A stretch of 64,000 nt of DNA, from assembly GCF_035961655.1 (NCBI RefSeq), contig NZ_CP108393.1:2463501-2527500 (forward strand), read 5' to 3'. This DNA is from Streptomyces sp. NBC_01317 (GTDB taxonomy: Bacteria > Actinomycetota > Actinomycetes > Streptomycetales > Streptomycetaceae). The position numbers were made by a program, and so were the translations under genes. Every line of letters begins with the position of its first letter. The first letter of the stretch is position 1. A model generated the notes under the pieces. That model was not told the origin of the DNA and ran no database searches. It was given only the letters and a program-made list of their open reading frames with translations. Positions 1 through 64,000 of the stretch are shown here, one piece after another.

Positions 1-221
1 TTGAGCTGGTCGAACGACGTACACGTCGCGTTGTTGCGGTTCGAGCAGCCGCCGGACGACGACCAGGTGATGCCGCGCGAGCTGAACATCGACGTCGCCG
101 TCGCGTGGGAGATCTTCGTGGCCGCCTGGGCCTCCGACGTGGCGGTGAGGACGCCGAAGCCGGGGGCCAGGAGCGCGCCCAGGACGAGCGCGAACGCGCT
201 GAGGACGGAGCGGAGCTTCAT
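1..221 (-). CDS. Secreted protein of unknown function, N-terminal part only
   Basis: Reading leftward from an ATG at 219-221, the frame begins MKLRSVLSAFALVLGALLAP, a signal peptide with a short basic start and a hydrophobic core. It ends near an Ala-rich cleavage region (TSEAQAAT) and continues into a small domain with Ser-Ser-Gly-Gly-Cys and Asn-Ala-Thr-Cys, so two cysteines are spaced for a disulfide. A GGAGGA ribosome site lies about eight bases upstream of the ATG. The gene runs off the left edge, so only about 73 residues are visible and no stop is seen. The mature start looks like a small secreted family common in Streptomyces, but I recognise no catalytic motif. It is transcribed divergently from the YceI gene. 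Confidence 0.72.
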   Translation of the reverse strand, partial: MKLRSVLSAFALVLGALLAPGFGVLTATSEAQAATKISHATATSMFSSRGITWSSSGGCSNRNNATCTSFDQL

Positions 222-405
222 GGGGGGATTCCTCCTGCAGATGACGGTGATGTCGGGCCGGTGGGTCGGCGGGGCAGGCGGTGCGGGTGGCGCAGGGCGA
301 TCCTGCCCGACATCTACGCGCGTCCGCCAGAGGGCGTGGGGAGCGAGCCCGTGAAGGGGTCGTGGAGGCCGTGGGTAAAGGAGTTCCCTCGATCGAGGGA
401 CATAG

Positions 406-434
406 TTGAAATCCGAACCAGACAGGTCTATGGT
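406..434 (+). promoter_or_regulatory. Probable sigma70-type promoter for the YceI gene
   Basis: TTGAAA at 406-411 and TATGGT at 429-434 are separated by exactly 17 bases. This fits a vegetative-type promoter reading rightward, about 60 bases ahead of the YceI start. The rest of the 222-494 divergent intergenic stretch has no gene. Confidence 0.6.
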
Positions 435-447
435 TGCGCTCGTCCGG

Positions 448-460
448 CATTCATTGAATG
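448..460. promoter_or_regulatory. Palindrome CATTCATTGAATG, candidate operator
   Basis: A perfect 13-base palindrome (CATTCA-T-TGAATG) starts about 14 bases after the -10 box, just downstream of the expected transcription start. A repressor bound there would block YceI transcription. GTTGAA also occurs at 405-410 and 461-466, so a MarR-type repressor is possible. No regulator gene is visible next to it. Confidence 0.4.
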
Positions 461-494
461 TTGAACTACCGACTACCACTCATAGGAGACCGAC

Positions 495-1106
495 ATGGCC
501 CTCTTCGGCCGCAAGAACGACGGCGCCACCGCCACCCGCGAGATCGACCCCGCCCTGGTCGCCCTGACCGGCGCGTACACGATCGACCCGAGCCACAGCA
601 AGATCGGCTTCTCGGTGCGCCACGCGATGGTCACCAACGTCCACGGCGCCTTCACCGAGTTCGAGGGCTCCCTGGACCTGAACGGCACCGACCCCGCCCA
701 CTCCACGGCGTCGATCGTCGTCACGATCTCCAGCGTCGACACGGGCGCGCCCGACCGCGACGGCCACCTCCTCACGGGTGACTTCTTCGACGCCGAGCAG
801 TTCCCCAAGATGACCTTCACGTCCACCTCGGCCGAAGAGCTGGGCGGCGAGTCGTACCGCATCAACGGCGACCTCACCATCAAGGACGTCACGAAGCCGC
901 TCTCCATCGACCTGGAGTTCAACGGCGCGGCCACCGACGCCTACGGGAACGAGCGGGTCGGCTTCGAGGGCGGCGCCACCATCCTGCGCTCCGACTGGGG
1001 CCTGACCTGGAACGCGGCGCTGGAGGCCGGCGGCGTGGTCGTCTCCGACAAGGTCAAGCTGCTCTTCGACATCAGCGCGATCAAGAAGGCCCCCGAGGCC
1101 GTCTGA
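495..1106 (+). CDS. YceI family lipocalin-like protein
   Basis: This 203-residue protein carries the YceI fold signature. It opens with GAYTIDPSHSKIGFSVRHAMVTN, followed by VTISSVDTG, a GDFFDAEQFPKMTF segment and RSDWGLTWNAALEAGGVVVSDKVKLLFDI near the end. YceI proteins form a barrel that binds long isoprenoid or other lipid chains. Unlike the periplasmic E. coli form, this one has no signal peptide and begins with about 25 extra charged residues, so it is probably cytoplasmic, as is usual for Streptomyces copies. An AGGAG ribosome site precedes the ATG. It is a single gene with its own promoter. Ligand and role are unknown. Confidence 0.9.
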   Translation: MALFGRKNDGATATREIDPALVALTGAYTIDPSHSKIGFSVRHAMVTNVHGAFTEFEGSLDLNGTDPAHSTASIVVTISSVDTGAPDRDGHLLTGDFFDAEQFPKMTFTSTSAEELGGESYRINGDLTIKDVTKPLSIDLEFNGAATDAYGNERVGFEGGATILRSDWGLTWNAALEAGGVVVSDKVKLLFDISAIKKAPEAV

Positions 1107-1183
1107 CCCGTCGCGCCCCCGGGGCGAGGACGAGCGTCGGTACGCGACCGGCGGGGGCGAGGCACCAGCCTCGGTACGGCCCT

Positions 1184-1212
1184 GCTCCCGGCAGGATCCA
1201 GCAGCCGGGAGC
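1184..1212. terminator. Stem-loop between convergent genes
   Basis: GCTCCCGGC (1184-1192) pairs perfectly with GCCGGGAGC (1204-1212) across an 11-base loop. It lies between the converging YceI gene and the Gly-rich membrane protein gene, touches the stop codon of the latter, and could serve both. Confidence 0.5.
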
Positions 1213-2564
1213 TAGAAGCCGCCCCCGCCGTCGAACCCGCCGCCACCGCCCCCGTCCCCTCCCCCGCCGAACCCGCCGCCCCCGAAGTCACCCGGGTCGA
1301 AGTCCGACCCCGAGGTGTCCCCGCCGTCGGAGCCGGTGTACTCGCCGCCGCCGTAATCGGCGGCGTAGCCCGGTGAGGCGATGGCCGCGCCGAGCAGCGT
1401 GCCGGCCAGCAGTCCCGGCAGCAGCCCGCCGCCGAAGTACCCCCCGGCCCAGGGCCCGTACGCGGGCCCGGCCTCGTAGTAGGGACGGGGGCCCTGTTCC
1501 GTACCGACCGTACGGACCCCCGGGTCCTCCCCGTCCGCCAGCCGCGCGGCGTCCGCCGCGCAGACCGGGACGTCCCTGACCACCCCGCCCGGCGGCGCCC
1601 ACCGCGCGTCGGTCACCGAAGGCCCGTGCCGCGGGTCGAAGAAGCACGGCGAACGGCGCTCCGGCAGCGGGGCGCCCTTTCTGCGCGCGTCGAGCATCGC
1701 CAGGTGGTAGCGGCCGTCCTCCAGCGCCTCGGTCACCGTGCGCACGTCCTCCGGTGCTTGCGCGGACCCCATGAGGGATTTCGCCTTCTCGTACGCGTCG
1801 AGGGACCGCTCGTAGTCCGTACGCATCGACTCGTCCGCGCCGGACTCCGCCGGGTGGAAGTCCAGCCGGTCCAGCTCCTCGCCGAACGCCGTGATGTCCT
1901 CGTCCACGACGACCCGGAGCTTCTCCAGGGCCTCCCGCCGCTTCTCGTCCCGCCTGCGGCGGTTCCTGCTCATGACGGCGTACGCTCCCCCGCCGCCCAC
2001 CACGACCAGCCCGGCGAGCGCGATCAGCCCCTCCTTCCCGTCGTTGCCGTCCCCGTTGCCGGTGGAGCCCCACGAATCGGGGGCGTGGCCGCGTGTCCGG
2101 GGCAGGGCCTGGTCGACGAAGGTGTTCAGCTCGGTCACGGCGTCCGGGGAACCCACCTTGACCGCGGCGGTGAGGTTCCGTACCGCGCGCTCCGACAGCA
2201 CGGACGGGTCGGCGCCCGCGTTGAAGCCGTCGCCGAGACGGATGGCGTAGAGGCCGGTCACGCCGGTCTCGGCGCGGATCGTACGGAGCACGCTGTCGGA
2301 GGGGAACTGCGCGTTCTGCGGCAGGACGGCCACGAAGAGGGGCTTGTCCGCGTCCCGGATCTTCTTCGCCAGGGCGTCGGCCTGCGGCAGCGGCAGCTGG
2401 CCGGTGGCGCGGGGGTCCACGTACACCGGGTTCTTCCTGAGGGCGTCCGCGACGGTCCCGGGGCCGGTGGCGGCCTCGGCCGGTGGCGTGACGGGTGCCG
2501 CCGTGAGGGCGGCGGCCGAGGCGAGCAGCAACCCGGACAGTGCGGTGAAGGGCCTGGTCCTCAT
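1212..2564 (-). CDS. Secreted/membrane-anchored protein with Gly-rich tail
   Basis: A protein of 450 residues. It has a signal peptide (about residues 1-32) and an extracellular domain to about residue 165 with a TPM/YgcG-like feel (KKIRDADKPLFVAVLPQ, then GLYAIRLGDGF). A single membrane helix follows at about 178-198 (GLIALAGLVVVGGGGAYAVM), then a basic stop-transfer stretch NRRRRDEKRRE. A mostly helical cytoplasmic region follows and the C-terminus is very Gly-rich (GGGGFGGGGDGGGGGG), as in other TPM-domain proteins. The second hydrophobic stretch near residues 380-400 (GGGLLPGLLAGTLLGAAIAS) may also contact membrane. Function is unknown; TPM proteins have been linked to phosphatase activity or protein turnover in other organisms. 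It stands alone, convergent with YceI. Confidence 0.75.
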   Translation of the reverse strand: MRTRPFTALSGLLLASAAALTAAPVTPPAEAATGPGTVADALRKNPVYVDPRATGQLPLPQADALAKKIRDADKPLFVAVLPQNAQFPSDSVLRTIRAETGVTGLYAIRLGDGFNAGADPSVLSERAVRNLTAAVKVGSPDAVTELNTFVDQALPRTRGHAPDSWGSTGNGDGNDGKEGLIALAGLVVVGGGGAYAVMSRNRRRRDEKRREALEKLRVVVDEDITAFGEELDRLDFHPAESGADESMRTDYERSLDAYEKAKSLMGSAQAPEDVRTVTEALEDGRYHLAMLDARRKGAPLPERRSPCFFDPRHGPSVTDARWAPPGGVVRDVPVCAADAARLADGEDPGVRTVGTEQGPRPYYEAGPAYGPWAGGYFGGGLLPGLLAGTLLGAAIASPGYAADYGGGEYTGSDGGDTSGSDFDPGDFGGGGFGGGGDGGGGGGFDGGGGF

Positions 2565-2616
2565 AAGCTGAAGCTACCCGAATCGCACCAAAATGGTTCT
2601 TACAGCAACAAAGGGA

Positions 2617-2648
2617 GAGGCACCCGAGCCCGCCGGCTCGGGTGCCTC
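2617..2648 (-). terminator. Strong terminator of the GH3 gene
   Basis: A perfect 14-bp stem (GAGGCACCCGAGCC, 2617-2630, with 2635-2648) has a four-base loop. Reading leftward it is followed by a short T-rich run. It lies just past the GH3 stop codon. Confidence 0.8.
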
Positions 2649-2671
2649 GTACCTGGGGGTCCCGCGCCCGG

Positions 2672-5600
2672 TCAGGCGGCCTTGTACGCCGCCGTCAGCT
2701 TCGCCACCGCACCGGACAGGTCACCGGTGAGCAGCAGGTGGTCCGCCTCGGCGAAGGGCTTCGCCGACGCGGCCGTCACGGACTGGCCGATCTTCTGCTG
2801 GACGAGGAGCCTGGCCTGGCCGACCAGTTCCTTGCCCTGCGCCGACTTGCCCAGCCCGGCCTTCTGGAGGATCTTCGCCGCGAGCCCGATCGCGGCGAGC
2901 GTGGCCTGGCCGCCCTTGGGGGGCGCCGTGAGGGTCGTCAGACCCCAGCCGTACGGGTACTGCGGGTCGTACGACGCGTCACCGACGTTGATCGGCAGCG
3001 ACTCGACCGTCTTCGGCCAGGTCAGCGGAAGCTGGCCGGTGAAGGCCCGCTTGCCGTAGAGGACGTCGGCGACGCCGTCGCCCTCCGTGCCCGGCAGCCA
3101 GGACGCCACGAGCGCGTCGATGTCGCCGAGCTGGTCGCCGATGAGCTGCGGGCGGCCCGCGACGACGAGGACGGCGCACTTCATGGCGGCGCAGACCGTG
3201 TCGACGGCCTTCTTGTCCTCGGCGCTCAGCGCCAGGTCGTGGCCGTTGCCGACGTCACCGATGCCTTCGGCGTACGGCTTCTCGCCGACGACGACCACTC
3301 CGACGTCGTAGCCGGCCGTGGGCTCGGTGGCGGTCTTGGAGTAGGTGAGGGTGGCATCCGGGGCCGCCTTCCTCATGCCCTCCAGGATGGTGGTGCCCGT
3401 GGTGGTCTTCCCCGAGGCGCCCTGCCAGCTGATGGTCCAGCCGCCCGCCTGATTGCCGAGGTCGTCGGCGTTGGAGCCGGCCACGTACACCTTCTGCGAC
3501 GGCTTGAGCGGCAGGACCGCGCCGTCGTTCTTCAGCAGCACCTGGGACTCGGCGGCGGCCTGGCGGGCCACCGCGCGGTGGGCGGCCGAGCCGATCTCCG
3601 CCTGGTGGGTGGTGTCCGCGTACGGCTTCTCGAAGAGGCCCAGCCTGAACTTCTGCTCCAGGATGCGGGAGACGGCGTCGTCGATCCTGGCCTGGGTGAT
3701 CCGGCCGGCCGCGACCTCCGCCTGGAGGGTCTGGGTGAAGGTCTTGTACTGCGTCGGGACCATGATCATGTCGAGCCCGGCGTTGACGGACGTGCGGACG
3801 TCGCTCGCGTAGTCGCCGGGGATCTGGTCGATCGCCTGCCAGTCGCTGATGACGAAGCCCTTGAAGCCCATCTTGTCCTTGAGCTCACCGTTGATCATCG
3901 CGCCGTCGGCGTGCATCTTGACGGGCGCCAGGTTGTCGTCGGTGATGTCCAGCGAGGAGTACGAGGGCATGACCGTGCCCACGCCCCGCTTCACGGCGTC
4001 CTTGAACGGCGCGAGGTGGACCTCCTCCAGCTCCTTGCGGGTGACCTTGGTGACGCCCTGGTCCAGGGTGTACGAACCGGTCGTGGAGGAGCCGTACTCG
4101 GTGCCGCCGTCGCCGACGAAGTGCTTGGCCGTGGCCAGCACCTTGTCGTTGCGGTCCAGGTCGCTGCCGGACGCCGGGCCCTGCATGCCGTTGACGACCG
4201 TGTCCAGGGAGGTCACCAGGGCGGGGTCCTCGCCGAAGGTCTCGTACGTACGGCCCCAGCGCTCGTCCCTGCCGACACAGACGCAGGGCGCGAAGTCCCA
4301 CGGGACGCCGGTGGCCCGCACCTCCTTCGCCGTGACCGCGCCGGTCTTCTCCGCCAGCGCCGGGTCACGGGTCGCCCCGAGGCCGATGTTGTGCGGCATG
4401 ATCGTCGCGCCGACGACGTTGTTGTGGCCGTGCACCGCGTCCACGCCGTAGATCAGCGGGATCTGGTAGCGGGTGGCCTGCGCCCTCAGCTGGAAGGCGT
4501 CGACCATCTTCGACCAGGCGGCGGGGGTGTTGGGCGTCGGCACGGAGCCGCCGCCGGAGAGCAGCGAGCCGAGGTCGTACGTGGCGATGTCGCCCTGGGC
4601 CGTGAGCGCGTTGCGCTCGGCCTGGGTCATCTGGCCGGCCTTCTCCGCGAGGGACATCCGGGAGACCAGGTCGCTGACCCGCCGCTTCACGGAGAGCTTG
4701 GTGTCGAGGTACGGCAGGCCGTGCGCGTCCACCACGACCTGCGGGTTCTCGACCGGCGGCTTGGCACCGGTGACGGTGAGCTTGAGCGGTACGGTCTCCG
4801 CGCTCTCACCGGCCCGGTCCTTGAGGGTCGGGATCTCGACGGTCCGCGAGGTGCCCGACGCGCTGCCGGCCGGGAAGGTGACCGTACCGGAGACGGGGGT
4901 GTAGTCCTTGCCCGCCTCGGCGGTGCCGCCCTCGGTGGTGTAGTCGACGGTCACGGGCTCGTCGACGGGGACGGAGCCGGTCGTCGCGACGGAGACCTTC
5001 ACCTGCGCGGTGGCGCCCTCCTTGACCGGGTACACCGCCGCGTCGGTGACGACGCCCGCCTTGAGGCTCGGGTCGGCCTTGCCGTACAACTCCACGCCGT
5101 CCAGGGCGAAGCGCCCGGGGGCGCCGGTGGGCATGGTGAAGGCGTAGCCCCACATCTCGGTCAGGCCGAGGACGTGGTCGATGCCGCCGACGGGCTGGTA
5201 GTCGGTGCGGTACTGGAAGTCCGCGAAGGGGATCTCGACCAGGTGCCACCCCTCCCAGTCGTCGGTGAAGGTCGTGTTCCAGAGCTCGGAGGCCTCGCCG
5301 TTGGCGCCGCCGTCCTTGATCTCGAAGGCGATCTTCTTGCCGGATCCGGGCGGCAGCGGCGCGGTGTTCTGGCCGTACCACCAGAAGCGGATGCCCCGGT
5401 GGGCCGACCAGTCGTGCGACGGCTTGTCGAAGGCGAAGTCGTGGCTGAACCCGCCGTACCCGCTGACGTTGTAGCTGCCTTCGAGGACCTTGGCGCCCTC
5501 GGGGGCGTCGGCGCGGTCCGCGATGCTCAGCGTGGGCGGGTCGTCGGCGTCCCCGCCCCAGGTGAAGATGCCCTCCGCGGGCGGGTTCGCGAAGGGGATC

Positions 5601-5758
5601 TCGCCCTCGAAGCGGTCGACGGCGACGGGGGCCGGGTCGTCCGCCGCGGTGGCGGACGACGCGGTTCCCGCGAGGGGCAGCAGCCCCGCCAGGACGGCGG
5701 CCGCGAGCAGCGCCGCCGTCCTGGTGCCCGGTCTCGGTCTGACACGTGTGCCTTGCAT
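2672..5758 (-). CDS. Secreted glycoside hydrolase family 3 with CBM11-like and Calx-beta modules
   Basis: A 1028-residue secreted enzyme with signal peptide at residues 1-39. Next is a CBM11/CIA30-like beta-sandwich (about 45-228: RFEGEIPF, FDKPSHDWSAHRGIRFWWYG, WEGWHLVEIPFADF). A Calx-beta module follows (about 232-330; AEAGKDYTPVSGTVTF is the classic signature). The GH3 N-terminal barrel spans about 355-700 and the GH3 C-terminal domain about 745-955. The nucleophile is Asp639 in VISDWQAID, and GVDAVHGHNNV and KHFVGDGGTEYG are typical GH3 substrate loops. About 70 extra helical residues close the protein. GH3 members of this layout are exo-beta-glucosidases, acting on beta-1,3- or beta-1,4-glucans. 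It is the last gene of the leftward glucan locus but is separated from GH16 by two strong hairpins, so it may have its own promoter. Confidence 0.93.
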   Translation of the reverse strand: MQGTRVRPRPGTRTAALLAAAVLAGLLPLAGTASSATAADDPAPVAVDRFEGEIPFANPPAEGIFTWGGDADDPPTLSIADRADAPEGAKVLEGSYNVSGYGGFSHDFAFDKPSHDWSAHRGIRFWWYGQNTAPLPPGSGKKIAFEIKDGGANGEASELWNTTFTDDWEGWHLVEIPFADFQYRTDYQPVGGIDHVLGLTEMWGYAFTMPTGAPGRFALDGVELYGKADPSLKAGVVTDAAVYPVKEGATAQVKVSVATTGSVPVDEPVTVDYTTEGGTAEAGKDYTPVSGTVTFPAGSASGTSRTVEIPTLKDRAGESAETVPLKLTVTGAKPPVENPQVVVDAHGLPYLDTKLSVKRRVSDLVSRMSLAEKAGQMTQAERNALTAQGDIATYDLGSLLSGGGSVPTPNTPAAWSKMVDAFQLRAQATRYQIPLIYGVDAVHGHNNVVGATIMPHNIGLGATRDPALAEKTGAVTAKEVRATGVPWDFAPCVCVGRDERWGRTYETFGEDPALVTSLDTVVNGMQGPASGSDLDRNDKVLATAKHFVGDGGTEYGSSTTGSYTLDQGVTKVTRKELEEVHLAPFKDAVKRGVGTVMPSYSSLDITDDNLAPVKMHADGAMINGELKDKMGFKGFVISDWQAIDQIPGDYASDVRTSVNAGLDMIMVPTQYKTFTQTLQAEVAAGRITQARIDDAVSRILEQKFRLGLFEKPYADTTHQAEIGSAAHRAVARQAAAESQVLLKNDGAVLPLKPSQKVYVAGSNADDLGNQAGGWTISWQGASGKTTTGTTILEGMRKAAPDATLTYSKTATEPTAGYDVGVVVVGEKPYAEGIGDVGNGHDLALSAEDKKAVDTVCAAMKCAVLVVAGRPQLIGDQLGDIDALVASWLPGTEGDGVADVLYGKRAFTGQLPLTWPKTVESLPINVGDASYDPQYPYGWGLTTLTAPPKGGQATLAAIGLAAKILQKAGLGKSAQGKELVGQARLLVQQKIGQSVTAASAKPFAEADHLLLTGDLSGAVAKLTAAYKAA

Positions 5759-5779
5759 GGTGCTCCTTGTGTCCCTGGT

Positions 5780-5809
5780 GCCCCCGGTGACTCTGGTGTC
5801 ACCGGGGGC
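5780..5809 (-). terminator. Stem-loop in front of GH3
   Basis: A 12-bp perfect stem GCCCCCGGTGAC (5780-5791) pairs with 5798-5809 across a six-base loop. It is the second of two tandem hairpins downstream of the GH16 gene, and lies about 20 bases upstream of the GH3 start. It could end the upstream transcript or be part of the GH3 5' leader. Confidence 0.6.
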
Positions 5810-5820
5810 GTAGCGGACCG

Positions 5821-5860
5821 GCCGGTGCCGGGGAGGGTGTCACCCCTCCCCGGCACCGGC
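5821..5860 (-). terminator. Strong terminator of the GH16 gene
   Basis: A 17-bp stem (5821-5837 with 5844-5860, six-base loop) sits six bases beyond the GH16 stop codon. It is one of the longest perfect stems in the window and would largely uncouple GH3 from the upstream operon. Confidence 0.8.
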
Positions 5861-5865
5861 TGGTC

Positions 5866-7761
5866 TTACTTCTGTTCGACCCGCACCCAGTCCACCTCGG
5901 CCTTGATCCCGCCCTGCGCGATGCGGTCGACGCTCGACTGCGGGAGGCCCCAGTAGGGCTGGGTGACCTTGTTCCAGCCGGCCGGATAGGCGCCGCCCAG
6001 AGCGAGGTTGAGGATCACGTACTGGTTGTGGTCGAAGACCCACTTGCCGCGGGTCGACTCCAGCTTCTGCCGGGAGGTCTCCTGCACCACACGGTCGTCG
6101 ACGGTGAAGCGCATGCCTTCCGGCAGCCACTCGACGGCGTACGTGTGCCACTGGTCGACGCGGCCGCCTCCCGGGAAGGTCTGGGTCTTGCCGATGTTGC
6201 CGTCGGCCGAGTAACCGGGCCCGTGCAGAGCGGTGCTGGTCCAGTCGCCGTAGCCGATGTTCTCCATGATGTCGGTCTCCCCCGAACCGGGCCAGGAGAC
6301 GGACGGGTTGTCCACGTCACTTCCGAGCAGCCAGAACGCCGGCCAGAAGCCGTCCCCGACGGGGAGCTTCAGACGGGCACTCACCTTGCCGTAGGTGAAG
6401 TCGAACTTGGTGTTGGTGTCGATGCGGCCCGACGTGAAGTCGTAGGTCCCGCCGCCCGGCACGGTCGTGCAGCCCTTGCAGTACTTGGACTCCAGGACCA
6501 GAGTGCCGTTCTCCGTACGGATGTTGTTGGCCGAGTCCACATACGCCTGGGACTCGCCGTTGACCGAGCCCATCTCCTGGCCGGTGCGCACCACGCGCCA
6601 CTTGTTGCGGTCGAGTCCGGAGCCGGTGAAGTCGTCGAAGAAGGTGGTGCGGTAGGCGCCGGTGGAGTTCTTCGGCAGGGCCGGGTAGGCGGCGTTGGCG
6701 CTGCCGCCGGTCCCCCAGACCTGGAACTCGTAGAGGGAGTAGCCGAATTGGGCGGTCGCCGGCGCCGGGTTGTAGAACGAGCGGCGCTCCTTGCCCAGCA
6801 TCCGTACGTAACGGCCGGTCGCCGGGGTGGGCAGGGTGATGGTGTCGCGCCGGCCGGCCGCCTCCCCCGGGGCCTTGATGTCGGCGCGGCGGGCCGCGAC
6901 GTCGGCGGCGGAGGGCCGGTAGACCGTGCGCCAGGTGCGGTTGTCGTCGGAGACCTGGAGTTCGTAGTCGACGGCGTAGGCCGCCTCCCAGTACAGGTCG
7001 ACCGCTTCGATGCGGGACGAGGCGCCCAGGTCGACCCCGACCCAGCGGTCCACGTTCCAGTCGCTGGCCCAGCGGGTCTGGTCGCCCTTGAGGTCGGCCG
7101 GCCAGCCGCCGTCGGTCACGTAGGCCGGTGAATTGCCCGCGTGCTGGTAGAGGTTGCCGTACGCGGGGTGGTTCAGGGCGAGGTTGGTACGGGTGGTGGA
7201 GGCGGGCGCCACGTCACCTCCGTACACCTGGAAGGAGAAGAGGGAGTAGCCCCACGCGGTGGCCCGCTGGACGCCGCGCAGCCGGACGTACCGGCCGGTG
7301 ACCTCCTGGGGGTAGGTGTGGGCGGTGACGGTGCCGCCGGTGCCGTCGGTCTCGGTGTAGAAGTTGGTCCAGTTGGTGCCGTCCTTGGAGATTTCGAGGA
7401 CGTACTGCTTGCCGTACGCGGCTTCCCATTCGAGCTTCACCTGGTTGACGCGCAGGGAGCTGCCCAGGTCGACCTGGATCCAGGCGTTGTCGGCGAACTC
7501 GCTGCCCCAGCGGGTCGCGGCATTGCCGTCGAAGGCTTTGCCTGGGCCGACGTCGGGGTTCTCGCTGCCCGAGGAGGTGACCCGGGCCGGGCTGATCGCG
7601 TAGGAGGCGGCGGCCTGGTCGGCGTTCCAGGGCGCGGCGGCCACCGCGGCGGCCTTCGCGGGGACCGCCCCGGGGGCGGCCGGGGGTGCGGCGAACGCGA
7701 GCGGTGCGGAGAGGGCCACCAGTGCGGCGGTGGTGGCGAGGAGTGTGGTGCGCGAGGGCAT
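5866..7761 (-). CDS. Secreted GH16 beta-1,3-glucanase with two F5/8-type C (discoidin) domains
   Basis: The ATG at 7759-7761 has a GGAGGCAACG ribosome site and gives 631 residues starting with a clear signal peptide (MPSRTTLLATTAALVALSAP). Two discoidin-like modules follow, at about residues 50-185 (TRWGSEFADNAWIQVDLGSS) and 190-345 (TRWASDWNVDRWVGVDLGASS). Both end in GYSLFSFQVYG / GYSLYEFQVWG. The C-terminal GH16 domain (about 365-631) holds the catalytic ExDxxE signature ETDIMENIG with Glu495, Asp497 and Glu500, followed by HTYAVEWLPEGMRFTVD. GH16 enzymes with this motif are mostly laminarinases or related endo-beta-1,3-glucanases. It lies 44 bases after the GH1 gene on the same strand, so the two are probably cotranscribed. 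The frame stays open upstream to 7935, but that overlaps GH1 and has no signal peptide. Confidence 0.93.
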   Translation of the reverse strand: MPSRTTLLATTAALVALSAPLAFAAPPAAPGAVPAKAAAVAAAPWNADQAAASYAISPARVTSSGSENPDVGPGKAFDGNAATRWGSEFADNAWIQVDLGSSLRVNQVKLEWEAAYGKQYVLEISKDGTNWTNFYTETDGTGGTVTAHTYPQEVTGRYVRLRGVQRATAWGYSLFSFQVYGGDVAPASTTRTNLALNHPAYGNLYQHAGNSPAYVTDGGWPADLKGDQTRWASDWNVDRWVGVDLGASSRIEAVDLYWEAAYAVDYELQVSDDNRTWRTVYRPSAADVAARRADIKAPGEAAGRRDTITLPTPATGRYVRMLGKERRSFYNPAPATAQFGYSLYEFQVWGTGGSANAAYPALPKNSTGAYRTTFFDDFTGSGLDRNKWRVVRTGQEMGSVNGESQAYVDSANNIRTENGTLVLESKYCKGCTTVPGGGTYDFTSGRIDTNTKFDFTYGKVSARLKLPVGDGFWPAFWLLGSDVDNPSVSWPGSGETDIMENIGYGDWTSTALHGPGYSADGNIGKTQTFPGGGRVDQWHTYAVEWLPEGMRFTVDDRVVQETSRQKLESTRGKWVFDHNQYVILNLALGGAYPAGWNKVTQPYWGLPQSSVDRIAQGGIKAEVDWVRVEQK

Positions 7762-7805
7762 CGTTGCCTCCGGGGTGGGGGGAGTGCGGGTGGGTGCGGT
7801 GCGTG

Positions 7806-9218
<1,413 letters not shown>

Positions 9219-9302
9219 GGGTCTCCTGGGTCAGGGGAAAGCACACGAGTGCGCGGGCGGGTGGGCGGAGGCGGTCGGGGCCGGTCCGGCGGTACGGGGT
9301 GC

Positions 9303-10328
9303 TCAGCCGGGGTCGGTGGGGGCGGGGTCGGGGGCGGGCGGGGTGTGGTGCAGCCAGCAGGCCACCGTGCGGTCGGGTTCACCCGGCGGCCCCGCGAGGA
9401 CCGGGACGTGGGACGGGCAGGGCGCGAACGCCTTGCCGCAGCGGGGGTGGAAGGCGCAGCCGGCGGGCATCGCGGTGAGGTGCGGGGGCGAGCCGGGAAT
9501 CCCGGTCAGCTCGCGGCGGGGGCCGTGCAGGGCGGGGAAGGAGTGCAACAGGCCGTCGCTGTAAGGGTGTCGGGGGTCGCGATAGATGTCGGCGGAGGCG
9601 GCCTCCTCGACGATCCGTCCCCCGTACATGATCGCGATCCGGTCGGAGAACTCGATCAGCAGCGAGATGTCGTGGGTGATGAAGACGACCGAGAAGCCCA
9701 GCTCCTCGCGGAGGCTGACGAGCTTGCGCAGGATCTGACGCTGCATCACCACGTCGAGGGCGGTGGTCGGTTCGTCCATGATGACGATCTCGGGCTCCAG
9801 GGCGAGGGCCATCGCGATCATCACGCGCTGCCGCATGCCGCCGGAGAGCTGGTGCGGATAGGCGGAGAGCCGGTCCTTGGAGATGCCGACGAGCGTGAGC
9901 AACTCCTCGGCGCGGGCGGTGCGTTCGGCCGCGCGCATCTGCGGGCGGTGGGCCTGGAGGACATCGGTGAGCTGGCTGTGGACGGTGTGCACGGGGTTGA
10001 GGGAGTTCATCGCGCCCTGGAAGACGATCGACAGCTCCTGCCAGCGGAAGGCCCGCAACTCCCGTGCGCCTAGCGCGAGAAGGTCGACCGGCTCCTGGTC
10101 CCATGGGTGGTAGTGGACGTCTCCCCCGGTGATCACCCCGGGCGGGGAGAGCAGCCGGGTCACCGCGTACGCGAGGGTCGACTTGCCGGAGCCGGACTCG
10201 CCGGCGAGACCGAGCACCTCGCCCCGGTGCAGGGTGAGGTCGACGGAGCGCAGGGCGTGCACGGCGTGGGTGCCGGTGCCGTAGTCGACATCGAGGCCGC
10301 GGATGGTCAGGACGGGACGGCCGGTCAT
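9303..10328 (-). CDS. ABC importer ATPase, OppD/DppD type
   Basis: The ATG at 10326-10328 overlaps the TGA of the permease gene by four bases, and the 341 residues that follow are one complete ATPase. Walker A is GESGSGKST, the signature LSGGMRQRV, Walker [13 protein letters not shown] and the switch histidine FITHDIS. The C-terminal oligopeptide-transporter extension carries the paired cysteines [22 protein letters not shown]. It energises import together with the OppF-type ATPase and two permeases in the same run. OppD and OppF naming only reflects family resemblance; the genomic setting points to beta-gluco-oligosaccharides rather than peptides. The frame is open further upstream, but that stretch is antisense-like and overlaps the permease. 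Confidence 0.92.
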
Positions 10329-11389
10329 GCGCGCGGCTCCTTGTCGGGCGTACGGGCGTCGGGCGCGGCGGAACCGGTCGTACGGGAGCCCGTCGTACCG
10401 GGGTCGGCCGTACGGGCGGCTTCCGCGGGGGCGCCGGTCCTGCGGGCCACCGGCGTGAAGCCGACCCGCATCCGCACCTTCCGGGACGCGCCCGTCTCCG
10501 TACGCAGCCGGGGGTTGATGAACTCGTCGATCCCGAAGTTGATCAGCGAGAGGGCCGCGCCGAGCAGGGCGATGCAGAGCCCCGCCGGGACGAACCACCA
10601 CCACGCGCCCTGCGCCAGCGCCTGGTTGGACTGGGCCCAGAACAGGACCGTCCCCCAGTTCCAGTTGGAGATGTCGGCGACCCCCGTGAAGGCGAGCGTG
10701 ATCTCCAGCAGGACGGCGAAGATGACCGTCCCGACGAAGCCGGACGCGATCACGGCGGTGAGGTTGGGCATGATCTCGAAGCAGATGATCCGCCAGGTGG
10801 GCTCCCCGGTCGCCCGCGCCGCCTCCACGTAGTCGCGGCGGCGCAGGGAGAGCGTCTGGGCGCGCAGGACCCGGGCGCCCCACGCCCAGGACGTGAAGGC
10901 GATCACCACGGCGATCAGCAGGTCACCCGCGTCCGAGACGAAGCTGGCGATGATGATGATCAGCGGCAGCGCGGGGATGACCAGGAAGATGTTGGAGAGC
11001 GCCGAGAGCAGCTCGTCCGCGACCCCGCCGAGGAAACCGGAGCTGACCCCGATCAGCACGGCGAGGACGGTCGCGAAGAATCCCGCCACGAATCCGACGA
11101 TCAGCACCCCGCGGGTGCCGACGAGGATCTGCGAGAGCACGTCCTGGCCGGTCTGGGTGGTGCCGAACCAGTGCGCCCCGGAGGGCGGCCGCAGGATCTC
11201 GTCGCTCATCCGGTCCGGGTCGTACGGCGCGATCCACGGGCCGATGACCGCCAGCAGGACGAAGAACCCGAGGATCGCCAGGCCGGTGACGGTCTTGCCG
11301 CCGCGCAGGAAGCGCAGCCGGGTGCGCCGGGCGGGGGCCGGGGTCAACGCCGTGTCGAGGACGGCGGCTTCGGCAGCGGTGACGGCCAT
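10325..11389 (-). CDS. ABC importer permease, OppC/DppC type
   Basis: A 354-residue inner-membrane permease. It has the OppC N-terminal helix (GLAILGFFVLLAVIGPWIAPYDP) followed by the typical HWFGTTQTGQDVLSQI loop. About six membrane helices follow in all, with a coupling motif around YVEAARATGEPTWRIICFEIMPN that docks on the ATPase. It overlaps the downstream ATPase by ATGA and starts three bases after the OppB-type gene. The C-terminal tail of about 55 residues, rich in Arg, Pro and Thr, is longer than in most relatives. It is part of the five-gene importer of the glucan locus. Confidence 0.92.
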   Translation of the reverse strand: MAVTAAEAAVLDTALTPAPARRTRLRFLRGGKTVTGLAILGFFVLLAVIGPWIAPYDPDRMSDEILRPPSGAHWFGTTQTGQDVLSQILVGTRGVLIVGFVAGFFATVLAVLIGVSSGFLGGVADELLSALSNIFLVIPALPLIIIIASFVSDAGDLLIAVVIAFTSWAWGARVLRAQTLSLRRRDYVEAARATGEPTWRIICFEIMPNLTAVIASGFVGTVIFAVLLEITLAFTGVADISNWNWGTVLFWAQSNQALAQGAWWWFVPAGLCIALLGAALSLINFGIDEFINPRLRTETGASRKVRMRVGFTPVARRTGAPAEAARTADPGTTGSRTTGSAAPDARTPDKEPRA

Positions 11390-11392
11390 GGC

Positions 11393-12369
11393 TCAGGCCT
11401 CCTTCCGGGTACGCGGATCGAGCAGCAGGTAGACCATGTCGGCCAGCAGGTTCGCCGCCAGCACCGAGAGCGTGATGATCAGGAAGACGCCCTGCATCAG
11501 CGGATAGTCCTTGGCCCCGACGGCCTGGAAGAGCTGATAGCCGATGCCCGGATAGGAGAAGACCATCTCCACCAGCAGCGTGCCGCCGACGATGAAGCCG
11601 AGGGAGAGGGCGAAGCCGGAGATGTTGGGGAGGATCGCGTTCCGGGCGGCGTACGAGAACATCACGCGCCGCTCCGACAGGCCCTTGGCCTGGGCGACCA
11701 TCACGTAGTCCTCGGAGGACACGGTCACCATCATGTTCCGCATCCCGAGGATCCAGCCCGCCACGGCGCTGAGCACGATCGTGACGCCCGGCAGGACGGA
11801 GTGGTAGAGGGCGCTGGAGAGGAACGGCACGTCGAAGGCGGGCACCAGCGAGCCGTCGTAGCCGCCCGAGGCCGGGAACAGCGGCCATTTCACGGCGAAC
11901 AGCGCGATGGCGATCAGGCCGAGCCAGAAGTACGGGATGGACGAGATGAAGGTGGTGACGGGCAGCAGCCCGTCCAGCCAGGAACCGCGCCGCCAGCCGC
12001 TGTAGACGCCGATGCCGGTGCCGAGCAGGAAGCTGATCAGGGTGGTGGTGCCGACCAGGGCCAGGGTCCAGGGCAGCGACTGGGAGATGACCTCGCTGAC
12101 CGGGGTGGGGAAGAAGGTGAACGACAGCCCCAGATCGCCCTGGAGGAGCTGCGACCAGTAGTCGGTGTACTGCTGCCAGAGCGAGCGCTCCTTGTCCAGG
12201 CCGAAGAGGGCCTTGAGGGAGTTGACGGCGCTGGTGTCGAGCTGGCCCTGGAAGCGGGCGATCAGGGCCTGGACCGGGTCGCCGGGCATCAGCCGCGGGA
12301 TCAGGAAGTTGATCGTGATCGCGGCCCAGGCGGTGACGGCGTAGAAGGTGAGCCGCTGGAGGACGTACT

Positions 12370-12373
<4 letters not shown>
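11393..12373 (-). CDS. ABC importer permease, OppB/DppB type
   Basis: GTG at 12371-12373 starts [20 protein letters not shown], the standard OppB N-terminal helix, and gives 326 residues. The start overlaps the upstream ATPase stop by GTGA. The family motif [13 protein letters not shown], a long periplasmic loop, and the coupling loop [25 protein letters not shown] are present, with about six helices. Together with the OppC-type protein it forms the channel of the importer. A longer frame continues to 12448 but lies inside the ATPase gene. Confidence 0.92.
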
Positions 12374-13517
<1,144 letters not shown>

Positions 13518-13521
<4 letters not shown>

Positions 13522-15191
13522 TTCGCCGCGGGCTTGAGGTGCAGCACGATGTCCAGCGAGTTGGGCTGGGTGGGCTGCGGGGGGCCGTACGGGTTCTCCT
13601 CGGTGGGCCAGCCGACCCAGTACTTGGTGGAGTACTCCGCGCCGATCGGGCCGGCCGCCGTCGGGATCATCGGCACCTCCTCGACCATGATCTTCTGGAG
13701 GGTGTTCATGGCCGCCGTACGGGCCGCGTCCTCGGTGGCGTTGGCGTACTCCCGCAGCGCCTTCGTCGCCTCGGGGCTGTCGAAGCGGCCGAAGTTGCCG
13801 AGCTGGGAGGCCTTGCCGACGGGCTGGAGCAGCTCCCCGTCCATGATGTTCTGGTACATGTCGTAGGGCGTCGGGCCGCTGTTGGTCCAGTGCAGCGTGG
13901 CGTCGAACTTGCCGTTGGTGACGTCCGACGTCCAGGACTCGGCGGTCTGGGTCTTGACCTTCGCCTCGATGCCGAGCTGCTTGATGTTGTCCTTGATGAT
14001 CGCGAGACCGGTGATGTAGTCGTTCCAGCCGGCCGGGTCCGTGAAGGTCAGGGAGACCGGCTTGCCCTTGGGGTCCTTGAGCACCCCGCCGTCGAGCTTG
14101 TATCCCGCCTCGGCCAGGAGCTTCTTCGCCCCGGCGACATCGGGCTTGACGGTGGCGTTCTTGTACTCGGGTGCGAGGAAGGAGTCACCGGCGGGCAGCG
14201 GGATGCCGGTCGGGTTGGTGATCTCCGGGTACAGCGTGGCCTGGGCCTGGACGTGGATGGCGCGGCGGTCGACCACCATCGCCATGGCCTTGCGCAGCGC
14301 CTTGTCGGCGAGCGGGCCCCGGGTGGTGTTGAACCACAGGCCGTGGATGCCGAGCCCGGAGGGGAACCAGAGCTTGTTGTTCTTGGGGTCCTTGGCGACG
14401 TACAGCTGCTTGTAGTTCGGCATGAAGACGAAGGACCACTGGGTCTGGCCGCTCGCCAGGGCCGTGGTCTGCGCGCTGTTGTCGTTGTACGACGTGTACC
14501 GCAGCTCCTTCACCTGGGTCGTGCCCTTCCAGTAGGAGGGCAGGGCGGTGAGGGTGGTGGTCTGCGGGGTGAACGTCTTGAGCTTGTACGGGCCCGAGCC
14601 GACGGGCGTCCGGTTGGGCCAGGTCGCCGGGTCCTTGACGGTCTCCCAGATGTGCTTCGGGACGACGTACGTCTGGAGGATCTTGTTCTGGTTGACGAAC
14701 TGGCTCTCCTTGAAGGTCAGGACGAGCTGGTCGCCCTGCGCCTCGATGCCGTCGAACTGGAGGCCGTTGCCGTTGAGCGCCGGGTACTTCTTCAGCAGTT
14801 CGAAGGTGAAGGCGGCGTCCTCGGCGGTCAGCGGCTTGCCGTCGGACCACTTGGCCTTGGGATCGATGGTGAAGGTGACCTTCGTGAAGTTGGACTCCCA
14901 CTCCCAGCCGGTCGCCAGCCAGGGCTTCGCCTTCTCGCTGGGGCGGATGAGGTTCGTCATCGCCAGCGGCTCGTAGATCATGTAGCGGTAGCCGAGCGAG
15001 GCGCCCGCCGACGTGCCCAGGAACGGGTTGCTGTTGTTGGTCTGGGGACCGTTCGGCATGCTGACGGTGAGCACACCCGACGCGCCGCCGGCCTTCCGGT
15101 TGGCATCCGAGTTGGCCGAGGAACATCCGGCGGCGAGCGCGGCCACGACGGTGGCGGCGGCCAGCGCCCGGAGCGTGCGGTGTGCGGACAT
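13518..15191 (-). CDS. Extracellular solute-binding lipoprotein, family 5 (SBP_bac_5)
   Basis: This 557-residue lipoprotein begins with a signal peptide and the lipobox LAAGC (Cys23 acylated), then a Ser/Asn linker. The family-5 binding-protein body contains [46 protein letters not shown] and the [17 protein letters not shown] signature. These proteins usually bind peptides, but a known branch binds oligosaccharides: as I recall, Thermotoga TM0031 binds beta-1,3/1,4-gluco-oligosaccharides. Here it heads the importer operon between a LacI repressor and a GH1 beta-glucosidase, so the sugar branch is favoured. A GGAG ribosome site precedes the ATG. Confidence 0.92.
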
Positions 15192-15301
15192 GGGGGTCTC
15201 CAGGAAGGACTACGGGTTCGGGCGGACAACTGCGCTGCGGTGCGTGCGGTGCAAGGCGGTGCGTGGGGTACAGGGCGTTGCGTGCGTGCGGTGCGCTGTC
15301 G
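15192..15301. repeat. GTGCGT-rich degenerate repeat between lacI-type gene and binding-protein gene
   Basis: The 110-base gap holds six or more imperfect copies of a GGTGCGTGCG-type unit between about 15235 and 15300. I see no clear operator or terminator in it, so the importer may be read from the regulator promoter or from a promoter hidden here. Confidence 0.45.
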
Positions 15302-16279
15302 TTACGGCGCCGACTGCCGGACGACGAGTTCGGTGGGCAGGACGACCGGTTCGTCGGGGGCGGCCGCCCCTCCGAGGTGTTCCAGGAGCATCCGCGCCGC
15401 CGTCTCGCCCATCTGCCGGGCGGGCTGGCGGACGGTTGTCAGCGGAGGCTCGGTGTGCCGGGCCATCGGGATGTTGTCGAAGCCGACCACGGCGATGTCG
15501 TCGGGGACGGTCCGCCCGGCGGCCCGCAGGGCCCGCAGGGCGCCGGCCGCGCTGATGTCGTTGTGCGCGAACACCGCGTCGAACGCGACCCGCCCGTTGA
15601 GGAGTTTCTCGACCGCGAGCCGTCCGGACAGCTCGGTGAAGTCGCCGACCACGACCCGGTCGGTGGGCAGGACGTGCCGGAAGCCGGCGAGCCGGTCCCG
15701 TACACACCCGAAGTGGGCCGGGCCTGTGATGACCAGCGGCTTTTTGCGTCCGTCGGCCAGCAGATGGCGGGCCGCCGACGCGCCTCCCTCGAAATTGGTG
15801 GTCACGACGGAGGGGAAGTCCTCGGGGTGACTGCCGCGGTCGTCGATCAGGACGACGGGCAGGCCCTGGCGGTGCAGGCCGATGATGGTGTCGAGGGTGT
15901 TCTCCGGTTCGACGACGAGCAGTCCGTCGAAGGCGCGGGCCGAGACCTGGGTGGTGAACCGCTGAACCGATTCAGCACCCCGGTTGCAGGTGAACAGCAG
16001 CAGCCCGTACCCCGCCGCCTCCACGGTGTCGACCACCCCTTGGAGCACCTCGCCCATCCACGGCCAGGTCAGCGAGGGCACCAGCATGCCGACCGTACGG
16101 CTGCTCCCGCGCGCCAGTCCGACGGCGCCCGAGCTGGGTACGTACCCGAGCTGCGCGATGACCGCGCGGACGCGGGCCGCCGTACCGCCGTCGACCTCGC
16201 CCTTGGTGTTGATGACGCGGGACACGGTCGTCTTGCTGACGCCCGCCTGGCGGGCGACGTCGGCGATCGTGACACGCAT
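15302..16279 (-). CDS. LacI family transcriptional repressor of the glucan locus
   Basis: A 325-residue LacI/GalR protein. The N-terminal helix-turn-helix is MRVTIADVARQAGVSKTTVSRVIN with the hinge LGYVPSSGAVGLARG. It is followed by the periplasmic-binding-like effector domain (VGMLVPSLTWPWMGEVLQGV, DGLLVVEPEN, AVFAHNDISAAGALRALR, DDIAVVGFDNIPMA). It lies directly upstream of, and codirectional with, the importer operon and divergent from GH30, which is the classic position of a local repressor. A CG-centred palindrome is found 37 bases upstream of its start. The inducer is probably an imported beta-gluco-oligosaccharide, by context only. Confidence 0.93.
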   Translation of the reverse strand: MRVTIADVARQAGVSKTTVSRVINTKGEVDGGTAARVRAVIAQLGYVPSSGAVGLARGSSRTVGMLVPSLTWPWMGEVLQGVVDTVEAAGYGLLLFTCNRGAESVQRFTTQVSARAFDGLLVVEPENTLDTIIGLHRQGLPVVLIDDRGSHPEDFPSVVTTNFEGGASAARHLLADGRKKPLVITGPAHFGCVRDRLAGFRHVLPTDRVVVGDFTELSGRLAVEKLLNGRVAFDAVFAHNDISAAGALRALRAAGRTVPDDIAVVGFDNIPMARHTEPPLTTVRQPARQMGETAARMLLEHLGGAAAPDEPVVLPTELVVRQSAP

Positions 16280-16301
16280 CGGGGCCTCCGCGTCGAGGTG
16301 T

Positions 16302-16338
16302 GGAACCGGTACCGCAACCGCTTCCGGAACCGGTACCG
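16302..16338. repeat. Two direct copies of GGAACCGGTACCG
   Basis: The 13-mer GGAACCGGTACCG occurs at 16302-16314 and 16326-16338, 24 bases apart, just upstream of the LacI-type gene. They bracket the candidate operator. Confidence 0.8.
16316..16335. promoter_or_regulatory. Candidate LacI-family operator
   Basis: AACCGCTTCCGGAACCGGTA has 8 of 10 symmetric pairs around a central CG step, the hallmark of LacI-family operators. It lies 37 bases ahead of the repressor start and in the divergent region shared with GH30, so it could serve autoregulation and GH30 control together. Confidence 0.5.
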
Positions 16339-16403
16339 GGCGTTGGGCGGTGAGTTAACCGGGAGGCAACACTGCCGTCAATACTTCACGTCGAGATTGG
16401 TCC

Positions 16404-16416
16404 GCACCTTTGGTGC
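16404..16416. promoter_or_regulatory. Palindrome GCACCTTTGGTGC near the GH30 promoter
   Basis: Five-base arms flank TTT. It lies about 150 bases before the GH30 start within the 284-base divergent intergenic region. It may be a second regulatory site; no factor can be assigned. Confidence 0.35.
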
Positions 16417-16563
16417 ATAGCAGGCCAGTAGCGGGCCAAGGGAGTTATGCGTTCAGGTTGTGAATGCGCCGCCCCTTGACGGGAGTTCGCAACAGCAGTT
16501 CACTCACGCCGCAGGCACCATCGCGTAACCCCCCACCTCTGTGCCAAGAAGGGCAGCAGTCAC

Positions 16564-18453
16564 ATGGCGAGATCGAGTGCTCAAGGACGGCGTCTGACGA
16601 GGGTCCTCCTCGCGGGCGCCCTGGCCACGGCCGGGCTCACCGGCCTGTCCGCCGGGCCGGCCCAGGCCGCCGGCGAGCAGGTCAACATCTATCTGACGAC
16701 CACGAGCGACGCGCGCGGCCGGGTCGTCACCCGGGGTCTCCAGCAGCAGACCCCCGTCAACTTCCAGGCGGGCAACGGCGGCAGCGGCACGAACGTGACC
16801 GTCGACGAGAACACCCGCTACCAGACGTTCACGGGCGGCGGCGCGTCCTTCACCGACACCGCCGCGTACCTGATGAAGGAGAGCGGCGCGCTCTCGCAGG
16901 CGACCCTCGACGCCACGATGAGGAAGCTCTTCTCCCCCACCGACGGCATCGGGCTCTCCTTCAACCGGAACCCGATGGGCGGCTCCGACCTCGCCCGCTT
17001 CGGCTACACGTACGACGACGTGCCGGCGGGTCAGACGGACCCCACGCTGTCGAAGTTCTCGATCGCCCACGACCTCCGGGCCGTGCTGCCGCTGACCAAG
17101 CAGGCGAAGCAGCTGAATCCGGCCATGACCAACGTGGCGTCGCCCTGGACCGCCCCCGCCTGGATGAAGGACAACGGGCAGCTCAACGGCGGCTGGCTGA
17201 AGGCGGAGAACTACGGCACGTACGCCGACTACTTCGTCAAGTACCTCCAGGCGTACCGCGACCAGGGCATCCCGATCGACTACGTCACGGCGCAGAACGA
17301 GCCGACGTGCTGCTCCAGTTACCCGTCGATGAGCTGGAACGGCTCCGGCCTGGCGTTCTTCACCAAGAGCAACCTGCTGCCCAAGCTCCAGGCCGCCGGC
17401 CTGCCCACCAAGGTGCTGGCGCACGACTGGAACTGGGACACGTACGACGCGTACGCCGCGGAGACCGTGAACGACCCGGCGGTCCGCAACCACCCGAACT
17501 TCGGCGGGGTCGCCTGGCACGGCTACGGCGGCGACATCGCCAAGCAGACCACCGTGCACAACCAGTACCCGACGATGGACGCGTTCCAGACGGAGCACTC
17601 CGGTGGCGAGTGGATCGCCAACCAGCAGCGCGAGGACATGAACAACATCATCGACTACACCCGTAACTGGGCGAAGTCGGTGACCAAGTGGTCCCTCGCG
17701 GTGGACCAGAACCGCGGTCCCCACAACGGCGGTTGCGGCACCTGCGACGGTCTGATCACGGTCCACAACGGCGACAGCCGGCACGGCCAGGTCGACTACA
17801 ACATCGAGTACTACACGATGGGCCACCTGACGAAGTTCGTGAAGCCGGGCGCCTCGCGGATCTCCTCCACCGCGAGCGGCACCGTCCCGAACGTGGCCTG
17901 GCGCAACACGGACGGCTCGAAGGCGCTGATCGCGTACAACGACGGCACCGCGGCGCAGACCCTGCGCGTCAACTGGGGCGGCCAGAACTTCAGTTACTCG
18001 CTCCCCGGCAAGACCTCGGCCACGTTCACCTGGTCGGGCACCCAGGCGGGCGGCGGGGGCGGCACCGGTGCGACGGGCACCTTCCGGGGCCTCGCCGACA
18101 AGTGCCTGGACGCGGCGGCCGGTTCGAGCGCCAACGGCACCGCCGTGCAGCTCTACGACTGCAACGGCTCGACGGCCCAGAACTGGACCGTCGGCACGGA
18201 CAACACCATCAGGACGCTCGGCAAGTGCCTGGACGTGACGGCGGCCTCCACGGCGGACGGCGCGAAGGTGCAGTTGTACGACTGCAACGGCTCCGCGGCC
18301 CAGCAGTTCACGTACAACTCCGGATCGGGCGACATCGTCAACCTCGGGGCGAACAAGTGCCTGGACGTGACGGGGAACTCGTCGGCGAACGGGGCCCGCG
18401 CGCAGATCTGGACCTGCACCGGGGCGTCCAACCAGAAGTGGCGCCTCCAGTAG
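16564..18453 (+). CDS. Secreted GH30 beta-glucanase with C-terminal ricin-type lectin (CBM13)
   Basis: A 629-residue secreted enzyme with a signal peptide ending near AQAAG. The GH30 domain (about 45-490) shows YQTFTGGGASFTDTAAYL at the start, acid/base Glu246 (VTAQNEPTCC) and nucleophile Glu344 (FQTEHSGGEW), plus the accessory beta-sandwich. After a GGGGGTGA linker comes a beta-trefoil lectin domain (about 503-629) with three KCLD...QLYDCNGS...W repeats. Characterised GH30 enzymes of this bacterial/fungal style include endo-beta-1,6-glucanases and glucosylceramidases; with GH16, GH3 and GH1 adjacent, beta-1,6-glucan of fungal walls is the likeliest target. The gene is divergent from the LacI-type gene, whose shared control region lies between them. 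Confidence 0.92.
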   Translation: MARSSAQGRRLTRVLLAGALATAGLTGLSAGPAQAAGEQVNIYLTTTSDARGRVVTRGLQQQTPVNFQAGNGGSGTNVTVDENTRYQTFTGGGASFTDTAAYLMKESGALSQATLDATMRKLFSPTDGIGLSFNRNPMGGSDLARFGYTYDDVPAGQTDPTLSKFSIAHDLRAVLPLTKQAKQLNPAMTNVASPWTAPAWMKDNGQLNGGWLKAENYGTYADYFVKYLQAYRDQGIPIDYVTAQNEPTCCSSYPSMSWNGSGLAFFTKSNLLPKLQAAGLPTKVLAHDWNWDTYDAYAAETVNDPAVRNHPNFGGVAWHGYGGDIAKQTTVHNQYPTMDAFQTEHSGGEWIANQQREDMNNIIDYTRNWAKSVTKWSLAVDQNRGPHNGGCGTCDGLITVHNGDSRHGQVDYNIEYYTMGHLTKFVKPGASRISSTASGTVPNVAWRNTDGSKALIAYNDGTAAQTLRVNWGGQNFSYSLPGKTSATFTWSGTQAGGGGGTGATGTFRGLADKCLDAAAGSSANGTAVQLYDCNGSTAQNWTVGTDNTIRTLGKCLDVTAASTADGAKVQLYDCNGSAAQQFTYNSGSGDIVNLGANKCLDVTGNSSANGARAQIWTCTGASNQKWRLQ

Positions 18454-18497
18454 CCGGACCGGATCACCGCTGAGGCTTTACCGCACGCGCACGGAAA

Positions 18498-18529
18498 CGC
18501 CGGACGGGCTGGAAGCAGCCCGTCCGGCG
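18498..18529. terminator. Bidirectional terminator between GH30 and cimA
   Basis: A perfect 14-bp stem CGCCGGACGGGCTG (18498-18511) pairs with 18516-18529 around a four-base loop, placed between two converging genes. Confidence 0.85.
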
Positions 18530-18554
18530 TCGTGTCCGGTCACCGCGCCGGGTC

Positions 18555-20171
18555 TCACTCGGCCGGCTCGGCCCCGGCCCGCAGCAGACCGTACGTGTAC
18601 GCGTCCTCCAGCGCCTGCCAGGACGCCGCGATGACGTTCTCCGCGACCCCGAGCGTGGCCCACTCGGCCGTGCCGTCCGACGTGGTGACCAGCACCCGCG
18701 TGGTGGAGTCGGTGCCGTGCTTGCCCTCCAGGATGCGGACCTTGTAGTCCACCAGCTGGAACTTGGCGAGCTGCGGGTAGATCCGCTCCAGGCCGACCCG
18801 CATCGCCCGGTCCAGCGCGTTGACCGGGCCGTTCCCCTCGGCGGTGGCGACGATCCGCTCGCCCTTCGCCCAGATCTTCACCGTGGCCTCGTTGGCGTGG
18901 GTGCCGTCGGGGCGGTCCTCGACGATCGCCCGCCAGGACTCCGTACGGAAGTAGACGCGCGGCTTCCCCTCGGCCTCCTCGCGCAGCAGCAGCTCGAAGG
19001 AGGCGTCGGCGGCCTCGTACGTGTACCCCTGGAGCTCGCGCTCCTTGACCCGGCCGACCACCCGCGCGACCAGGTCGCGGTCGCCGCCGAGGTCGACGCC
19101 CAGCTCCTTGCCCTTGAGTTCGATGGAGGCGCGGCCCGCCATGTCGGAGACCAGCATCCGCATGGTGTTGCCGACCAGCTCGGGGGCGATGTGCTGGTAC
19201 AGGTCGGGGTCGACCTTGATCGCGGAGGCGTGCAGGCCGGCCTTGTGGGCGAAGGCCGAGACCCCCACGTACGGCTGGTGGGTGGAGGGGACGAGGTTGA
19301 CGACCTCGGCGATCGCGTGCGAGATCCGGGTCATCTCGGCGAGCGCGCCGGGGGGCAGGACCCGCTGGTCGTACTTGAGCTCCAGCGCGGCGACGACCGG
19401 GAAGAGGTTGGCGTTGCCGACGCGCTCGCCGTAGCCGTTGGCCGTGCACTGGACGTGGGTGGCGCCCGCGTCGACGGCGGCGAGGGTGTTGGCGACGGCG
19501 CAGCCCGTGTCGTCCTGGGCGTGGATGCCGAGCCGGGCGCCGGTGTCGGCGAGGACGGTGGCGACGACGGCCTGGATCTGGGCGGGCAGCATGCCGCCGT
19601 TCGTGTCGCAGAGGACCACGACATCGGCGCCGGCCTCGGCGGCGGCCCGTACGACGGACTTGGCGTACTCGGGGTTGGCGCGGTAGCCGTCGAAGAAGTG
19701 CTCGCAGTCGACGAAGACGCGGCGGTCCTGCCCGCGCAGGTACGACACGGTGTCGCGGATCATCGCGAGGTTCTCGTCGAGGGTGGTGCGCAGCGCCAGT
19801 TCGACATGGCGGTCGTGCGACTTGGCGACCAGGGTGACCACCGGGGCGCCGGACTCCACGAGCGCCCTGACCTGCGGGTCCTCGGAGGCCTTGGCGCCGG
19901 GGCGGCGGGTGGAGCCGAAGGCGACGAGCTGGGCGTGCCGGAAGTCGATCTCCTGCCGGGCCCGGGCGAAGAACTCGGTGTCGCGCGGGTTGGCCCCCGG
20001 CCAGCCGCCCTCGATGAAGCCCACGCCGAATTCGTCCAGGTAGCGTGCGATGGCCAGCTTGTCGGCGACCGTCAGGTTGATGCCTTCGCGCTGGGCGCCG
20101 TCCCGCAGCGTCGTGTCGAAGACATGAAAACTGTCGTCGTTCCCCGTGGGCCCCGTGGACTCTGTGGTCAT
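18555..20171 (-). CDS. cimA: (R)-citramalate synthase
   Basis: A 538-residue member of the isopropylmalate/citramalate synthase family. The barrel begins with FHVFDTTLRDGAQREGINLT (metal and substrate site) and contains FIEGGWPGANPRD, GIHAQDDTGCAVANTLAAVDAG (metal histidines) and GYGERVGNANL. The C-terminal allosteric LeuA dimer domain follows (about 400-530). The long LeuA-like HAQDDTGCA and ...GWPGANPRD forms mark the CimA branch, which condenses pyruvate and acetyl-CoA to citramalate for threonine-independent isoleucine synthesis. It is a single leftward gene. Its 5' leader encodes an Ile-Ile peptide and an attenuator hairpin, which strongly supports the isoleucine assignment over leucine. 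Confidence 0.92.
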   Translation of the reverse strand: MTTESTGPTGNDDSFHVFDTTLRDGAQREGINLTVADKLAIARYLDEFGVGFIEGGWPGANPRDTEFFARARQEIDFRHAQLVAFGSTRRPGAKASEDPQVRALVESGAPVVTLVAKSHDRHVELALRTTLDENLAMIRDTVSYLRGQDRRVFVDCEHFFDGYRANPEYAKSVVRAAAEAGADVVVLCDTNGGMLPAQIQAVVATVLADTGARLGIHAQDDTGCAVANTLAAVDAGATHVQCTANGYGERVGNANLFPVVAALELKYDQRVLPPGALAEMTRISHAIAEVVNLVPSTHQPYVGVSAFAHKAGLHASAIKVDPDLYQHIAPELVGNTMRMLVSDMAGRASIELKGKELGVDLGGDRDLVARVVGRVKERELQGYTYEAADASFELLLREEAEGKPRVYFRTESWRAIVEDRPDGTHANEATVKIWAKGERIVATAEGNGPVNALDRAMRVGLERIYPQLAKFQLVDYKVRILEGKHGTDSTTRVLVTTSDGTAEWATLGVAENVIAASWQALEDAYTYGLLRAGAEPAE

Positions 20172-20263
20172 GGTGTCCTGCTCCTGTTGAGTGGATGGTC
20201 TGGCTCCACCTGCCCCCGTCTCCCCGCGCGGTCCGCCTCCGGCCGGGGTGGGGCCGGAAAACG

Positions 20264-20289
20264 AAAAAACCCCTCGCGGATGCGAGAGG
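20264..20289 (-). terminator. Transcription attenuator upstream of cimA
   Basis: Reading leftward, CCTCTCGC-ATCC-GCGAGGGG forms an eight-pair stem (one G-U) followed by TTTTTT, about 93 bases ahead of the cimA start and 54 bases after the leader peptide stop. A factor-independent terminator located inside a 5' leader, before the gene, is the mark of attenuation. Confidence 0.85.
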
Positions 20290-20342
20290 TCTGCGCGCGG
20301 GTCCGAGGCTCGATGTCCGCTCCGTACTGGTCTACGGGGCGG

Positions 20343-20378
20343 TCACTGCGGACCGGCGCGCTTGCTGCCAATAATCAT
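20343..20378 (-). CDS. cimA leader peptide MIIGSKRAGPQ
   Basis: An 11-codon frame, ATG ATT ATT GGC AGC AAG CGC GCC GGT CCG CAG TGA, ends 54 bases before the attenuator hairpin. Two adjacent isoleucine codons, both the very rare ATT in this GC-rich genome, would stall a ribosome when charged Ile-tRNA runs short. No clear Shine-Dalgarno site precedes it, so translation may be leaderless or weak. Its end (GSKRAG) resembles the GKRVG end of the ilvB leader peptide in this same window, which suggests shared ancestry or shared folding needs. Too short for standard gene callers. Confidence 0.75.
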   Translation of the reverse strand: MIIGSKRAGPQ

Positions 20379-20479
20379 GACGAACGAGAGCACGAGCCGA
20401 TTTTCGCACGTCTCGTCACTTTACGGTGCCCTGTCTCACGATGCGGTCGATCATCTTCCGGCCCTCCGGCGCGGCGGGG

Positions 20480-20507
20480 CCCGCATCCCGGGGGTGCGGG
20501 ATGCGGG
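20480..20507 (-). terminator. Terminator of ilvE
   Basis: A perfect 11-bp stem, CCCGCATCCCG (20480-20490) with 20497-20507, about 50 bases past the ilvE stop. Between the stop and the stem lie degenerate direct repeats of ACCAGGTCAG. Confidence 0.7.
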
Positions 20508-20554
20508 TCCTCGTACGGACGACCAGGTCAGGCCAACCAGGTGAGACCAACAGG

Positions 20555-21646
20555 TCAGGCGACCTCGTGCCGCCAGCCGTGGGCGTCCGGCGCGGCGCCC
20601 GACTGGATCTCCAGCAGGGCCTTGCGCATCTTCATCGTGACCTCGCCGGGGCGGCCGTCCGCCACCGTCCAGCCGCCGCGCGCGGAGTGGACCGTACCGA
20701 CGGGGGTGATAACGGCGGCGGTGCCGCACGCGAACACCTCGGTGAGCGAGCCGTCGGCGTTGCCGGTGCGCCAGTCGTCGACGGTCAGGCGGCCCTCCGT
20801 CACCTCGTACCCGAGGTCGGCGGCGATCTTCAGGACCGAGTCGCGGGTGACGCCGGCGAGGAGGGTGCCGGTCAGCTCGGGCGTCATGAGCTTGTCGCCG
20901 TACACGAAGAAGAGGTTGTTGGTGCCCATCTCCTCGATCCAGCGCCGCTCCGTCGCGTCCAGCCAGACCACCTGGTCGCAGCCGTGCTTCGTGGCCTCGG
21001 CCTGGGCGATGAGGGATGCGGCGTAGTTGCCGCCGGCCTTCGCCTCGCCCGTGCCTCCGGGGGCCGCGCGCACGTATTCCTCGGACAGCCAGACGGAGAC
21101 CGGCTTCACCCCGCCGGCGAAGTACGCCCCGGCCGGGGACGCGATGACCATGAAGAGGAACTCGTTGGCCGGCCGCACGCCGACACCGACCTCCGTCGCG
21201 AACATGAACGGCCGGATGTAGAGGGATTCCTCACCGACGCCGGGCACCCACGCGCGGTCCTGGTGGATGAGCGCGTCCACCGCGGCGACGAACGTCTCCA
21301 CGGGCAGCTCGGGCATCGCCATCCGGCGCGCGGAGCGCTGGAAGCGGCGCGCGTTCTCCTCCGGGCGGAAGGTGGCGACGGAGCCGTCCACCTGCCGGTA
21401 CGCCTTGAGTCCCTCGAAGATCGTCTGCGCGTAGTGCAGGGTCATGTTCGCCGGGTCGATCGACAGCGGGGCGTACGGCACCAGCTCGGCATCGTGCCAG
21501 CCGCGGCCCTCGGTCCACTTCACCGTCACCATGTTGTCGGTGAAGTAGCGGCCGAACCCGGGGTTGGCGAGGATCCGCTCCCGCTCGGCGTCGGACAGCG
21601 GGTGCGCGGAGGGCTTGAGCTCCAGGGTGGTCGTGGGCGTGGTCAT
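20555..21646 (-). CDS. ilvE: Branched-chain amino acid aminotransferase
   Basis: A 363-residue class IV PLP enzyme that transfers the amino group between glutamate and the keto acids of leucine, isoleucine and valine. Lys203 in [11 protein letters not shown] is the PLP lysine. Further family motifs are [16 protein letters not shown], the substrate loop [14 protein letters not shown], and [20 protein letters not shown] in place of the E-x-G-T-x-N loop. A GGACGAG ribosome site precedes the ATG. It is codirectional with leuB but 228 bases and a strong terminator separate them, so it has its own promoter. A short GC hairpin lies at 21739-21760 in its leader. No leader peptide was found. Confidence 0.95.
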
Positions 21647-21827
21647 GAATACTCTCGTCCTTCACCGGTTGTGTGTGACGGACCGCGTTCACGCCGCTAC
21701 AGCCCTACTAGGACGTCCGAGTATGCGGGCGGGCGACCGCCCCGCCGTGGAGAGCGGGGCGTGGGTGTAACCGGAACGAGTGAATGCGGTCCTGGGATGA
21801 TGGTGTCACCCGGAGGCCGCAAAAGCA

Positions 21828-21857
21828 CAGCCGCCGGGTCACAGGACCCGGCGGCTG
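21828..21857 (-). terminator. Terminator of leuB
   Basis: A 13-bp perfect stem CAGCCGCCGGGTC (21828-21840) with 21845-21857 and a four-base loop, followed leftward by TTTT. It lies 17 bases beyond the leuB stop. Confidence 0.85.
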
Positions 21858-21874
21858 TCGGAAGTCGCGGCGGG

Positions 21875-22921
21875 TCAGCTCGCTACGCGTACGGCGAGCG
21901 CGTCACCGATCTCGTCGGTCGTCCGCGCGGCCGCGGAACCGTCACGCCCGGCGAGGTCGGCCGCGACGGCCTCCTCGATCCGGACGGCCTCGGCGTCGAG
22001 GCCGAGGTGGCGCAGCAGGAGGGCGACGGAGAGGACGGTGGCGGTGGGGTCGGCCTTCCCCTGGCCCGCAATGTCGGGCGCTGAGCCGTGCACCGGCTCG
22101 AACATCGAGGGGAACGTACGGTCCGGATTGATGTTCGCGGACGCGGCCAGTCCGATGCCCCCGCTGATGGCGGCGGCCAGGTCGGTGAGGATGTCACCGA
22201 AGAGGTTGTCGGTCACGATCACGTCGAAGCGCTCGGGCTGGGTGACGAAGAAGATCGTCGCGGCGTCGACGTGCAGATAGTCGGTGGTGACCTCGGGGAA
22301 CTCCTGGCCCACCCGGTCGAAGATGTTCTTCCACAGGTGGCCGGCGTAGACGAGGACGTTGTTCTTGTGGACCAGCGTCAGCTTCTTGCGGGGGCGGGCG
22401 GCGGCGCGCGCGTACGCGTCCCTGACGACCCGCTCCACGCCGTACGCCGTGTTGAGGCTCACTTCGGTGGCCACCTCGGCGGGTGTGCCGGTGCGCAGCG
22501 AGCCGCCGTTGCCCGTGTACGGGCCTTCGGTGCCCTCGCGGACGACGACGAAGTCGATGGCGGGGCGGCCGGCCAGCGGGGTCGCGGTGTTCGGGAACAG
22601 CTTCGACGGACGCAGGTTCACGTAGTGGTCGAAGGCGAAGCGCAGCTTGAGGAGGAGCCCGCGCTCCAGGACGCCGGACGGCACGGTCGGGTCGCCGATC
22701 GCGCCGAGCAGGAGGGCGTCGTGGCCCTTGAGGGCTTCGAGGTCCGCGTCCGGGAGGGTCTCCCCGGTCCGGTGCCAGCGGCCCGCGCCGAGGTCGTACT
22801 CCTTGGTCTCCAGCTTCACATCCTGCGGGAGGACGGCACGCAGGACCTTGAGGCCCTGGGCGACGACCTCCTGACCGATGCCGTCACCGGGGATCACTGC
22901 GAGATTGATGCTGCGAGACAT
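21875..22921 (-). CDS. leuB: 3-isopropylmalate dehydrogenase
   Basis: A 348-residue isocitrate/isopropylmalate dehydrogenase family enzyme acting in leucine synthesis. The N-terminal [20 protein letters not shown] binds nucleotide. [10 protein letters not shown] and [16 protein letters not shown] hold substrate residues, and [26 protein letters not shown] is the metal-binding signature. [26 protein letters not shown] binds NAD. The absence of the Arg-Tyr changes of isocitrate dehydrogenases and the short length favour LeuB, although a role on methylmalate in the citramalate route is also possible for this enzyme class. Its GGAG ribosome site overlaps the stop of a 20-codon upstream frame embedded in a long hairpin. 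Confidence 0.94.
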
Positions 22922-22930
22922 AGCGGCACC

Positions 22931-22993
22931 CTACTCCGCGTCCCATGGATTGACATCCGTGTCCATTCCGTGGACACGGATGCCAATCTCCAT
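22931..22993 (-). CDS. Possible upstream peptide frame in the leuB leader
   Basis: ATG at 22991-22993 opens a 20-residue frame, MEIGIRVHGMDTDVNPWDAE, that stops ten bases before leuB. Its TAG lies immediately after the GGAG that serves leuB, so reading it would place a ribosome at the leuB start. It contains one rare ATT isoleucine codon and one ATC but no leucine, so it is not an obvious leucine sensor. Most of it lies within the hairpin at 22942-22996. It may be only a chance frame. Confidence 0.35.
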   Translation of the reverse strand: MEIGIRVHGMDTDVNPWDAE

Positions 22994-22996
22994 GGG
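22942..22996 (-). repeat. Long imperfect inverted repeat in the leuB 5' region
   Basis: CATCCGTGTCC (22954-22964) pairs perfectly with GGACACGGATG (22972-22982) and the pairing extends outward to CCCATGG on both sides with one mismatch and a two-base bulge, about 23 pairs in all. It ends 20 bases from the leuB start. It could be an operator or an RNA structure controlling translation. Confidence 0.6.
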
Positions 22997-23040
22997 TACC
23001 GCGTCCTGACAGGGGTCCTGACGCGGGTCCTGACAGGGGC

Positions 23041-23169
23041 TCAGTGGCCCGTCGAGCCGCCGTTGTCCCTGCGGTCGAGGGCGCGCTGGAGCGCCGCGGC
23101 GGCGTTCTTGCGCTCGGACTCGCTCGTACGGGGAGTGTGACGGACGCGGCGGACAGTGGTCTCGGCCAT
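23041..23169 (-). CDS. Conserved-looking 42-residue basic protein
   Basis: ATG at 23167-23169 with an AAGGAG ribosome site gives MAETTVRRVRHTPRTSESERKNAAAALQRALDRRDNGGSTGH. It is short, charged and probably helical over AAAALQRALDRRD, with no membrane segment. Codon third positions are strongly G/C as in real genes. It lies 119 bases upstream of leuB on the same strand. Between the two genes sit three GTCCTGAC repeats (about 23003-23035). Function unknown; short proteins of this style next to leuB are, to my recollection, frequent in Streptomyces. The frame is open upstream but that part has no ribosome site. Confidence 0.65.
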   Translation of the reverse strand: MAETTVRRVRHTPRTSESERKNAAAALQRALDRRDNGGSTGH

Positions 23170-23429
23170 GTTGATCGACTCCTTGAGGCAGCGGAGAGCG
23201 GAGACATGCGGCACGGGGGCCGCATGATGCGTCTGCGAGGCGCCGGAAGGGGCGGTGCGGCATACGCGGCAGGGGTTGCCTGCGTGGGGGCGCGTGCCGT
23301 CTACCGCGTTCGCTCGATGAAGCGAGACGTTCGGCTCATTCCAAGCTAGGCGAGCGGGGCCGCCCTGTCTCCCCAATTACTCGGACTTCCTACTATCTGA
23401 GACGGTGATCATGGAAACCGCCGGAGCGG

Positions 23430-23469
23430 TGCCGGGTGAGTGCCGGGGTGACTGCCGGGTGAGTGCCGG
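23430..23469. repeat. 17-bp direct repeat in front of the DUF1206 gene
   Basis: TGCCGGGTGAGTGCCGG occurs at 23430-23446 and 23453-23469 (23-base period). The whole 23170-23559 stretch, 390 bases, has no gene that I can support. It is the divergent control region for the 42-residue gene and the DUF1206 gene, with an AT-richer patch at 23370-23415 that may hold promoters. Confidence 0.6.
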
Positions 23470-23559
23470 AACGGCCCCCGGGTGTGAGCGCCGGGGAGAC
23501 GCCCCTGGAGAGCCGTTTCCCCCGGGCGGGCGGGGGCACCCGGACAGCGGAGGTTCACC

Positions 23560-24399
23560 ATGGACGCACAGACGGTTTCACGCAGTGGCCAGGGCAAGGC
23601 GCGACAGGCGGCGAACAGCTCGGTGATGGACGGCGCGGCCCGCTGGGGCTTCGCCGCGCGGGGCGTGATCTACCTGCTCATCGGGGTCCTGGCGCTGCGG
23701 ATCGCCTTCGGCGGGGGCGGGGAGCAGGCCGACCGCGGGGGCGCGCTCGCCGAGCTGGCGAAGCAGCCGATGGGGTCGGTCCTGCTCTGGGTCCTCGGGA
23801 TCGGACTCGTCGGGATGGCGCTGTGGCGGCTCTCGGAGGCGATCGTGGGCGCGGCGGGCCCCGACGGCCGGAAGCCGGGCAAGCGGCTGATGTCGGCGGG
23901 CCGCTTCGTCTTCTACGGTTTTGTCGCCTACTCGGTCCTGGCGTTCGCCGCCGGGGAGAAGAGCAGCGGCAGCGGGTCCGGCGACCAGCAGTCGCAGGAC
24001 ATCACCGCGAGGGCGCTGAACTGGCCCGGCGGCCAGTGGATCGTGGGGATCGCCGGCGCGGGCATAGTCGTCGCCGGCCTGTGGGTCGGGACGCGCGCGG
24101 TGATGCGCTCGTACCACAAGCACCTGAAGCTCGGTGAGATGTCCCGCAGGACCCGGCAGCTGGTCGACGTGACGGGCGTCGGCGGGGGTGCGGGGCGCGG
24201 GATCCTGTTCGCCGCGATCGGCGGGTTCGTGATCCAGGCGGCGGTGACGTACGAGCCGGACAAGGCCAAGGGCTTCGACGACACGCTGCGTTCGTTCACC
24301 GAGACCCCGGCCGGCCCGTGGCTGCTGGCCCTCGTCGCGACGGGGCTGGTGCTGTTCGGTGTCTTCTCGTTCGCGATGGCCCGCTGGCGCCGGGTCTGA
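23560..24399 (+). CDS. DUF1206 integral membrane protein
   Basis: A 279-residue protein made of three repeats of the DUF1206 unit, each a helical pair: WGFAARGVIYLLIGVLALRIAF with SVLLWVLGIGLVGMALWRLSEA; AGRFVFYGFVAYSVLAF with WIVGIAGAGIVVAGLWVGTRAV; and RGILFAAIGGFVIQAA with PWLLALVATGLVLFGVFSFAMARW. That makes six membrane segments. The repeated Arg-Gly turn before each first helix is the family signature. A GGAGG-like site precedes the ATG. The family is widespread in actinobacteria and has no assigned function. It stands alone, convergent with pruA. Confidence 0.88.
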   Translation: MDAQTVSRSGQGKARQAANSSVMDGAARWGFAARGVIYLLIGVLALRIAFGGGGEQADRGGALAELAKQPMGSVLLWVLGIGLVGMALWRLSEAIVGAAGPDGRKPGKRLMSAGRFVFYGFVAYSVLAFAAGEKSSGSGSGDQQSQDITARALNWPGGQWIVGIAGAGIVVAGLWVGTRAVMRSYHKHLKLGEMSRRTRQLVDVTGVGGGAGRGILFAAIGGFVIQAAVTYEPDKAKGFDDTLRSFTETPAGPWLLALVATGLVLFGVFSFAMARWRRV

Positions 24400-24480
24400 C
24401 GGCCCTTCGGCCCTGGGTGCGAGGTCACGTACGCGTACCGCCTCCGCACCGGCGCCCCTCTCCCGTACGGAGGCACAACA

Positions 24481-24519
24481 CCGCCCCCGCTCCGGAGGGG
24501 GGCGCCGGTGCGGGGGCGG
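24481..24519. terminator. GC-only stem-loop between DUF1206 gene and pruA
   Basis: CCGCCCCCGC (24481-24490) pairs with GCGGGGGCGG (24510-24519), with smaller hairpins inside the loop. Convergent genes on both sides make a bidirectional terminator likely. Confidence 0.6.
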
Positions 24520-24551
24520 GGGTATCGGGGCCCGTACAGGGGCCGGAGCCG

Positions 24552-26183
24552 TCAGCCCATGTGCGGGTAGCGGTAGTCCGTCGGCGGGACCAGCGTCTCC
24601 TTGATGGCGCGGGTCAGCGTCCAGCGCATCAGGTTCTGCGGGGCGCCCGCCTTGTCGTTGGTGCCGGACGCGCGCCCGCCGCCGAAGGGCTGCTGGCCGA
24701 CGACGGCACCCGTGGACTTGTCGTTGATGTAGAAGTTGCCGGCCGCGTACCGCAGCTTCTCCATCGTCCGGGCCGCCGCCGCGCGGTCGTTGGCGATGAC
24801 CGAGCCGGTCAGCGCGTAGGCCGAGACCGACTCCAGCTGCGTCAGCACGCTCTCGTAGTCCGCGTCGTCGTAGACGTGCACGGCGAGGATCGGGCCGAAG
24901 TACTCCGTCGTGAAGACCTCGTTCTCCGGGTCCGTGCAGACGATGACCGTCGGGCGGACGAAGTACCCGACGGAGTCGTCGTACGTCCCGCCCGCGACGA
25001 TCGTGCAGGTGGGGTCGGCGGCGGCGCGGTCGATCGCGGCCTTGTTCTTCGCGAAGGCGCGCTCGTCGATGACGGCGCCCATGAAGTGCCCGAGGTCCGT
25101 GACGTCGCCCATGGTGAGCGAGTCGACCTCGGCCGCGAACCGCTCCTTGAAGCCGTCGTCCCAGATCGAAGCGGGGATGTACGCGCGCGAGGACGCGGAG
25201 CACTTCTGGCCCTGGTACTCGAACGAGCCCCTGGTCAGCGCGGTCTTGAGGATCGCGGGGTCGGCGCTCGGGTGGGCGACGACAAAGTCCTTGCCGCCGG
25301 TCTCGCCGACGATCCGGGGGTACGAACGGTACGTCTCGATGTTCTCGCCGACCGTCTTCCACAGGTGCTGGAAGGTCTTCGTCGAGCCGGTGAAGTGGAT
25401 GCCGGCCAGGTCGCGGTGGCGCAGCGCCACCTCGGACACGGCGATCCCGTCCCCGGTCACCAGGTTGATGACGCCCTTGGGCAGCCCGGCCTCCTCCAGC
25501 AGCTCCATCAGCAGCACGGCCGCCAGGGTCTGGGTGGGCGACGGCTTCCAGACGACGACGTTGCCCATCAGCGCGGGCGCGGTCGGCAGGTTGCCCGCGA
25601 TGGCGGAGAAGTTGAACGGCGTGATCGCGTAGACGAAGCCTTCGAGCGGGCGGTGGTCGAGCCGGTTCCACACGCCGGGCGAGTTGGCAGGCGGCTGCTC
25701 GGCCAGCAGGTCACGGGCGTACGAGACGTTGAAGCGCCAGAAGTCGACCAGCTCGCAGGGACAGTCGATCTCCGCCTGCTGCGCGGTCTTCGACTGGCCG
25801 AGCATGGTCGCGGCGGCCAGCGTCTCGCGCCAGGGGCCCGCCAGCAGCTCGGCGGCGCGCAGGATGATCGCCGCGCGGTCGTCGAAGGCCATCGCGCGCC
25901 AGGCCGGGGCGGCGGCGAGGGCCGCGTCGACCGCGTCCTGGGCGTCCTGCTCCGTGGCGCCGGCGAACGTACCGAGCACCGCCTCGTGGCGGTGGGGCTG
26001 GACGACGTCGACCCGCGCGCCGCCGCCCATCCGCTTCACGCCGCCGATGGTCATCGGCAGGTCGACGGGGTTCTCGGCCAGTTCCTTGAGCTTCGCCTCC
26101 AGCAGGGCGCGCTCGGGCGAGCCTGGGGCGTAGCCGTGCACCGGTTCGTTGACCGGCGTCGGAACCTGGGTCACAGCGTCCAT
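24552..26183 (-). CDS. pruA: 1-pyrroline-5-carboxylate dehydrogenase
   Basis: A 543-residue aldehyde dehydrogenase family member oxidising P5C/glutamate semialdehyde to glutamate with NAD, the second step of proline breakdown. The catalytic Cys is in EYQGQKCSASSRAYIP and the general-base Glu in VGETGGKDFVVAHPSA. The P5CDH-type start TPVNEPVHGYAPGSPERALLEAKL and the C-terminal NDKSTGAVVGQQPFGGGRASGTNDKAG are characteristic. It lies 67 bases after the proline dehydrogenase gene, and that gap contains tandem CATCGGCT units (26210-26231). The two genes form an operon, the separate-enzyme equivalent of PutA. Confidence 0.96.
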   Translation of the reverse strand: MDAVTQVPTPVNEPVHGYAPGSPERALLEAKLKELAENPVDLPMTIGGVKRMGGGARVDVVQPHRHEAVLGTFAGATEQDAQDAVDAALAAAPAWRAMAFDDRAAIILRAAELLAGPWRETLAAATMLGQSKTAQQAEIDCPCELVDFWRFNVSYARDLLAEQPPANSPGVWNRLDHRPLEGFVYAITPFNFSAIAGNLPTAPALMGNVVVWKPSPTQTLAAVLLMELLEEAGLPKGVINLVTGDGIAVSEVALRHRDLAGIHFTGSTKTFQHLWKTVGENIETYRSYPRIVGETGGKDFVVAHPSADPAILKTALTRGSFEYQGQKCSASSRAYIPASIWDDGFKERFAAEVDSLTMGDVTDLGHFMGAVIDERAFAKNKAAIDRAAADPTCTIVAGGTYDDSVGYFVRPTVIVCTDPENEVFTTEYFGPILAVHVYDDADYESVLTQLESVSAYALTGSVIANDRAAAARTMEKLRYAAGNFYINDKSTGAVVGQQPFGGGRASGTNDKAGAPQNLMRWTLTRAIKETLVPPTDYRYPHMG

Positions 26184-26250
26184 GGGTGGCGGATCTCCTT
26201 CATCGACTTCATCGGCTCATCGGCTCATCGGCGGTGCGGTCGGAGCGGGG

Positions 26251-27177
26251 TCAGCCACGGCTGACGACCGAGCGCAGGAAGAACGCGAGGTTGGCGGGGC
26301 GCTCGGCGAGGCGGCGCATGAAGTAGCCGTACCAGTCGGTGCCGTACGCGATGTAGACACGCATCCGGTGCCCCTCGGCGGCCAGCCGCAGCTGCTCGGC
26401 CTCGCGGATGCCGTACAGCATCTGGAATTCGTACTCGTCGGGCTTGCGGCCCGCGCGGTGCGCGAGGTCCTGGGCGATCGCGATGATCCGGGGGTCGTGC
26501 GAGCCGACCATGGGGTAGCCGCCGCCCTCCATCAGGATCCGCAGGCTCCGGATGTACGCCTTGTCGACGTCGGCCTTGTCCTGGTACGCGACGGAAGCGG
26601 GCTCCTTGTAGGCGCCCTTGACGAGCCGTACGCGCGCGCCGGCGGCCGACAGCGCGCGGCAGTCGTCCTCCGTACGGAAGAGGTACGACTGGACGACGGC
26701 GCCGGTCTGCGGGAACGCGCGGCGGACCTCGGCGTGGATGGCGAGCGTCGAGTCGACGGTGGTGTGGTCCTCCATGTCGAGGGTGACCGTGGTGCCGATC
26801 GCGGCGGCGGCCTCGACGACGGCGGTGACGTTCTTGAGCGCGAGGTCGTGGCCGCCGGGCAGGGCCTGGCCGAAGGAGGACAGCTTCACGGACATCTCGG
26901 CGGCGGAGCCCAGTTCCAGCGGCTCCAGGGCCTCGACCAGCCGCAGGTACGCGTCCCGGGCGCGCAGCGCCTCCGCCGGGTCGGTGATGTCCTCGCCGAG
27001 GACGTCGAGGGTGACCTCCAGGCCGCCGGCCGCCATGGACCGGACGACGGGGACCGTCTCCTCGATCGACTCACCGGCGATGAAACGGTCCACCACGGGC
27101 TTGGTGACCGGGGCGGCGGACACGGCGCGGCGCAGGGAGCCGCTGCGCGAGGCGGCCAGGATCACGGGACCCAGCAC
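26251..27177 (-). CDS. Proline dehydrogenase
   Basis: GTG at 27175-27177 with GGAGG seven bases upstream gives 308 residues starting VLGPVILAASRSGSLRRAVSA. The FAD-binding barrel shows VTLDVLGEDI, TLDMEDHTTVDSTL, RVRLVKGAYKEP (flavin/substrate Lys-Gly-Ala-Tyr), VGSHDPRII and EFQMLYGIREAEQ. It ends with RVYIAYGTDWYGYFMRRLAERPAN, a substrate-site motif of the monofunctional actinobacterial enzyme. It oxidises proline to P5C, feeding PruA encoded just downstream. The divergent PucR-type gene is the natural regulator. A longer frame to 27273 exists but has no ribosome site and would cover the divergent promoter region. Confidence 0.95.
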   Translation of the reverse strand: MLGPVILAASRSGSLRRAVSAAPVTKPVVDRFIAGESIEETVPVVRSMAAGGLEVTLDVLGEDITDPAEALRARDAYLRLVEALEPLELGSAAEMSVKLSSFGQALPGGHDLALKNVTAVVEAAAAIGTTVTLDMEDHTTVDSTLAIHAEVRRAFPQTGAVVQSYLFRTEDDCRALSAAGARVRLVKGAYKEPASVAYQDKADVDKAYIRSLRILMEGGGYPMVGSHDPRIIAIAQDLAHRAGRKPDEYEFQMLYGIREAEQLRLAAEGHRMRVYIAYGTDWYGYFMRRLAERPANLAFFLRSVVSRG

Positions 27178-27261
27178 GGGGCACCTCCACGGTGAGTTCG
27201 ACCGCCCGGTGAGTTCGGGCGTCGGCTCAAAATCTAGGGAGCGGTCCGATCCTCTGCCATC

Positions 27262-27271
27262 GACAGCTGTC
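27262..27271. promoter_or_regulatory. Palindrome GACAGCTGTC in the proline dehydrogenase/pucR divergent region
   Basis: A perfect 10-base palindrome sits centrally in the 151-base divergent gap. A related half-site, GACAGATG on the minus strand, lies about 30 bases away at 27297-27304. This is a candidate binding site for the adjacent PucR-family regulator. Confidence 0.4.
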
Positions 27272-27328
27272 ACGCATCCGTGGGCGGGATCTCATACATC
27301 TGTCTGAGAGCGGTGCGAGAATGTCCGG

Positions 27329-28474
27329 ATGAAGGGCGATTACCAGGACCTGGTGGATGAGATCTCGGCGCTGCTCGGCGTCCCCGCGACGCTGGAGAAC
27401 CGGGATTTCGGGCTGATCGCCTTCGGTGCGCACGACACCGAGGACGACACGGCGATGGACCCCGTCAGGACCCGGTCGATCGTGACGCGGAAGTCGACCC
27501 CGGCGGTCCGCGCCTGGTTCGAGGGCTTCGGCATCACGCGGGCCACCGGCCCCGTCCGGATTCCGGCGGCCCCGGACGCGGGGGTCTTCCGGGGCCGGAT
27601 CTGCCTTCCCGTACGCCACCGGGGCATGGTCCTCGGTTACGTATGGCTGCTGGACGACTCCGACCCTGGCCCGAGCGCCGCCCGGCTGGCGACGGCCATG
27701 GAGGTGACCGCCCGGATCGGCGACCTGCTCGCCGAGGAGGTCAAGGCGGGCACGGACCTGGCGCGCGAACTGCGGGCGGTGCTGACCGCCGGGCCCGGCT
27801 GGCAGCGCGACACGGCGGTGACCGCGCTGCGCACGGCGCTCGGACCGGGGGCGGAGGGGCCGCACGTGGTGGTGTGCGTGGCGCCGTGGCGCGACGAGGA
27901 GCCTTCGGTACGGGCGGTGCCGGGCACGGCAGCCCTCTGCACCCTCCCCCACGACGGGCTCCCGTACGGCGGCGAGGTGGCGCTGGCCCTGCTCGTACGG
28001 CTGCGCTCGCCGGACGCCCTCACCCCGGCGCTGGCGGCGGTGGCCCGGCTGCGCGAGAGCGCCGGCCAGGACACGGCGGCGGGCGCCTCGGCCCCCCGGC
28101 GCGGCCCGTCCGACCTGCCCGCGGCCTGGCACGAAGCGGTCGCGGCGGCCCGCACGGCGGTGGCCCAGCCCCGCCTGGGCCCGGTCGCCCAGTGGCCGAC
28201 GATGGGCCCGTACCGCCTCCTCACCACCCTCCCGCCGGCCCCCGACCCCGCGGTGAGCCCCCTCCTGACCCCCGCCCACACCGAACTGGCCCGCACGGCC
28301 GAGGTCTACCTCGACTGCGCGGGCCAGGCGGGCCGCACGGCGGCGACCCTGGGCATCCACCGCCAGACGCTCTACTACCGCCTGTCCCGCATCGAACACC
28401 TGACGGGCCTGAACCTGACCTCGGGCGAGGACCGCCTGCTGCTGCACATGGGCTTGAAGGCGGCGCGGCTCTAG
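27329..28474 (+). CDS. PucR-family transcriptional regulator of proline use
   Basis: A 381-residue protein with an N-terminal sensor-like region (residues 1-150) and a central GGDEF-like/PucR linker region. The C-terminal PucR helix-turn-helix is at about 320-375 ([38 protein letters not shown]). It is divergent from the proline dehydrogenase-pruA operon with only 151 bases between, the arrangement expected for an activator responding to proline. In family terms it is like PutR/PrdR-type activators; the direct ligand is not visible. Its TAG stop is formed by the outer CTAG of an inverted-repeat element that begins there, so the C-terminus may have been set by that insertion. Confidence 0.88.
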
Positions 28475-28548
28475 GGCGTGTCCGACAACGCCGCGAGCGC
28501 GCGTGCCAGACGCCGCAAGCCAGACGCCACTTCGCGGACACGCCCTAG
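28471..28548. mobile_element. 78-bp MITE-like element with 14-bp perfect terminal inverted repeats
   Basis: CTAGGGCGTGTCCG (28471-28484) is perfectly inverted at 28535-28548. Inside lie two direct copies of GCCAGACGCC (28505-28514 and 28519-28528). The ends are CTAG, itself palindromic, which could be a duplicated target site of the kind made by IS5-like elements. There is no coding capacity. From memory the motif GGGCGTGTCCG is a common dispersed repeat in Streptomyces. It begins within the pucR stop codon. Confidence 0.65.
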
Positions 28549-28648
28549 GCGGCTGTAGGTTCCGCGATGCGGTGCGCACTGACTCCGCACGGTGACCAGC
28601 TTCCGATTCCGTAGCGATGTCCGGCTCGTTCCCCGGCGCTCCGGCCGG

Positions 28649-29242
28649 TCAGCGGGGCGAAGGGGTCACGGTCTGTCCCTGCATCTGTCCTCTGACCACC
28701 TCGATGTAGGCGTGGGCGACGTCTTTCACCGGTGTGCCTCCCCTGGGGTCCGTACCCAGCTTTTCGAGCGTCTCCTTCACCCATCCCGGGCTGACGACGT
28801 TCACTCTCAACCCGCGGGGCATCTCGATGGCCGCAGCCTGGACGAACGCCTCCAGTCCGGCGTTGACAAGAGCGCCGAACGAGCCGCCCGGCGTGGGCTC
28901 CTGGAAGACACCGCTGGTGAGGATGACGGACCCCTCGTCCCTCACGTGATTCACCGATCGGCGGAGCAACGCCACCTGTCCCAGCAGTTTGCCTTTCAGG
29001 CCGAGAGTGAATTCGTCGTCCGAAGGAGATGTGAGGGGGGTCAGCTGACCGCTGGCCGCGCAGCAGATGACCGCGTCCACGGTGCCGACGGTGCCGAAAA
29101 GGACGTCGATGGAGGCCGGTGATTCCAGGTCGACCCGCGTGGTGCCGTTGCGTGAAGCCCGTATCACCTCATGCTCGGTCTCCAGCGCGTCTGCGACCGC
29201 ACGGCCGATGGTGCCGGTCGCCCCGATCACGAGGATCTTCAT
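28649..29242 (-). CDS. Short-chain dehydrogenase/reductase, short form
   Basis: A 197-residue Rossmann protein starting MKILVIGATGTIGRAVADAL, with the GxxGxxG dinucleotide motif. AVICCAASG stands in place of NNAG. The VILTSGVFQEP serine strand comes next, but the usual YxxxK is replaced by FGALVNAGLEAFVQAAAIE, so the catalytic Tyr and Lys appear to be missing. The C-terminal MPRGLRVNVVSPGWVKET is typical for SDRs. It may therefore be an NAD(P)-binding protein with altered chemistry. It overlaps the upstream SnoaL-like gene by ATGA, so the two are translationally coupled, and both are divergent from a LysR gene. Confidence 0.85.
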   Translation of the reverse strand: MKILVIGATGTIGRAVADALETEHEVIRASRNGTTRVDLESPASIDVLFGTVGTVDAVICCAASGQLTPLTSPSDDEFTLGLKGKLLGQVALLRRSVNHVRDEGSVILTSGVFQEPTPGGSFGALVNAGLEAFVQAAAIEMPRGLRVNVVSPGWVKETLEKLGTDPRGGTPVKDVAHAYIEVVRGQMQGQTVTPSPR

Positions 29243-29700
29243 GCTGATCCCTTCTGTCCGCGGGCGAGGCGGGCCGGAAGGGGGGCCAACGGGAAGTTGG
29301 CCCAGACGTAGGTGTCCATCTGGTGTTGGTCTCCGCTGAGGTTGTCCACTCGATCGACCTGGCCGTCGGCGTCGAAGTGCCACACCAGCGCCCACATCGT
29401 GTCGACTTGGCCCACGCCCTGGGTCGTCCAGCCTCGGTGGATGTCGACGACGTACTCGCCGTTGCCGCCGAGGAATACAGGTTCGGCCTGGAAACCCGCT
29501 TTGCCGAGCTGGTCGAAGAAGCCGACCACTTCATCGAGTCCGTGCTTGGTGCCCGACAGCGGGTGGTGGCCCGGGATGGTCCACTCGATGTCCGGAGCCA
29601 GGACCGCGCTCATCGCTGTGACGTCGTTTGCGGCGTAAGCGGCGAAGAATCGGTTGATGGCCTCGACCTTCGGTTCGGACATGGCTTCACTCGTCGTCAT
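29239..29700 (-). CDS. SnoaL-like / nuclear transport factor 2 fold protein
   Basis: ATG at 29698-29700 with GGAGAG upstream gives 153 residues; an in-frame ATG at 29680-29682 has a weaker site. The fold is the SnoaL/limonene-hydrolase cone: VEAINRFFAAYAANDVTAMSAVLAPDIEWTIPGHHPLSGTKHGLDEVVGFFDQL, then VVDIHRGWTTQGVGQVDTMWALVWHFDADGQVDRVDNLSGDQHQMDTYVW. Such proteins are polyketide cyclases, small-molecule isomerases or simple binding proteins. The partner SDR is coupled by a four-base overlap, so the pair may modify one small molecule under LysR control. Confidence 0.87.
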   Translation of the reverse strand: MTTSEAMSEPKVEAINRFFAAYAANDVTAMSAVLAPDIEWTIPGHHPLSGTKHGLDEVVGFFDQLGKAGFQAEPVFLGGNGEYVVDIHRGWTTQGVGQVDTMWALVWHFDADGQVDRVDNLSGDQHQMDTYVWANFPLAPLPARLARGQKGSA

Positions 29701-29805
29701 CTGGCTGCTCTCCGCAGGTTCGGTACCGGGCCGCCCCGGTCGCGTGATCAACGCTCCCGCCGACCCGCCCCGGTCGTCCAATACCTGCTTCCATAACCTG
29801 GCGGC

Positions 29806-30729
29806 ATGGATGTCGACACCCGCTTGTTGCGGTACTTCGCCACGGTGGTCGAGGAAGGCAACCTCACACGTGCCGCCGCACGGCTCTACGTCTCTCAGCC
29901 CGCGCTGACGAAACAGATAAGGCAGCTGGAAGCCCAGCTGGGAGTGGCCTTGTTCATCCGTTCCCGCGCAGGCATGACCCCCACCGAGGCCGGTGAAGCT
30001 CTGGCCGTCCACGCCGGCGCCGTGCTGACCGCTTGGGAGAACGCGCTGCGCGTCACCCGGGCCGCCACGACCCGGGCCGCACGCACGCTACGGGTCGGCT
30101 TCGTCGCCAGCGCCGCCAACGAGCGCACCCAGCTGATCATCGCCGACTTCGCCCGACGACGCCCCGGCTGGCGGGTCCAGCTGCGGCAGACCGAATGGAC
30201 CGACCCCACCGCCGGACTCGCCACCGGCGACGTCGACGTGGCACTGCTGCGCCTGCCAGTGCCCGCGCAGAGCGACTTCGACGTCGAGGTGCTGATGACC
30301 GAGCCACGCTGGATCGCCCTGCCCGCGGGGCATCGCCTCGTGGGGAACGATCGGATCCGGTTCCAGGATCTGTACGACGAACCGTTCGTGGCGACTCCCG
30401 CCGAGTCGGGGGAGTGGCGCGACTACTGGCTCGCGACCGATGAGCGCGAGGGGCACCCCGTTCGCATCGGCGCGGTCGCGCACCACCCCGATGAATGGCT
30501 CAACGCGATCGCCCACGGCCAGGGCATCAGCCTCACCCCCGAGGCGACCGCCCGCTTCTACCAGCGCCCGGACATCGTCTACCGGCCCGTTACGGGCGTC
30601 AGCCACAGCCGGATCGGCGTCGCCCGGCCCCATGCCCAACGGGACGCCGCCGTCGACGCTTTTGTCCTCAGCTGCCGTGCCGTATGCGGAGACAGCACCC
30701 TCGCGGCCGGCCTGACCATGGACAGCTGA
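29806..30729 (+). CDS. LysR-type transcriptional regulator
   Basis: A 307-residue LysR protein. The N-terminal winged helix is MDVDTRLLRYFATVVEEGNLTRAAARLYVSQPALTKQIRQLEAQLGVALF, followed by the linker helix and a two-lobed effector domain (RVGFVASAANERTQLIIADFARRRPGW, VDVALLRLPVP, DEWLNAIAHGQGISLTPEATARFY). It is divergent from the SnoaL-SDR pair with 105 bases between, the classic LysR arrangement. The CATAACCTGG/ACCTGC motif just before its start might contribute to a binding site, but no clean T-N11-A palindrome was found. Effector unknown. Confidence 0.93.
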   Translation: MDVDTRLLRYFATVVEEGNLTRAAARLYVSQPALTKQIRQLEAQLGVALFIRSRAGMTPTEAGEALAVHAGAVLTAWENALRVTRAATTRAARTLRVGFVASAANERTQLIIADFARRRPGWRVQLRQTEWTDPTAGLATGDVDVALLRLPVPAQSDFDVEVLMTEPRWIALPAGHRLVGNDRIRFQDLYDEPFVATPAESGEWRDYWLATDEREGHPVRIGAVAHHPDEWLNAIAHGQGISLTPEATARFYQRPDIVYRPVTGVSHSRIGVARPHAQRDAAVDAFVLSCRAVCGDSTLAAGLTMDS

Positions 30730-30768
30730 CCACGACCTGCCCGACATCAGTTCCCGCTCGCGCCGGTG

Positions 30769-31584
30769 TCAGCGGATTCGGCCGCCGTCCGTGACCAGCC
30801 ATTCGCCGGTTTCCCAGTCGGACGGGCCGTTCTCGATCCGGTAGCAGAGGTCGAATCGGATATCGAGGCCCGGCCAAGGGCTGAGGACCGGTACGACGCG
30901 GAAGATGTCCTCAAGTCCCGGGAACGTCATCCCTTCGGGCTCGGGAAACATCTGCTCCAGTTCCACGCGGGTCAGGTCGGTCCAGAGCGCGAACTGCCAC
31001 GCGGTCCGCGTCAGCCACTGGTCGTGGACCAGCTCGAACCTGGGCTCGCGGCCGACGACGAAATCACGGATGCCGCCGAGGAGTTCGTCCGATGTCGAGG
31101 GAAGGACGAACGGCCAGTCCTCGCCGGTGGGATAGCGGTACATGGTGGACGCCGAAGCGAGCGGGGTCGTGAGGTCGCGCCACCGCTCGGGCGAGGTGAC
31201 ACAGGCGGGCACGTTCACGCCCGTGTGGTCGACGCGTCGGACGTGCCCGGCAAGGCGGCGGGCCAGGTCCGCCGTCTCGACCCGGGCCGGCAGCGCCCGC
31301 ACCTCGTGCGCGTCGGCGTCACCCCCCACACCGATGGAGTGGCCTGTGTCGAAAGCGATCTCAGGCGCGGGAACGTCGGCCAGTTCGAAGGTCGTCACGG
31401 GGCGGGCTCCGGCGGGCCGGGGTGGGGTGAGGGTCAGTCGGTCCCCCACCCTGCCGGCCGTGCCCGCGGAACCGGTGAAGCCGGCGTACGCCACCTCGGC
31501 GAACAGCACGCGCAACTCATCGAGGAAGCTGCGCGATTCGGGCGCGTCGGGCAGAAGAAACGTGATCTCTGACAGGCGATCCAT
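30769..31584 (-). CDS. Hypothetical protein, 271 residues
   Basis: I do not recognise the family. The frame has normal high-GC third positions and starts MDRLSEITFLLPDAPESRSFLDEL. There is no signal peptide, membrane helix or obvious catalytic motif; the protein is acidic and Trp-rich toward the end (FALWTDLTRVELEQMF, VPVLSPWPGLDIRFDLCYRIENGPSDWETGEW). It is convergent with the LysR gene and lies 123 bases before serA transcription ends. It is probably soluble and cytoplasmic. It may belong to the same accessory patch as the LysR/SnoaL/SDR trio. Confidence 0.65.
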   Translation of the reverse strand: MDRLSEITFLLPDAPESRSFLDELRVLFAEVAYAGFTGSAGTAGRVGDRLTLTPPRPAGARPVTTFELADVPAPEIAFDTGHSIGVGGDADAHEVRALPARVETADLARRLAGHVRRVDHTGVNVPACVTSPERWRDLTTPLASASTMYRYPTGEDWPFVLPSTSDELLGGIRDFVVGREPRFELVHDQWLTRTAWQFALWTDLTRVELEQMFPEPEGMTFPGLEDIFRVVPVLSPWPGLDIRFDLCYRIENGPSDWETGEWLVTDGGRIR

Positions 31585-31655
31585 CCACCTGACCGTAGCC
31601 GAACCCGCGGGAACCCGTAACCGCTCGCGGATCCGGTGGCGACCCCGTACAGCAC

Positions 31656-31692
31656 AGCGCCGGACAGCCGTTGAAACCGGCCGTCCGGCGCT
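31656..31692 (-). terminator. Terminator of serA
   Basis: AGCGCCGGAC (31656-31665) pairs perfectly with GTCCGGCGCT (31683-31692) and the pairing extends inward with AGCCG/CGGCC, 16 bases beyond the serA stop. Confidence 0.75.
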
Positions 31693-31707
31693 CGCGTACC
31701 GGTCGCG

Positions 31708-33300
31708 TCAGTCGGTGAGGTTCACCGTGCGGGCCGAGGCCGCGCCGATCTCCTCGGCGATCTCCGTCAGGACCGCGACGGGGACGTTGTCGTCCACCGT
31801 CAGGACCACCACCGCCTCGCCGCCCTCCTCCGCGCGGGAGACCTGCATGCCCGCGATGTTCAGGCCCGCCTCGCCGAGGATGCGGCCGACCGTGCCGACC
31901 ACGCCGGGACGGTCCTCGTAGCGCAGCACGACCATGTGGTCGGCGAGCGCGACGTCGATGTCGTAGTCCCCGATGGCGACGATCTTCTGGAGGTGCTTGG
32001 GGCCCGCCAGGGTGCCGGAGACCGACACCTCCTCGCCGCCCGCGAGCGTGCCGCGGACGGTGACCACGTTGCGGTGGTTCGGGGACTCGCTGGAGGTGGT
32101 GAGCCGTACCTCCACGCCGCGCTCCTGCGCGAACAGCGGGGCGTTCACGTAGCTCACCGTCTCGGCCACGACGTCCTCGAACACGCCCTTGAGCGCGGAG
32201 AGTTCGAGCACCTTCACGTCGTGCTGGGTGATCTCGCCGTACACCTCGACGTCGAGCCGGACCGCGACCTCGCCCGCGAGGGCGGTGAAGATACGGCCGA
32301 GCTTCTCGGCGAGCGGCAGGCCGGGCCGTACGTCCTCGGCGATGACGCCGCCCTGGACGTTGACCGCGTCGGGGACCAGTTCACCGGCGAGCGCGAGGCG
32401 TACGGAACGGGCGACCGCGACCCCCGCCTTCTCCTGCGCCTCGTCGGTGGACGCGCCGAGGTGCGGGGTGGCGACGACCTGGTCGAACTCGAAGAGCGGG
32501 GAGTCCGTGCAGGGCTCCTTCGCGTACACGTCCAGACCGGCGCCGGCGACGCGGCCCTCCTTGAGGGCGGCGGCCAGGGCCACCTCGTCCACGATCCCGC
32601 CGCGCGCGGCGTTGACGATCCGGACCGACGGCTTGACCTTGTGCAGCGCGTCGTCGCCGATCAGACCCAGCGTCTCGGGGGTCTTGGGGAGGTGGACGGT
32701 GATGAAGTCGGCGACCGCGAGCAGTTCGTCCAGCGTGAGGAGCTTGACGCCCATCTGCGCGGCGCGGGCCGGCTGCACGTACGGGTCGTACGCGACGATG
32801 TTCATGCCGAACGCGGACATGCGCTGCGCGACCAGCACCCCGATGCGGCCGAGGCCGACAACCCCGAGGGTCTTCTCGCTCAGCTCGACGCCCGTGTACT
32901 TGGAGCGCTTCCACTCACCGTTCTTGAGCGCGGTGTTGGCCTGCGGGATGTGCCGCGCGGTGGCGATCAGCAGACCGCAGGCCAGCTCGGCGGCGGTGAC
33001 GATGTTCGAGGTGGGCGCGTTCACGACCATCACGCCGGCCTTGGTGGCGGCGGAGACGTCGACGTTGTCGAGGCCCACCCCGGCGCGGGCGACGACCCGC
33101 AGCTTGCGCGCCGCGGCGATGGCCTCGGCGTCGACCTTGGTGGCGGAGCGGACGAGGATCGCGTCCACATCGGCGATGGCGGGCAGCAGTTCCGCGCGGT
33201 CGGCGCCGTTGCAGTGCCGGATCTCGAAGTCCGGACCGAGCGCGTCGACCGTGGCGGGCGAAAGCTCTTCGGCGATGAGTACGACAGGTTTCGAGCTCAC
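31708..33300 (-). CDS. serA: D-3-phosphoglycerate dehydrogenase
   Basis: GTG at 33298-33300, preceded by GAGGA at seven bases, gives 530 residues, the usual length of the long actinobacterial SerA. It has the 2-hydroxyacid dehydrogenase body with GVVGLGRIGVLVAQRM (NAD site), NAARGGIVDE (Arg) and VVATPHLGAST (catalytic His). An intervening ASB-type regulatory domain (about 310-450) and a C-terminal ACT domain (GVVGTVGRILGEAGLNIAGMQVSR) follow, and these give serine feedback control. It catalyses the first step of serine synthesis. It is codirectional with ilvB-ilvH-ilvC, but 282 bases and a hairpin lie between; no leader peptide was seen there. Confidence 0.96.
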   Translation of the reverse strand: MSSKPVVLIAEELSPATVDALGPDFEIRHCNGADRAELLPAIADVDAILVRSATKVDAEAIAAARKLRVVARAGVGLDNVDVSAATKAGVMVVNAPTSNIVTAAELACGLLIATARHIPQANTALKNGEWKRSKYTGVELSEKTLGVVGLGRIGVLVAQRMSAFGMNIVAYDPYVQPARAAQMGVKLLTLDELLAVADFITVHLPKTPETLGLIGDDALHKVKPSVRIVNAARGGIVDEVALAAALKEGRVAGAGLDVYAKEPCTDSPLFEFDQVVATPHLGASTDEAQEKAGVAVARSVRLALAGELVPDAVNVQGGVIAEDVRPGLPLAEKLGRIFTALAGEVAVRLDVEVYGEITQHDVKVLELSALKGVFEDVVAETVSYVNAPLFAQERGVEVRLTTSSESPNHRNVVTVRGTLAGGEEVSVSGTLAGPKHLQKIVAIGDYDIDVALADHMVVLRYEDRPGVVGTVGRILGEAGLNIAGMQVSRAEEGGEAVVVLTVDDNVPVAVLTEIAEEIGAASARTVNLTD

Positions 33301-33526
33301 GTGAGTCCTCACAAGTCCCATTGCGGACGGCCGTCCCGACGGCCGCATGCGGTGGAGGTCTGACCGCGAAGACGCACGACGCTGTGGGCCTGACGCGTTT
33401 GTGTTGAGCAGTGTAGTGCTGTCACCGGGTGTGGACTTCCGCCTTCGGCGGCTGCGTCACCCGTACGGGAATCCCGTACGGGAGCGGCCTCGGGCACACG
33501 CGAAAGACCCCTGTGCGCCCCGGGCG

Positions 33527-33551
33527 CCGGGCGGGCTCCAGGCCCGTCCGG
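33527..33551 (-). terminator. Probable terminator of ilvC
   Basis: CCGGGCGGGC (33527-33536) pairs with GCCCGTCCGG (33542-33551), nine of ten pairs, five-base loop. It lies 31 bases past the ilvC stop. The rest of the 33301-33582 stretch holds no gene. Confidence 0.55.
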
Positions 33552-33582
33552 CTCCCGGGAACGACCCCGGCCGACGGCCCGG

Positions 33583-34716
<1,134 letters not shown>

Positions 34717-35244
34717 CTACGCGCTGCGGTCGAGAGCGCGCAGGCTGCGGTCCGTGATGGACCGGGCGCCGCGCCCTATGGCGATCGTTCCGGACTGGAC
34801 CAGTTCCTTGACGCCGAACTGCTCCAGCATCTTGAGCATCGCGTCGAGCTTGTCACTCGAACCGGTGGCCTCGATCGTGACGGCGTCGGGTGAGACGTCC
34901 ACGGTCTTGGCACGGAACAGCTGGACGATCTCGACGATCTGGGAGCGGGTCTCGTTGTCGGCGCGGACCTTCACCAGGACCAGTTCGCGCTGGATCGCCG
35001 CGTTCGGCTCCAGCTCGACGATCTTGAGGACGTTCACCAGCTTGTTGAGCTGCTTGGTCACCTGTTCCAGGGGCAGCCCGTCGACATTCACCACGATGGT
35101 GATGCGGGAGATGTCGGGGTGCTCGGTGACACCGACGGCGAGCGAGTCGATGTTGAAGCCGCGGCGGGAGAACAGCGCGGCGATCCGGGCGAGGATGCCG
35201 GGCGTGTTCTCGACCAGGACGGAGAGGGTGTGCTTGGTGGACAT
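34717..35244 (-). CDS. ilvH: Acetolactate synthase small (regulatory) subunit
   Basis: 175 residues: an N-terminal ACT domain (TLSVLVENTPGILARIAALFSRRGFNIDSLAVGVTE, the valine-binding site at subunit contact) and the second ACT-like domain from about residue 80. This is the usual IlvH/IlvN layout (the gene is also called ilvN). It activates the catalytic subunit IlvB, encoded immediately upstream, and confers valine feedback inhibition. The 81-base gap after ilvB is an unusual CTCTCT/GGCTCT low-complexity run, which may affect the ratio of the two subunits. Confidence 0.97.
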   Translation of the reverse strand: MSTKHTLSVLVENTPGILARIAALFSRRGFNIDSLAVGVTEHPDISRITIVVNVDGLPLEQVTKQLNKLVNVLKIVELEPNAAIQRELVLVKVRADNETRSQIVEIVQLFRAKTVDVSPDAVTIEATGSSDKLDAMLKMLEQFGVKELVQSGTIAIGRGARSITDRSLRALDRSA

Positions 35245-35300
35245 GTCTGTCTCTCTCGGGCTCTCTCTGGGGCTCTCAGGCTCTCGGCTCTGTCGTCTTC
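35245..35300. repeat. Low-complexity CTCT/GGCTCTC run between ilvB and ilvH
   Basis: The stretch contains repeated CTCTCT and GGCTCT units (GAGAGA/AGAGCC on the coding strand). It includes purine-rich ribosome-site-like sequence just before the ilvH start. Confidence 0.6.
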
Positions 35301-35325
35301 GTCTGTGACGCCTGCTGTCCCGGCG

Positions 35326-37182
35326 TCAGTCGTCCAGGTTCTCGCCGAAGTCGGGGCGGACGCCGAGGGCGGCCATGACCTCGTCGTTGGAGGTGCCGGC
35401 GGCGACCATCGGCCAGACCTGGGCGTCCTCGTGCACGATGAAGTCCACGACGACGGGACGGTCGTTGATCGAGTTGGCCTTGGCGATCACCGCGTCCAGC
35501 TCCTCCGGGGACTCGCAGCGCATCGCGACGCAGCCCATGGCCTCCGCCAGCTTCACGAAGTCGGGGATGCGGGTGCCGCGGCAGACCTCGCCGTCGGAGT
35601 CCTTGCCGGAGTGCAGGACGGTGTTGGAGTAGCGCTCGTTGTAGAAGAGGGTCTGCCACTGGCGGACCATCCCGAGCGCGCCGTTGTTGATGATCGCGAC
35701 CTTGATGGGGATGTTGTTGACGGCGCAGGTGGCCAGTTCCTGGTTGGTCATCTGGAAGCAGCCGTCGCCGTCGATCGCCCAGACGGTACGGTCCGGCTGC
35801 CCGGCCTTCGCACCCATCGCGGCGGGCACCGCGTACCCCATGGTCCCGGCGCCGCCCGAGTTCAGCCAGGTGGCCGGCTGCTCGTAGTCGATGAAGTGCG
35901 CGGCCCACATCTGGTGTTGGCCGACGCCCGCCGCGTAGATGGTGTCGTCCGGGGCCAGTTGGCCGATGCGCTGGATGACCTGCTGCGGGGAGAGGCTGCC
36001 GTCGTCGGGCTGGGTGTAGCCCAGGGGGTACGTGTCGCGCCAGCGGGAGAGGTCCTTCCACCAGGCGCTGTAGTCACCGGTGTTGCCCTCGGTGTGCTCG
36101 GCCTGGACGGCCTGGACGAGGTCGGCCAGGACCTCGCGGGCGTCCCCGACGATGGGCACGTCCGCGGCGCGGTTCTTGCCGATCTCGGCCGGGTCGATGT
36201 CCGCGTGGACGATCTTGGCGTACGGCGCGAAGCTGTCGAGCCTGCCGGTGACCCGGTCGTCGAAACGGGCTCCGAGGGCGACGATCAGGTCGGCCTTCTG
36301 CAACGCGGTGACGGCGGTGACCGCACCGTGCATGCCCGGCATCCCCACGTGCAGGGGGTGGCTGTCGGGGAACGAGCCCAGCGCCATCAGGGTGGTGGTG
36401 ACGGGGGCTCCCGTCAGCTCGGCGAGGACCCGCAGCTCGGCGGTGGCGCCGGCCTTCATGACCCCGCCGCCGACGTACAGGACCGGGCGCTTGGCCGCGC
36501 TCAGCAGCTTGGCGGCCTCGCGGATCTGCTTGGCGTGCGGCTTGGTGACCGGGCGGTAGCCGGGCAGGTCCAGGACGGGCGGCCAGCTGAAGGTCGTACG
36601 GGCCTGGAGGGCGTCCTTGGCGATGTCGACCAGGACGGGCCCCGGGCGGCCCGTGGCCGCGATGTGGAAGGCCTCCGCGATGGTGCGCGGGATGTCCTCG
36701 GCCTTGGTCACCAGGAAGTTGTGCTTGGTGATCGGCATCGTGATGCCGACGATGTCCGCCTCCTGGAAGGCGTCCGTGCCGATGGCCGCGCTGGCCACCT
36801 GGCCGGTGATCGCGACGAGCGGCACGGAGTCCATGTGCGCGTCGGCGATCGGGGTGACCAGGTTGGTGGCGCCGGGGCCCGAGGTCGCCATGCAGACCCC
36901 GACCTTGCCGGTGGCCTGGGCGTACCCGGTGGCCGCGTGGCCCGCGCCCTGCTCGTGGCGGACCAGCACGTGACGGACCCGGGTGGAGTCCATCATCGGG
37001 TCGTACGCGGGGAGGATGGCGCCGCCGGGGATGCCGAACACCGTGTCGGCCCCCACTTCCTCCAGCGAGCGGATGAGGGACTGCGCGCCCGTGACGTGCT
37101 CGACGGTGGCGGGGGACGGTCCGCCGGTACGGGCCCGCGGCTGCGGATGGTGGGCCCCGGTGGCCTGGTCGGTCATCGGCAT
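35326..37182 (-). CDS. ilvB: Acetolactate synthase large (catalytic) subunit
   Basis: A 618-residue thiamine-diphosphate enzyme. The N-terminal 25 residues are an actinobacterial extension. [14 protein letters not shown] and [15 protein letters not shown] hold the catalytic Glu of the cofactor ring. The central FAD-binding domain is followed by the ThDP site [46 protein letters not shown] (GDG...NN-type motif). It makes acetolactate or acetohydroxybutyrate, the first common step of valine, leucine and isoleucine synthesis. A leader peptide and attenuator precede it, and ilvH, ilvC and perhaps serA follow on the same strand. Confidence 0.97.
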
Positions 37183-37235
37183 TCTCTTCTCGAAGCTGAA
37201 GGTGTACGCGAGGGTTTGGGGTGTATCGGTGCAAC

Positions 37236-37269
37236 AAAAAACCCCTCGTGCCGGGAGGCAAGCGAGGGG
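37236..37269 (-). terminator. Transcription attenuator upstream of ilvB
   Basis: Reading leftward, CCCCTCG and CGAGGGG pair (37263-37269 with 37242-37248, 14-base loop) and are followed by TTTTTT. It lies between the leader peptide and ilvB, 53 bases from the ilvB start, and is the terminator of an attenuation switch. Confidence 0.88.
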
Positions 37270-37311
37270 AGCGCGTCGGGTGCGGTCTGCGGAGCCGGTA
37301 CGGGCTCTGCT

Positions 37312-37353
37312 TCAGCCGACGCGCTTGCCAAGTACGAGAATTCGGGTGCGCAT
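37312..37353 (-). CDS. ilvB leader peptide MRTRILVLGKRVG
   Basis: A 13-codon frame with consecutive Ile-Leu-Val-Leu codons, stopping 42 bases before the attenuator stem. ATT, CTC, GTA and CTT include rare codons for this genome, which increases sensitivity to low charged tRNA. I recall this type of leader ahead of ilvB in other Streptomyces. GGAGGGAGGGT lies directly upstream and could be a ribosome site. The -35/-10 pair described separately would start transcription almost at its ATG, which would make it leaderless. Confidence 0.88.
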   Translation of the reverse strand: MRTRILVLGKRVG

Positions 37354-37360
37354 GGCATTG

Positions 37361-37390
37361 ACCCTCCCTCCGGCCCGCCACGGCTGTCAA
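37361..37390 (-). promoter_or_regulatory. Candidate ilvB promoter
   Basis: On the minus strand TTGACA (37385-37390) and GAGGGT (37361-37366) are 18 bases apart, placing the start near the leader ATG. The -35 is perfect and overlaps the stop codon of the upstream GGDEF-EAL gene; the -10 is weak. Confidence 0.45.
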
Positions 37391-40300
37391 GTGGGTGGGA
37401 CGGGCGTCTCATTATTTGAGCGGCTGGCGGGGATCGAGGGGTACGGGATCCGGTCGGTGCCCGGCGGGCGGGTGTAGCGGACGGGCAGGGAGCCGCCGCT
37501 CAGGACGGGCCGCGGGACGCCGGGGGCGCCCTGGGCGCCGCCGGGCAGCGGGTAGGAGCCGCGCACCAGGGCGCGGCGGAGCCGGAACTCGTCGAGCGGC
37601 CCGGAGAAGGCCATGCCCTGGCCGTGCGTACAGCCCATCGCCCGCAGGGCCACCACCTGCTCCGGGAGGTCCACGCCCTCCGCCACGGACTCCAGGCCGA
37701 GGTCCCCGGCGATCTTGAGCAGCCCGGTGGTGATCTTGTGCAGCCGGGCGGACTCCACCACCCCGTCGACCAGCCCGCGGTCCAGTTTCAGGATGTCCAC
37801 GGGGAGGCGGCGCAGGGCGTGGAGGGCCGCGTACCCGCTGCCGAAGCCGTCCAGCGCGATCCGTACACCGAGCCGGCGCAGCGCGAGGAGGCGGTGCTCC
37901 AGCTCGTCCAGGGAACTGCGGGGGTCGCTGTCGGCCAGCTCGATGACCAGCGCCCCGGAGGGCAGGCCGTGGCGGGCGAGGAGGGTCTCCACCGAGCCGA
38001 GGGGCAGGGACCGGTCGAGCAGTCTGCGGGCCGGGAGCCGTACGACGACAGGCGCGGGGTGGCCGAGGGCGGTGCGCTCGGCGGCCTGGGCGACGGCCTC
38101 TTCGAGGAGCCAGCGGCCCAGCTCCGCGGTGCGGTCGCTGTCGTCGGCGACCCGCAGGATCTCGGCGGGCGTGGAGAGGATGCCCTGGGCGGTGCGCCAG
38201 CGCGCCTGGGCGGCCACGGAGCAGACCCGGCCGGTGGTGAGGTTGACGACGGGCTGGTGCAGGATCGCGAACTCGCCGTCGTGCAGCGCGGTGCGCAGCC
38301 GGGCCGCCAGCTCCGTCCTGCGGACGACGTCGGCCTGCATCTGGGGGGCGTACAGCTCGACGCGGTCCTTGCCGCCGGCCTTGGCCCGGTACATGGCGAG
38401 GTCGGCGTTGCGCATCAGGTCGGTGGGGGTGATGCCGGGCTCGGCGAAGGCGACGCCGATGGAGGCGGCGACCCGGACGTCGTTGCCCTCGATGCGGTAC
38501 GGCTGCGAGAGCTGGAGGCGCAGCCGGTCGGCGATCTCGTGGACCAGGTACTCGCGGGCGGTCTGGTCGCCGCCGCCGTCGCCGAGGACGATCGCGGCGA
38601 ACTCGTCGCCGCCGAGCCGGGCGACGGTGTCCTCGGCCCGGACGGAGTCCTGGAGCCGGCGGGCGGCCTGGATCAGCAGCTCGTCGCCGACCTGGTGGCC
38701 CAGCCGGTCGTTGACGCTCTTGAAGCCGTCGAGGTCGATGAAGAGCACGGCCGTGCCGGGGTCGCTGGCGCGGCGTCCTGAGAGGGCGAGCCGGACGCGC
38801 TCGGTGAACAGGGCGCGGTTGGGCAGGTCGGTGAGCGGGTCGTGCTCGGCGTTGTGCTGCAACTGCGCCTGGAGGCGGACCCGCTCGGTGACGTCACGGC
38901 TGTTGAAGATCAGGCCGCCCTGGTGGCGGTTGACGGTGGACTCCACGTTGAGCCAGTCGCCGGTGCCGGACTTGAAGCGGCACTCGATCCGGGTCGTGGG
39001 CTCCTCCGAAGGAGGCGCGGCAAGAAATCGCCGTACCTCGTGGTGCACCCGGCCGAGGTCGTCCGGGTGGATGATCGTGGCCAGCTCGGCGCCGACGAGG
39101 GCCTCGGCGTCGCGTCCGTAGACGCCGGTCGCGGCGGGGCTGACGTACCGCAGGGTGCCGGAGGGCGCGGCGATCATGATGACGTCGCTGGACCCCTGGA
39201 CCAGGGAGCGGAAGTGGTTCTCCTTCTGGGCCAGTTCGTGGGTGAGCGCGATGTTGTCGAGGAGCATGATGCCCTGCCGTACGACCAGGGCGAGCACGAC
39301 CGTACAACCGGTGAGGACCACCACCCGGTCCACCCGGCGGCCCTCGATGACGTTGTAGAGGATCCCGAGCGTGCAGACGGCGGCGGCGAGGTACGGGGTG
39401 AGCGCGGCCAGGGAGCCGGCGATGGGGCGGCTGGACGGACGGACGGGCGGGGCGAGGGCGGGCACCGGGGGCGGCGGGTCCGGCGCCGGGTCCGCGCCGC
39501 GGCGCACGCCCCAGGGCGCGTACGCGAGAAGGAGGGAGCCGGCGAACCAGCCGGCGTCGAGGAGCTGTCCCGAGCGGTACGTGGCCCGCAGCAGCGGCGA
39601 GGTGAACAGGGCGTCGCACAGCACGGTCAGCGCGAGGGCGGCGATGGCGGTGTTCACCGCCGAGCGGCTGCCCGTGGAGCGGCGGAAGTGCAGGGCGAGC
39701 ACCATGCTGACGAGCACGATGTCCAGCAGCGGGTAGGCGAGGGACAGGGCGGCCTGGGCCACGCTCTCACCGCGGAAGTGCGCGTTGTGCGCGAGGGCGA
39801 GGCTCCAGGAGAGGGTCAGCAGCGAGCCGCCGATGAGCCAGGAGTCCAGGGCCAGGCAGACCCAGCCGGCCTTCGTGACGGGGCGCTTGGCGAGGACGAG
39901 CAGGCCCACGATGGCGGGCGGCGCGAAGCAGAGGAAGAAGAGATCGGCGAGGGACAGGCCCGGCACGGGGCGGTCGAGGACCACTTCGTACCAGCCCCAG
40001 ACGGCGTTGCCGCAGGAGGCCATGGCCGAGGACAGCGAGAAGAGCAGCCAGGCGGGGCGGAAGCGCCGGTCGCGGCCGCGTGCGTAGAGGAAGCAGGAGA
40101 CGGCCGCGATGCCGGCGGCGAGGCTCAGCCCGAAGTCGCCCATTATCAGGGCCAGTTCCGGGGACCCCCAGCCGAGGGCGGCGCCCGCGGCGTACCCCCC
40201 GCAGATCAGGGCGAGCAGAAGCTGGGCGACGAGCCCCGTACCGAGACCGCCCGGGGTGGGCCGGTGGGCGGGGAGCACGCTCCCGGCGCTCACCGGAGCG

Positions 40301-40542
40301 TCCCGGGGAGCGTCGCTGTCACCGCCGCCGATCCCGGGCCGTGCGGGGCGGGGATCGGGCCTTCGGTACGCAGCGGGGCGTCCGGAGGTCGCCGTCGGCG
40401 GCCCTGCCGCGTCGGATGGTCGGTCCATCGGCCGTACATCGCCCGTCGCCCCCCTCGCTGTCTGATCTCTCCCCGCGTCGCACCTGCGTGCGTCGCGACC
40501 CCCAGATCGGGACGATACACCAGTCTCGTCACTCAGGGACAT
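37387..40542 (-). CDS. Membrane PAS-GGDEF-EAL cyclic-di-GMP protein with degenerate EAL
   Basis: About 1051 residues from ATG 40540-40542 (a GTG lies seven codons upstream, without a ribosome site). A disordered N-terminus of about 100 residues is followed by roughly eight or more membrane helices (about 105-430). Then come a PAS domain (ENHFRSLVQGSSDVIMIAAPSGTLRYVSPAATGVYG), a GGDEF domain with intact RLGGDEF at residues 644-648, and an EAL domain. The EAL signature is replaced by VCSVAAQARW (residues 777-779 AAQ instead of EAL) and the metal motif DDFGTG reads DGFGSG, so hydrolysis of c-di-GMP looks lost. It probably makes or senses c-di-GMP. Its stop overlaps the ilvB promoter. Confidence 0.9.
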   Translation of the reverse strand: MSLSDETGVSSRSGGRDARRCDAGRDQTARGATGDVRPMDRPSDAAGPPTATSGRPAAYRRPDPRPARPGIGGGDSDAPRDAPVSAGSVLPAHRPTPGGLGTGLVAQLLLALICGGYAAGAALGWGSPELALIMGDFGLSLAAGIAAVSCFLYARGRDRRFRPAWLLFSLSSAMASCGNAVWGWYEVVLDRPVPGLSLADLFFLCFAPPAIVGLLVLAKRPVTKAGWVCLALDSWLIGGSLLTLSWSLALAHNAHFRGESVAQAALSLAYPLLDIVLVSMVLALHFRRSTGSRSAVNTAIAALALTVLCDALFTSPLLRATYRSGQLLDAGWFAGSLLLAYAPWGVRRGADPAPDPPPPVPALAPPVRPSSRPIAGSLAALTPYLAAAVCTLGILYNVIEGRRVDRVVVLTGCTVVLALVVRQGIMLLDNIALTHELAQKENHFRSLVQGSSDVIMIAAPSGTLRYVSPAATGVYGRDAEALVGAELATIIHPDDLGRVHHEVRRFLAAPPSEEPTTRIECRFKSGTGDWLNVESTVNRHQGGLIFNSRDVTERVRLQAQLQHNAEHDPLTDLPNRALFTERVRLALSGRRASDPGTAVLFIDLDGFKSVNDRLGHQVGDELLIQAARRLQDSVRAEDTVARLGGDEFAAIVLGDGGGDQTAREYLVHEIADRLRLQLSQPYRIEGNDVRVAASIGVAFAEPGITPTDLMRNADLAMYRAKAGGKDRVELYAPQMQADVVRRTELAARLRTALHDGEFAILHQPVVNLTTGRVCSVAAQARWRTAQGILSTPAEILRVADDSDRTAELGRWLLEEAVAQAAERTALGHPAPVVVRLPARRLLDRSLPLGSVETLLARHGLPSGALVIELADSDPRSSLDELEHRLLALRRLGVRIALDGFGSGYAALHALRRLPVDILKLDRGLVDGVVESARLHKITTGLLKIAGDLGLESVAEGVDLPEQVVALRAMGCTHGQGMAFSGPLDEFRLRRALVRGSYPLPGGAQGAPGVPRPVLSGGSLPVRYTRPPGTDRIPYPSIPASRSNNETPVPPT

Positions 40543-40614
40543 AGCACTTCTACTCTCCGTCACCAGCGGGGGAGTTGCGAGTACCGGGTGTATCCACGAC
40601 GCGGCCGGTCCGGG

Positions 40615-41556
40615 TCAGTGGCCTGTCGTGTGCACCACGTTGTGCGGTTCCTCCCCCGCCACGAACCGGTTCAGCTGTCCGGCGAGCAGCCGCTTGGCAC
40701 GGGGCAGGAAGGCGGAGGTGGACCCGCCCACGTGGGGACTGATGAGAACACCCGGAGCATGCCAGAGCGGATGCCCCGGGGGGAGCGGTTCAGGCTCGGT
40801 GACGTCAAGTGCGGCCCTGATCCTTCCGCTTTCCAGCTCCCCGAGGAGCGCCTTGGTGTCGACGACGGCGCCGCGCGCCACGTTCACGAGGAGCGCGCCG
40901 TCCTTCATCCGGGCCAGGAAGTCCGCCCCTGCCAGGCCCTTCGTCTCCTCGGTGAGCGGAGTCGAGAGGATGACGACATCCGCCTCGGGGAGCAGCGCGG
41001 GCAGAGCGCCGAGCGGATGCACCCGACCGCGCTCCGTGGCACGGGCGGAGCGCGCGACGCGCGCCACCCGCGCGCACTCGAAGGGTGTGAGCCGGTCCTC
41101 GATGGCGGCGCCGATCGACCCGTACCCCACGATCAGTACCGACTTGTCGGCGAGGGCGGGATAGAAACCGGAGCGCCACTCCTCACGTTCCTGGCCCACT
41201 ACGAATCCGGGAACTCCCCGCAGGGAGGCGAGGATCAGGGTGAGGGCGAGTTCGGCGGTGCTGGCCTCGTGGACGCCCTTCGCGTTGCACAGCCGTATGC
41301 CCGCGGGCAGTGGCGCGAGGCCGGGCAGCACGTGGTCGGTGCCGGCCGACAGCGTCTGTACGACACGTACGGACGTCATCCGCGCGAGCGGCCGGACCGC
41401 CACCTCCGCGCCCTTCATGTACGGGACCACGTAGAAGGCGCAGTCGGCGGGATCCGCGGGGAAGTCCTCCGCGCCGTCCCAGTGGACGTAGCGGGGTCCG
41501 GCGGGGAGCCCTTCGATCTCGGCCGCCGGTATCGGGAGCCAGATGTCTGAAGTCAT
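40615..41556 (-). CDS. D-2-hydroxyacid dehydrogenase
   Basis: ATG at 41554-41556 gives 313 residues. The nucleotide site is SVLIVGYGSIGAAIEDRL, with the conserved Arg in LVNVARGAVVDTKAL, Glu in DVTEPEPLPPGHPLW and His in GVLISPHVGGSTS. The family includes glyoxylate/hydroxypyruvate reductases and phosphonate or erythronate dehydrogenases; the substrate is not predictable here. There is no ACT domain, unlike SerA in this window. It is divergent from the aldo/keto reductase gene with 114 bases between and lies 72 bases after the start of the GGDEF-EAL gene. Confidence 0.9.
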   Translation of the reverse strand: MTSDIWLPIPAAEIEGLPAGPRYVHWDGAEDFPADPADCAFYVVPYMKGAEVAVRPLARMTSVRVVQTLSAGTDHVLPGLAPLPAGIRLCNAKGVHEASTAELALTLILASLRGVPGFVVGQEREEWRSGFYPALADKSVLIVGYGSIGAAIEDRLTPFECARVARVARSARATERGRVHPLGALPALLPEADVVILSTPLTEETKGLAGADFLARMKDGALLVNVARGAVVDTKALLGELESGRIRAALDVTEPEPLPPGHPLWHAPGVLISPHVGGSTSAFLPRAKRLLAGQLNRFVAGEEPHNVVHTTGH

Positions 41557-41670
41557 GGCCAGGAGGCTATGCGACGGCCGTCCGGAGCCGGCGTCGGCGG
41601 GGTCCGCCCCTCGGCGGGCCGGGCGGGCGATGGGGTTAGCTTGTGGGCGGAACGAGAAGGGACACGGCGG

Positions 41671-42681
41671 TTGGAGCGCAGGACCATCGGTGCGGCGGCC
41701 CTCGACGTGGGCGCGATCGGGCTCGGCTGCGCGCCGATGAGCTGGGCGTACACCGCCTCGGAGCAGCGCGGCGACCGGTCGCTGCGCGCCGTGCACGCGG
41801 CGCTGGACGCCGGTACGAGCCTGCTCGACACGGCGGACATGTACGGGCCGTTCACCAACGAGCTGTTGCTGGGGCGGGTGGTGGAGGAGCGGCGGGACGA
41901 GATCTTCGTCTCGACCAAGTGCGGTCTGCTGGTGGGCGACCGGCATCTGGTCGCCAACGGCCACCCCCGGTACGTGAAGCGGGCCTGTGACGCCTCGCTG
42001 CGGCGGCTGCGGACCGAGGTGATCGATCTGTACCAACTCCACCGCGCGGACCCGGAGATACCCGTCGAGGAGACATGGGGGGCCATGGCGGAGCTGGTGG
42101 GCGCGGGGAAGGTACGGGCGCTCGGGCTGTGCGCGGTGGAGGCGGGGCCGACGGCGTCGCGGGCCTTCCGCCGGGGTGCGCGGACGCGGCCGTACGAGGC
42201 GACCGTCCGGCAGCTGGAGCGGGTGCAGCAGGTCTTCCCGGTGAGCGCGGTCCAGGCCGAACTGTCCCTGTGGTCGCCGGAGGCGCTGGAGCGGCTGCTG
42301 CCGTGGTGCGAGGCGCGGGGGGTGGGGTTCCTGGCGGCGATGCCGCTGGGCAGCGGCTTCCTGACCGGGACGCTCACGCCGGGGCAGGGCTTCGAGCCGG
42401 ACGACGTGCGGGCCAGGCATCCGCGGTTCACGGCGGAGATGATGGCCGCGAACCAGCCGCTGGTGGCGGGGGTACGGCGGGTCGCGGAGCGGCACGGCGC
42501 GACTCCGGCGCAGGTGGCGCTGGCGTGGGTGCTGGGGCGGGGGCCGCACGTGGTGCCCGTACCGGGGACCAAGCGGGCGGAGTGGGCGGTGGAGAACGCG
42601 GGCGCGGCGGGGCTGGCGCTGACGGCGGCGGATCTGTCGGAGCTGGCGGCGCTTCCGGCGGCGCGGGGGTCCTGGGACTGA
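41671..42681 (+). CDS. Aldo/keto reductase
   Basis: A TTG start at 41671, with AAGGGA upstream, gives 336 residues; no ATG or GTG fits better. The TIM-barrel reductase has LDAGTSLLDTADMYGPFTNELLLGRVV (catalytic Asp and Tyr), IFVSTKCGL (Lys) and YQLHRADPEIPVEET (His). The C-terminal NADPH motif is VVPVPGTKRAEWAVENAGA. The AKR class here resembles YajO/IolS-like enzymes acting on small aldehydes or sugars. It is divergent from the 2-hydroxyacid dehydrogenase and 111 bases upstream of the sugar dehydrogenase lipoprotein. Confidence 0.92.
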   Translation: MERRTIGAAALDVGAIGLGCAPMSWAYTASEQRGDRSLRAVHAALDAGTSLLDTADMYGPFTNELLLGRVVEERRDEIFVSTKCGLLVGDRHLVANGHPRYVKRACDASLRRLRTEVIDLYQLHRADPEIPVEETWGAMAELVGAGKVRALGLCAVEAGPTASRAFRRGARTRPYEATVRQLERVQQVFPVSAVQAELSLWSPEALERLLPWCEARGVGFLAAMPLGSGFLTGTLTPGQGFEPDDVRARHPRFTAEMMAANQPLVAGVRRVAERHGATPAQVALAWVLGRGPHVVPVPGTKRAEWAVENAGAAGLALTAADLSELAALPAARGSWD

Positions 42682-42792
42682 GTGCGGGTCGCGGGATTCG
42701 GGAATCCGTGGGCCGAGGGTGGGAACCTGGCACGGAGCGGCGGTGTAAGAACAGTAGGAACCGCAGCGCCACCCGCCGAAGGGATCAGAACC

Positions 42793-43995
42793 GTGCAACG
42801 TTCAGCAGTGACGGCCGTATGGGCCGCTGCCGTGCTTCTCGTGGCCACCGGGTGCTCCTCCGACGGCGACGGATCGCGGACCGGCCGGATCCCGCTCCCC
42901 GCGTCGGGCACGGAGGGCACCGGGGGTACGGGGAGCACGGGGGGCGCCTCGGCCGGGGCGCCCTCCACCGGCGCGGAGGCGAGCGAGTCGGCGGCGCCCG
43001 CGAAGGGCTCGGCGACGGTGGTGCGCACGCTCACCGAGGGCCTCAAGTCGCCGTGGGGGCTGGCCGCCCTGCCCGACGGTGACCTGCTGGTGTCCTCGCG
43101 GGACGAGGGCACGATCACGCGCGTCGCGGCGGACAGTGGGAAGCAGACGACGATCGGCGCGGTGCCGGGCGTCTCGCCCGAGGGCGAGGGGGGTCTGCTG
43201 GGGATCGCGCTCTCCCCCTCGTACGCCTCGGACCACCTGGTGTACGCGTACTTCACGACGGAGTCCGACAACCGTATCGCGCGGATGCGCTACGACGACA
43301 CCAGGCCGTCCGGGGAGCAGCTGGGCGCCCCGGACACGGTCCTGCGGTCGATCCCCAAGGGCACCATCCACAACGGCGGCCGGATCGCCTTCGGCCCGGA
43401 CAAGATGCTCTACGCGGGCACGGGTGAGACGGGCGAGACGGGCCTCGCGCAGGACATGAAGTCGCTGGCGGGCAAGATCCTGCGGATGACGCCGGACGGA
43501 GCGCCCGCGCCCGGCAATCCGGTGCCGGACTCGCTGGTGTACTCGCCGGGCCACCGCAATGTGCAGGGCCTGGCCTGGGATTCCAGGAACCGGCTGTGGG
43601 CGGCGGAGTTCGGGCAGAACACCTGGGACGAGCTGAATCTGATCGAGCCGGGGAAGAACTACGGCTGGCCGGACGTCGAGGGGAAGGCCGGGAAGGCCGG
43701 GTTCGTGGACCCGGTGGTCCAGTGGCGGACGAGCGAGGCGTCCCCGAGCGGGATCGCCTACGCGCGGGGCTCGATCTGGATGGCGGGACTGCGCGGCGAG
43801 CGGCTGTGGCGTATTCCGCTGGACGGACGGGAATCCGCGGCGGCGCCCCAGGCGTTCTTCGAAGGGCGGTACGGCCGTCTGCGCACGGTGCTCGCGGTGG
43901 GCGGCGACAAGGTGTGGTTGGTGACCAGCGAAACGGACACCAGGGGGACACCGCGGCCGGGGGACGACAAGATCCTCCAGCTGGAGGTCTCATGA
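42793..43995 (+). CDS. PQQ-type glucose/sorbosone dehydrogenase lipoprotein
   Basis: GTG at 42793 gives 400 residues beginning VQRSAVTAVWAAAVLLVATGC, a lipoprotein signal with the lipobox VATGC. A Gly/Ser/Thr-rich linker (about 30-75) leads into a six-bladed propeller of the soluble glucose dehydrogenase/Yli family: LKSPWGLAALPDGDLLVSSRDEG, GEGGLLGIALSP, GTIHNGGRIAFGPDKMLYAGTGE, GHRNVQGLAWDSRNRLWAAEFGQNTWDELNLIEPGKNYGWP. It is displayed on the outer membrane face. True PQQ use and the sugar substrate are unproven, and no PQQ synthesis genes are nearby. DUF6191 follows after 28 bases. Confidence 0.92.
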   Translation: MQRSAVTAVWAAAVLLVATGCSSDGDGSRTGRIPLPASGTEGTGGTGSTGGASAGAPSTGAEASESAAPAKGSATVVRTLTEGLKSPWGLAALPDGDLLVSSRDEGTITRVAADSGKQTTIGAVPGVSPEGEGGLLGIALSPSYASDHLVYAYFTTESDNRIARMRYDDTRPSGEQLGAPDTVLRSIPKGTIHNGGRIAFGPDKMLYAGTGETGETGLAQDMKSLAGKILRMTPDGAPAPGNPVPDSLVYSPGHRNVQGLAWDSRNRLWAAEFGQNTWDELNLIEPGKNYGWPDVEGKAGKAGFVDPVVQWRTSEASPSGIAYARGSIWMAGLRGERLWRIPLDGRESAAAPQAFFEGRYGRLRTVLAVGGDKVWLVTSETDTRGTPRPGDDKILQLEVS

Positions 43996-44023
43996 CTACC
44001 TGGAGCGAGAAGGTGGACCGTCC

Positions 44024-44287
44024 GTGTTCAACATGATCGAGCAGCTCTTCGCGCCCGGACGCAAGCACACCACCGAGGAGCAGAAGCGGCTGGAGCTGAG
44101 CCGGGTCGACGTCGACGCGAACGACCCGGGGCGGGGACCGATAGACCTCGCCTCGGGGAAGGTGACGATACGGGTCCCCACCGAGCAGGCCGAGCAGACC
44201 GAATCGTCGGAGCCGTCAGAGCCGTCCGACGCGTCCGACGCGTCCGCAGAGCCTTCCGACCCGCCCGCCCCGTCGCCGGAGAAGTGA
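44024..44287 (+). CDS. Small DUF6191-like protein
   Basis: An 87-residue protein starting MFNMIEQLFAPGRKHTTEEQKRLELSRVDVDANDPGRGPIDL, the pattern I associate with DUF6191 in Streptomyces. The C-terminal 35 residues are a low-complexity acidic tail of Ser/Glu/Pro/Asp. No signal peptide or membrane segment. It probably shares a transcript with the upstream sugar dehydrogenase gene (28-base gap). Function unknown. Confidence 0.8.
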   Translation: MFNMIEQLFAPGRKHTTEEQKRLELSRVDVDANDPGRGPIDLASGKVTIRVPTEQAEQTESSEPSEPSDASDASAEPSDPPAPSPEK

Positions 44288-44323
44288 GCCGGGGCAGGCC
44301 CGGCTTTCCCGGCCCTACGGACC

Positions 44324-47300
44324 TCAGGCCGCCGGGTCGCTGAACAGACGCAGCCGGTGGGCCGTCGCGGCGGCCTCCGTGCGGCCCGAGACGCCGAGCT
44401 TTCCCAGGATGTTGGAGACGTGCACGCTCGCCGTCTTCGGCGAGATGTACAGCTCCTCGGCGATCCGGCGGTTGGTGTGGCCCGCGGCGACCAGCCGCAG
44501 GACGTCCTGTTCGCGCGGGGTCAGGCCCAGCGCCCGTACGGGATCGGTGTCCGGGCCGGCGAGGGCGGCCCGGCCGGACGCGTCGTCGAGGGCGATTCGG
44601 GCCCGCGCGGCGAGCTGCTCGGTCTCCTCCGCCAGCGGGCGGGCGCCGAGGCTGACGGCGAGCGCGTGGGCCCGGGTCAGCGGGCCGGCCGCGGCCGACC
44701 GGTCGGCGTGGGCGTCGAGCAGGGCGGCGGCCCAGCCGCACTGCGCCAGCGCGGTCTCGTAGGGCCGCCCGGTCTGCTCGAAGGCGACAGCCGCGCGCCC
44801 CCACAGTTCCGGGGTCGTACGGCCCTCGGCGCGCGCCAGCTCGGCGTCGAGCAGCAGGCCGTACGCCTGCCAGACGGGCACGATCGTCGGCAGCCGCTTG
44901 GCCTCGGCCCGTACGGCGGCCAGGGTCCGCGCCCGGTCCCCCGCCGTGCCCGGCAGGCCCAGCGCCCCGGCCTCCATCGCGACCGCCGCGCAGAGCAGCG
45001 GGAGCGCGTACCGCTGGGTGCCCGGCGGGAAGCCCCGTCCGACGGCCTGCTGGAACTCCGCGCGGGCGTCGGCCGGCCTGCCCTGGCGCGCGGCCACGCT
45101 CATCGCCATCCTCGACAGCGAGATGGAGTGCTGCGGCTGGGGGTCGTGGGTGCCGTAGAACGCGCGGGCCGCGTCCACCTGCGCCCGCGCCTCGGCCAGG
45201 TCGCCCCGGCGCAGGGCCAGTTCGGCGCGGCGGTCGGCGATCAGGCCGCGGGTCTTGCGGGAGAGGGCGAGCGCGGCCGCCTCGTCGAGGACCCGGTCCG
45301 CCTCGGTCCAGCGGCCCAGCGAGGTGAGCGACTGGGCGAGGTTGCCGCGTACCCAGCTCTCCGAGTTGGCGAGCCCCCGCTGGTGGCAGACGGCGATTGC
45401 CAGTTCGGCGGCGGTGACCGCCTCCGCCGAGCGGCCCACGGCCTCCAGCGTGGACGGCAGATTGGTGCCGGCGCGGCCGATGATGCCGACGGCGCCGATC
45501 TCGGCGGCCCGGTCGCGCACCGCGTACATCTCGGCGAGGCCCTCCTCGATACCGCCCGCGTCGGCGGTGAGCCAGCCGTGGGTGAGCCGGGCGTGCAGCT
45601 CGATGAACTCGGCGCCGACCAGCTCCGCGTACTCGACCGCGCGGGTCGCGGCGGCCAGCGCCTCGGGGCCTGGGCGGTGCAGGGCGCCCCAGCTGGCGAT
45701 GTTGACCAGGATGTCGGCGTGCACGGCCGACGGCGGCAGGCCGCGTACCAGGTCCTGGGCGGTGGCGAGTTCCTGCCAGCCGTCGCCGCGGGTGAGGTCC
45801 TGCATGAGCCGGGAGCGCTGCGTCCAGAACCACGCGGCGCGCAGCGGGTCGGTGTCCCGCTCCAGGACCCGCATGGCCTTCTTGGAGATCGCCAGGGCCC
45901 GTTCGCGGTCGCCGCCGAAGCGGGCGGCGACGGTCGCCTCCGCCATCAGGTCGAGGTAGGAGAGCGCGGTGGTCTTCGTACCACCGGCGCACGCGGGGTA
46001 GACCTCGGCGTCGTCCGGCGGCCGCAGGGTGGCGAGCACCTCCGGCGGGGCGTCGTCCCACAGCTCCATGGCCCGCTCCAGCAGCCGCAGTTGCTCGGAG
46101 TGGGCGTAGCGCTGCCGGGCCTCGACGGCGGCGCTCAGGACGACGGGCAGGGCCTTGGCCGCGTCGTGGGCGTTGTACCAGTACCCGGCGAGGCGGGTGG
46201 TCCGTACATCGGCGCAGACGTACCCCGGATGCGCCTCCAGGGCTTCCGCGTAACGGCGGTTGAGCCGGGAGCGCTCACCGGGGAGCAGGTCGTCGCTGAC
46301 CGCCTCGCGGACCAGTGAGTGGCGGAAGCGGTAGCTGTTGTCGTCCACCGGGAGCAGGATGTTCGCGCCCACGGCGAGCCGCAGCGCTTCGATGAGGTCG
46401 TCCTCGGCGAGCCGCGAGACGGTGTGCAGCAGCGGGTGTTCGACGGTGGTGCCGCCCTCGGCGACGATCCGTACGATCCGCTGGGCGTTCTCCGGCAGCG
46501 CCTCGACCCGGACGAGCAGGACGTCGCGCAGGGATTCGCTCAGGCCGGGGCGGCAGCCGGTGGTGTCGTACGAGCAGGCCAGCTCCTCCACGAAGAAGGC
46601 GTTGCCGTCGGAGCGGGTGAAGATCTCGTCCAGCATGGCCGCGTCCGGTTCCGCGGCGAGGATGCCGGCCAGCTGCGTGGCGACCTCGGCGCGGGTGAAG
46701 CGGGCGAGTTCGAGGTGGCGTACGGACCGCAGGCGGTCCAGCTCGGCCAGGAGCGGGCGCAGCGGGTGGCGGCGGTGGATGTCGTCGGCGCGGTACGTGG
46801 CGATCACGACGAGCCGGCCGCGGCGCAACGCGCGGAAGAGGTAGGCGAGGAGGTTCCGGGTCGAGGCGTCGGACCAGTGCAGGTCCTCCAGGACGAGCAC
46901 CACCGTACGGTCGGCGGCCAGCCGCTCCAGCAGCCGGACGGTCAGTTCGAAGAGGCGCGCGGTGGAGTCCTCGCCGAGCGCCTCCCGGCCCGACTGCCCC
47001 AGCTCGGGCAGGATCCGGGCCAGCTCGCCCTCCTGGCCGTCGGCCGCCGCGATCAGCTCGTCGGGCAGGCGGCGCAGCAGGGAGCGCAGCGCGGTGGAGA
47101 AGGGGGCGAAGGGCAGTCCGTCGGCGCCGATCTCGACGCAGCCGCCGACCGCGACGACGGCCTTCCGCGCGCAGGCGGTGTCGAGCAGTTCCTCGACCAG
47201 GCGGGTCTTGCCGACCCCGGCCTCACCGCTGACGAGCAGCGCCTGCGGCTCGCCTGCGTCGGCGCGGGCGAGCGCTTCGGTGAGGGCGGTCAGTTCGCCG

Positions 47301-47503
47301 GCTCTGCCGACGAACACAGGGCTGACGGACCTGGTATCCACACGGCCGAGCATCGCACAACTGCCCGAGCCTGGCGTACCGGTTTGTCCGTGCGCGCCGG
47401 GCGCGGGGACGGGTGTGCGCGCCCGCGTGTGGGCGGGCGCGCGCTCCGGCGCGGGCGCGAGGGCCCGCGCCGGAGCGGCCTGCGGTACGGCCTGCGGCCT
47501 CAT
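44324..47503 (-). CDS. Large LuxR (LAL) family ATPase regulator
   Basis: Up to 1059 residues. After a Pro/Ala-rich stretch of about 50 residues comes [18 protein letters not shown] and an AAA/STAND ATPase with Walker A [10 protein letters not shown] and Walker B [13 protein letters not shown]. A long TPR-like helical region (about 450-970) follows, ending in a LuxR helix-turn-helix ([44 protein letters not shown]). The ATG at 47501-47503 overlaps the TGA of the upstream 57-residue gene, suggesting coupling. Alternatively the ATG at 47351-47353 removes the low-complexity part, though neither has a strong ribosome site. LAL proteins activate catabolic or antibiotic gene sets; its target is unknown. 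Confidence 0.9.
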   Translation of the reverse strand: [1059 protein letters not shown]

Positions 47504-47673
47504 GCCGCGCGCGCGAAGCGTTCGCGGAGGGGATTCACCGGCCCCTCCCCAACGTCCCTGGCGGCTCGCCGCGCCTCACGGCGCGCGGCGCGGGCCTCCT
47601 GGACGAGCCGCCCCTGGGCGGCCCGGCGCAGCAGCTCGTCGGTGTGGATCTTCTGGAGTTCGTACTCGAACAT
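47500..47673 (-). CDS. 57-residue basic protein coupled to the LAL regulator
   Basis: MFEYELQKIHTDELLRRAAQGRLVQEARAARREARRAARDVGEGPVNPLRERFARAA starts at ATG 47671-47673 with AGGGGGAAC as ribosome site. It is an Arg/Ala-rich helix of DNA- or RNA-binding look, with no signal peptide. Its TGA overlaps an ATG that opens the LAL frame (ATGA), so ribosomes could pass from one gene to the next. Upstream lies a three-site palindrome array. Short proteins of this kind (MFEYELQ...) recur in Streptomyces, to my recollection. Confidence 0.72.
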   Translation of the reverse strand: MFEYELQKIHTDELLRRAAQGRLVQEARAARREARRAARDVGEGPVNPLRERFARAA

Positions 47674-47694
47674 GGTGTTCCCCCTGAGGCGAAG

Positions 47695-47718
47695 GTTCCG
47701 GCATCTGTTCCGGCATCT
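47695..47718. repeat. Perfect tandem repeat of GTTCCGGCATCT
   Basis: Two abutting 12-base units at 47695-47706 and 47707-47718, with TGATGCC repeats following (47721-47740). It lies in the 5' region of the 57-residue gene. Confidence 0.75.
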
Positions 47719-47804
47719 GGTGATGCCGTTCGGTGATGCCTCCACCTTCGTCGCCCAGGGGGTCCGCCCACATCGGGAGAGTGCCGCATTTCCCGGCCGC
47801 CGGG

Positions 47805-47875
47805 GCCTTAGGCGCGGGGCCGGGGACATAGGTACGGCCTAAGGCTCCGGCGGTAAAGCGCGGTAAGCCTTAGGC
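47805..47875. promoter_or_regulatory. Array of three phased GCCTWAGGC near-palindromes
   Basis: GCCTTAGGC occurs at 47805-47813 and 47867-47875, and its inverse GCCTAAGGC at 47837-47845. The centres are 32 and 30 bases apart, close to three helical turns, so all three face the same side of the DNA. The array lies 130-200 bases ahead of the 57-residue gene/LAL pair and just past the end of the DUF-like membrane gene. A dedicated regulator site is likely. Confidence 0.65.
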
Positions 47876-47904
47876 CGAGGGGGAAACGGTCGTCCGCCGG
47901 GTGC

Positions 47905-48558
47905 CTACGGAGCCGCCGGGGCGGCCGGCGGCGCGGGCGGGACCGGGATCGACGCGAAGATGTCGAAGTACATGCCGACCGAGACCAGGATGCCCACGAA
48001 GCCGAGGACGGCTCCCGCGACGGCGACGGGACGCACCCAGCCGGTCCGCTGCGGCAGGGCCACCACGATCGCGCCGACGAGCAGGGCGATCAGCGCGACG
48101 ACCCCGTTGGCGGCGGCGGAGGCGTGCCACGCGTCGGCGTACCCCTCGGAGATCTGCTTGGCGGCGGTGGCGCTCTGGTCCAGCTTGACCTGTCCGGAGA
48201 GCGCCTCGCGCTCGGAGAGGACCTTGCCGAACCAGGTGCCGGTCAGGCCGACGATGCCGAGGGCCAGGGCGAGGAAGGCCCCGGCCATCGAGCCCAGGCC
48301 GGAGGGGCCGCGCTCGGCGGCGAGCTCGGCCTCGAAGTCGTCGTCGCCGTCGTCGGCGGACTCGTCGTCGAACTCGACCACGAGCGCGCCGTCCGCCGCG
48401 CCGGTCCCCTCGGAGGGGTCCGCCTTGCGGGGAGCGGGCACCGCCTCGTCACGCACGTCGCTCTCCCCGGCCTTGGGCTCGGTGGCCGCGGCGTTCTCAG
48501 GCGTGGGGTCCTGGGACGACTCCGGCTCGGGGGTCTGGGTCTTGGAGGTGGGGTTCAT
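47905..48558 (-). CDS. Membrane protein of unknown function
   Basis: ATG at 48556-48558 gives 217 residues. The first 95 residues are acidic and disordered (Glu/Asp/Pro-rich), then three membrane helices follow: GAFLALALGIVGLTGTWFG, ANGVVALIALLVGAIVVAL and VRPVAVAGAVLGFVGILVSVG. A Pro/Ala tail (PVPPAPPAAPAAP) ends it. No enzymatic motif. The helix pattern with a conserved loop (GQVKLDQSATAAKQISEGYADAW) resembles small Streptomyces membrane proteins of unknown role. The frame extends upstream without a start signal. It is not obviously cotranscribed with the gene pair downstream, since the palindrome array intervenes. Confidence 0.75.
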   Translation of the reverse strand: MNPTSKTQTPEPESSQDPTPENAAATEPKAGESDVRDEAVPAPRKADPSEGTGAADGALVVEFDDESADDGDDDFEAELAAERGPSGLGSMAGAFLALALGIVGLTGTWFGKVLSEREALSGQVKLDQSATAAKQISEGYADAWHASAAANGVVALIALLVGAIVVALPQRTGWVRPVAVAGAVLGFVGILVSVGMYFDIFASIPVPPAPPAAPAAP

Positions 48559-48673
48559 ACGGCGCACGCTAGGGGCGAAGTCTGAGAACTTCCTGAGAAC
48601 GCCGGAACTGACCGGAAGTGGCTCAACCCCCGGCGGCCTTTCGGCGGAACCCCGGCGGGTCCCCGGCGCCCGG

Positions 48674-49216
48674 TCACCGCCGCCACTCGGGGGCGAGAAC
48701 CGACCAGACCTCGGTGTCCTGCCGCTTCCCCCGGTGCGGATAGTTGTCCCGCAGCACCCCTTCACGGGTCATTCCCAGCCGCTGGGCGACCCGGATGCTC
48801 GGACCGTTCTCGGAGGACACCAGCCACTCCACGCGGTGGATCCCGCGCTCCCGAACGGCCCAGTCGATGAGCGTCCGGGCGGCCCGGGTGACCAGTCCGC
48901 GTCCCGTACCGGCCGGTTCGAGCCAGCACCCGACCTCGCACGTCCCGGCCTCCGCGTCGAACGCGGGGAAGAGGACCCCGCCGACCAGCGTGGAGTCCAG
49001 CCAGATCCCGAGGATCCGCCCGCCGTCGGCCGCCTGCTTCTCGGCGTACGAGGTGAGCACCGCGCGTGCGGACGGCAGGTCGGTGACCAGCTGGGCGAAG
49101 CGGATGTGCTCGTCCACCAGGGTCCTGGCCCGGTCCATGTGCGCGAGGAACTCCCCGGCCTGCCAGGGCTCCAGGGGGCGCAGCTCCGCCCCGTCACCCA
49201 GCGATGTCGCGAACAT
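48674..49216 (-). CDS. GNAT acetyltransferase, RimJ/RimL type
   Basis: 180 residues with the family core ILGIWLDSTLVGGVLFPAFDAEAGTCEVGCWLEPAGTGRGLVTRAARTLIDWAVRERGIHRVEWLVSSENGPSIRVAQRLGMTREGVLRDNY. The acetyl-CoA loop is GTGRGLVTRA. These enzymes acetylate N-termini of ribosomal proteins or small-molecule amines. The start overlaps the end of the MMPL exporter gene by 23 bases, so they are translationally linked. The coupling to an exporter raises the possibility of a resistance function, but this is unproven. Confidence 0.9.
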   Translation of the reverse strand: MFATSLGDGAELRPLEPWQAGEFLAHMDRARTLVDEHIRFAQLVTDLPSARAVLTSYAEKQAADGGRILGIWLDSTLVGGVLFPAFDAEAGTCEVGCWLEPAGTGRGLVTRAARTLIDWAVRERGIHRVEWLVSSENGPSIRVAQRLGMTREGVLRDNYPHRGKRQDTEVWSVLAPEWRR

Positions 49217-51440
49217 CCGACTCCCTCTTCACTGCCGTCACCCGGTGGCGTGCCTCATGCTGCCCGGGAAGCGTCGCACCGGGCCCGTACTCGGGCGCTT
49301 CGACGCTGATCCGCGGCAGCCACCGGTCCAGCCGCTTCGGCAGCCACCAGTTGGCGCCGCCGAGCAGGTGCATGAGCGCGGGCACCAGCAGTGTACGGAG
49401 GACAAAGGCGTCCAGCGCGACCGCGGCGGCCAGCGCGATGCCGAACATCGCGATGACCCGGTCACCGCTGAGGACAAAGGCCAGGAACACCGAAATCATG
49501 ATGACGGCCGCCGAGTTGATCACCCGTCCGGTCTCGGCGAGTCCCACCCGTACGGCCCGTCTGTTGTCGCCGGTCTCCAGCCACTCCTCGTACATCCGGC
49601 TGACCAGGAAGACCTGGTAGTCCATGGAGAGCCCGAAGAGGACGGACACCATGATCACGGGGAGGAACGGTTCGATCGGCCCGCCGCCGCCGAGCCCCAG
49701 CAGCTCGCTCCCCCACCCCCACTGGAAGATCGCGACCACCACCCCGAAGGACGAGGCGACGGCGGCCACGTTCATCACCGCCGCCTTGAGCGGGATCCCC
49801 AGGGAGCGGAAGGCCAGCAGGAGGAGCAGACAGCCGAGGGTGATCACCACCCCGACGAAGAGCGGCAGTTTGCCGACGATCGTGGCGGCGAAGTCGTCGT
49901 AACTGGCGGTGACCCCGCCGACGTACACCTCCAAGGAGGTGTCGGTCCCGGCGCGCGGGACCACGTCCGTGCGCAACCGGTCGACCAGCTCGCTGGTCTG
50001 CCGGGACTGCGGGGCCGACGTCGGTACGACGGTGAGCGACGCGGTGTCGCCGCTGCCGTTGAACATGATCGGCCCGACGGACGCCACCCCCTTGGTCGTA
50101 CGGAGCAGGTCGGGCAGCTGGTCCATGGCGAGCCGGTCGTCGGCGCCGTCGAGGTGCGCAACGAGCGCGAGCGGCCCGTTGACGCCGGGGCCGAACCCGT
50201 CGGCGAGCCGGTCGTACGCCTGCCGGGTGGTGGTCGTCGCGGGGTCGTTGCCCTGGTCGGAGGTGCCGAGGTGGAGGGAGAACGTGGGCAGCGCCAGGAG
50301 CAGCATCACCCCGGCGGCCACCGCGCCCAGCAGCTTGGGGTGGTGTTCCACGAAGAGCGACCAGCGGACGGCGAAGCCGCCGGGGACGTCGGGCTCGGGG
50401 CCGCGGGTGGCGAGCCGCGCGCGTTCGCGCCGGCTCAGGGCGCGCGTCCCCACGAAGGACAGCAGGGCCGGCAGGAGGGTGACGGAAGCGGCGACCGTCA
50501 GCACGACGGTGAGGGAGGCGGCGATCGCCACGCCGTTGAGGAAGCCGAGCCGGAGGACCAGCATGCCGAGCAGGGCGATGCAGACGGTGGCCCCGGCGAA
50601 GACGACGGCTCTGCCGGTCGTCGCGACGGCGTTCGTGGCGGCCTCGGTGACGGTGAGCCCGCGTTTGAGGCCCTTGCGGTGGCGGGTGACGATGAACAGC
50701 GCGTAGTCGATCCCGACGCCGAGGCCGATCAGCAGGCCGAGCATGGGCGCGAAGTCGGCGACGGTCATCACATGGCCGAGGAGCACGATGCCCGCGTACG
50801 CCGTGCCGACCGAGACGAGCGCGGTGGCGAGGGGCAGCGCGCTGGCGGCGAGCGAGCCGAAGGCCAGGAAGAGGACCACGGCGGCGACGACCACCCCCAC
50901 GATCTCGGTGAGGTGGGCGCCCGTCGAGCCTTCGGTGAGGGCGACGGCGTCACCGCCCAGGTCCACGTCGAGGGTGTCCGTGGCGGCGGCCTTCGCGGTG
51001 TCGACGACCGCCTGGGCCTGCGCCTTCGGGAGGTCGTCGGCCTGCCGGTCGAAGGTGACGGTCGCGTAGGCGGTACGGCCGTCCTCGCTGATCCGGCCGT
51101 CGCCGTCGGGGGCGTACGGGCTGACGACGGACGAGACTCCTGGGAGCTTCGCGATCGTGGCGAGCGTCCTGCTCATGTCCTGGCGGACCTTGCCCGTACG
51201 GACCGAGCCCTGGTCCGTGTGCCAGACGACGGAGTCGCTGTCACCGCCGAGCCCCTGGAACTTCTCGGTGAGGAGCTGGGCCGCGTGACCGGACTCGCTG
51301 CCGGAGGTGTCGGAGCTGGTGGAGCTCGAGTACGAGGACCCCATCACCTGGGCCGCCACCGTGACGCCACCGAGCGTGGTCAGCCACAGGAGGACAGCGA
51401 GCAGGCGATGCCTGACGCACCATCGCGCGAGGGCTGCCAA
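49194..51440 (-). CDS. MMPL/RND-family membrane exporter
   Basis: A TTG start at 51438-51440 with GGGAG eight bases upstream gives 748 residues; the open frame continues to 51536 but the extra part lacks a ribosome site. It has two copies of the MMPL unit with 12 membrane helices and two extracellular domains. Signatures are SSAPLATALVSVGTAYAGIVLLGHVMTVADFAPMLGLLIGLGVGIDYALFIVTRHR (helices 4-5) and VSVLFGLSMDYQVFLVSRMYEEW in the second half. SVGPIMFNG and ASLTVVPTSAPQSRQTSEL lie in the second extracellular domain. MMPL proteins export lipids, siderophores or drugs. It is overlapped by a GNAT gene; TetR genes follow on the same strand upstream. Confidence 0.93.
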   Translation of the reverse strand: MAALARWCVRHRLLAVLLWLTTLGGVTVAAQVMGSSYSSSTSSDTSGSESGHAAQLLTEKFQGLGGDSDSVVWHTDQGSVRTGKVRQDMSRTLATIAKLPGVSSVVSPYAPDGDGRISEDGRTAYATVTFDRQADDLPKAQAQAVVDTAKAAATDTLDVDLGGDAVALTEGSTGAHLTEIVGVVVAAVVLFLAFGSLAASALPLATALVSVGTAYAGIVLLGHVMTVADFAPMLGLLIGLGVGIDYALFIVTRHRKGLKRGLTVTEAATNAVATTGRAVVFAGATVCIALLGMLVLRLGFLNGVAIAASLTVVLTVAASVTLLPALLSFVGTRALSRRERARLATRGPEPDVPGGFAVRWSLFVEHHPKLLGAVAAGVMLLLALPTFSLHLGTSDQGNDPATTTTRQAYDRLADGFGPGVNGPLALVAHLDGADDRLAMDQLPDLLRTTKGVASVGPIMFNGSGDTASLTVVPTSAPQSRQTSELVDRLRTDVVPRAGTDTSLEVYVGGVTASYDDFAATIVGKLPLFVGVVITLGCLLLLLAFRSLGIPLKAAVMNVAAVASSFGVVVAIFQWGWGSELLGLGGGGPIEPFLPVIMVSVLFGLSMDYQVFLVSRMYEEWLETGDNRRAVRVGLAETGRVINSAAVIMISVFLAFVLSGDRVIAMFGIALAAAVALDAFVLRTLLVPALMHLLGGANWWLPKRLDRWLPRISVEAPEYGPGATLPGQHEARHRVTAVKRESDVRDIAG

Positions 51441-51603
51441 GAGGGTGCTCCCAGGGGTTCGTGGCTCCGCACCGTGAACACCCGTCGTGGGGCGGGGGAA
51501 TCCGGGGTGAAGAGCGCGTGACCTACGGAGAGCCACTCTCGCAGCCGATAATGATCATTTGTCCGCTTCGTGGGTTTACTCACAGTGCGCGTCGGCCGGG
51601 AAC

Positions 51604-52200
51604 TTATGCGGCAGGCGCGTCGGCGGGACCCGCGCCGTACGGCCGGGTCAGGCGCCCGACCGAGACCACCACCGCGTGCCGGCGCGCGGCGATCTCCGCC
51701 GCGCTCCCGGCCGCGCCCCCGGGCTCCGGGCTGCCCTCGCCCCACGTCGTGGCCATGCCCACCAGCAGCGCGAGCATCGCCTGGGGCGGCAGGCCCGCGT
51801 CCACCCGGCCGTCGCCCTGGGCCGCCGACAGCAGCCGCAGCTTCTCCGCGTTGGCCCGCTCGGCGAGCGGCAGCACCTCGCCGGGACGCTCCAGGCTGTG
51901 CCAGCGTGCGAGCCGCATGAGGTGGGGGTGGGCGAAGTGGAAGTCGAAGAGGGCGCCCGCGTATCCGGGCAGGTCGTCGGCGTCGAAGGGCGCGGCGGCC
52001 AGGATGTCCGCGACGGCGGCCTCGTACACCGCGTCGAAGAGCTGTTCCTTGCTGCCGAAGTGCACGTAGATCAGGTTCTTGTTGTACCCGGCCGCCGCGG
52101 CGATCCGGTCCACCCGCGCACCGGCGATGCCGTGCGCGGCGAACTCGTCCGTCGCCGCGCGCAGGAGGCCGGCCTTGGTCGTACGGGAGTCTCGGGGCAC
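51604..52200 (-). CDS. TetR-family repressor, paralogue 1
   Basis: GTG at 52198-52200 gives 198 residues (VPRDSRTTKAGLLRAATDEFAAHGIAGARVDRIAAAAGYNKNLIYVHFGSKEQLFDAV). The start is chosen because it aligns with MPRD of the neighbouring paralogue; an earlier GTG at 52258-52260, overlapping that neighbour's stop, is possible. The helix-turn-helix is at about 18-60; a variable ligand domain follows, including DLPGYAGALFDFHFAHPHLMRLARWHSLERPG. It is nearly superimposable on the next gene, so the pair arose by tandem duplication. A palindrome in the 56-base gap between the two is also found before the SDR gene. Confidence 0.9.
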   Translation of the reverse strand: MPRDSRTTKAGLLRAATDEFAAHGIAGARVDRIAAAAGYNKNLIYVHFGSKEQLFDAVYEAAVADILAAAPFDADDLPGYAGALFDFHFAHPHLMRLARWHSLERPGEVLPLAERANAEKLRLLSAAQGDGRVDAGLPPQAMLALLVGMATTWGEGSPEPGGAAGSAAEIAARRHAVVVSVGRLTRPYGAGPADAPAA

Positions 52201-52241
52201 CGGCTCATCGTAGACAAGGACGGGCGGTGGGGGGCGGTCCG

Positions 52242-52257
52242 TAACTGAACGGTCAGT
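52242..52257. promoter_or_regulatory. TetR operator-like site A
   Basis: TAACTGAACGGTCAGT (AACTG-N6-CAGT) lies between the two TetR genes, about 45 bases before the start of paralogue 1. It matches site B in 14 of 16 bases. Confidence 0.65.
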
Positions 52258-52901
52258 CACCCGTGCCGTTCCGGCCGTACCAGACGCTCCGCCGCGACCA
52301 CCACCGCGTGCCGGCGCGCGGCGTGCGCGAGAGCCGCGGCGCGGCCGTCCCCCTCGGCCTCCCCCGGCGCCACCTCCCCCGGCGCCCCGTCCCGCGCCGC
52401 CCCGTCCCGCGCGCCCGGCTCCACCCCGCCGTCCGACCAGGTCATGGCGATCGAGAACAGCAGCGGCAGGAGCAGCCGGGGCGGCAGCCCCGCGAACACC
52501 GCGCCCTCCGCCTGCGCCGCGGCCACCGCGTCGAGCTTGGCGCGCGTCGACTCGACCGCGAGCGGCAGCTCGGCCTGGCGGCCGGGACGCTCCATCCCGT
52601 ACCAGCGCGCCAGTCTGACCAGGCGGGGGTGGCTCATGTTGAAGTCGAAGAGGGCGCCCGCGTAGCCGGGCAGGTCGTGGGGCGTGATCGGAACGGTCTC
52701 CAGCAGCTCCCCGACGGCCCGCTCCACCACAGCCGCGAACAGCCCCTCCTTGCTGCCGAAGTGCACGTAGATCAGGTTCTTGTTCGCCCCCGCGCCGGCC
52801 GCGATGCGCTCCACCCGGGCACCGGCGATCCCGTACGCCGCGAACTCCTCCGTCGCGGCCTCCAGCAGGCGGTTCCTCGTGGCGTGCGGGTCTCTGGGCA
52901 T
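52257..52901 (-). CDS. TetR-family repressor, paralogue 2
   Basis: ATG at 52899-52901 with GGTGG upstream gives 214 residues. The helix-turn-helix is FAAYGIAGARVERIAAGAGANKNLIYVHFGSKEGLF, followed by DLPGYAGALFDFNMSHPRLVRLARWYGMERPG. That segment shares most residues with paralogue 1. The C-terminus has an extra repetitive linker (GARDGAARDGAPGEVAPGEAEGDGRA) missing from paralogue 1. It is divergent from the SDR gene, and a CAACCGGTCGGTTG palindrome lies just upstream. Confidence 0.92.
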   Translation of the reverse strand: MPRDPHATRNRLLEAATEEFAAYGIAGARVERIAAGAGANKNLIYVHFGSKEGLFAAVVERAVGELLETVPITPHDLPGYAGALFDFNMSHPRLVRLARWYGMERPGRQAELPLAVESTRAKLDAVAAAQAEGAVFAGLPPRLLLPLLFSIAMTWSDGGVEPGARDGAARDGAPGEVAPGEAEGDGRAAALAHAARRHAVVVAAERLVRPERHG

Positions 52902-52921
52902 GGAGCCACCGTACAACTGAC

Positions 52922-52935
52922 CAACCGGTCGGTTG
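52922..52935. promoter_or_regulatory. TetR operator-like palindrome CAACCGGTCGGTTG
   Basis: CAACCG-GT-CGGTTG is a symmetric TetR-type site 20 bases from the start of paralogue 2. Its sequence differs from sites A and B, so the two repressors may recognise different sites. Confidence 0.6.
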
Positions 52936-52977
52936 CGTCGGCCTTGCATCCGCCGGAGAGCAGGGTCTACAGTCAAG

Positions 52978-52993
52978 TAACTGGACAGTCAGT
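52978..52993. promoter_or_regulatory. TetR operator-like site B before the SDR gene
   Basis: TAACTGGACAGTCAGT lies within a larger symmetric element, AAGTAACTG-N6-CAGTTACTT (52975-52998). It is 60 bases before the SDR start, in the promoter region. Confidence 0.75.
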
Positions 52994-53052
52994 TACTTAC
53001 TTACCCGCTTATCCCACCAGGCACGTGTCCGTCCCGAGGAGTGATCCGCCCC

Positions 53053-53979
53053 ATGTCCGAGTGGTCCCTACAGAACCTTCCCCGCCAGCAGGGCCGCCTC
53101 GCCGTCGTGACCGGCGCCAACAGCGGCATCGGCGAGGTCACCGCCGTCGAGCTGGCGCGCGCGGGCGCCGAGGTCGTGCTGGCGGGACGCTCCGCCGACA
53201 AGGTCCGCGCCGCCGCCGACCGGCTCACCGGTGCCGTTCCCGGCGCCACGGTGCGCGCCGAGGTGCTCGACCTCGCCGACCTGTCCTCCGTCGCGGCCTT
53301 CGCCGGGCAGCTGACCGAGAGCGGCCGCCCGCTGGATCTGCTGGTCAACAACGCCGGTGTGATGGCCATCCCCGAGCGCCGCACCACGAAGGACGGCTTC
53401 GAGCTGACCTTCGGCACCAACCACCTCGGCCACTTCGCGCTCACCGGACGCCTGCTGCCGCTGCTGCTCAAGGCACCCGCGCCGAGGGTGGTGACGGTCA
53501 GCGCGGTGATCGCCGGGGCCCGGGCCTTCACCGGTGACCTGGAGGATCCGCAGAGCGTGAAGCGCTACCGGCCGATGAGTTCGTACGCCAGGTCCAAGCT
53601 CGCCAACATCCTCTTCGCGCAGGAGCTCCAGCGCCGGGCCGACGCGGCCGGTGTGCCGCTGACCAGCGTGGTCATCCACCCGGGCTCGGCCTTCACCGGG
53701 CTCCAGCAGCACAGCTCAGGACTCACCCGGCGGCTGTCGAAGCTCGCGCTCGGGCGGGTCGTCGGCTCCAGTACGGAGGAGGCCGCGCTGCCCTCGCTGT
53801 ACGCGGCGACCGCCCGGGACGTGACCCCGGGCGGCTACTACGAGCCGGGCGGCAGGCGCGGCGCGCCCGAGACCCCGCAGCCCGCCAAGCTGCCGGCGGC
53901 GGCGTCCGACGCCCGGCTGGCGGCGACCCTGTGGACGGACTCGGAGGAGCAGACCCACGTCTGTTACCACTGGTCCTGA
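53053..53979 (+). CDS. Short-chain dehydrogenase, retinol-dehydrogenase-like
   Basis: ATG at 53053 with GAGGAG upstream gives 308 residues (a GTG at 53041 lies too close to the ribosome site). The dinucleotide loop is VVTGANSGIGEVTA, then LLVNNAGVMAIPERRTTKDGFELTFGTNHLGHFALT. The catalytic Ser is in VVTVSAVIAG and YxxxK in SSYARSKLANILFAQEL; HPGSAFTGLQ follows. Members act on hydrophobic ketones or aldehydes, and many are controlled by an adjacent TetR repressor. Site B in front of it and the divergent TetR pair fit that pattern. The chitinase gene converges from the other side with a 17-base gap. Confidence 0.93.
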   Translation: MSEWSLQNLPRQQGRLAVVTGANSGIGEVTAVELARAGAEVVLAGRSADKVRAAADRLTGAVPGATVRAEVLDLADLSSVAAFAGQLTESGRPLDLLVNNAGVMAIPERRTTKDGFELTFGTNHLGHFALTGRLLPLLLKAPAPRVVTVSAVIAGARAFTGDLEDPQSVKRYRPMSSYARSKLANILFAQELQRRADAAGVPLTSVVIHPGSAFTGLQQHSSGLTRRLSKLALGRVVGSSTEEAALPSLYAATARDVTPGGYYEPGGRRGAPETPQPAKLPAAASDARLAATLWTDSEEQTHVCYHWS

Positions 53980-53996
53980 GCAGGGCCGCCGTGTCG

Positions 53997-55430
53997 TCAG
54001 GCGGGCAGGACGAACTGCTGGTTGGTGCCGCCCGCGCAGGTCCAGATCTGGAGCCGCGCGCCGTTGGCCGTGGACTTGTCCACGACGTCCAGGCACTTGC
54101 CGGACACGGGGTTCACCAGCGTGTTGCCGCTGCCCTTCTGCCACTGCTGGGCGCCCGTGCCGTTGCAGTCGTACAACTGCGCCTTGGTGCCGTTCGCCGT
54201 CCCCGCCGCGGCGAGGTCGAGGCACTTGCCGAGCGCGCGGACCGTACCGTCCGTGGACACCGTCCACTGCTGGGCGGTGGAGCCGTTGCAGTCGTAGAGC
54301 TGTACGGCCGTGCCGTTGGCGTTGCTCGCCGCGTTCACGTCGACGCACTTGCCGCCGAGTCCGGTGATCTTACCGGTCGCACCGGTGGGCGGCGGGGTGG
54401 TGCCGCCACCGGGGCCCGTGACCCCGTTGAAGATGCCGGCGAACTGCCAGGCGCTCTGCGACGTGCCGCTGCACGTGTCGGAGAGGGTGCCGTTGCTCGC
54501 GCAGGCCTTGTCCCGGCCGAGCGCCCAGAAGGCCAGCTCCTGGATGCCCTTCGCCTTGGCGAAGGCCGCGAGGGTGTTCGCGTTGGCCGTGGTGAACACC
54601 TCGGCCGTGGTGTCGTTCACCCCGATCATCGGGGTGTTGCCCTCCATCGCCCACAGCTGCGCGTCGGTCTTGGTGGTCCAGATCCGGCCGAGCTGGGCGT
54701 GCAGCGCGGTGGCCGCGTCCGTGGCCGCCTTGCCCATGTCCATCGCCGGCCCGTAGTCCATCGTCATCAGGTTGACGAGGTTGACGGTGAGGTTGTTGTT
54801 CTTGGCGTTGGTGAGCAGGTCGAGCTGGTCCTGGGGCAGACCGGTGGGGTCGGTCGCCAGGGTGAACTGCACGTCCAGCTTCTTGCCCGCCGCCGCGTAC
54901 TCCTGCTGGAGCTGGGCGAGCGCCTTGTTGCGGCGGTCGTTGGCCGCGTCGTCGTCGATGACCCCGTCGCCCTCGATGTCGAAGTCGACCCGGGTCAGGT
55001 TGAGGCCGTCGATGACACGCTTGTACTGGGTCTTGAGGGCGGCCACCGAGGTGCAGGCCTGGCCCAGCTCGGTGCCGGCGGCGCCGCCGAACGAGGCGAT
55101 CACGTCGCCGCCCGCCGCGCGGTTGGCGTTGATCGCCGAGGTCCAGCCGGCGTCGGTGATGGGGGTGTCACCGTTGTACGTGGCGTTGCAGCCGCCGCCG
55201 TCGATGATGAAGGCGAGGGTGAAGTACTTGAGCCCGGTGGCGTTGCGGGCGTTGGCCATCGCCGACGGCGCGGCGTAGGTCTCGATGTAGGGCGCCGCGT
55301 ACTGGGCGGGGAAGCCGGGACCCGGGTTGGCCGCGGCGCTGGCGCCGCCGGCGGTGGCGACGACCGCGGTGGCGGCCAGGGCGAGCACGGCCGGGACTGC
55401 GGCCAGCGCTCTCGTACAGGATCGGAACAC
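53997..55430 (-). CDS. Secreted GH18 chitinase with C-terminal ricin-type lectin (CBM13)
   Basis: GTG at 55428-55430 with AGGAG five bases upstream gives 477 residues (an ATG at 55443-55445 has no ribosome site). A signal peptide (VFRSCTRALAAVPAVLALAA) is followed by a GH18 barrel with the catalytic DxDxE motif VDFDIEGDG (Asp149, Asp151, Glu153) and NLMTMDYGPAMDMG. After a TPPPTGATG linker comes a beta-trefoil lectin with three KCVD/KCLD...QLYDCNG repeats, very like that of the GH30 in this window. It cleaves chitin, with the lectin aiding attachment. A DasR-like box lies about 145 bases upstream. Confidence 0.94.
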   Translation of the reverse strand: MFRSCTRALAAVPAVLALAATAVVATAGGASAAANPGPGFPAQYAAPYIETYAAPSAMANARNATGLKYFTLAFIIDGGGCNATYNGDTPITDAGWTSAINANRAAGGDVIASFGGAAGTELGQACTSVAALKTQYKRVIDGLNLTRVDFDIEGDGVIDDDAANDRRNKALAQLQQEYAAAGKKLDVQFTLATDPTGLPQDQLDLLTNAKNNNLTVNLVNLMTMDYGPAMDMGKAATDAATALHAQLGRIWTTKTDAQLWAMEGNTPMIGVNDTTAEVFTTANANTLAAFAKAKGIQELAFWALGRDKACASNGTLSDTCSGTSQSAWQFAGIFNGVTGPGGGTTPPPTGATGKITGLGGKCVDVNAASNANGTAVQLYDCNGSTAQQWTVSTDGTVRALGKCLDLAAAGTANGTKAQLYDCNGTGAQQWQKGSGNTLVNPVSGKCLDVVDKSTANGARLQIWTCAGGTNQQFVLPA

Positions 55431-55531
55431 GGAAACTCCTGTCATGGACGCATCAATACACATGTGGGGGTGGAGCGCAGACAAGTACCGAAATGAGCGG
55501 ATGGGGATCGGCCGTGGTGGTTCAGGTGAAA

Positions 55532-55546
55532 GAACGGAGACCGTTC
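55532..55546. promoter_or_regulatory. Inverted repeat GAACG-N5-CGTTC upstream of the chitinase
   Basis: A 15-base symmetric element about 100 bases before the chitinase start. Together with the DasR-like box it is the only structure in the 55431-55687 intergenic region, which otherwise holds no gene. Confidence 0.4.
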
Positions 55547-55574
55547 ATGTGAACCGGCCGGTACGGGAACGAGT

Positions 55575-55590
55575 AAAGGACTAGACCAAC
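55575..55590 (-). promoter_or_regulatory. DasR-type box (dre) upstream of the chitinase
   Basis: On the coding strand GTTGGTCTAGTCCTTT matches the DasR consensus ACTGGTCTAGACCAGT at 11 of 16 positions, including the full TGGTCTAG core. DasR is the GlcNAc-6-phosphate-responsive repressor of Streptomyces chitinase genes. A position 145 bases before the start is compatible with promoter control. Confidence 0.65.
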
Positions 55591-55687
55591 GGCGCGTCAA
55601 TGGCTTGCCCACCGACCACAGGAGTTGCAGACCGGGTTTTTGACGGCTGTTTACCGTCGCGGGACCACCACGGGGCTCATCGCGGGC

Positions 55688-56995
55688 TCAACTCCCGAAC
55701 GCGAGCAGCGACAGCCAGAGCCCGACCGTCGAGACCAGGAGCGTGGCGGGCACGGTCAGCAGCCCCAGCCTGGTGAACAGCCCCAACTCCGCTTCGGTGC
55801 GGTGCTCGTGCAGGATGCGCCGCCACAACAGGGTCGCCAGGGAGCCGACGTACGTGAGGTTCGGACCGAGGTTGACCCCGATCAGCGCGGCCAGGACCGG
55901 CCCCGGTCCGGAGGGCCCGACGACCGGCAACAGGGCCAGGATCGCGGGGAGGTTGTTGATCAGGTTGGACAGTACGGCGGCCACGGCGGCGATCGCCAGC
56001 AGCGCGGCCAGCGAGGAGCCGTCCGGGAGCAGGTGCTCGATCCCGGTGTTGAGGCCGTTGTCCACGACGGCCTTGACCACCACGCCGAGCGCGAGGACGA
56101 AGAGGCAGAAGAGCGGCGAGGCGGCGCGGACGAGACCGGGCACGGTCGTACGGCGCTGGGCCAGCGCGCGGACGGCGAGGACGACCGCCCCGGCGAACGC
56201 CGCCCAGACCGGCTCGATCCCGGCGAACGAGGTGACCACGAACCCCGCGAGGGTCAGGCCGAGGACGACGAGGGTGAACACGGGGACGGGGGTGGTCTTC
56301 TCGCGTACCGGATCGGAGTCCGCGCCCGCATCCACTTCCGTGTCCGCGGCCTCATCCGCGTCGAGGTCTTCCGCGAAGAACCGGCGGAACACCACGTACT
56401 CCACCCCCACCGCCGCGATCCACGGCAGGGTCATCAGCAGCGCGAACCGCGTGAACGACAGCCCGCTCGCCGTGAGCGCCAGCAGATTGGTGAGGTTGGA
56501 GACCGGCAGCAACAGCGAGGCGGAGTTGGCGAGATGGGCGCAGGCGTAGACGTGCGGCCGGGGCCGGGCACCGAGCTTGGCGGCGGTCGCGAACACCACC
56601 GGCGTGAGCAGCACGACCGTCGCGTCCAGGCTGAGGATCGCGGTGATGACGGCGGCCACGGCGAACACCCCGCCCAGCAACCGCCGGGGCCGGCGCCCGC
56701 ACACCCGGGCCACCAGCTCCCCCGCCGCCTTGAACAGCCCCTCGTCGGCGCAGAGCTGGGCCAGGACGAGCACCGCCGCGAGGAAGCCGACCACCGGCAG
56801 GAGGCTGTGCGTCTGCCGCCACGCCTCGTGCGGCGACACGGCACCGAGGGCGATGAGCAGCAGCGCCGCGGGTACGGCGGCGACCGCCTCCGGCCACCCA
56901 CGGGGGCGTACGACGGCGAACGCCAGCACGGCCAGCAGCAGCGCGACGGAGACGGTTTCCGCGACGACGACGTTCAGAGCACACTCCTGGGGCAC
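55688..56995 (-). CDS. ArsB/NhaD-type membrane transporter
   Basis: GTG at 56993-56995 gives 435 residues. AGGAG lies just before an in-frame CTG (56975-56977), so initiation at that CTG six codons later is also plausible. It has about ten to twelve membrane helices with the ArsB/citrate-transporter hallmarks: SLLPVVGFLAAVLVLAQL, ILSLDATVVLLTPVVFATAAKLG, ANSASLLLPVSNLTNLLAL, and AVLSNLINNLPAILALLP plus GVNLGPNLTYVGSLATLLWRRIL in the second half. Two ATPase- or ArsR-type partners are absent nearby, so arsenite export is not certain; Na+/H+ exchange or other anion transport is equally possible. Confidence 0.88.
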   Translation of the reverse strand: MPQECALNVVVAETVSVALLLAVLAFAVVRPRGWPEAVAAVPAALLLIALGAVSPHEAWRQTHSLLPVVGFLAAVLVLAQLCADEGLFKAAGELVARVCGRRPRRLLGGVFAVAAVITAILSLDATVVLLTPVVFATAAKLGARPRPHVYACAHLANSASLLLPVSNLTNLLALTASGLSFTRFALLMTLPWIAAVGVEYVVFRRFFAEDLDADEAADTEVDAGADSDPVREKTTPVPVFTLVVLGLTLAGFVVTSFAGIEPVWAAFAGAVVLAVRALAQRRTTVPGLVRAASPLFCLFVLALGVVVKAVVDNGLNTGIEHLLPDGSSLAALLAIAAVAAVLSNLINNLPAILALLPVVGPSGPGPVLAALIGVNLGPNLTYVGSLATLLWRRILHEHRTEAELGLFTRLGLLTVPATLLVSTVGLWLSLLAFGS

Positions 56996-57134
56996 CCGGC
57001 ATAGGTCGGGGGTGGCGCACCCGTCAGGTGCGCCACCCCCGGTGGCATACGTACAGCGAGGTCGGCCTCGGACGTACGGCGCGAGGTCGGCCTCGTCCTC
57101 ACAGCGCGAGGTCAATCCCCGCCCGGACCGAGGA

Positions 57135-58643
57135 TCAGCCCTCGGCGCCCAGCTTCTCCAGGATCAGCTCGCGCACCCGCGCCGCGTCCGCCTGGCCGCG
57201 CGTGGCCTTCATGACCGCGCCGACCAGCGCGCCCGCCGCCGCGACCTTGCCCGCCCTGATCTTGTCGGCGATCGCCGCGTTGCCCGCGATCGCCTCGTCC
57301 ACGGCCAGCCCGAGCGCGCCCTCGTCGGAGACGACCTTGAGGCCGCGCTTCTCCACGACGGTGTCCGGGTCGCCCTCGCCGGCGAGAACGCCGTCCAGGA
57401 CCTGCCGGGCCAGCTTGTCGTTGAGATCGCCGGACGCGACCAGCGCAGCCACCCGGGCCACCTGCTCCGGGGTGATGGGCAGTTCGTCCAGCGAGCGGCC
57501 CGATTCGTTGGCGTTGCGGGCCAGCTCGCCCATCCACCACTTGCGGGCCTGGTCGGCCGGGGCGCCCGCGGCGATCGTGGCGACGATCGGCTCGATCGCG
57601 CCCGCGTTCAGCATCGACTGCATGTCGTGCTCGGTGACGCCCCACTCCTCGCGGAGCCGGTTCCGCCGCGCGCGCGGCATCTCGGGCAGCCCGGCGCGCA
57701 GTTCCTCGACCCAGTCACGGGCGGGGGCGACCGGCACGAGGTCGGGCTCCGGGAAGTACCGGTAGTCCTCCGCGTTGTCCTTGATGCGGCCGGCCGTGGT
57801 GGACCCGTCCTCCTCGTGGAAGTGACGGGTCTCCTGGACGATCGTGCCGCCCGAGTTCAGCACCGCGGCGTGGCGCTGGATCTCGTAGTGGGCGGCGCGC
57901 TCCACGCTCCGGAGCGAGTTGACGTTCTTCGTCTCGGAGCGGGTGCCGAACTCCTCGCGGCCGTGCGGGCGCAGCGACAGGTTCACGTCGCACCGCATCT
58001 GGCCCATCTCCATGCGCGCCTCGGAGACCCCGAGCGCCTTGATGAGTTCGCGCAGCTCGGCGACGTACGCCTTGGCGACCTCGGGGGCCCTGGCGCCCGC
58101 GCCCTCGATCGGCTTGGTGACGATCTCGATGAGCGGGATGCCTGCGCGGTTGTAGTCGAGCAGGGAGTGGGACGCGCCGTGGATACGGCCGGTGGCGCCG
58201 CCGACGTGCAGCGACTTGCCGGTGTCCTCCTCCATGTGGGCGCGCTCGATCTGCACCCGGAAGATCTCGCCGTCGGCGAGCTGGACGTCCAGGTGGCCGT
58301 TGAAGGCGATCGGCTCGTCGTACTGCGACGTCTGGAAGTTCTTGGGCATGTCCGGATAGAAGTAGTTCTTCCGGGCGAAGCGGCACCAGTCGGCGATCTC
58401 GCAGTTGAGCGCGAGGCCGATCTTGATCGCCGACTCGACCCCGATCGCGTTGACGACCGGGAGCGAGCCGGGCAGACCCAGACAGGTGGGGCAGGTCTGC
58501 GAGTTGGGGTCGGCCCCCAGCTCGGTCGAGCAGCCGCAGAACATCTTGGTCCTGGTGCCGAGCTCGACATGGACCTCCAGGCCCATGACGGGATCGTACG
58601 TAGCGAGGGCGTCCTCGTACGGCACGAGTTCAGTGACGGTCAC
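57135..58643 (-). CDS. gatB: Asp-tRNA(Asn)/Glu-tRNA(Gln) amidotransferase subunit B
   Basis: 502 residues. The cradle domain starts [23 protein letters not shown], and the zinc site uses FCGCST...[10 protein letters not shown]. Kinase-like residues sit in [28 protein letters not shown]. The C-terminal YqeY-like tail domain (about 350-500) recognises tRNA. It phosphorylates and amidates misacylated tRNA with GatA and GatC. It is downstream of a small gene and gatA on the same strand. The 16-base gap to the small gene supports one operon. Confidence 0.97.
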
Positions 58644-58659
58644 GGTGAAACATTCCCTC

Positions 58660-58902
58660 TCAGCCCAGCAGGACGTCGTCGTCGCCCAGGCGCTTCAGCT
58701 CGCGGTACAGGATCGCCAGGCCGGTGACGATGGCCGCGGCGGAGATGGCGGCATCGACGAGGCGGAGCGTGTCCTGCTCGGTACGGGCCCTCTTGACCTG
58801 CTTGGCGACGCTGAGGGCGCTGAAGGCCGTGGTGGCCATGGACAGGTAGGTGCCGGACTTGGACTTCTTGAAGCCCTTGGCCTTGCTGATCGCGTTACTC
58901 AT
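58660..58902 (-). CDS. 80-residue small membrane-associated protein between gatA and gatB
   Basis: ATG at 58900-58902 overlaps the gatA stop by ATGA. The protein [27 protein letters not shown]... has a basic N-terminus, an amphipathic middle ([23 protein letters not shown]) and one hydrophobic segment at about residues 50-65 ([16 protein letters not shown]). It ends in DDDVLLG. I know of no function. Being coupled to gatA and immediately upstream of gatB, it could modulate or tether the amidotransferase. To my memory Streptomyces gat operons often have such an extra frame. Confidence 0.75.
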
Positions 58903-60428
58903 AGTGACGGTGCCTCCTCCAGCAGCGGGTGCCCCCACCTTTCCACGAAGGCGGCCTCGACGGCGGCTCCGACCTTGTACAGCCGGTCGTCCTTCAGGGC
59001 GGGGGCGATGATCTGGAGCCCGACCGGCAGGCCGTCCTCCGGCGCGAGGCCGCAGGGCAGGGACATGGCCGCGTTGCCCGCCATGTTGGTCGGGATGGTG
59101 CACAGGTCCGCGAGGTACATCGCCATCGGGTCGTCGGCGCGCTCGCCGATCGGGAAGGCGGTGGTCGGGGTCGTCGGGGAGACGATCACGTCGACCTGCT
59201 CGAAGGCCTTCTCGAAGTCGCGGGTGATGAGGGTGCGGACCTTCTGGGCCGAGCCGTAGTACGCATCGTAGTAGCCGGAGCTGAGCGCGTACGTACCGAG
59301 GATGACGCGGCGCTTGACCTCGTCGCCGAAGCCCGCCTCGCGGGTCAGGGCGGTGACGTCCTCGGCCGACCGGGTGCCGTCGTCGCCGACCCGCAGGCCG
59401 TAGCGCATGGCGTCGAACCGGGCGAGGTTCGAGGAGCACTCGGACGGCGCGATCAGGTAGTACGCCGACAGGGCGAGGTCGAAGGACGGGCAGTCCAGCT
59501 CCACGACGGTGGCGCCGAGCTTGGTGAGCAGCTCCACCGCCTCGTCGAAGCGCTGGACGACCCCGGCCTGGTAGCCCTCGCCGGAGAACTGCTTGACGAC
59601 GCCCACGCGCATCCCGGCGACCGACCCGTTGCGGGCCGCCTCGACCACCGAGGGGACCGGCGCGTCGATGGACGTGGAGTCCATCGGGTCGTGGCCGGCG
59701 ATCACCTCGTGGAGCAGGGCCGCGTCCAGGACCGTACGGGCGCAGGGGCCGCCCTGGTCCAGGGAGGACGAGAAGGCGACCATGCCGTAGCGCGAGACCC
59801 CGCCGTAGGTCGGCTTGACGCCGACCGTGCCGGTGAGCGCGGCGGGCTGACGGATGGAGCCGCCGGTGTCCGTACCGATGGCCAGGGGTGCCTCGTACGA
59901 GGCCAGCGCGGCGGACGAGCCACCGCCGGAGCCGCCGGGGACCCGGGTCAGGTCCCAGGGGTTGCCGGTGGGGCCGTACGCGCTGTTCTCCGTGGAGGAC
60001 CCCATGGCGAACTCGTCCATGTTGGTCTTGCCGAGGATGACCACGCCCGCGGCCTTGAGCCGCTTGGTGACTGTCGCGTCGTACGGCGGGATCCAGCCTT
60101 CGAGGATCTTGGAGCCGACGGTGGTCGGCACGCCCTCGGTGGTGAAGATGTCCTTGAGCGCGAGCGGGACCCCGGCGAGCGGGCCCAGCTCCTCGCCGGC
60201 CGCGCGCCGCGCGTCCACCGCGCGGGCCTGGGCGAGCGCGCCCTCCCGGTCGACGTGGAGGAAGGCGTGGACCTTCTCGTCCACGGCCTCGATCCTGGCG
60301 AGGTGCGCCTCGGTGACCTCGACGGCCGTGAGCTCGCCCGAGGCGATCTTCGCGGCGATCGCGGCCGCGGTGAGCCTGATGATGTCGGTCTTGATGGTCG
60401 TGCCGCCATCCGTGTTGCTGTCCGTCAT
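58899..60428 (-). CDS. gatA: Asp-tRNA(Asn)/Glu-tRNA(Gln) amidotransferase subunit A
   Basis: 509 residues, an amidase-signature enzyme with the Ser-cisSer-Lys triad. Lys is in [10 protein letters not shown], and the Ser pair is in [47 protein letters not shown]. It releases ammonia from glutamine for the amidation step run by GatB. It follows gatC by six bases and overlaps the downstream small gene by ATGA. Confidence 0.97.
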
Positions 60429-60434
60429 GGCTGT

Positions 60435-60731
60435 TTAGTCCTCCCCCAGGATCTGCGGCACCTTGAAACGCTGCTGCTCCTGGGCCGGGGCGCCGGAGAG
60501 CGCCTGCGCGGGGGTGAGCGACGGACGGACCTCGTCCGCGCGCATGACGTTCGTCAGCGGCAGCGGATGGGAGGTCGGCGGTACGTCTTGGTCGGCGACC
60601 TCGGACACGCGGGCGACCGCGCCGATGATGTCGTCGAGCTGTCCGGCGAAGTGTTCGAGCTCTTCGGCCTTCAGCTCCAGACGCGCCAGCCGTGCGAGGT
60701 GAGCGACCTCCTCGCGCGTGATGCCAGGCAT
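60435..60731 (-). CDS. gatC: Asp-tRNA(Asn)/Glu-tRNA(Gln) amidotransferase subunit C
   Basis: 98 residues from ATG 60729-60731 ([42 protein letters not shown]...), which is the standard GatC N-terminal helix pair. The tail [17 protein letters not shown] wraps around GatA. It stabilises the GatA-GatB complex. First gene of the gat operon; a longer frame upstream has no ribosome site. The intergenic 60732-60932 gap before the GGDEF-EAL gene contains no obvious terminator. Confidence 0.96.
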
Positions 60732-60932
60732 GCGGCGATCCTCAGGGGTGAGTGAGAGTGGTTTCGGCCCCAATCCTATGGGTCGGAGCCCCCTCCCCAC
60801 GAAACGGTTAGCCGCTGACCCGTCCGGGTGAGCGCGGCGGGCGCCTCCGGACCGGGTCACGGGACGGCCGGATCCGCCTCGGTACGCCGCGATCCGTCTA
60901 CCCCGCGATCCGTTACGGAACAGCCTGATCCG

Positions 60933-63044
60933 TTACGGGACGGCCTGGCCGGACTGTTCGCGGCGCGCGGCCGCCTCCAGCTCCGCCGGGCGCTGCCAGC
61001 CGTGCTCGCTCCTCGCCCGCAGCCAGGCGGTCGCCTCGTGGGGCGGCATCGCGGCGGCCACCAGCCAGCCCTGTACGGCGTCGCAGCCCAGGTCCCGCAG
61101 CCGTTCCCACGTCTCGTCGTCCTCGACGCCCTCCGCGACCACCACCAGGCCCAGGGAGTGCGCCAGGTCGACCGTGCAGCGGACGATCTCCGCGTCCTCG
61201 TTGTCGACGGCGAGCCGGGCCACGAAGGACCGGTCGATCTTCAGCTCGCTCACCGGCAGGCGCCGCAGGTGCACCAGCGAGGAGTACCCCGTACCGAAGT
61301 CGTCCAGGGACATCTTCACGCCGTGCCCGGTGAGGCCCGCGAGGGTGTCGGCGGCCCGCTGGGGGTCCTCCAGCAGGACGTGTTCCGTTATCTCCAGCTG
61401 GAGGGAGCCCGGCGGGACGCCGTGCCGGGCGAGGCGGGCCGCGACGGAACCGGCGAAGCCGGGGGTGTGGACGTCGCGCGGCGACACGTTGACGGCCACC
61501 GGGGTCATCAGGCCCTGGGCCCGCCAGCGGGCGACCTGGGCGAGAGCCGTGTCCAGGACGTACTCGGTCAGGTGCGGCATCAGCCCCGAGGACTCGGCGA
61601 TGGCGATGAACTCGTCAGGGGGGACCCGGCCGCGCTCCGGGTGCACCCAGCGCACCAGCGCCTCCAGCCCCGCGACCTGGCCGTCGAAGCGGACCTTCGG
61701 CTGGTAGTGCAGCTCCACCTCGCCGGCGTCCAGCGCCCGGCGCAGGTCGCCCAGCAGGCCCAGCCGGTCCGGGGTGTTGGAGTCCCGCTTGGACTCGTAC
61801 ACCTCGACGCCCGTACGGTCCCGCTTCGCCTGGTACATCGCGACGTCCGCGCGGCGCAGCAGCCCTTCCGCGTCGAGCGCGTGCTCGGGGTAGACGGCGA
61901 CCCCGGCGCTGGCCTCCAGGACGAGCGTGAGGCCGTCCAGGTCCAGCGGTGAGGACAGCTCGGCGACCAAGTGGCGGGCCACGCGCTGCGCGCTGGTCGT
62001 GGAGTCGCACGTCGGGAGCAGGACGGCGAACTCGTCGCCCCCGAGTCTGGCCGCCTCCGCGCCCTGCGGCAGGGCGAGGCGCAGCCGGTCCGCTATCTGC
62101 AACAGCAGCCGGTCACCGGCGAGATGGCCGAGCGTGTCGTTGACCGAACGGAAGCGGTCGAGGTCTATCAGGACCAGCGCGGACCTGGCGCCCAGCGACT
62201 CGGCCTCCTCCAGCGCCGACCAGGTCCGCTCCAGCAGCCACTGGCGGTTGGGCAGGCCGGTGAGCGGGTCGCGCAGCTGCTCCTCGGCCCGCGCCCGGGC
62301 GATCCACAGCGTGGAGTCGAGGGCGATGAGCGGGATGGAGAAGAGCGGCAGGAGCACCGGCAGGGACACCGCGACCACGCAGATCAGCGGGGCGATGCCG
62401 AGCAGCGCCGCGGCGACCAGGCCCTGGCGCATCAGGGCCGTACGGGCGAGGTGGGGCAGGCCGCCGCCCTGCGGGGTGAGCGCGTACCAGAGCAGGACCC
62501 GCATGACGACGAGATGGGCGCAGGCGGCCAGCACGATCTCGGCGACGCCGCCGATGCCCCAGTCGAGCGGCTGCCAGGGTTCGGCGACGGTCGGGACGTC
62601 CCCGAACAGGGCGAGGACCAGCGCGGCGGAGCCTATGCCCAGGATGTCCGCGGCGCCGTTCAGGACGCCCTGGCGCCAGCGGTGGCGGCGGGCGACGCCG
62701 ACCAGCACCACGACGGCCAGGCTGACCAGTCCGGCCGGCACCCAGCCGTACAGCAGCAGGACGGCGAGGGTGAGGGCCGCGCCGGAGCCCGTGCCGCCCC
62801 ACCAGCGGTCACGGCCGAGCGCGACGAGGTGGCCGACGATGATGCCGGTGAGGACGGCCAGCGACCAGCCTTCGGTGCCGCCGGGGAAGAGCGCCCGGTC
62901 CTCCTGGACCGTGCGGACGATGCCGGTGGTCAGCACGACCACGGCGATTCCGACGACAGCGGCGGGGAATCTCTCCGTCATCCCCGCAAATGCCGCGAAA
63001 CCGCGCGGGGGTGAGACCGGGGCGGCGCTCTCGGTCGGTTTCAT
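60933..63044 (-). CDS. Membrane GGDEF-EAL cyclic-di-GMP enzyme, RmdB-like
   Basis: ATG at 63042-63044 (AGAGGGACGGGA before it) gives 703 residues. An N-terminal membrane region of about eight helices (about 25-240, including AAVVGIAVVVLTTGIV and GVLNGAADILGIGSAALVLALF) is followed directly by a GGDEF domain. RLGGDEF is intact at residues 335-339. An EAL domain follows with intact GLEALVRW (461-463), LQLEITEHVLL and VKMSLDDFGTGYSSL. All catalytic signatures of both activities are present, so it may be bifunctional or mainly a phosphodiesterase. The arrangement near gatC and ligA matches, from memory, RmdB of S. coelicolor. Confidence 0.9.
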   Translation of the reverse strand: MKPTESAAPVSPPRGFAAFAGMTERFPAAVVGIAVVVLTTGIVRTVQEDRALFPGGTEGWSLAVLTGIIVGHLVALGRDRWWGGTGSGAALTLAVLLLYGWVPAGLVSLAVVVLVGVARRHRWRQGVLNGAADILGIGSAALVLALFGDVPTVAEPWQPLDWGIGGVAEIVLAACAHLVVMRVLLWYALTPQGGGLPHLARTALMRQGLVAAALLGIAPLICVVAVSLPVLLPLFSIPLIALDSTLWIARARAEEQLRDPLTGLPNRQWLLERTWSALEEAESLGARSALVLIDLDRFRSVNDTLGHLAGDRLLLQIADRLRLALPQGAEAARLGGDEFAVLLPTCDSTTSAQRVARHLVAELSSPLDLDGLTLVLEASAGVAVYPEHALDAEGLLRRADVAMYQAKRDRTGVEVYESKRDSNTPDRLGLLGDLRRALDAGEVELHYQPKVRFDGQVAGLEALVRWVHPERGRVPPDEFIAIAESSGLMPHLTEYVLDTALAQVARWRAQGLMTPVAVNVSPRDVHTPGFAGSVAARLARHGVPPGSLQLEITEHVLLEDPQRAADTLAGLTGHGVKMSLDDFGTGYSSLVHLRRLPVSELKIDRSFVARLAVDNEDAEIVRCTVDLAHSLGLVVVAEGVEDDETWERLRDLGCDAVQGWLVAAAMPPHEATAWLRARSEHGWQRPAELEAAARREQSGQAVP

Positions 63045-63283
63045 TCCCGTCCCTCTCACAGCCGGCGGAGCCGATGCCACGCGATGGCACGTTGTCATGC
63101 CACCACGGCCGGCATCCCTCCACGCGGCCGTGCACGACAGGCGCACGACTCAACAGTAGGCCGCCAAGTGCCCTGGCGGGCAGCGCTCTACAGCTGTTGC
63201 CCGAATGCAACCCGCCCATCCGTATCCAACGGATTTGCGCCGAACGGGTGAGCTTGAGGCCCCGATCGGGCCCCCGTGGCCCG

Positions 63284-64000
<717 letters not shown>

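Follow-up and report, generated by a model that had tools for sequence, protein, structure and literature searches.

Positions 2672–18453 of the window (the whole 64,000-nucleotide stretch that was analysed) hold a gene block that, with a probability of roughly three in four, encodes a beta-glucan import-and-digest system built around a transporter named peptide or generic in databases, for which it supplies a likely function. This reading is adopted because the solute-binding protein (SBP) falls in an oligosaccharide-binding subgroup, its sugar-site residues are kept, a beta-glucosidase-family partner recurs beside the importer, and Thermotoga maritima provides a precedent; on these grounds the original prediction of import and digestion through a peptide-annotated transporter probably holds. 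Sugar uptake in Streptomyces is rich in CUT1 importers and an Opp-type sugar importer is unusual there, though such an importer is not new in biology. The new element is a conserved, operator-like array of 12-bp period preceding the lacI gene. No paper on this locus was found in the open-licence literature; its regulon may be predicted in RegPrecise.

Gene content of the locus

Pfam searches and open reading frames (ORFs) confirmed the predicted gene set of GH3, GH16 and GH1 glycosidases, an importer of Opp/Dpp type encoded by five genes, lacI, and a GH30 in divergent orientation. The minus strand carries, in order of transcription, a LacI-family regulator and presumed repressor with the LacI helix-turn-helix and sugar-binding domains (15302–16279; PF00356, PF13377), a family-5 solute-binding lipoprotein (13518–15191; SBP_bac_5, lipobox LAAGC judged by eye), an OppF-type ATPase (12370–13521; ABC_tran and oligo_HPY), an OppB-type permease (11393–12373; BPD_transp_1), an OppC-type permease (10325–11389; BPD_transp_1 and OppC_N) and an OppD-type ATPase (9303–10328; ABC_tran and oligo_HPY). 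These are followed on the same strand by a cytoplasmic GH1 beta-glucosidase (7806–9218), a secreted GH16 of endo-beta-1,3-glucanase type with two F5/8 (CBM32-like) domains (5866–7761, the start being taken at MPSRTT and not at 7935), and a secreted GH3 of exo-beta-glucosidase/glucanase type with CBM11 and Calx-beta domains (2672–5758). The plus strand carries a secreted, GH30_3-like enzyme of endo-beta-1,6-glucanase type with a ricin-type lectin domain (16564–18453). As had been claimed, N termini judged by eye are signal-peptide-like in GH3, GH16 and GH30 and not in GH1, and the GH16 contains the motif ETDIME. Past GH30, outside the block, lie a citramalate synthase gene (TIGR00977), ilvE and leuB.

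Conservation across genomes

The grouping is not a chance one, because dozens of genomes carry it. Of the 121 Streptomyces genomes sampled, 17 have an importer ortholog, and the order lacI-SBP-oppFBCD-GH1 is kept in 51/51 loci with all seven genes; 10 of 65 loci without part of the stretch from lacI to oppD, mostly at sequence ends, were left out of this count, L065 (26% identity) was excluded as a non-ortholog, and genes in the relatives' loci were called with a simple custom script. The glycosidases around this core vary: GH16 follows GH1 in 12 of 47 loci and GH3 does so in 35 of 47, both are absent in 12 of 47, and GH30 is present in 17 of 57. One GH16 candidate (L061, 17457–20120) proved to have F5/8 domains only. 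GH30 directly follows GH1 in L173. GH1 is also present in the distant loci L158 and L160–L164, and in one other family, f38, a GH3 lies beside the importer in all six loci read, of eight found. Other contexts in the wider SBP group include a GH2 enzyme (L176) and Gfo/Idh and xylose-isomerase-like genes (L059). Of the compact locus originally proposed, the regulator, importer and GH1 thus stand as a conserved core, with GH16, GH3 and GH30 as variable accessories.

Solute-binding protein and substrate

Sequence comparisons support placing the SBP with the oligosaccharide-binding subgroup of family 5. All 14 PDB sequences matching a profile of 14 SBP orthologs at E ≤ 1e-40 are oligosaccharide binders, representing about five proteins, as several are mutants of one Vibrio protein; 8i5j was counted among the binders by its near-identity to 1zty. 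The best 14 PDB matches to the SBP sequence itself are oligosaccharide binders at 147 bits or more, the next match reaching 85 bits. A Foldseek search with a structural model of moderate quality (pLDDT 70.6) returned the same binders at ranks 1–17 (9.3e-37 to 1.1e-30), followed by NikA (2.5e-27), and VIA-align Z scores of 29.3 for sugar binders versus 27.6 for nickel binders, with 25.0 for the T. maritima protein tmCBP itself, gave no clean separation. Alanine mutants of D365, W363 and N204 in the Vibrio protein VhCBP are given losses of 8.6, 4.7 and 2.1 kcal/mol in PMC8449061. These residues align with D391 (codon 14019–14021), W389 (14025–14027) and N238 (14478–14480) of the SBP, which are invariant in 63/63 orthologs (the window plus 62; L048 and L062 were omitted for an internal stop or split match). 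None of the three occurs in any of 11 aligned ordinary family-5 SBP paralogs of the same genome, one of which (L143) carries a Tyr in place of Trp389; the comparison took in 15 stretches, four of them (L152–L155) having no profile match at 1e-10 and being left unaligned. Two further strong VhCBP contacts, F437 and W513 (4.1 and 4.2 kcal/mol), are absent from the SBP, F437 aligning with Gln and W513 with no residue. The N238/W389/D391 triad together with the array could serve as a signature for finding such importers.

Two of the glycosidases, GH16 and GH30, suggest beta-1,3- and beta-1,6-glucan. The best PDB relatives of GH3 are the beta-glucosidase 5m6g and barley ExoI, those of GH16 are 2vy0, 4dfs and 3azx, and GH1, with 1gnx as its best match, scores 591 bits against TIGR03356 (cut-off 478.5). 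GH30 best matches 5ngk (BT3312) in the PDB and, among NCBIfam models, NF053856 (endo-1,6-beta-glucanase) at 276 bits, below that model's cut-off of 700; it retains the BT3312 catalytic Glu pair, D131, H281, D286, W345, W377 and the C393/C396 pair, and has Ser for Asn244 and Asp for Asn282. The imported sugar is most likely beta-1,3-linked, perhaps also 1,6-linked. Beta-1,3/1,6-glucan is among the main polymers of fungal walls and of algal storage, and with this substrate the locus would bear on fungal lysis and soil carbon.

The importer might instead take up peptides, the glycosidases being mere neighbours, as would fit its Opp/Dpp domain names, the naming of its orthologs in databases as peptide or plain ABC transporter SBPs (among the best 120 of 1338 matches) and the presence of two secreted peptidases near L160. 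Against this stand the sugar-binding subgroup of the SBP, sugar-site residues that the aligned ordinary paralogs lack, and the GH1 or GH3 partner found across families, which together make peptide import very improbable. That the main cargo is not beta-1,3/1,6-linked but consists of other or broader beta-glucosides, such as cello-oligosaccharides, sophorose or mixed-linkage beta-glucan, is unlikely to a lesser degree. It is favoured by the CBM11 domain on GH3, this family binding beta-1,4 and mixed-linkage glucan. In PMC3850815 tmCBP binds both beta-1,4 and beta-1,3 oligomers, and according to PMC12369401 beta-1,2-glucan is served in S. griseus by a GH1 and an importer of its own. The kinship of GH16 to beta-1,3-glucanases and laminarinases and of GH30 to the endo-1,6-beta-glucanase BT3312 argues for the narrower substrate, as do L052, L120 and L165, in which the divergent gene is not a GH30 but a divergent GH16 with a lectin domain.

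The operator-like array

The array (16302–16337, minus strand) lies 22 bp before the lacI start and consists of the 12-bp units GGTACCGGTTCC, GGAAGCGGTTGC and GGTACCGGTTCC, head to tail. It follows a predicted lacI promoter, TTGACG-N17-TTAACT (16353–16381, minus strand), which is aligned in 18 sequences and whose pattern was found in 56 of 61. The predicted GH30 promoter, TTGACG-N17-TTCACT (16476–16504, plus strand), is largely conserved across the same 18-sequence divergent-promoter alignment. Two to four head-to-tail units precede lacI in 59/59 promoters examined; the filter used for this count kept seven positions constant and came from these very loci, so that unit conservation is partly by construction; L017 and L041, with too little sequence upstream of lacI, were left out. 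Among 1,232 random control segments, none had three or more units and five had two. A stricter pattern matched 57 of 58, missing L056 (two units, one degenerate, under the seven-position filter), and another, looser pattern, applied to nine loci, also gave two matches away from lacI (L159, L163). Across the 121 Streptomyces genomes the array was found in all 16 other importer-positive genomes and in 3 of 104 importer-negative ones, the array and importer genome sets being taken as identical and 84 of the importer-negative genomes not being listed by name; a backward control pattern matched in 2/121.

The only array found beside a lacI in this genome is the one at 16302–16337. A two-unit pattern allowing one mismatch gave 18 rows versus 14 for the backward pattern, of which the lacI promoter accounts for two and a dense run at G000:C1:269114–269161 for six. 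This run comprises about eight 12-bp units of increasing degeneracy; the four clearer ones lie 47–94 bp beyond the end of a SpoIIE-domain ORF, with a DUF1996 gene about 0.5 kb downstream of them. The run may be another target or a repeat that arose by chance, and a reading as repetitive coding sequence found no support. The single 12-mer is not enriched in the genome (29 rows versus 39 for the control). Sites inspected were five of these 29 and one further two-unit row: three (L074, L075, L076) lie inside ORFs of unrelated kinds, one (L079) overlaps an ORF, and at two (L077, L078) no gene was called by the filter used. Neither search established a second target in this genome, where weak sites may exist.

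Near-identical head-to-tail units are what slippage would give, and the run at G000:C1:269114 lies away from any called lacI ortholog; the array could thus be a tandem-repeat by-product or another factor's site. This is improbable given that even at SBP identities as low as about 46% the period stays at 12 and the array invariably follows the lacI promoter, that 18 of 19 genomes have the array next to a lacI ortholog, and that the unit fits the GNAANCGNTTNC form of LacI operators. That the locus is a laminari/gentio-oligosaccharide importer whose single LacI repressor recognises a conserved array in which two to four 12-bp operators overlap is a tentative proposal, rather doubtful as a whole. 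PMC4052901 describes overlapping LacI-family sites, about 13 bp apart, in front of 110 operons and considers them difficult to square with known structures. At a 12-bp spacing ordinary LacI dimers should clash; if the proposal is true, LacI would have to occupy the units in turn, pack its dimers in a novel arrangement or deform the DNA, and the number of units would adjust induction from one species to another. The deeply conserved natural variants of two, three and four units would make the overlapping-site question directly testable.

Proposed mechanism

Under the import-and-digest reading, secreted GH16 (endo-1,3), GH30 (endo-1,6 type) and GH3 (exo) would degrade glucan of the laminarin or fungal-wall type into short gluco-oligosaccharides, which the family-5 lipoprotein would capture for the OppBCDF importer and the cytoplasmic GH1 would hydrolyse to glucose. 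Bound to the array immediately downstream of its own promoter, LacI would repress lacI and SBP-oppFBCD-GH1(-GH16), to be released by the imported oligosaccharide or a GH1 product. Such control presumes co-transcription across the 110-bp lacI-SBP gap, in which the most shared 8-mer, present in 51 of 59, is the end that resembles a ribosome-binding site; a search with a single promoter pattern matched 0/59. LacI may also control GH30 and GH3. The GH30 promoter is without an array, which speaks against the former, and two strong hairpins in the GH16-GH3 gap (5756–5872, minus strand; fold z −10.2, with none of 200 shuffled sequences reaching this stability) may separate GH3, possibly by attenuating or ending the transcript before it.

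Comparison with known systems

The nearest described system is the bglREFGKL-bglB-lamA operon of T. maritima, of which the locus is a variant in design; PMC3750489 gives that operon as bglREFGKL-TM0026-bglB-lamA, and in PMC3850815 tmCBP binds laminaribiose and laminaripentaose. Both combine a local regulator, a family-5 SBP of the same sugar-binding subgroup, an Opp-type importer, a beta-glucosidase and a laminarinase in one unit. The Streptomyces locus differs in having GH1 next to the importer, an added divergent GH30 and the 12-bp array before lacI, and it works like the BglR operon but is not a member, because its regulator is of the LacI and not the ROK family. VhCBP, the nearest solved SBP by sequence, shares the W363, D365 and N204 equivalents but not those of F411, F437 and W513; F411 and W513 contact the N-acetyl group, and unlike the Vibrio chitooligosaccharide system the Streptomyces block has no chitin gene. 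The kinship of GH30 to BT3312 recalls the 1,6-beta-glucan PUL of Bacteroides thetaiotaomicron, which imports by SusCD and not by an ABC transporter, and here the GH30 bears a lectin domain. As with the LacI repressors in PMC4052901, overlapping palindromes with a central CG precede an apparently autoregulated local repressor; compared with the sites described there, these have a period of 12, two to four consecutive units and conservation across several actinobacterial families. CUT1 importers such as CebEFG share the logic of LacI, sugar ABC importer and beta-glucosidase, but here the SBP is SBP_bac_5 rather than SBP_bac_1, and the importer has OppC_N and two oligo_HPY ATPases of its own in place of a MalK-type ATPase.

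Organization of the locus

The block at window positions 2672–18453 had been read as a beta-1,3/1,6-glucan import-and-digest locus using a peptide-type ABC importer, and domain and gene calls confirmed the gene content so described. It comprises a GH3 enzyme (CBM11, Calx-beta and GH3 domains), a GH16 enzyme with two F5/8-type stretches (5866–7761, the start being placed at 7761, not 7935), GH1 and LacI genes, an importer of two Opp-type ATPases, two permeases and an SBP_bac_5 lipoprotein (the solute-binding protein, SBP), and a divergent GH30 gene carrying a ricin-type lectin. Of the four junctions between importer genes, three are 4-bp overlaps and the fourth is a 3-bp spacer, so these genes most likely form one transcription unit; 84 bp separate the importer from GH1, and a further 44 bp lie between GH1 and GH16. 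The 107-bp gap ahead of GH3 holds two very stable hairpins (fold z −10.2), and transcription of GH3 may therefore be separate. Across loci, the lacI-SBP gap (110 bp in the window) shares mainly its ribosome-binding-site-like end, and the single promoter pattern tried was found there in 0/59 cases; lacI and the importer are thus probably read together. Past GH30, outside the locus, lie genes for a citramalate synthase (TIGR00977), ilvE and leuB (18555–22921); they form a branched-chain amino-acid block that also borders many of the 65 loci recovered by a genome scan. The genome containing the window is a single contig of 8.07 Mb.

The binding protein

Sequence comparison assigns the importer to the sugar type. 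Among PDB sequences, the 14 closest to the SBP are all oligosaccharide binders, representing about five proteins (Vibrio chitooligosaccharide binders and their mutants, and Thermotoga maritima TM1223, TM1226 and tmCBP), and the score drops from 147 to 85 bits between the 14th and the next. A profile built from 14 orthologs of the SBP recovers the same 14 PDB sequences at E<=1e-40, and the same oligosaccharide-binding proteins occupy Foldseek ranks 1–17; VIA-align separated these sugar-binding relatives poorly from NikA. According to PMC8449061, alanine mutations of the Vibrio protein VhCBP cost 8.6 (D365A), 4.7 (W363A) and 2.1 (N204A) kcal/mol. These residues align with D391, W389 and N238 of the window SBP, which are invariant in 63/63 SBP sequences, the window included, while none of the three equivalents occurs in the 11 other alignable family-5 SBPs of the window's genome. 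However, the strong VhCBP contributors F437 and W513, as well as F411, are not kept, so the sugar site is no copy of that of VhCBP; the loss of F411 and W513, which contact the N-acetyl groups in VhCBP, fits a ligand lacking such a group. The same genome carries a second sugar-type family-5 importer (L157, G000:C1:876000-895900) among Gfo/Idh/MocA and ThuA genes; the sugar-site positions of its SBP (G000:C1:885576) are occupied by Asn, Tyr and Asp, and the importer possibly belongs to an oxidative disaccharide pathway.

The operator-like array

Upstream of lacI, at 16302–16337 on the minus strand, three 12-bp units are arranged head to tail as GGTACCGGTTCC-GGAAGCGGTTGC-GGTACCGGTTCC. Wherever 150 bp of lacI promoter sequence was available, the window included, period-12 units were present (59/59 promoters, 157 units in total), with two units in 22 promoters, three in 35 and four in 2. 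Of 1232 segments drawn at random from these loci, 5 had two units and none had more. Seven of the twelve unit positions were set by the filter, which makes their conservation partly a matter of construction, and among the unfixed positions G stands at position 2 in 153/157 units and C at position 5 in 155/157. A search of the window and the 65 loci for two-unit copies (<=1 mismatch) found none away from the lacI promoter. The array lies downstream of a predicted TTGAC-N17-TTAAC-type promoter (found in 56/61), in the position of a classical repressor site.

A strict array pattern, which the window's own array misses through one variant unit, occurred in 19/121 Streptomyces genomes vs 2 for a backward control: 16/16 other SBP-positive genomes and 3/104 SBP-negative ones. 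One of these three SBP-negative genomes (G032) has no lacI ortholog at the pattern site, and in another, G111 (L117, G111:C6:76000-95000), an array and a lacI-related gene (71% over 330 residues) stand without an adjoining importer. G112 (L118, G112:C110:8000-27000) retains lacI, array and GH30, the importer, GH1, GH16 and GH3 being gone from the locus. This is a natural deletion, and the retention of GH30 hints that it belongs to the regulon; alignment of the divergent promoters revealed no array in GH30's own promoter.

Elsewhere in the window's genome, the region between a SpoIIE-domain gene and a DUF1996 gene holds a run of units that resemble the array (L073 7115-7210, G000:C1:269114 onward). 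These 12-bp units number about eight, become increasingly degenerate, and are located past the SpoIIE-domain stop codon and ~0.5 kb ahead of the DUF1996 gene; they are either a second target or a chance repeat. The lacI-SBP gap contains GAGAGCGCTCTC palindromes, two in L052 and one in L056 (Umezawaea), that are absent from the window gap. They resemble CebR-type boxes, and a second regulator is possible in some species.

Conservation across genomes

The run from LacI to oppD is complete in 55/65 loci, and the order lacI-SBP-oppF-oppB-oppC-oppD-GH1 is kept in 51/51 that also hold GH1; in the four of the 55 without GH1, the available sequence stops <30 bp from the oppD match. The flanking enzymes vary: divergent GH30 is present in 17/57 loci with enough sequence, and 3' of GH1 there is GH16 in 12/47, GH3 in 35/47 and neither in 12/47. 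With the window's own genome counted each time, the SBP was found at E<=1e-120 in 17/121 Streptomyces, 25/147 sampled genomes of the order and 15/296 of the class. Core and array together occur in six genomes (L158, L160-L164) of a different family within the order, in Rugosimonospora (L061) and Umezawaea, and in G436 (L173), where GH30 lies directly 3' of GH1. A GH16 carrying a lectin domain takes the divergent position in L052, L120 and L165. Eight loci were found in f38, another family of the class; in all 6 of them that were read, GH3 replaces GH1 next to the importer and no LacI ortholog was called.

Three contexts count against one uniform function for the importer group: a GH2 enzyme beside the importer (L176), Gfo/Idh and xylose-isomerase-like genes beside an importer relative (L059), and two secreted peptidases, an M9 collagenase and a kumamolisin-type enzyme, flanking an otherwise typical core locus (L160). 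From L059 and L176, the subgroup may transport more than beta-glucan oligomers.

Enzymes and proposed pathway

In PDB searches, GH16 is closest to beta-1,3-glucanases. The nearest PDB domains to its first F5/8 domain come from a glucanase/chitosanase (4zy9, 2rv9) and bind chitosan, making fungal-wall targeting by GH16 possible. For GH30, the closest relative is the endo-1,6-beta-glucanase BT3312. By the residue roles given in PMC5481569, GH30 retains the BT3312 catalytic Glu pair, as well as D131, H281, D286, W345, W377 and the C393/C396 pair; N244 is replaced by Ser and N282 by Asp. In the proposed pathway, secreted GH16 and GH30, with GH3, would cleave beta-1,3/1,6-glucan, the SBP lipoprotein would capture short oligomers for uptake by OppBCDF, GH1 would yield glucose from them, and imported sugar would free LacI from the array. 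Which linkage the sugar has, what the effector is and how far the regulon extends are inferred.

Comparison with known systems

No paper on this locus was found in the open-licence literature, and publication elsewhere is possible. The T. maritima bglREFGKL-TM0026-bglB-lamA operon is built from the same components on the same logic (PMC3750489). Binding of laminaribiose and laminaripentaose by its SBP has been reported (PMC3850815), and the principle is therefore already known. The window locus is not a member of that operon type, since its regulator is LacI, not ROK. Overlapping LacI sites ~13 bp apart have been described upstream of 110 operons as hard to reconcile with known structures (PMC4052901); the 12-bp arrays here represent a strongly conserved, multi-unit case. 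The locus thus shows a known principle at work in a host group that is unusual for it, and its predicted regulatory site is both unusual and testable.
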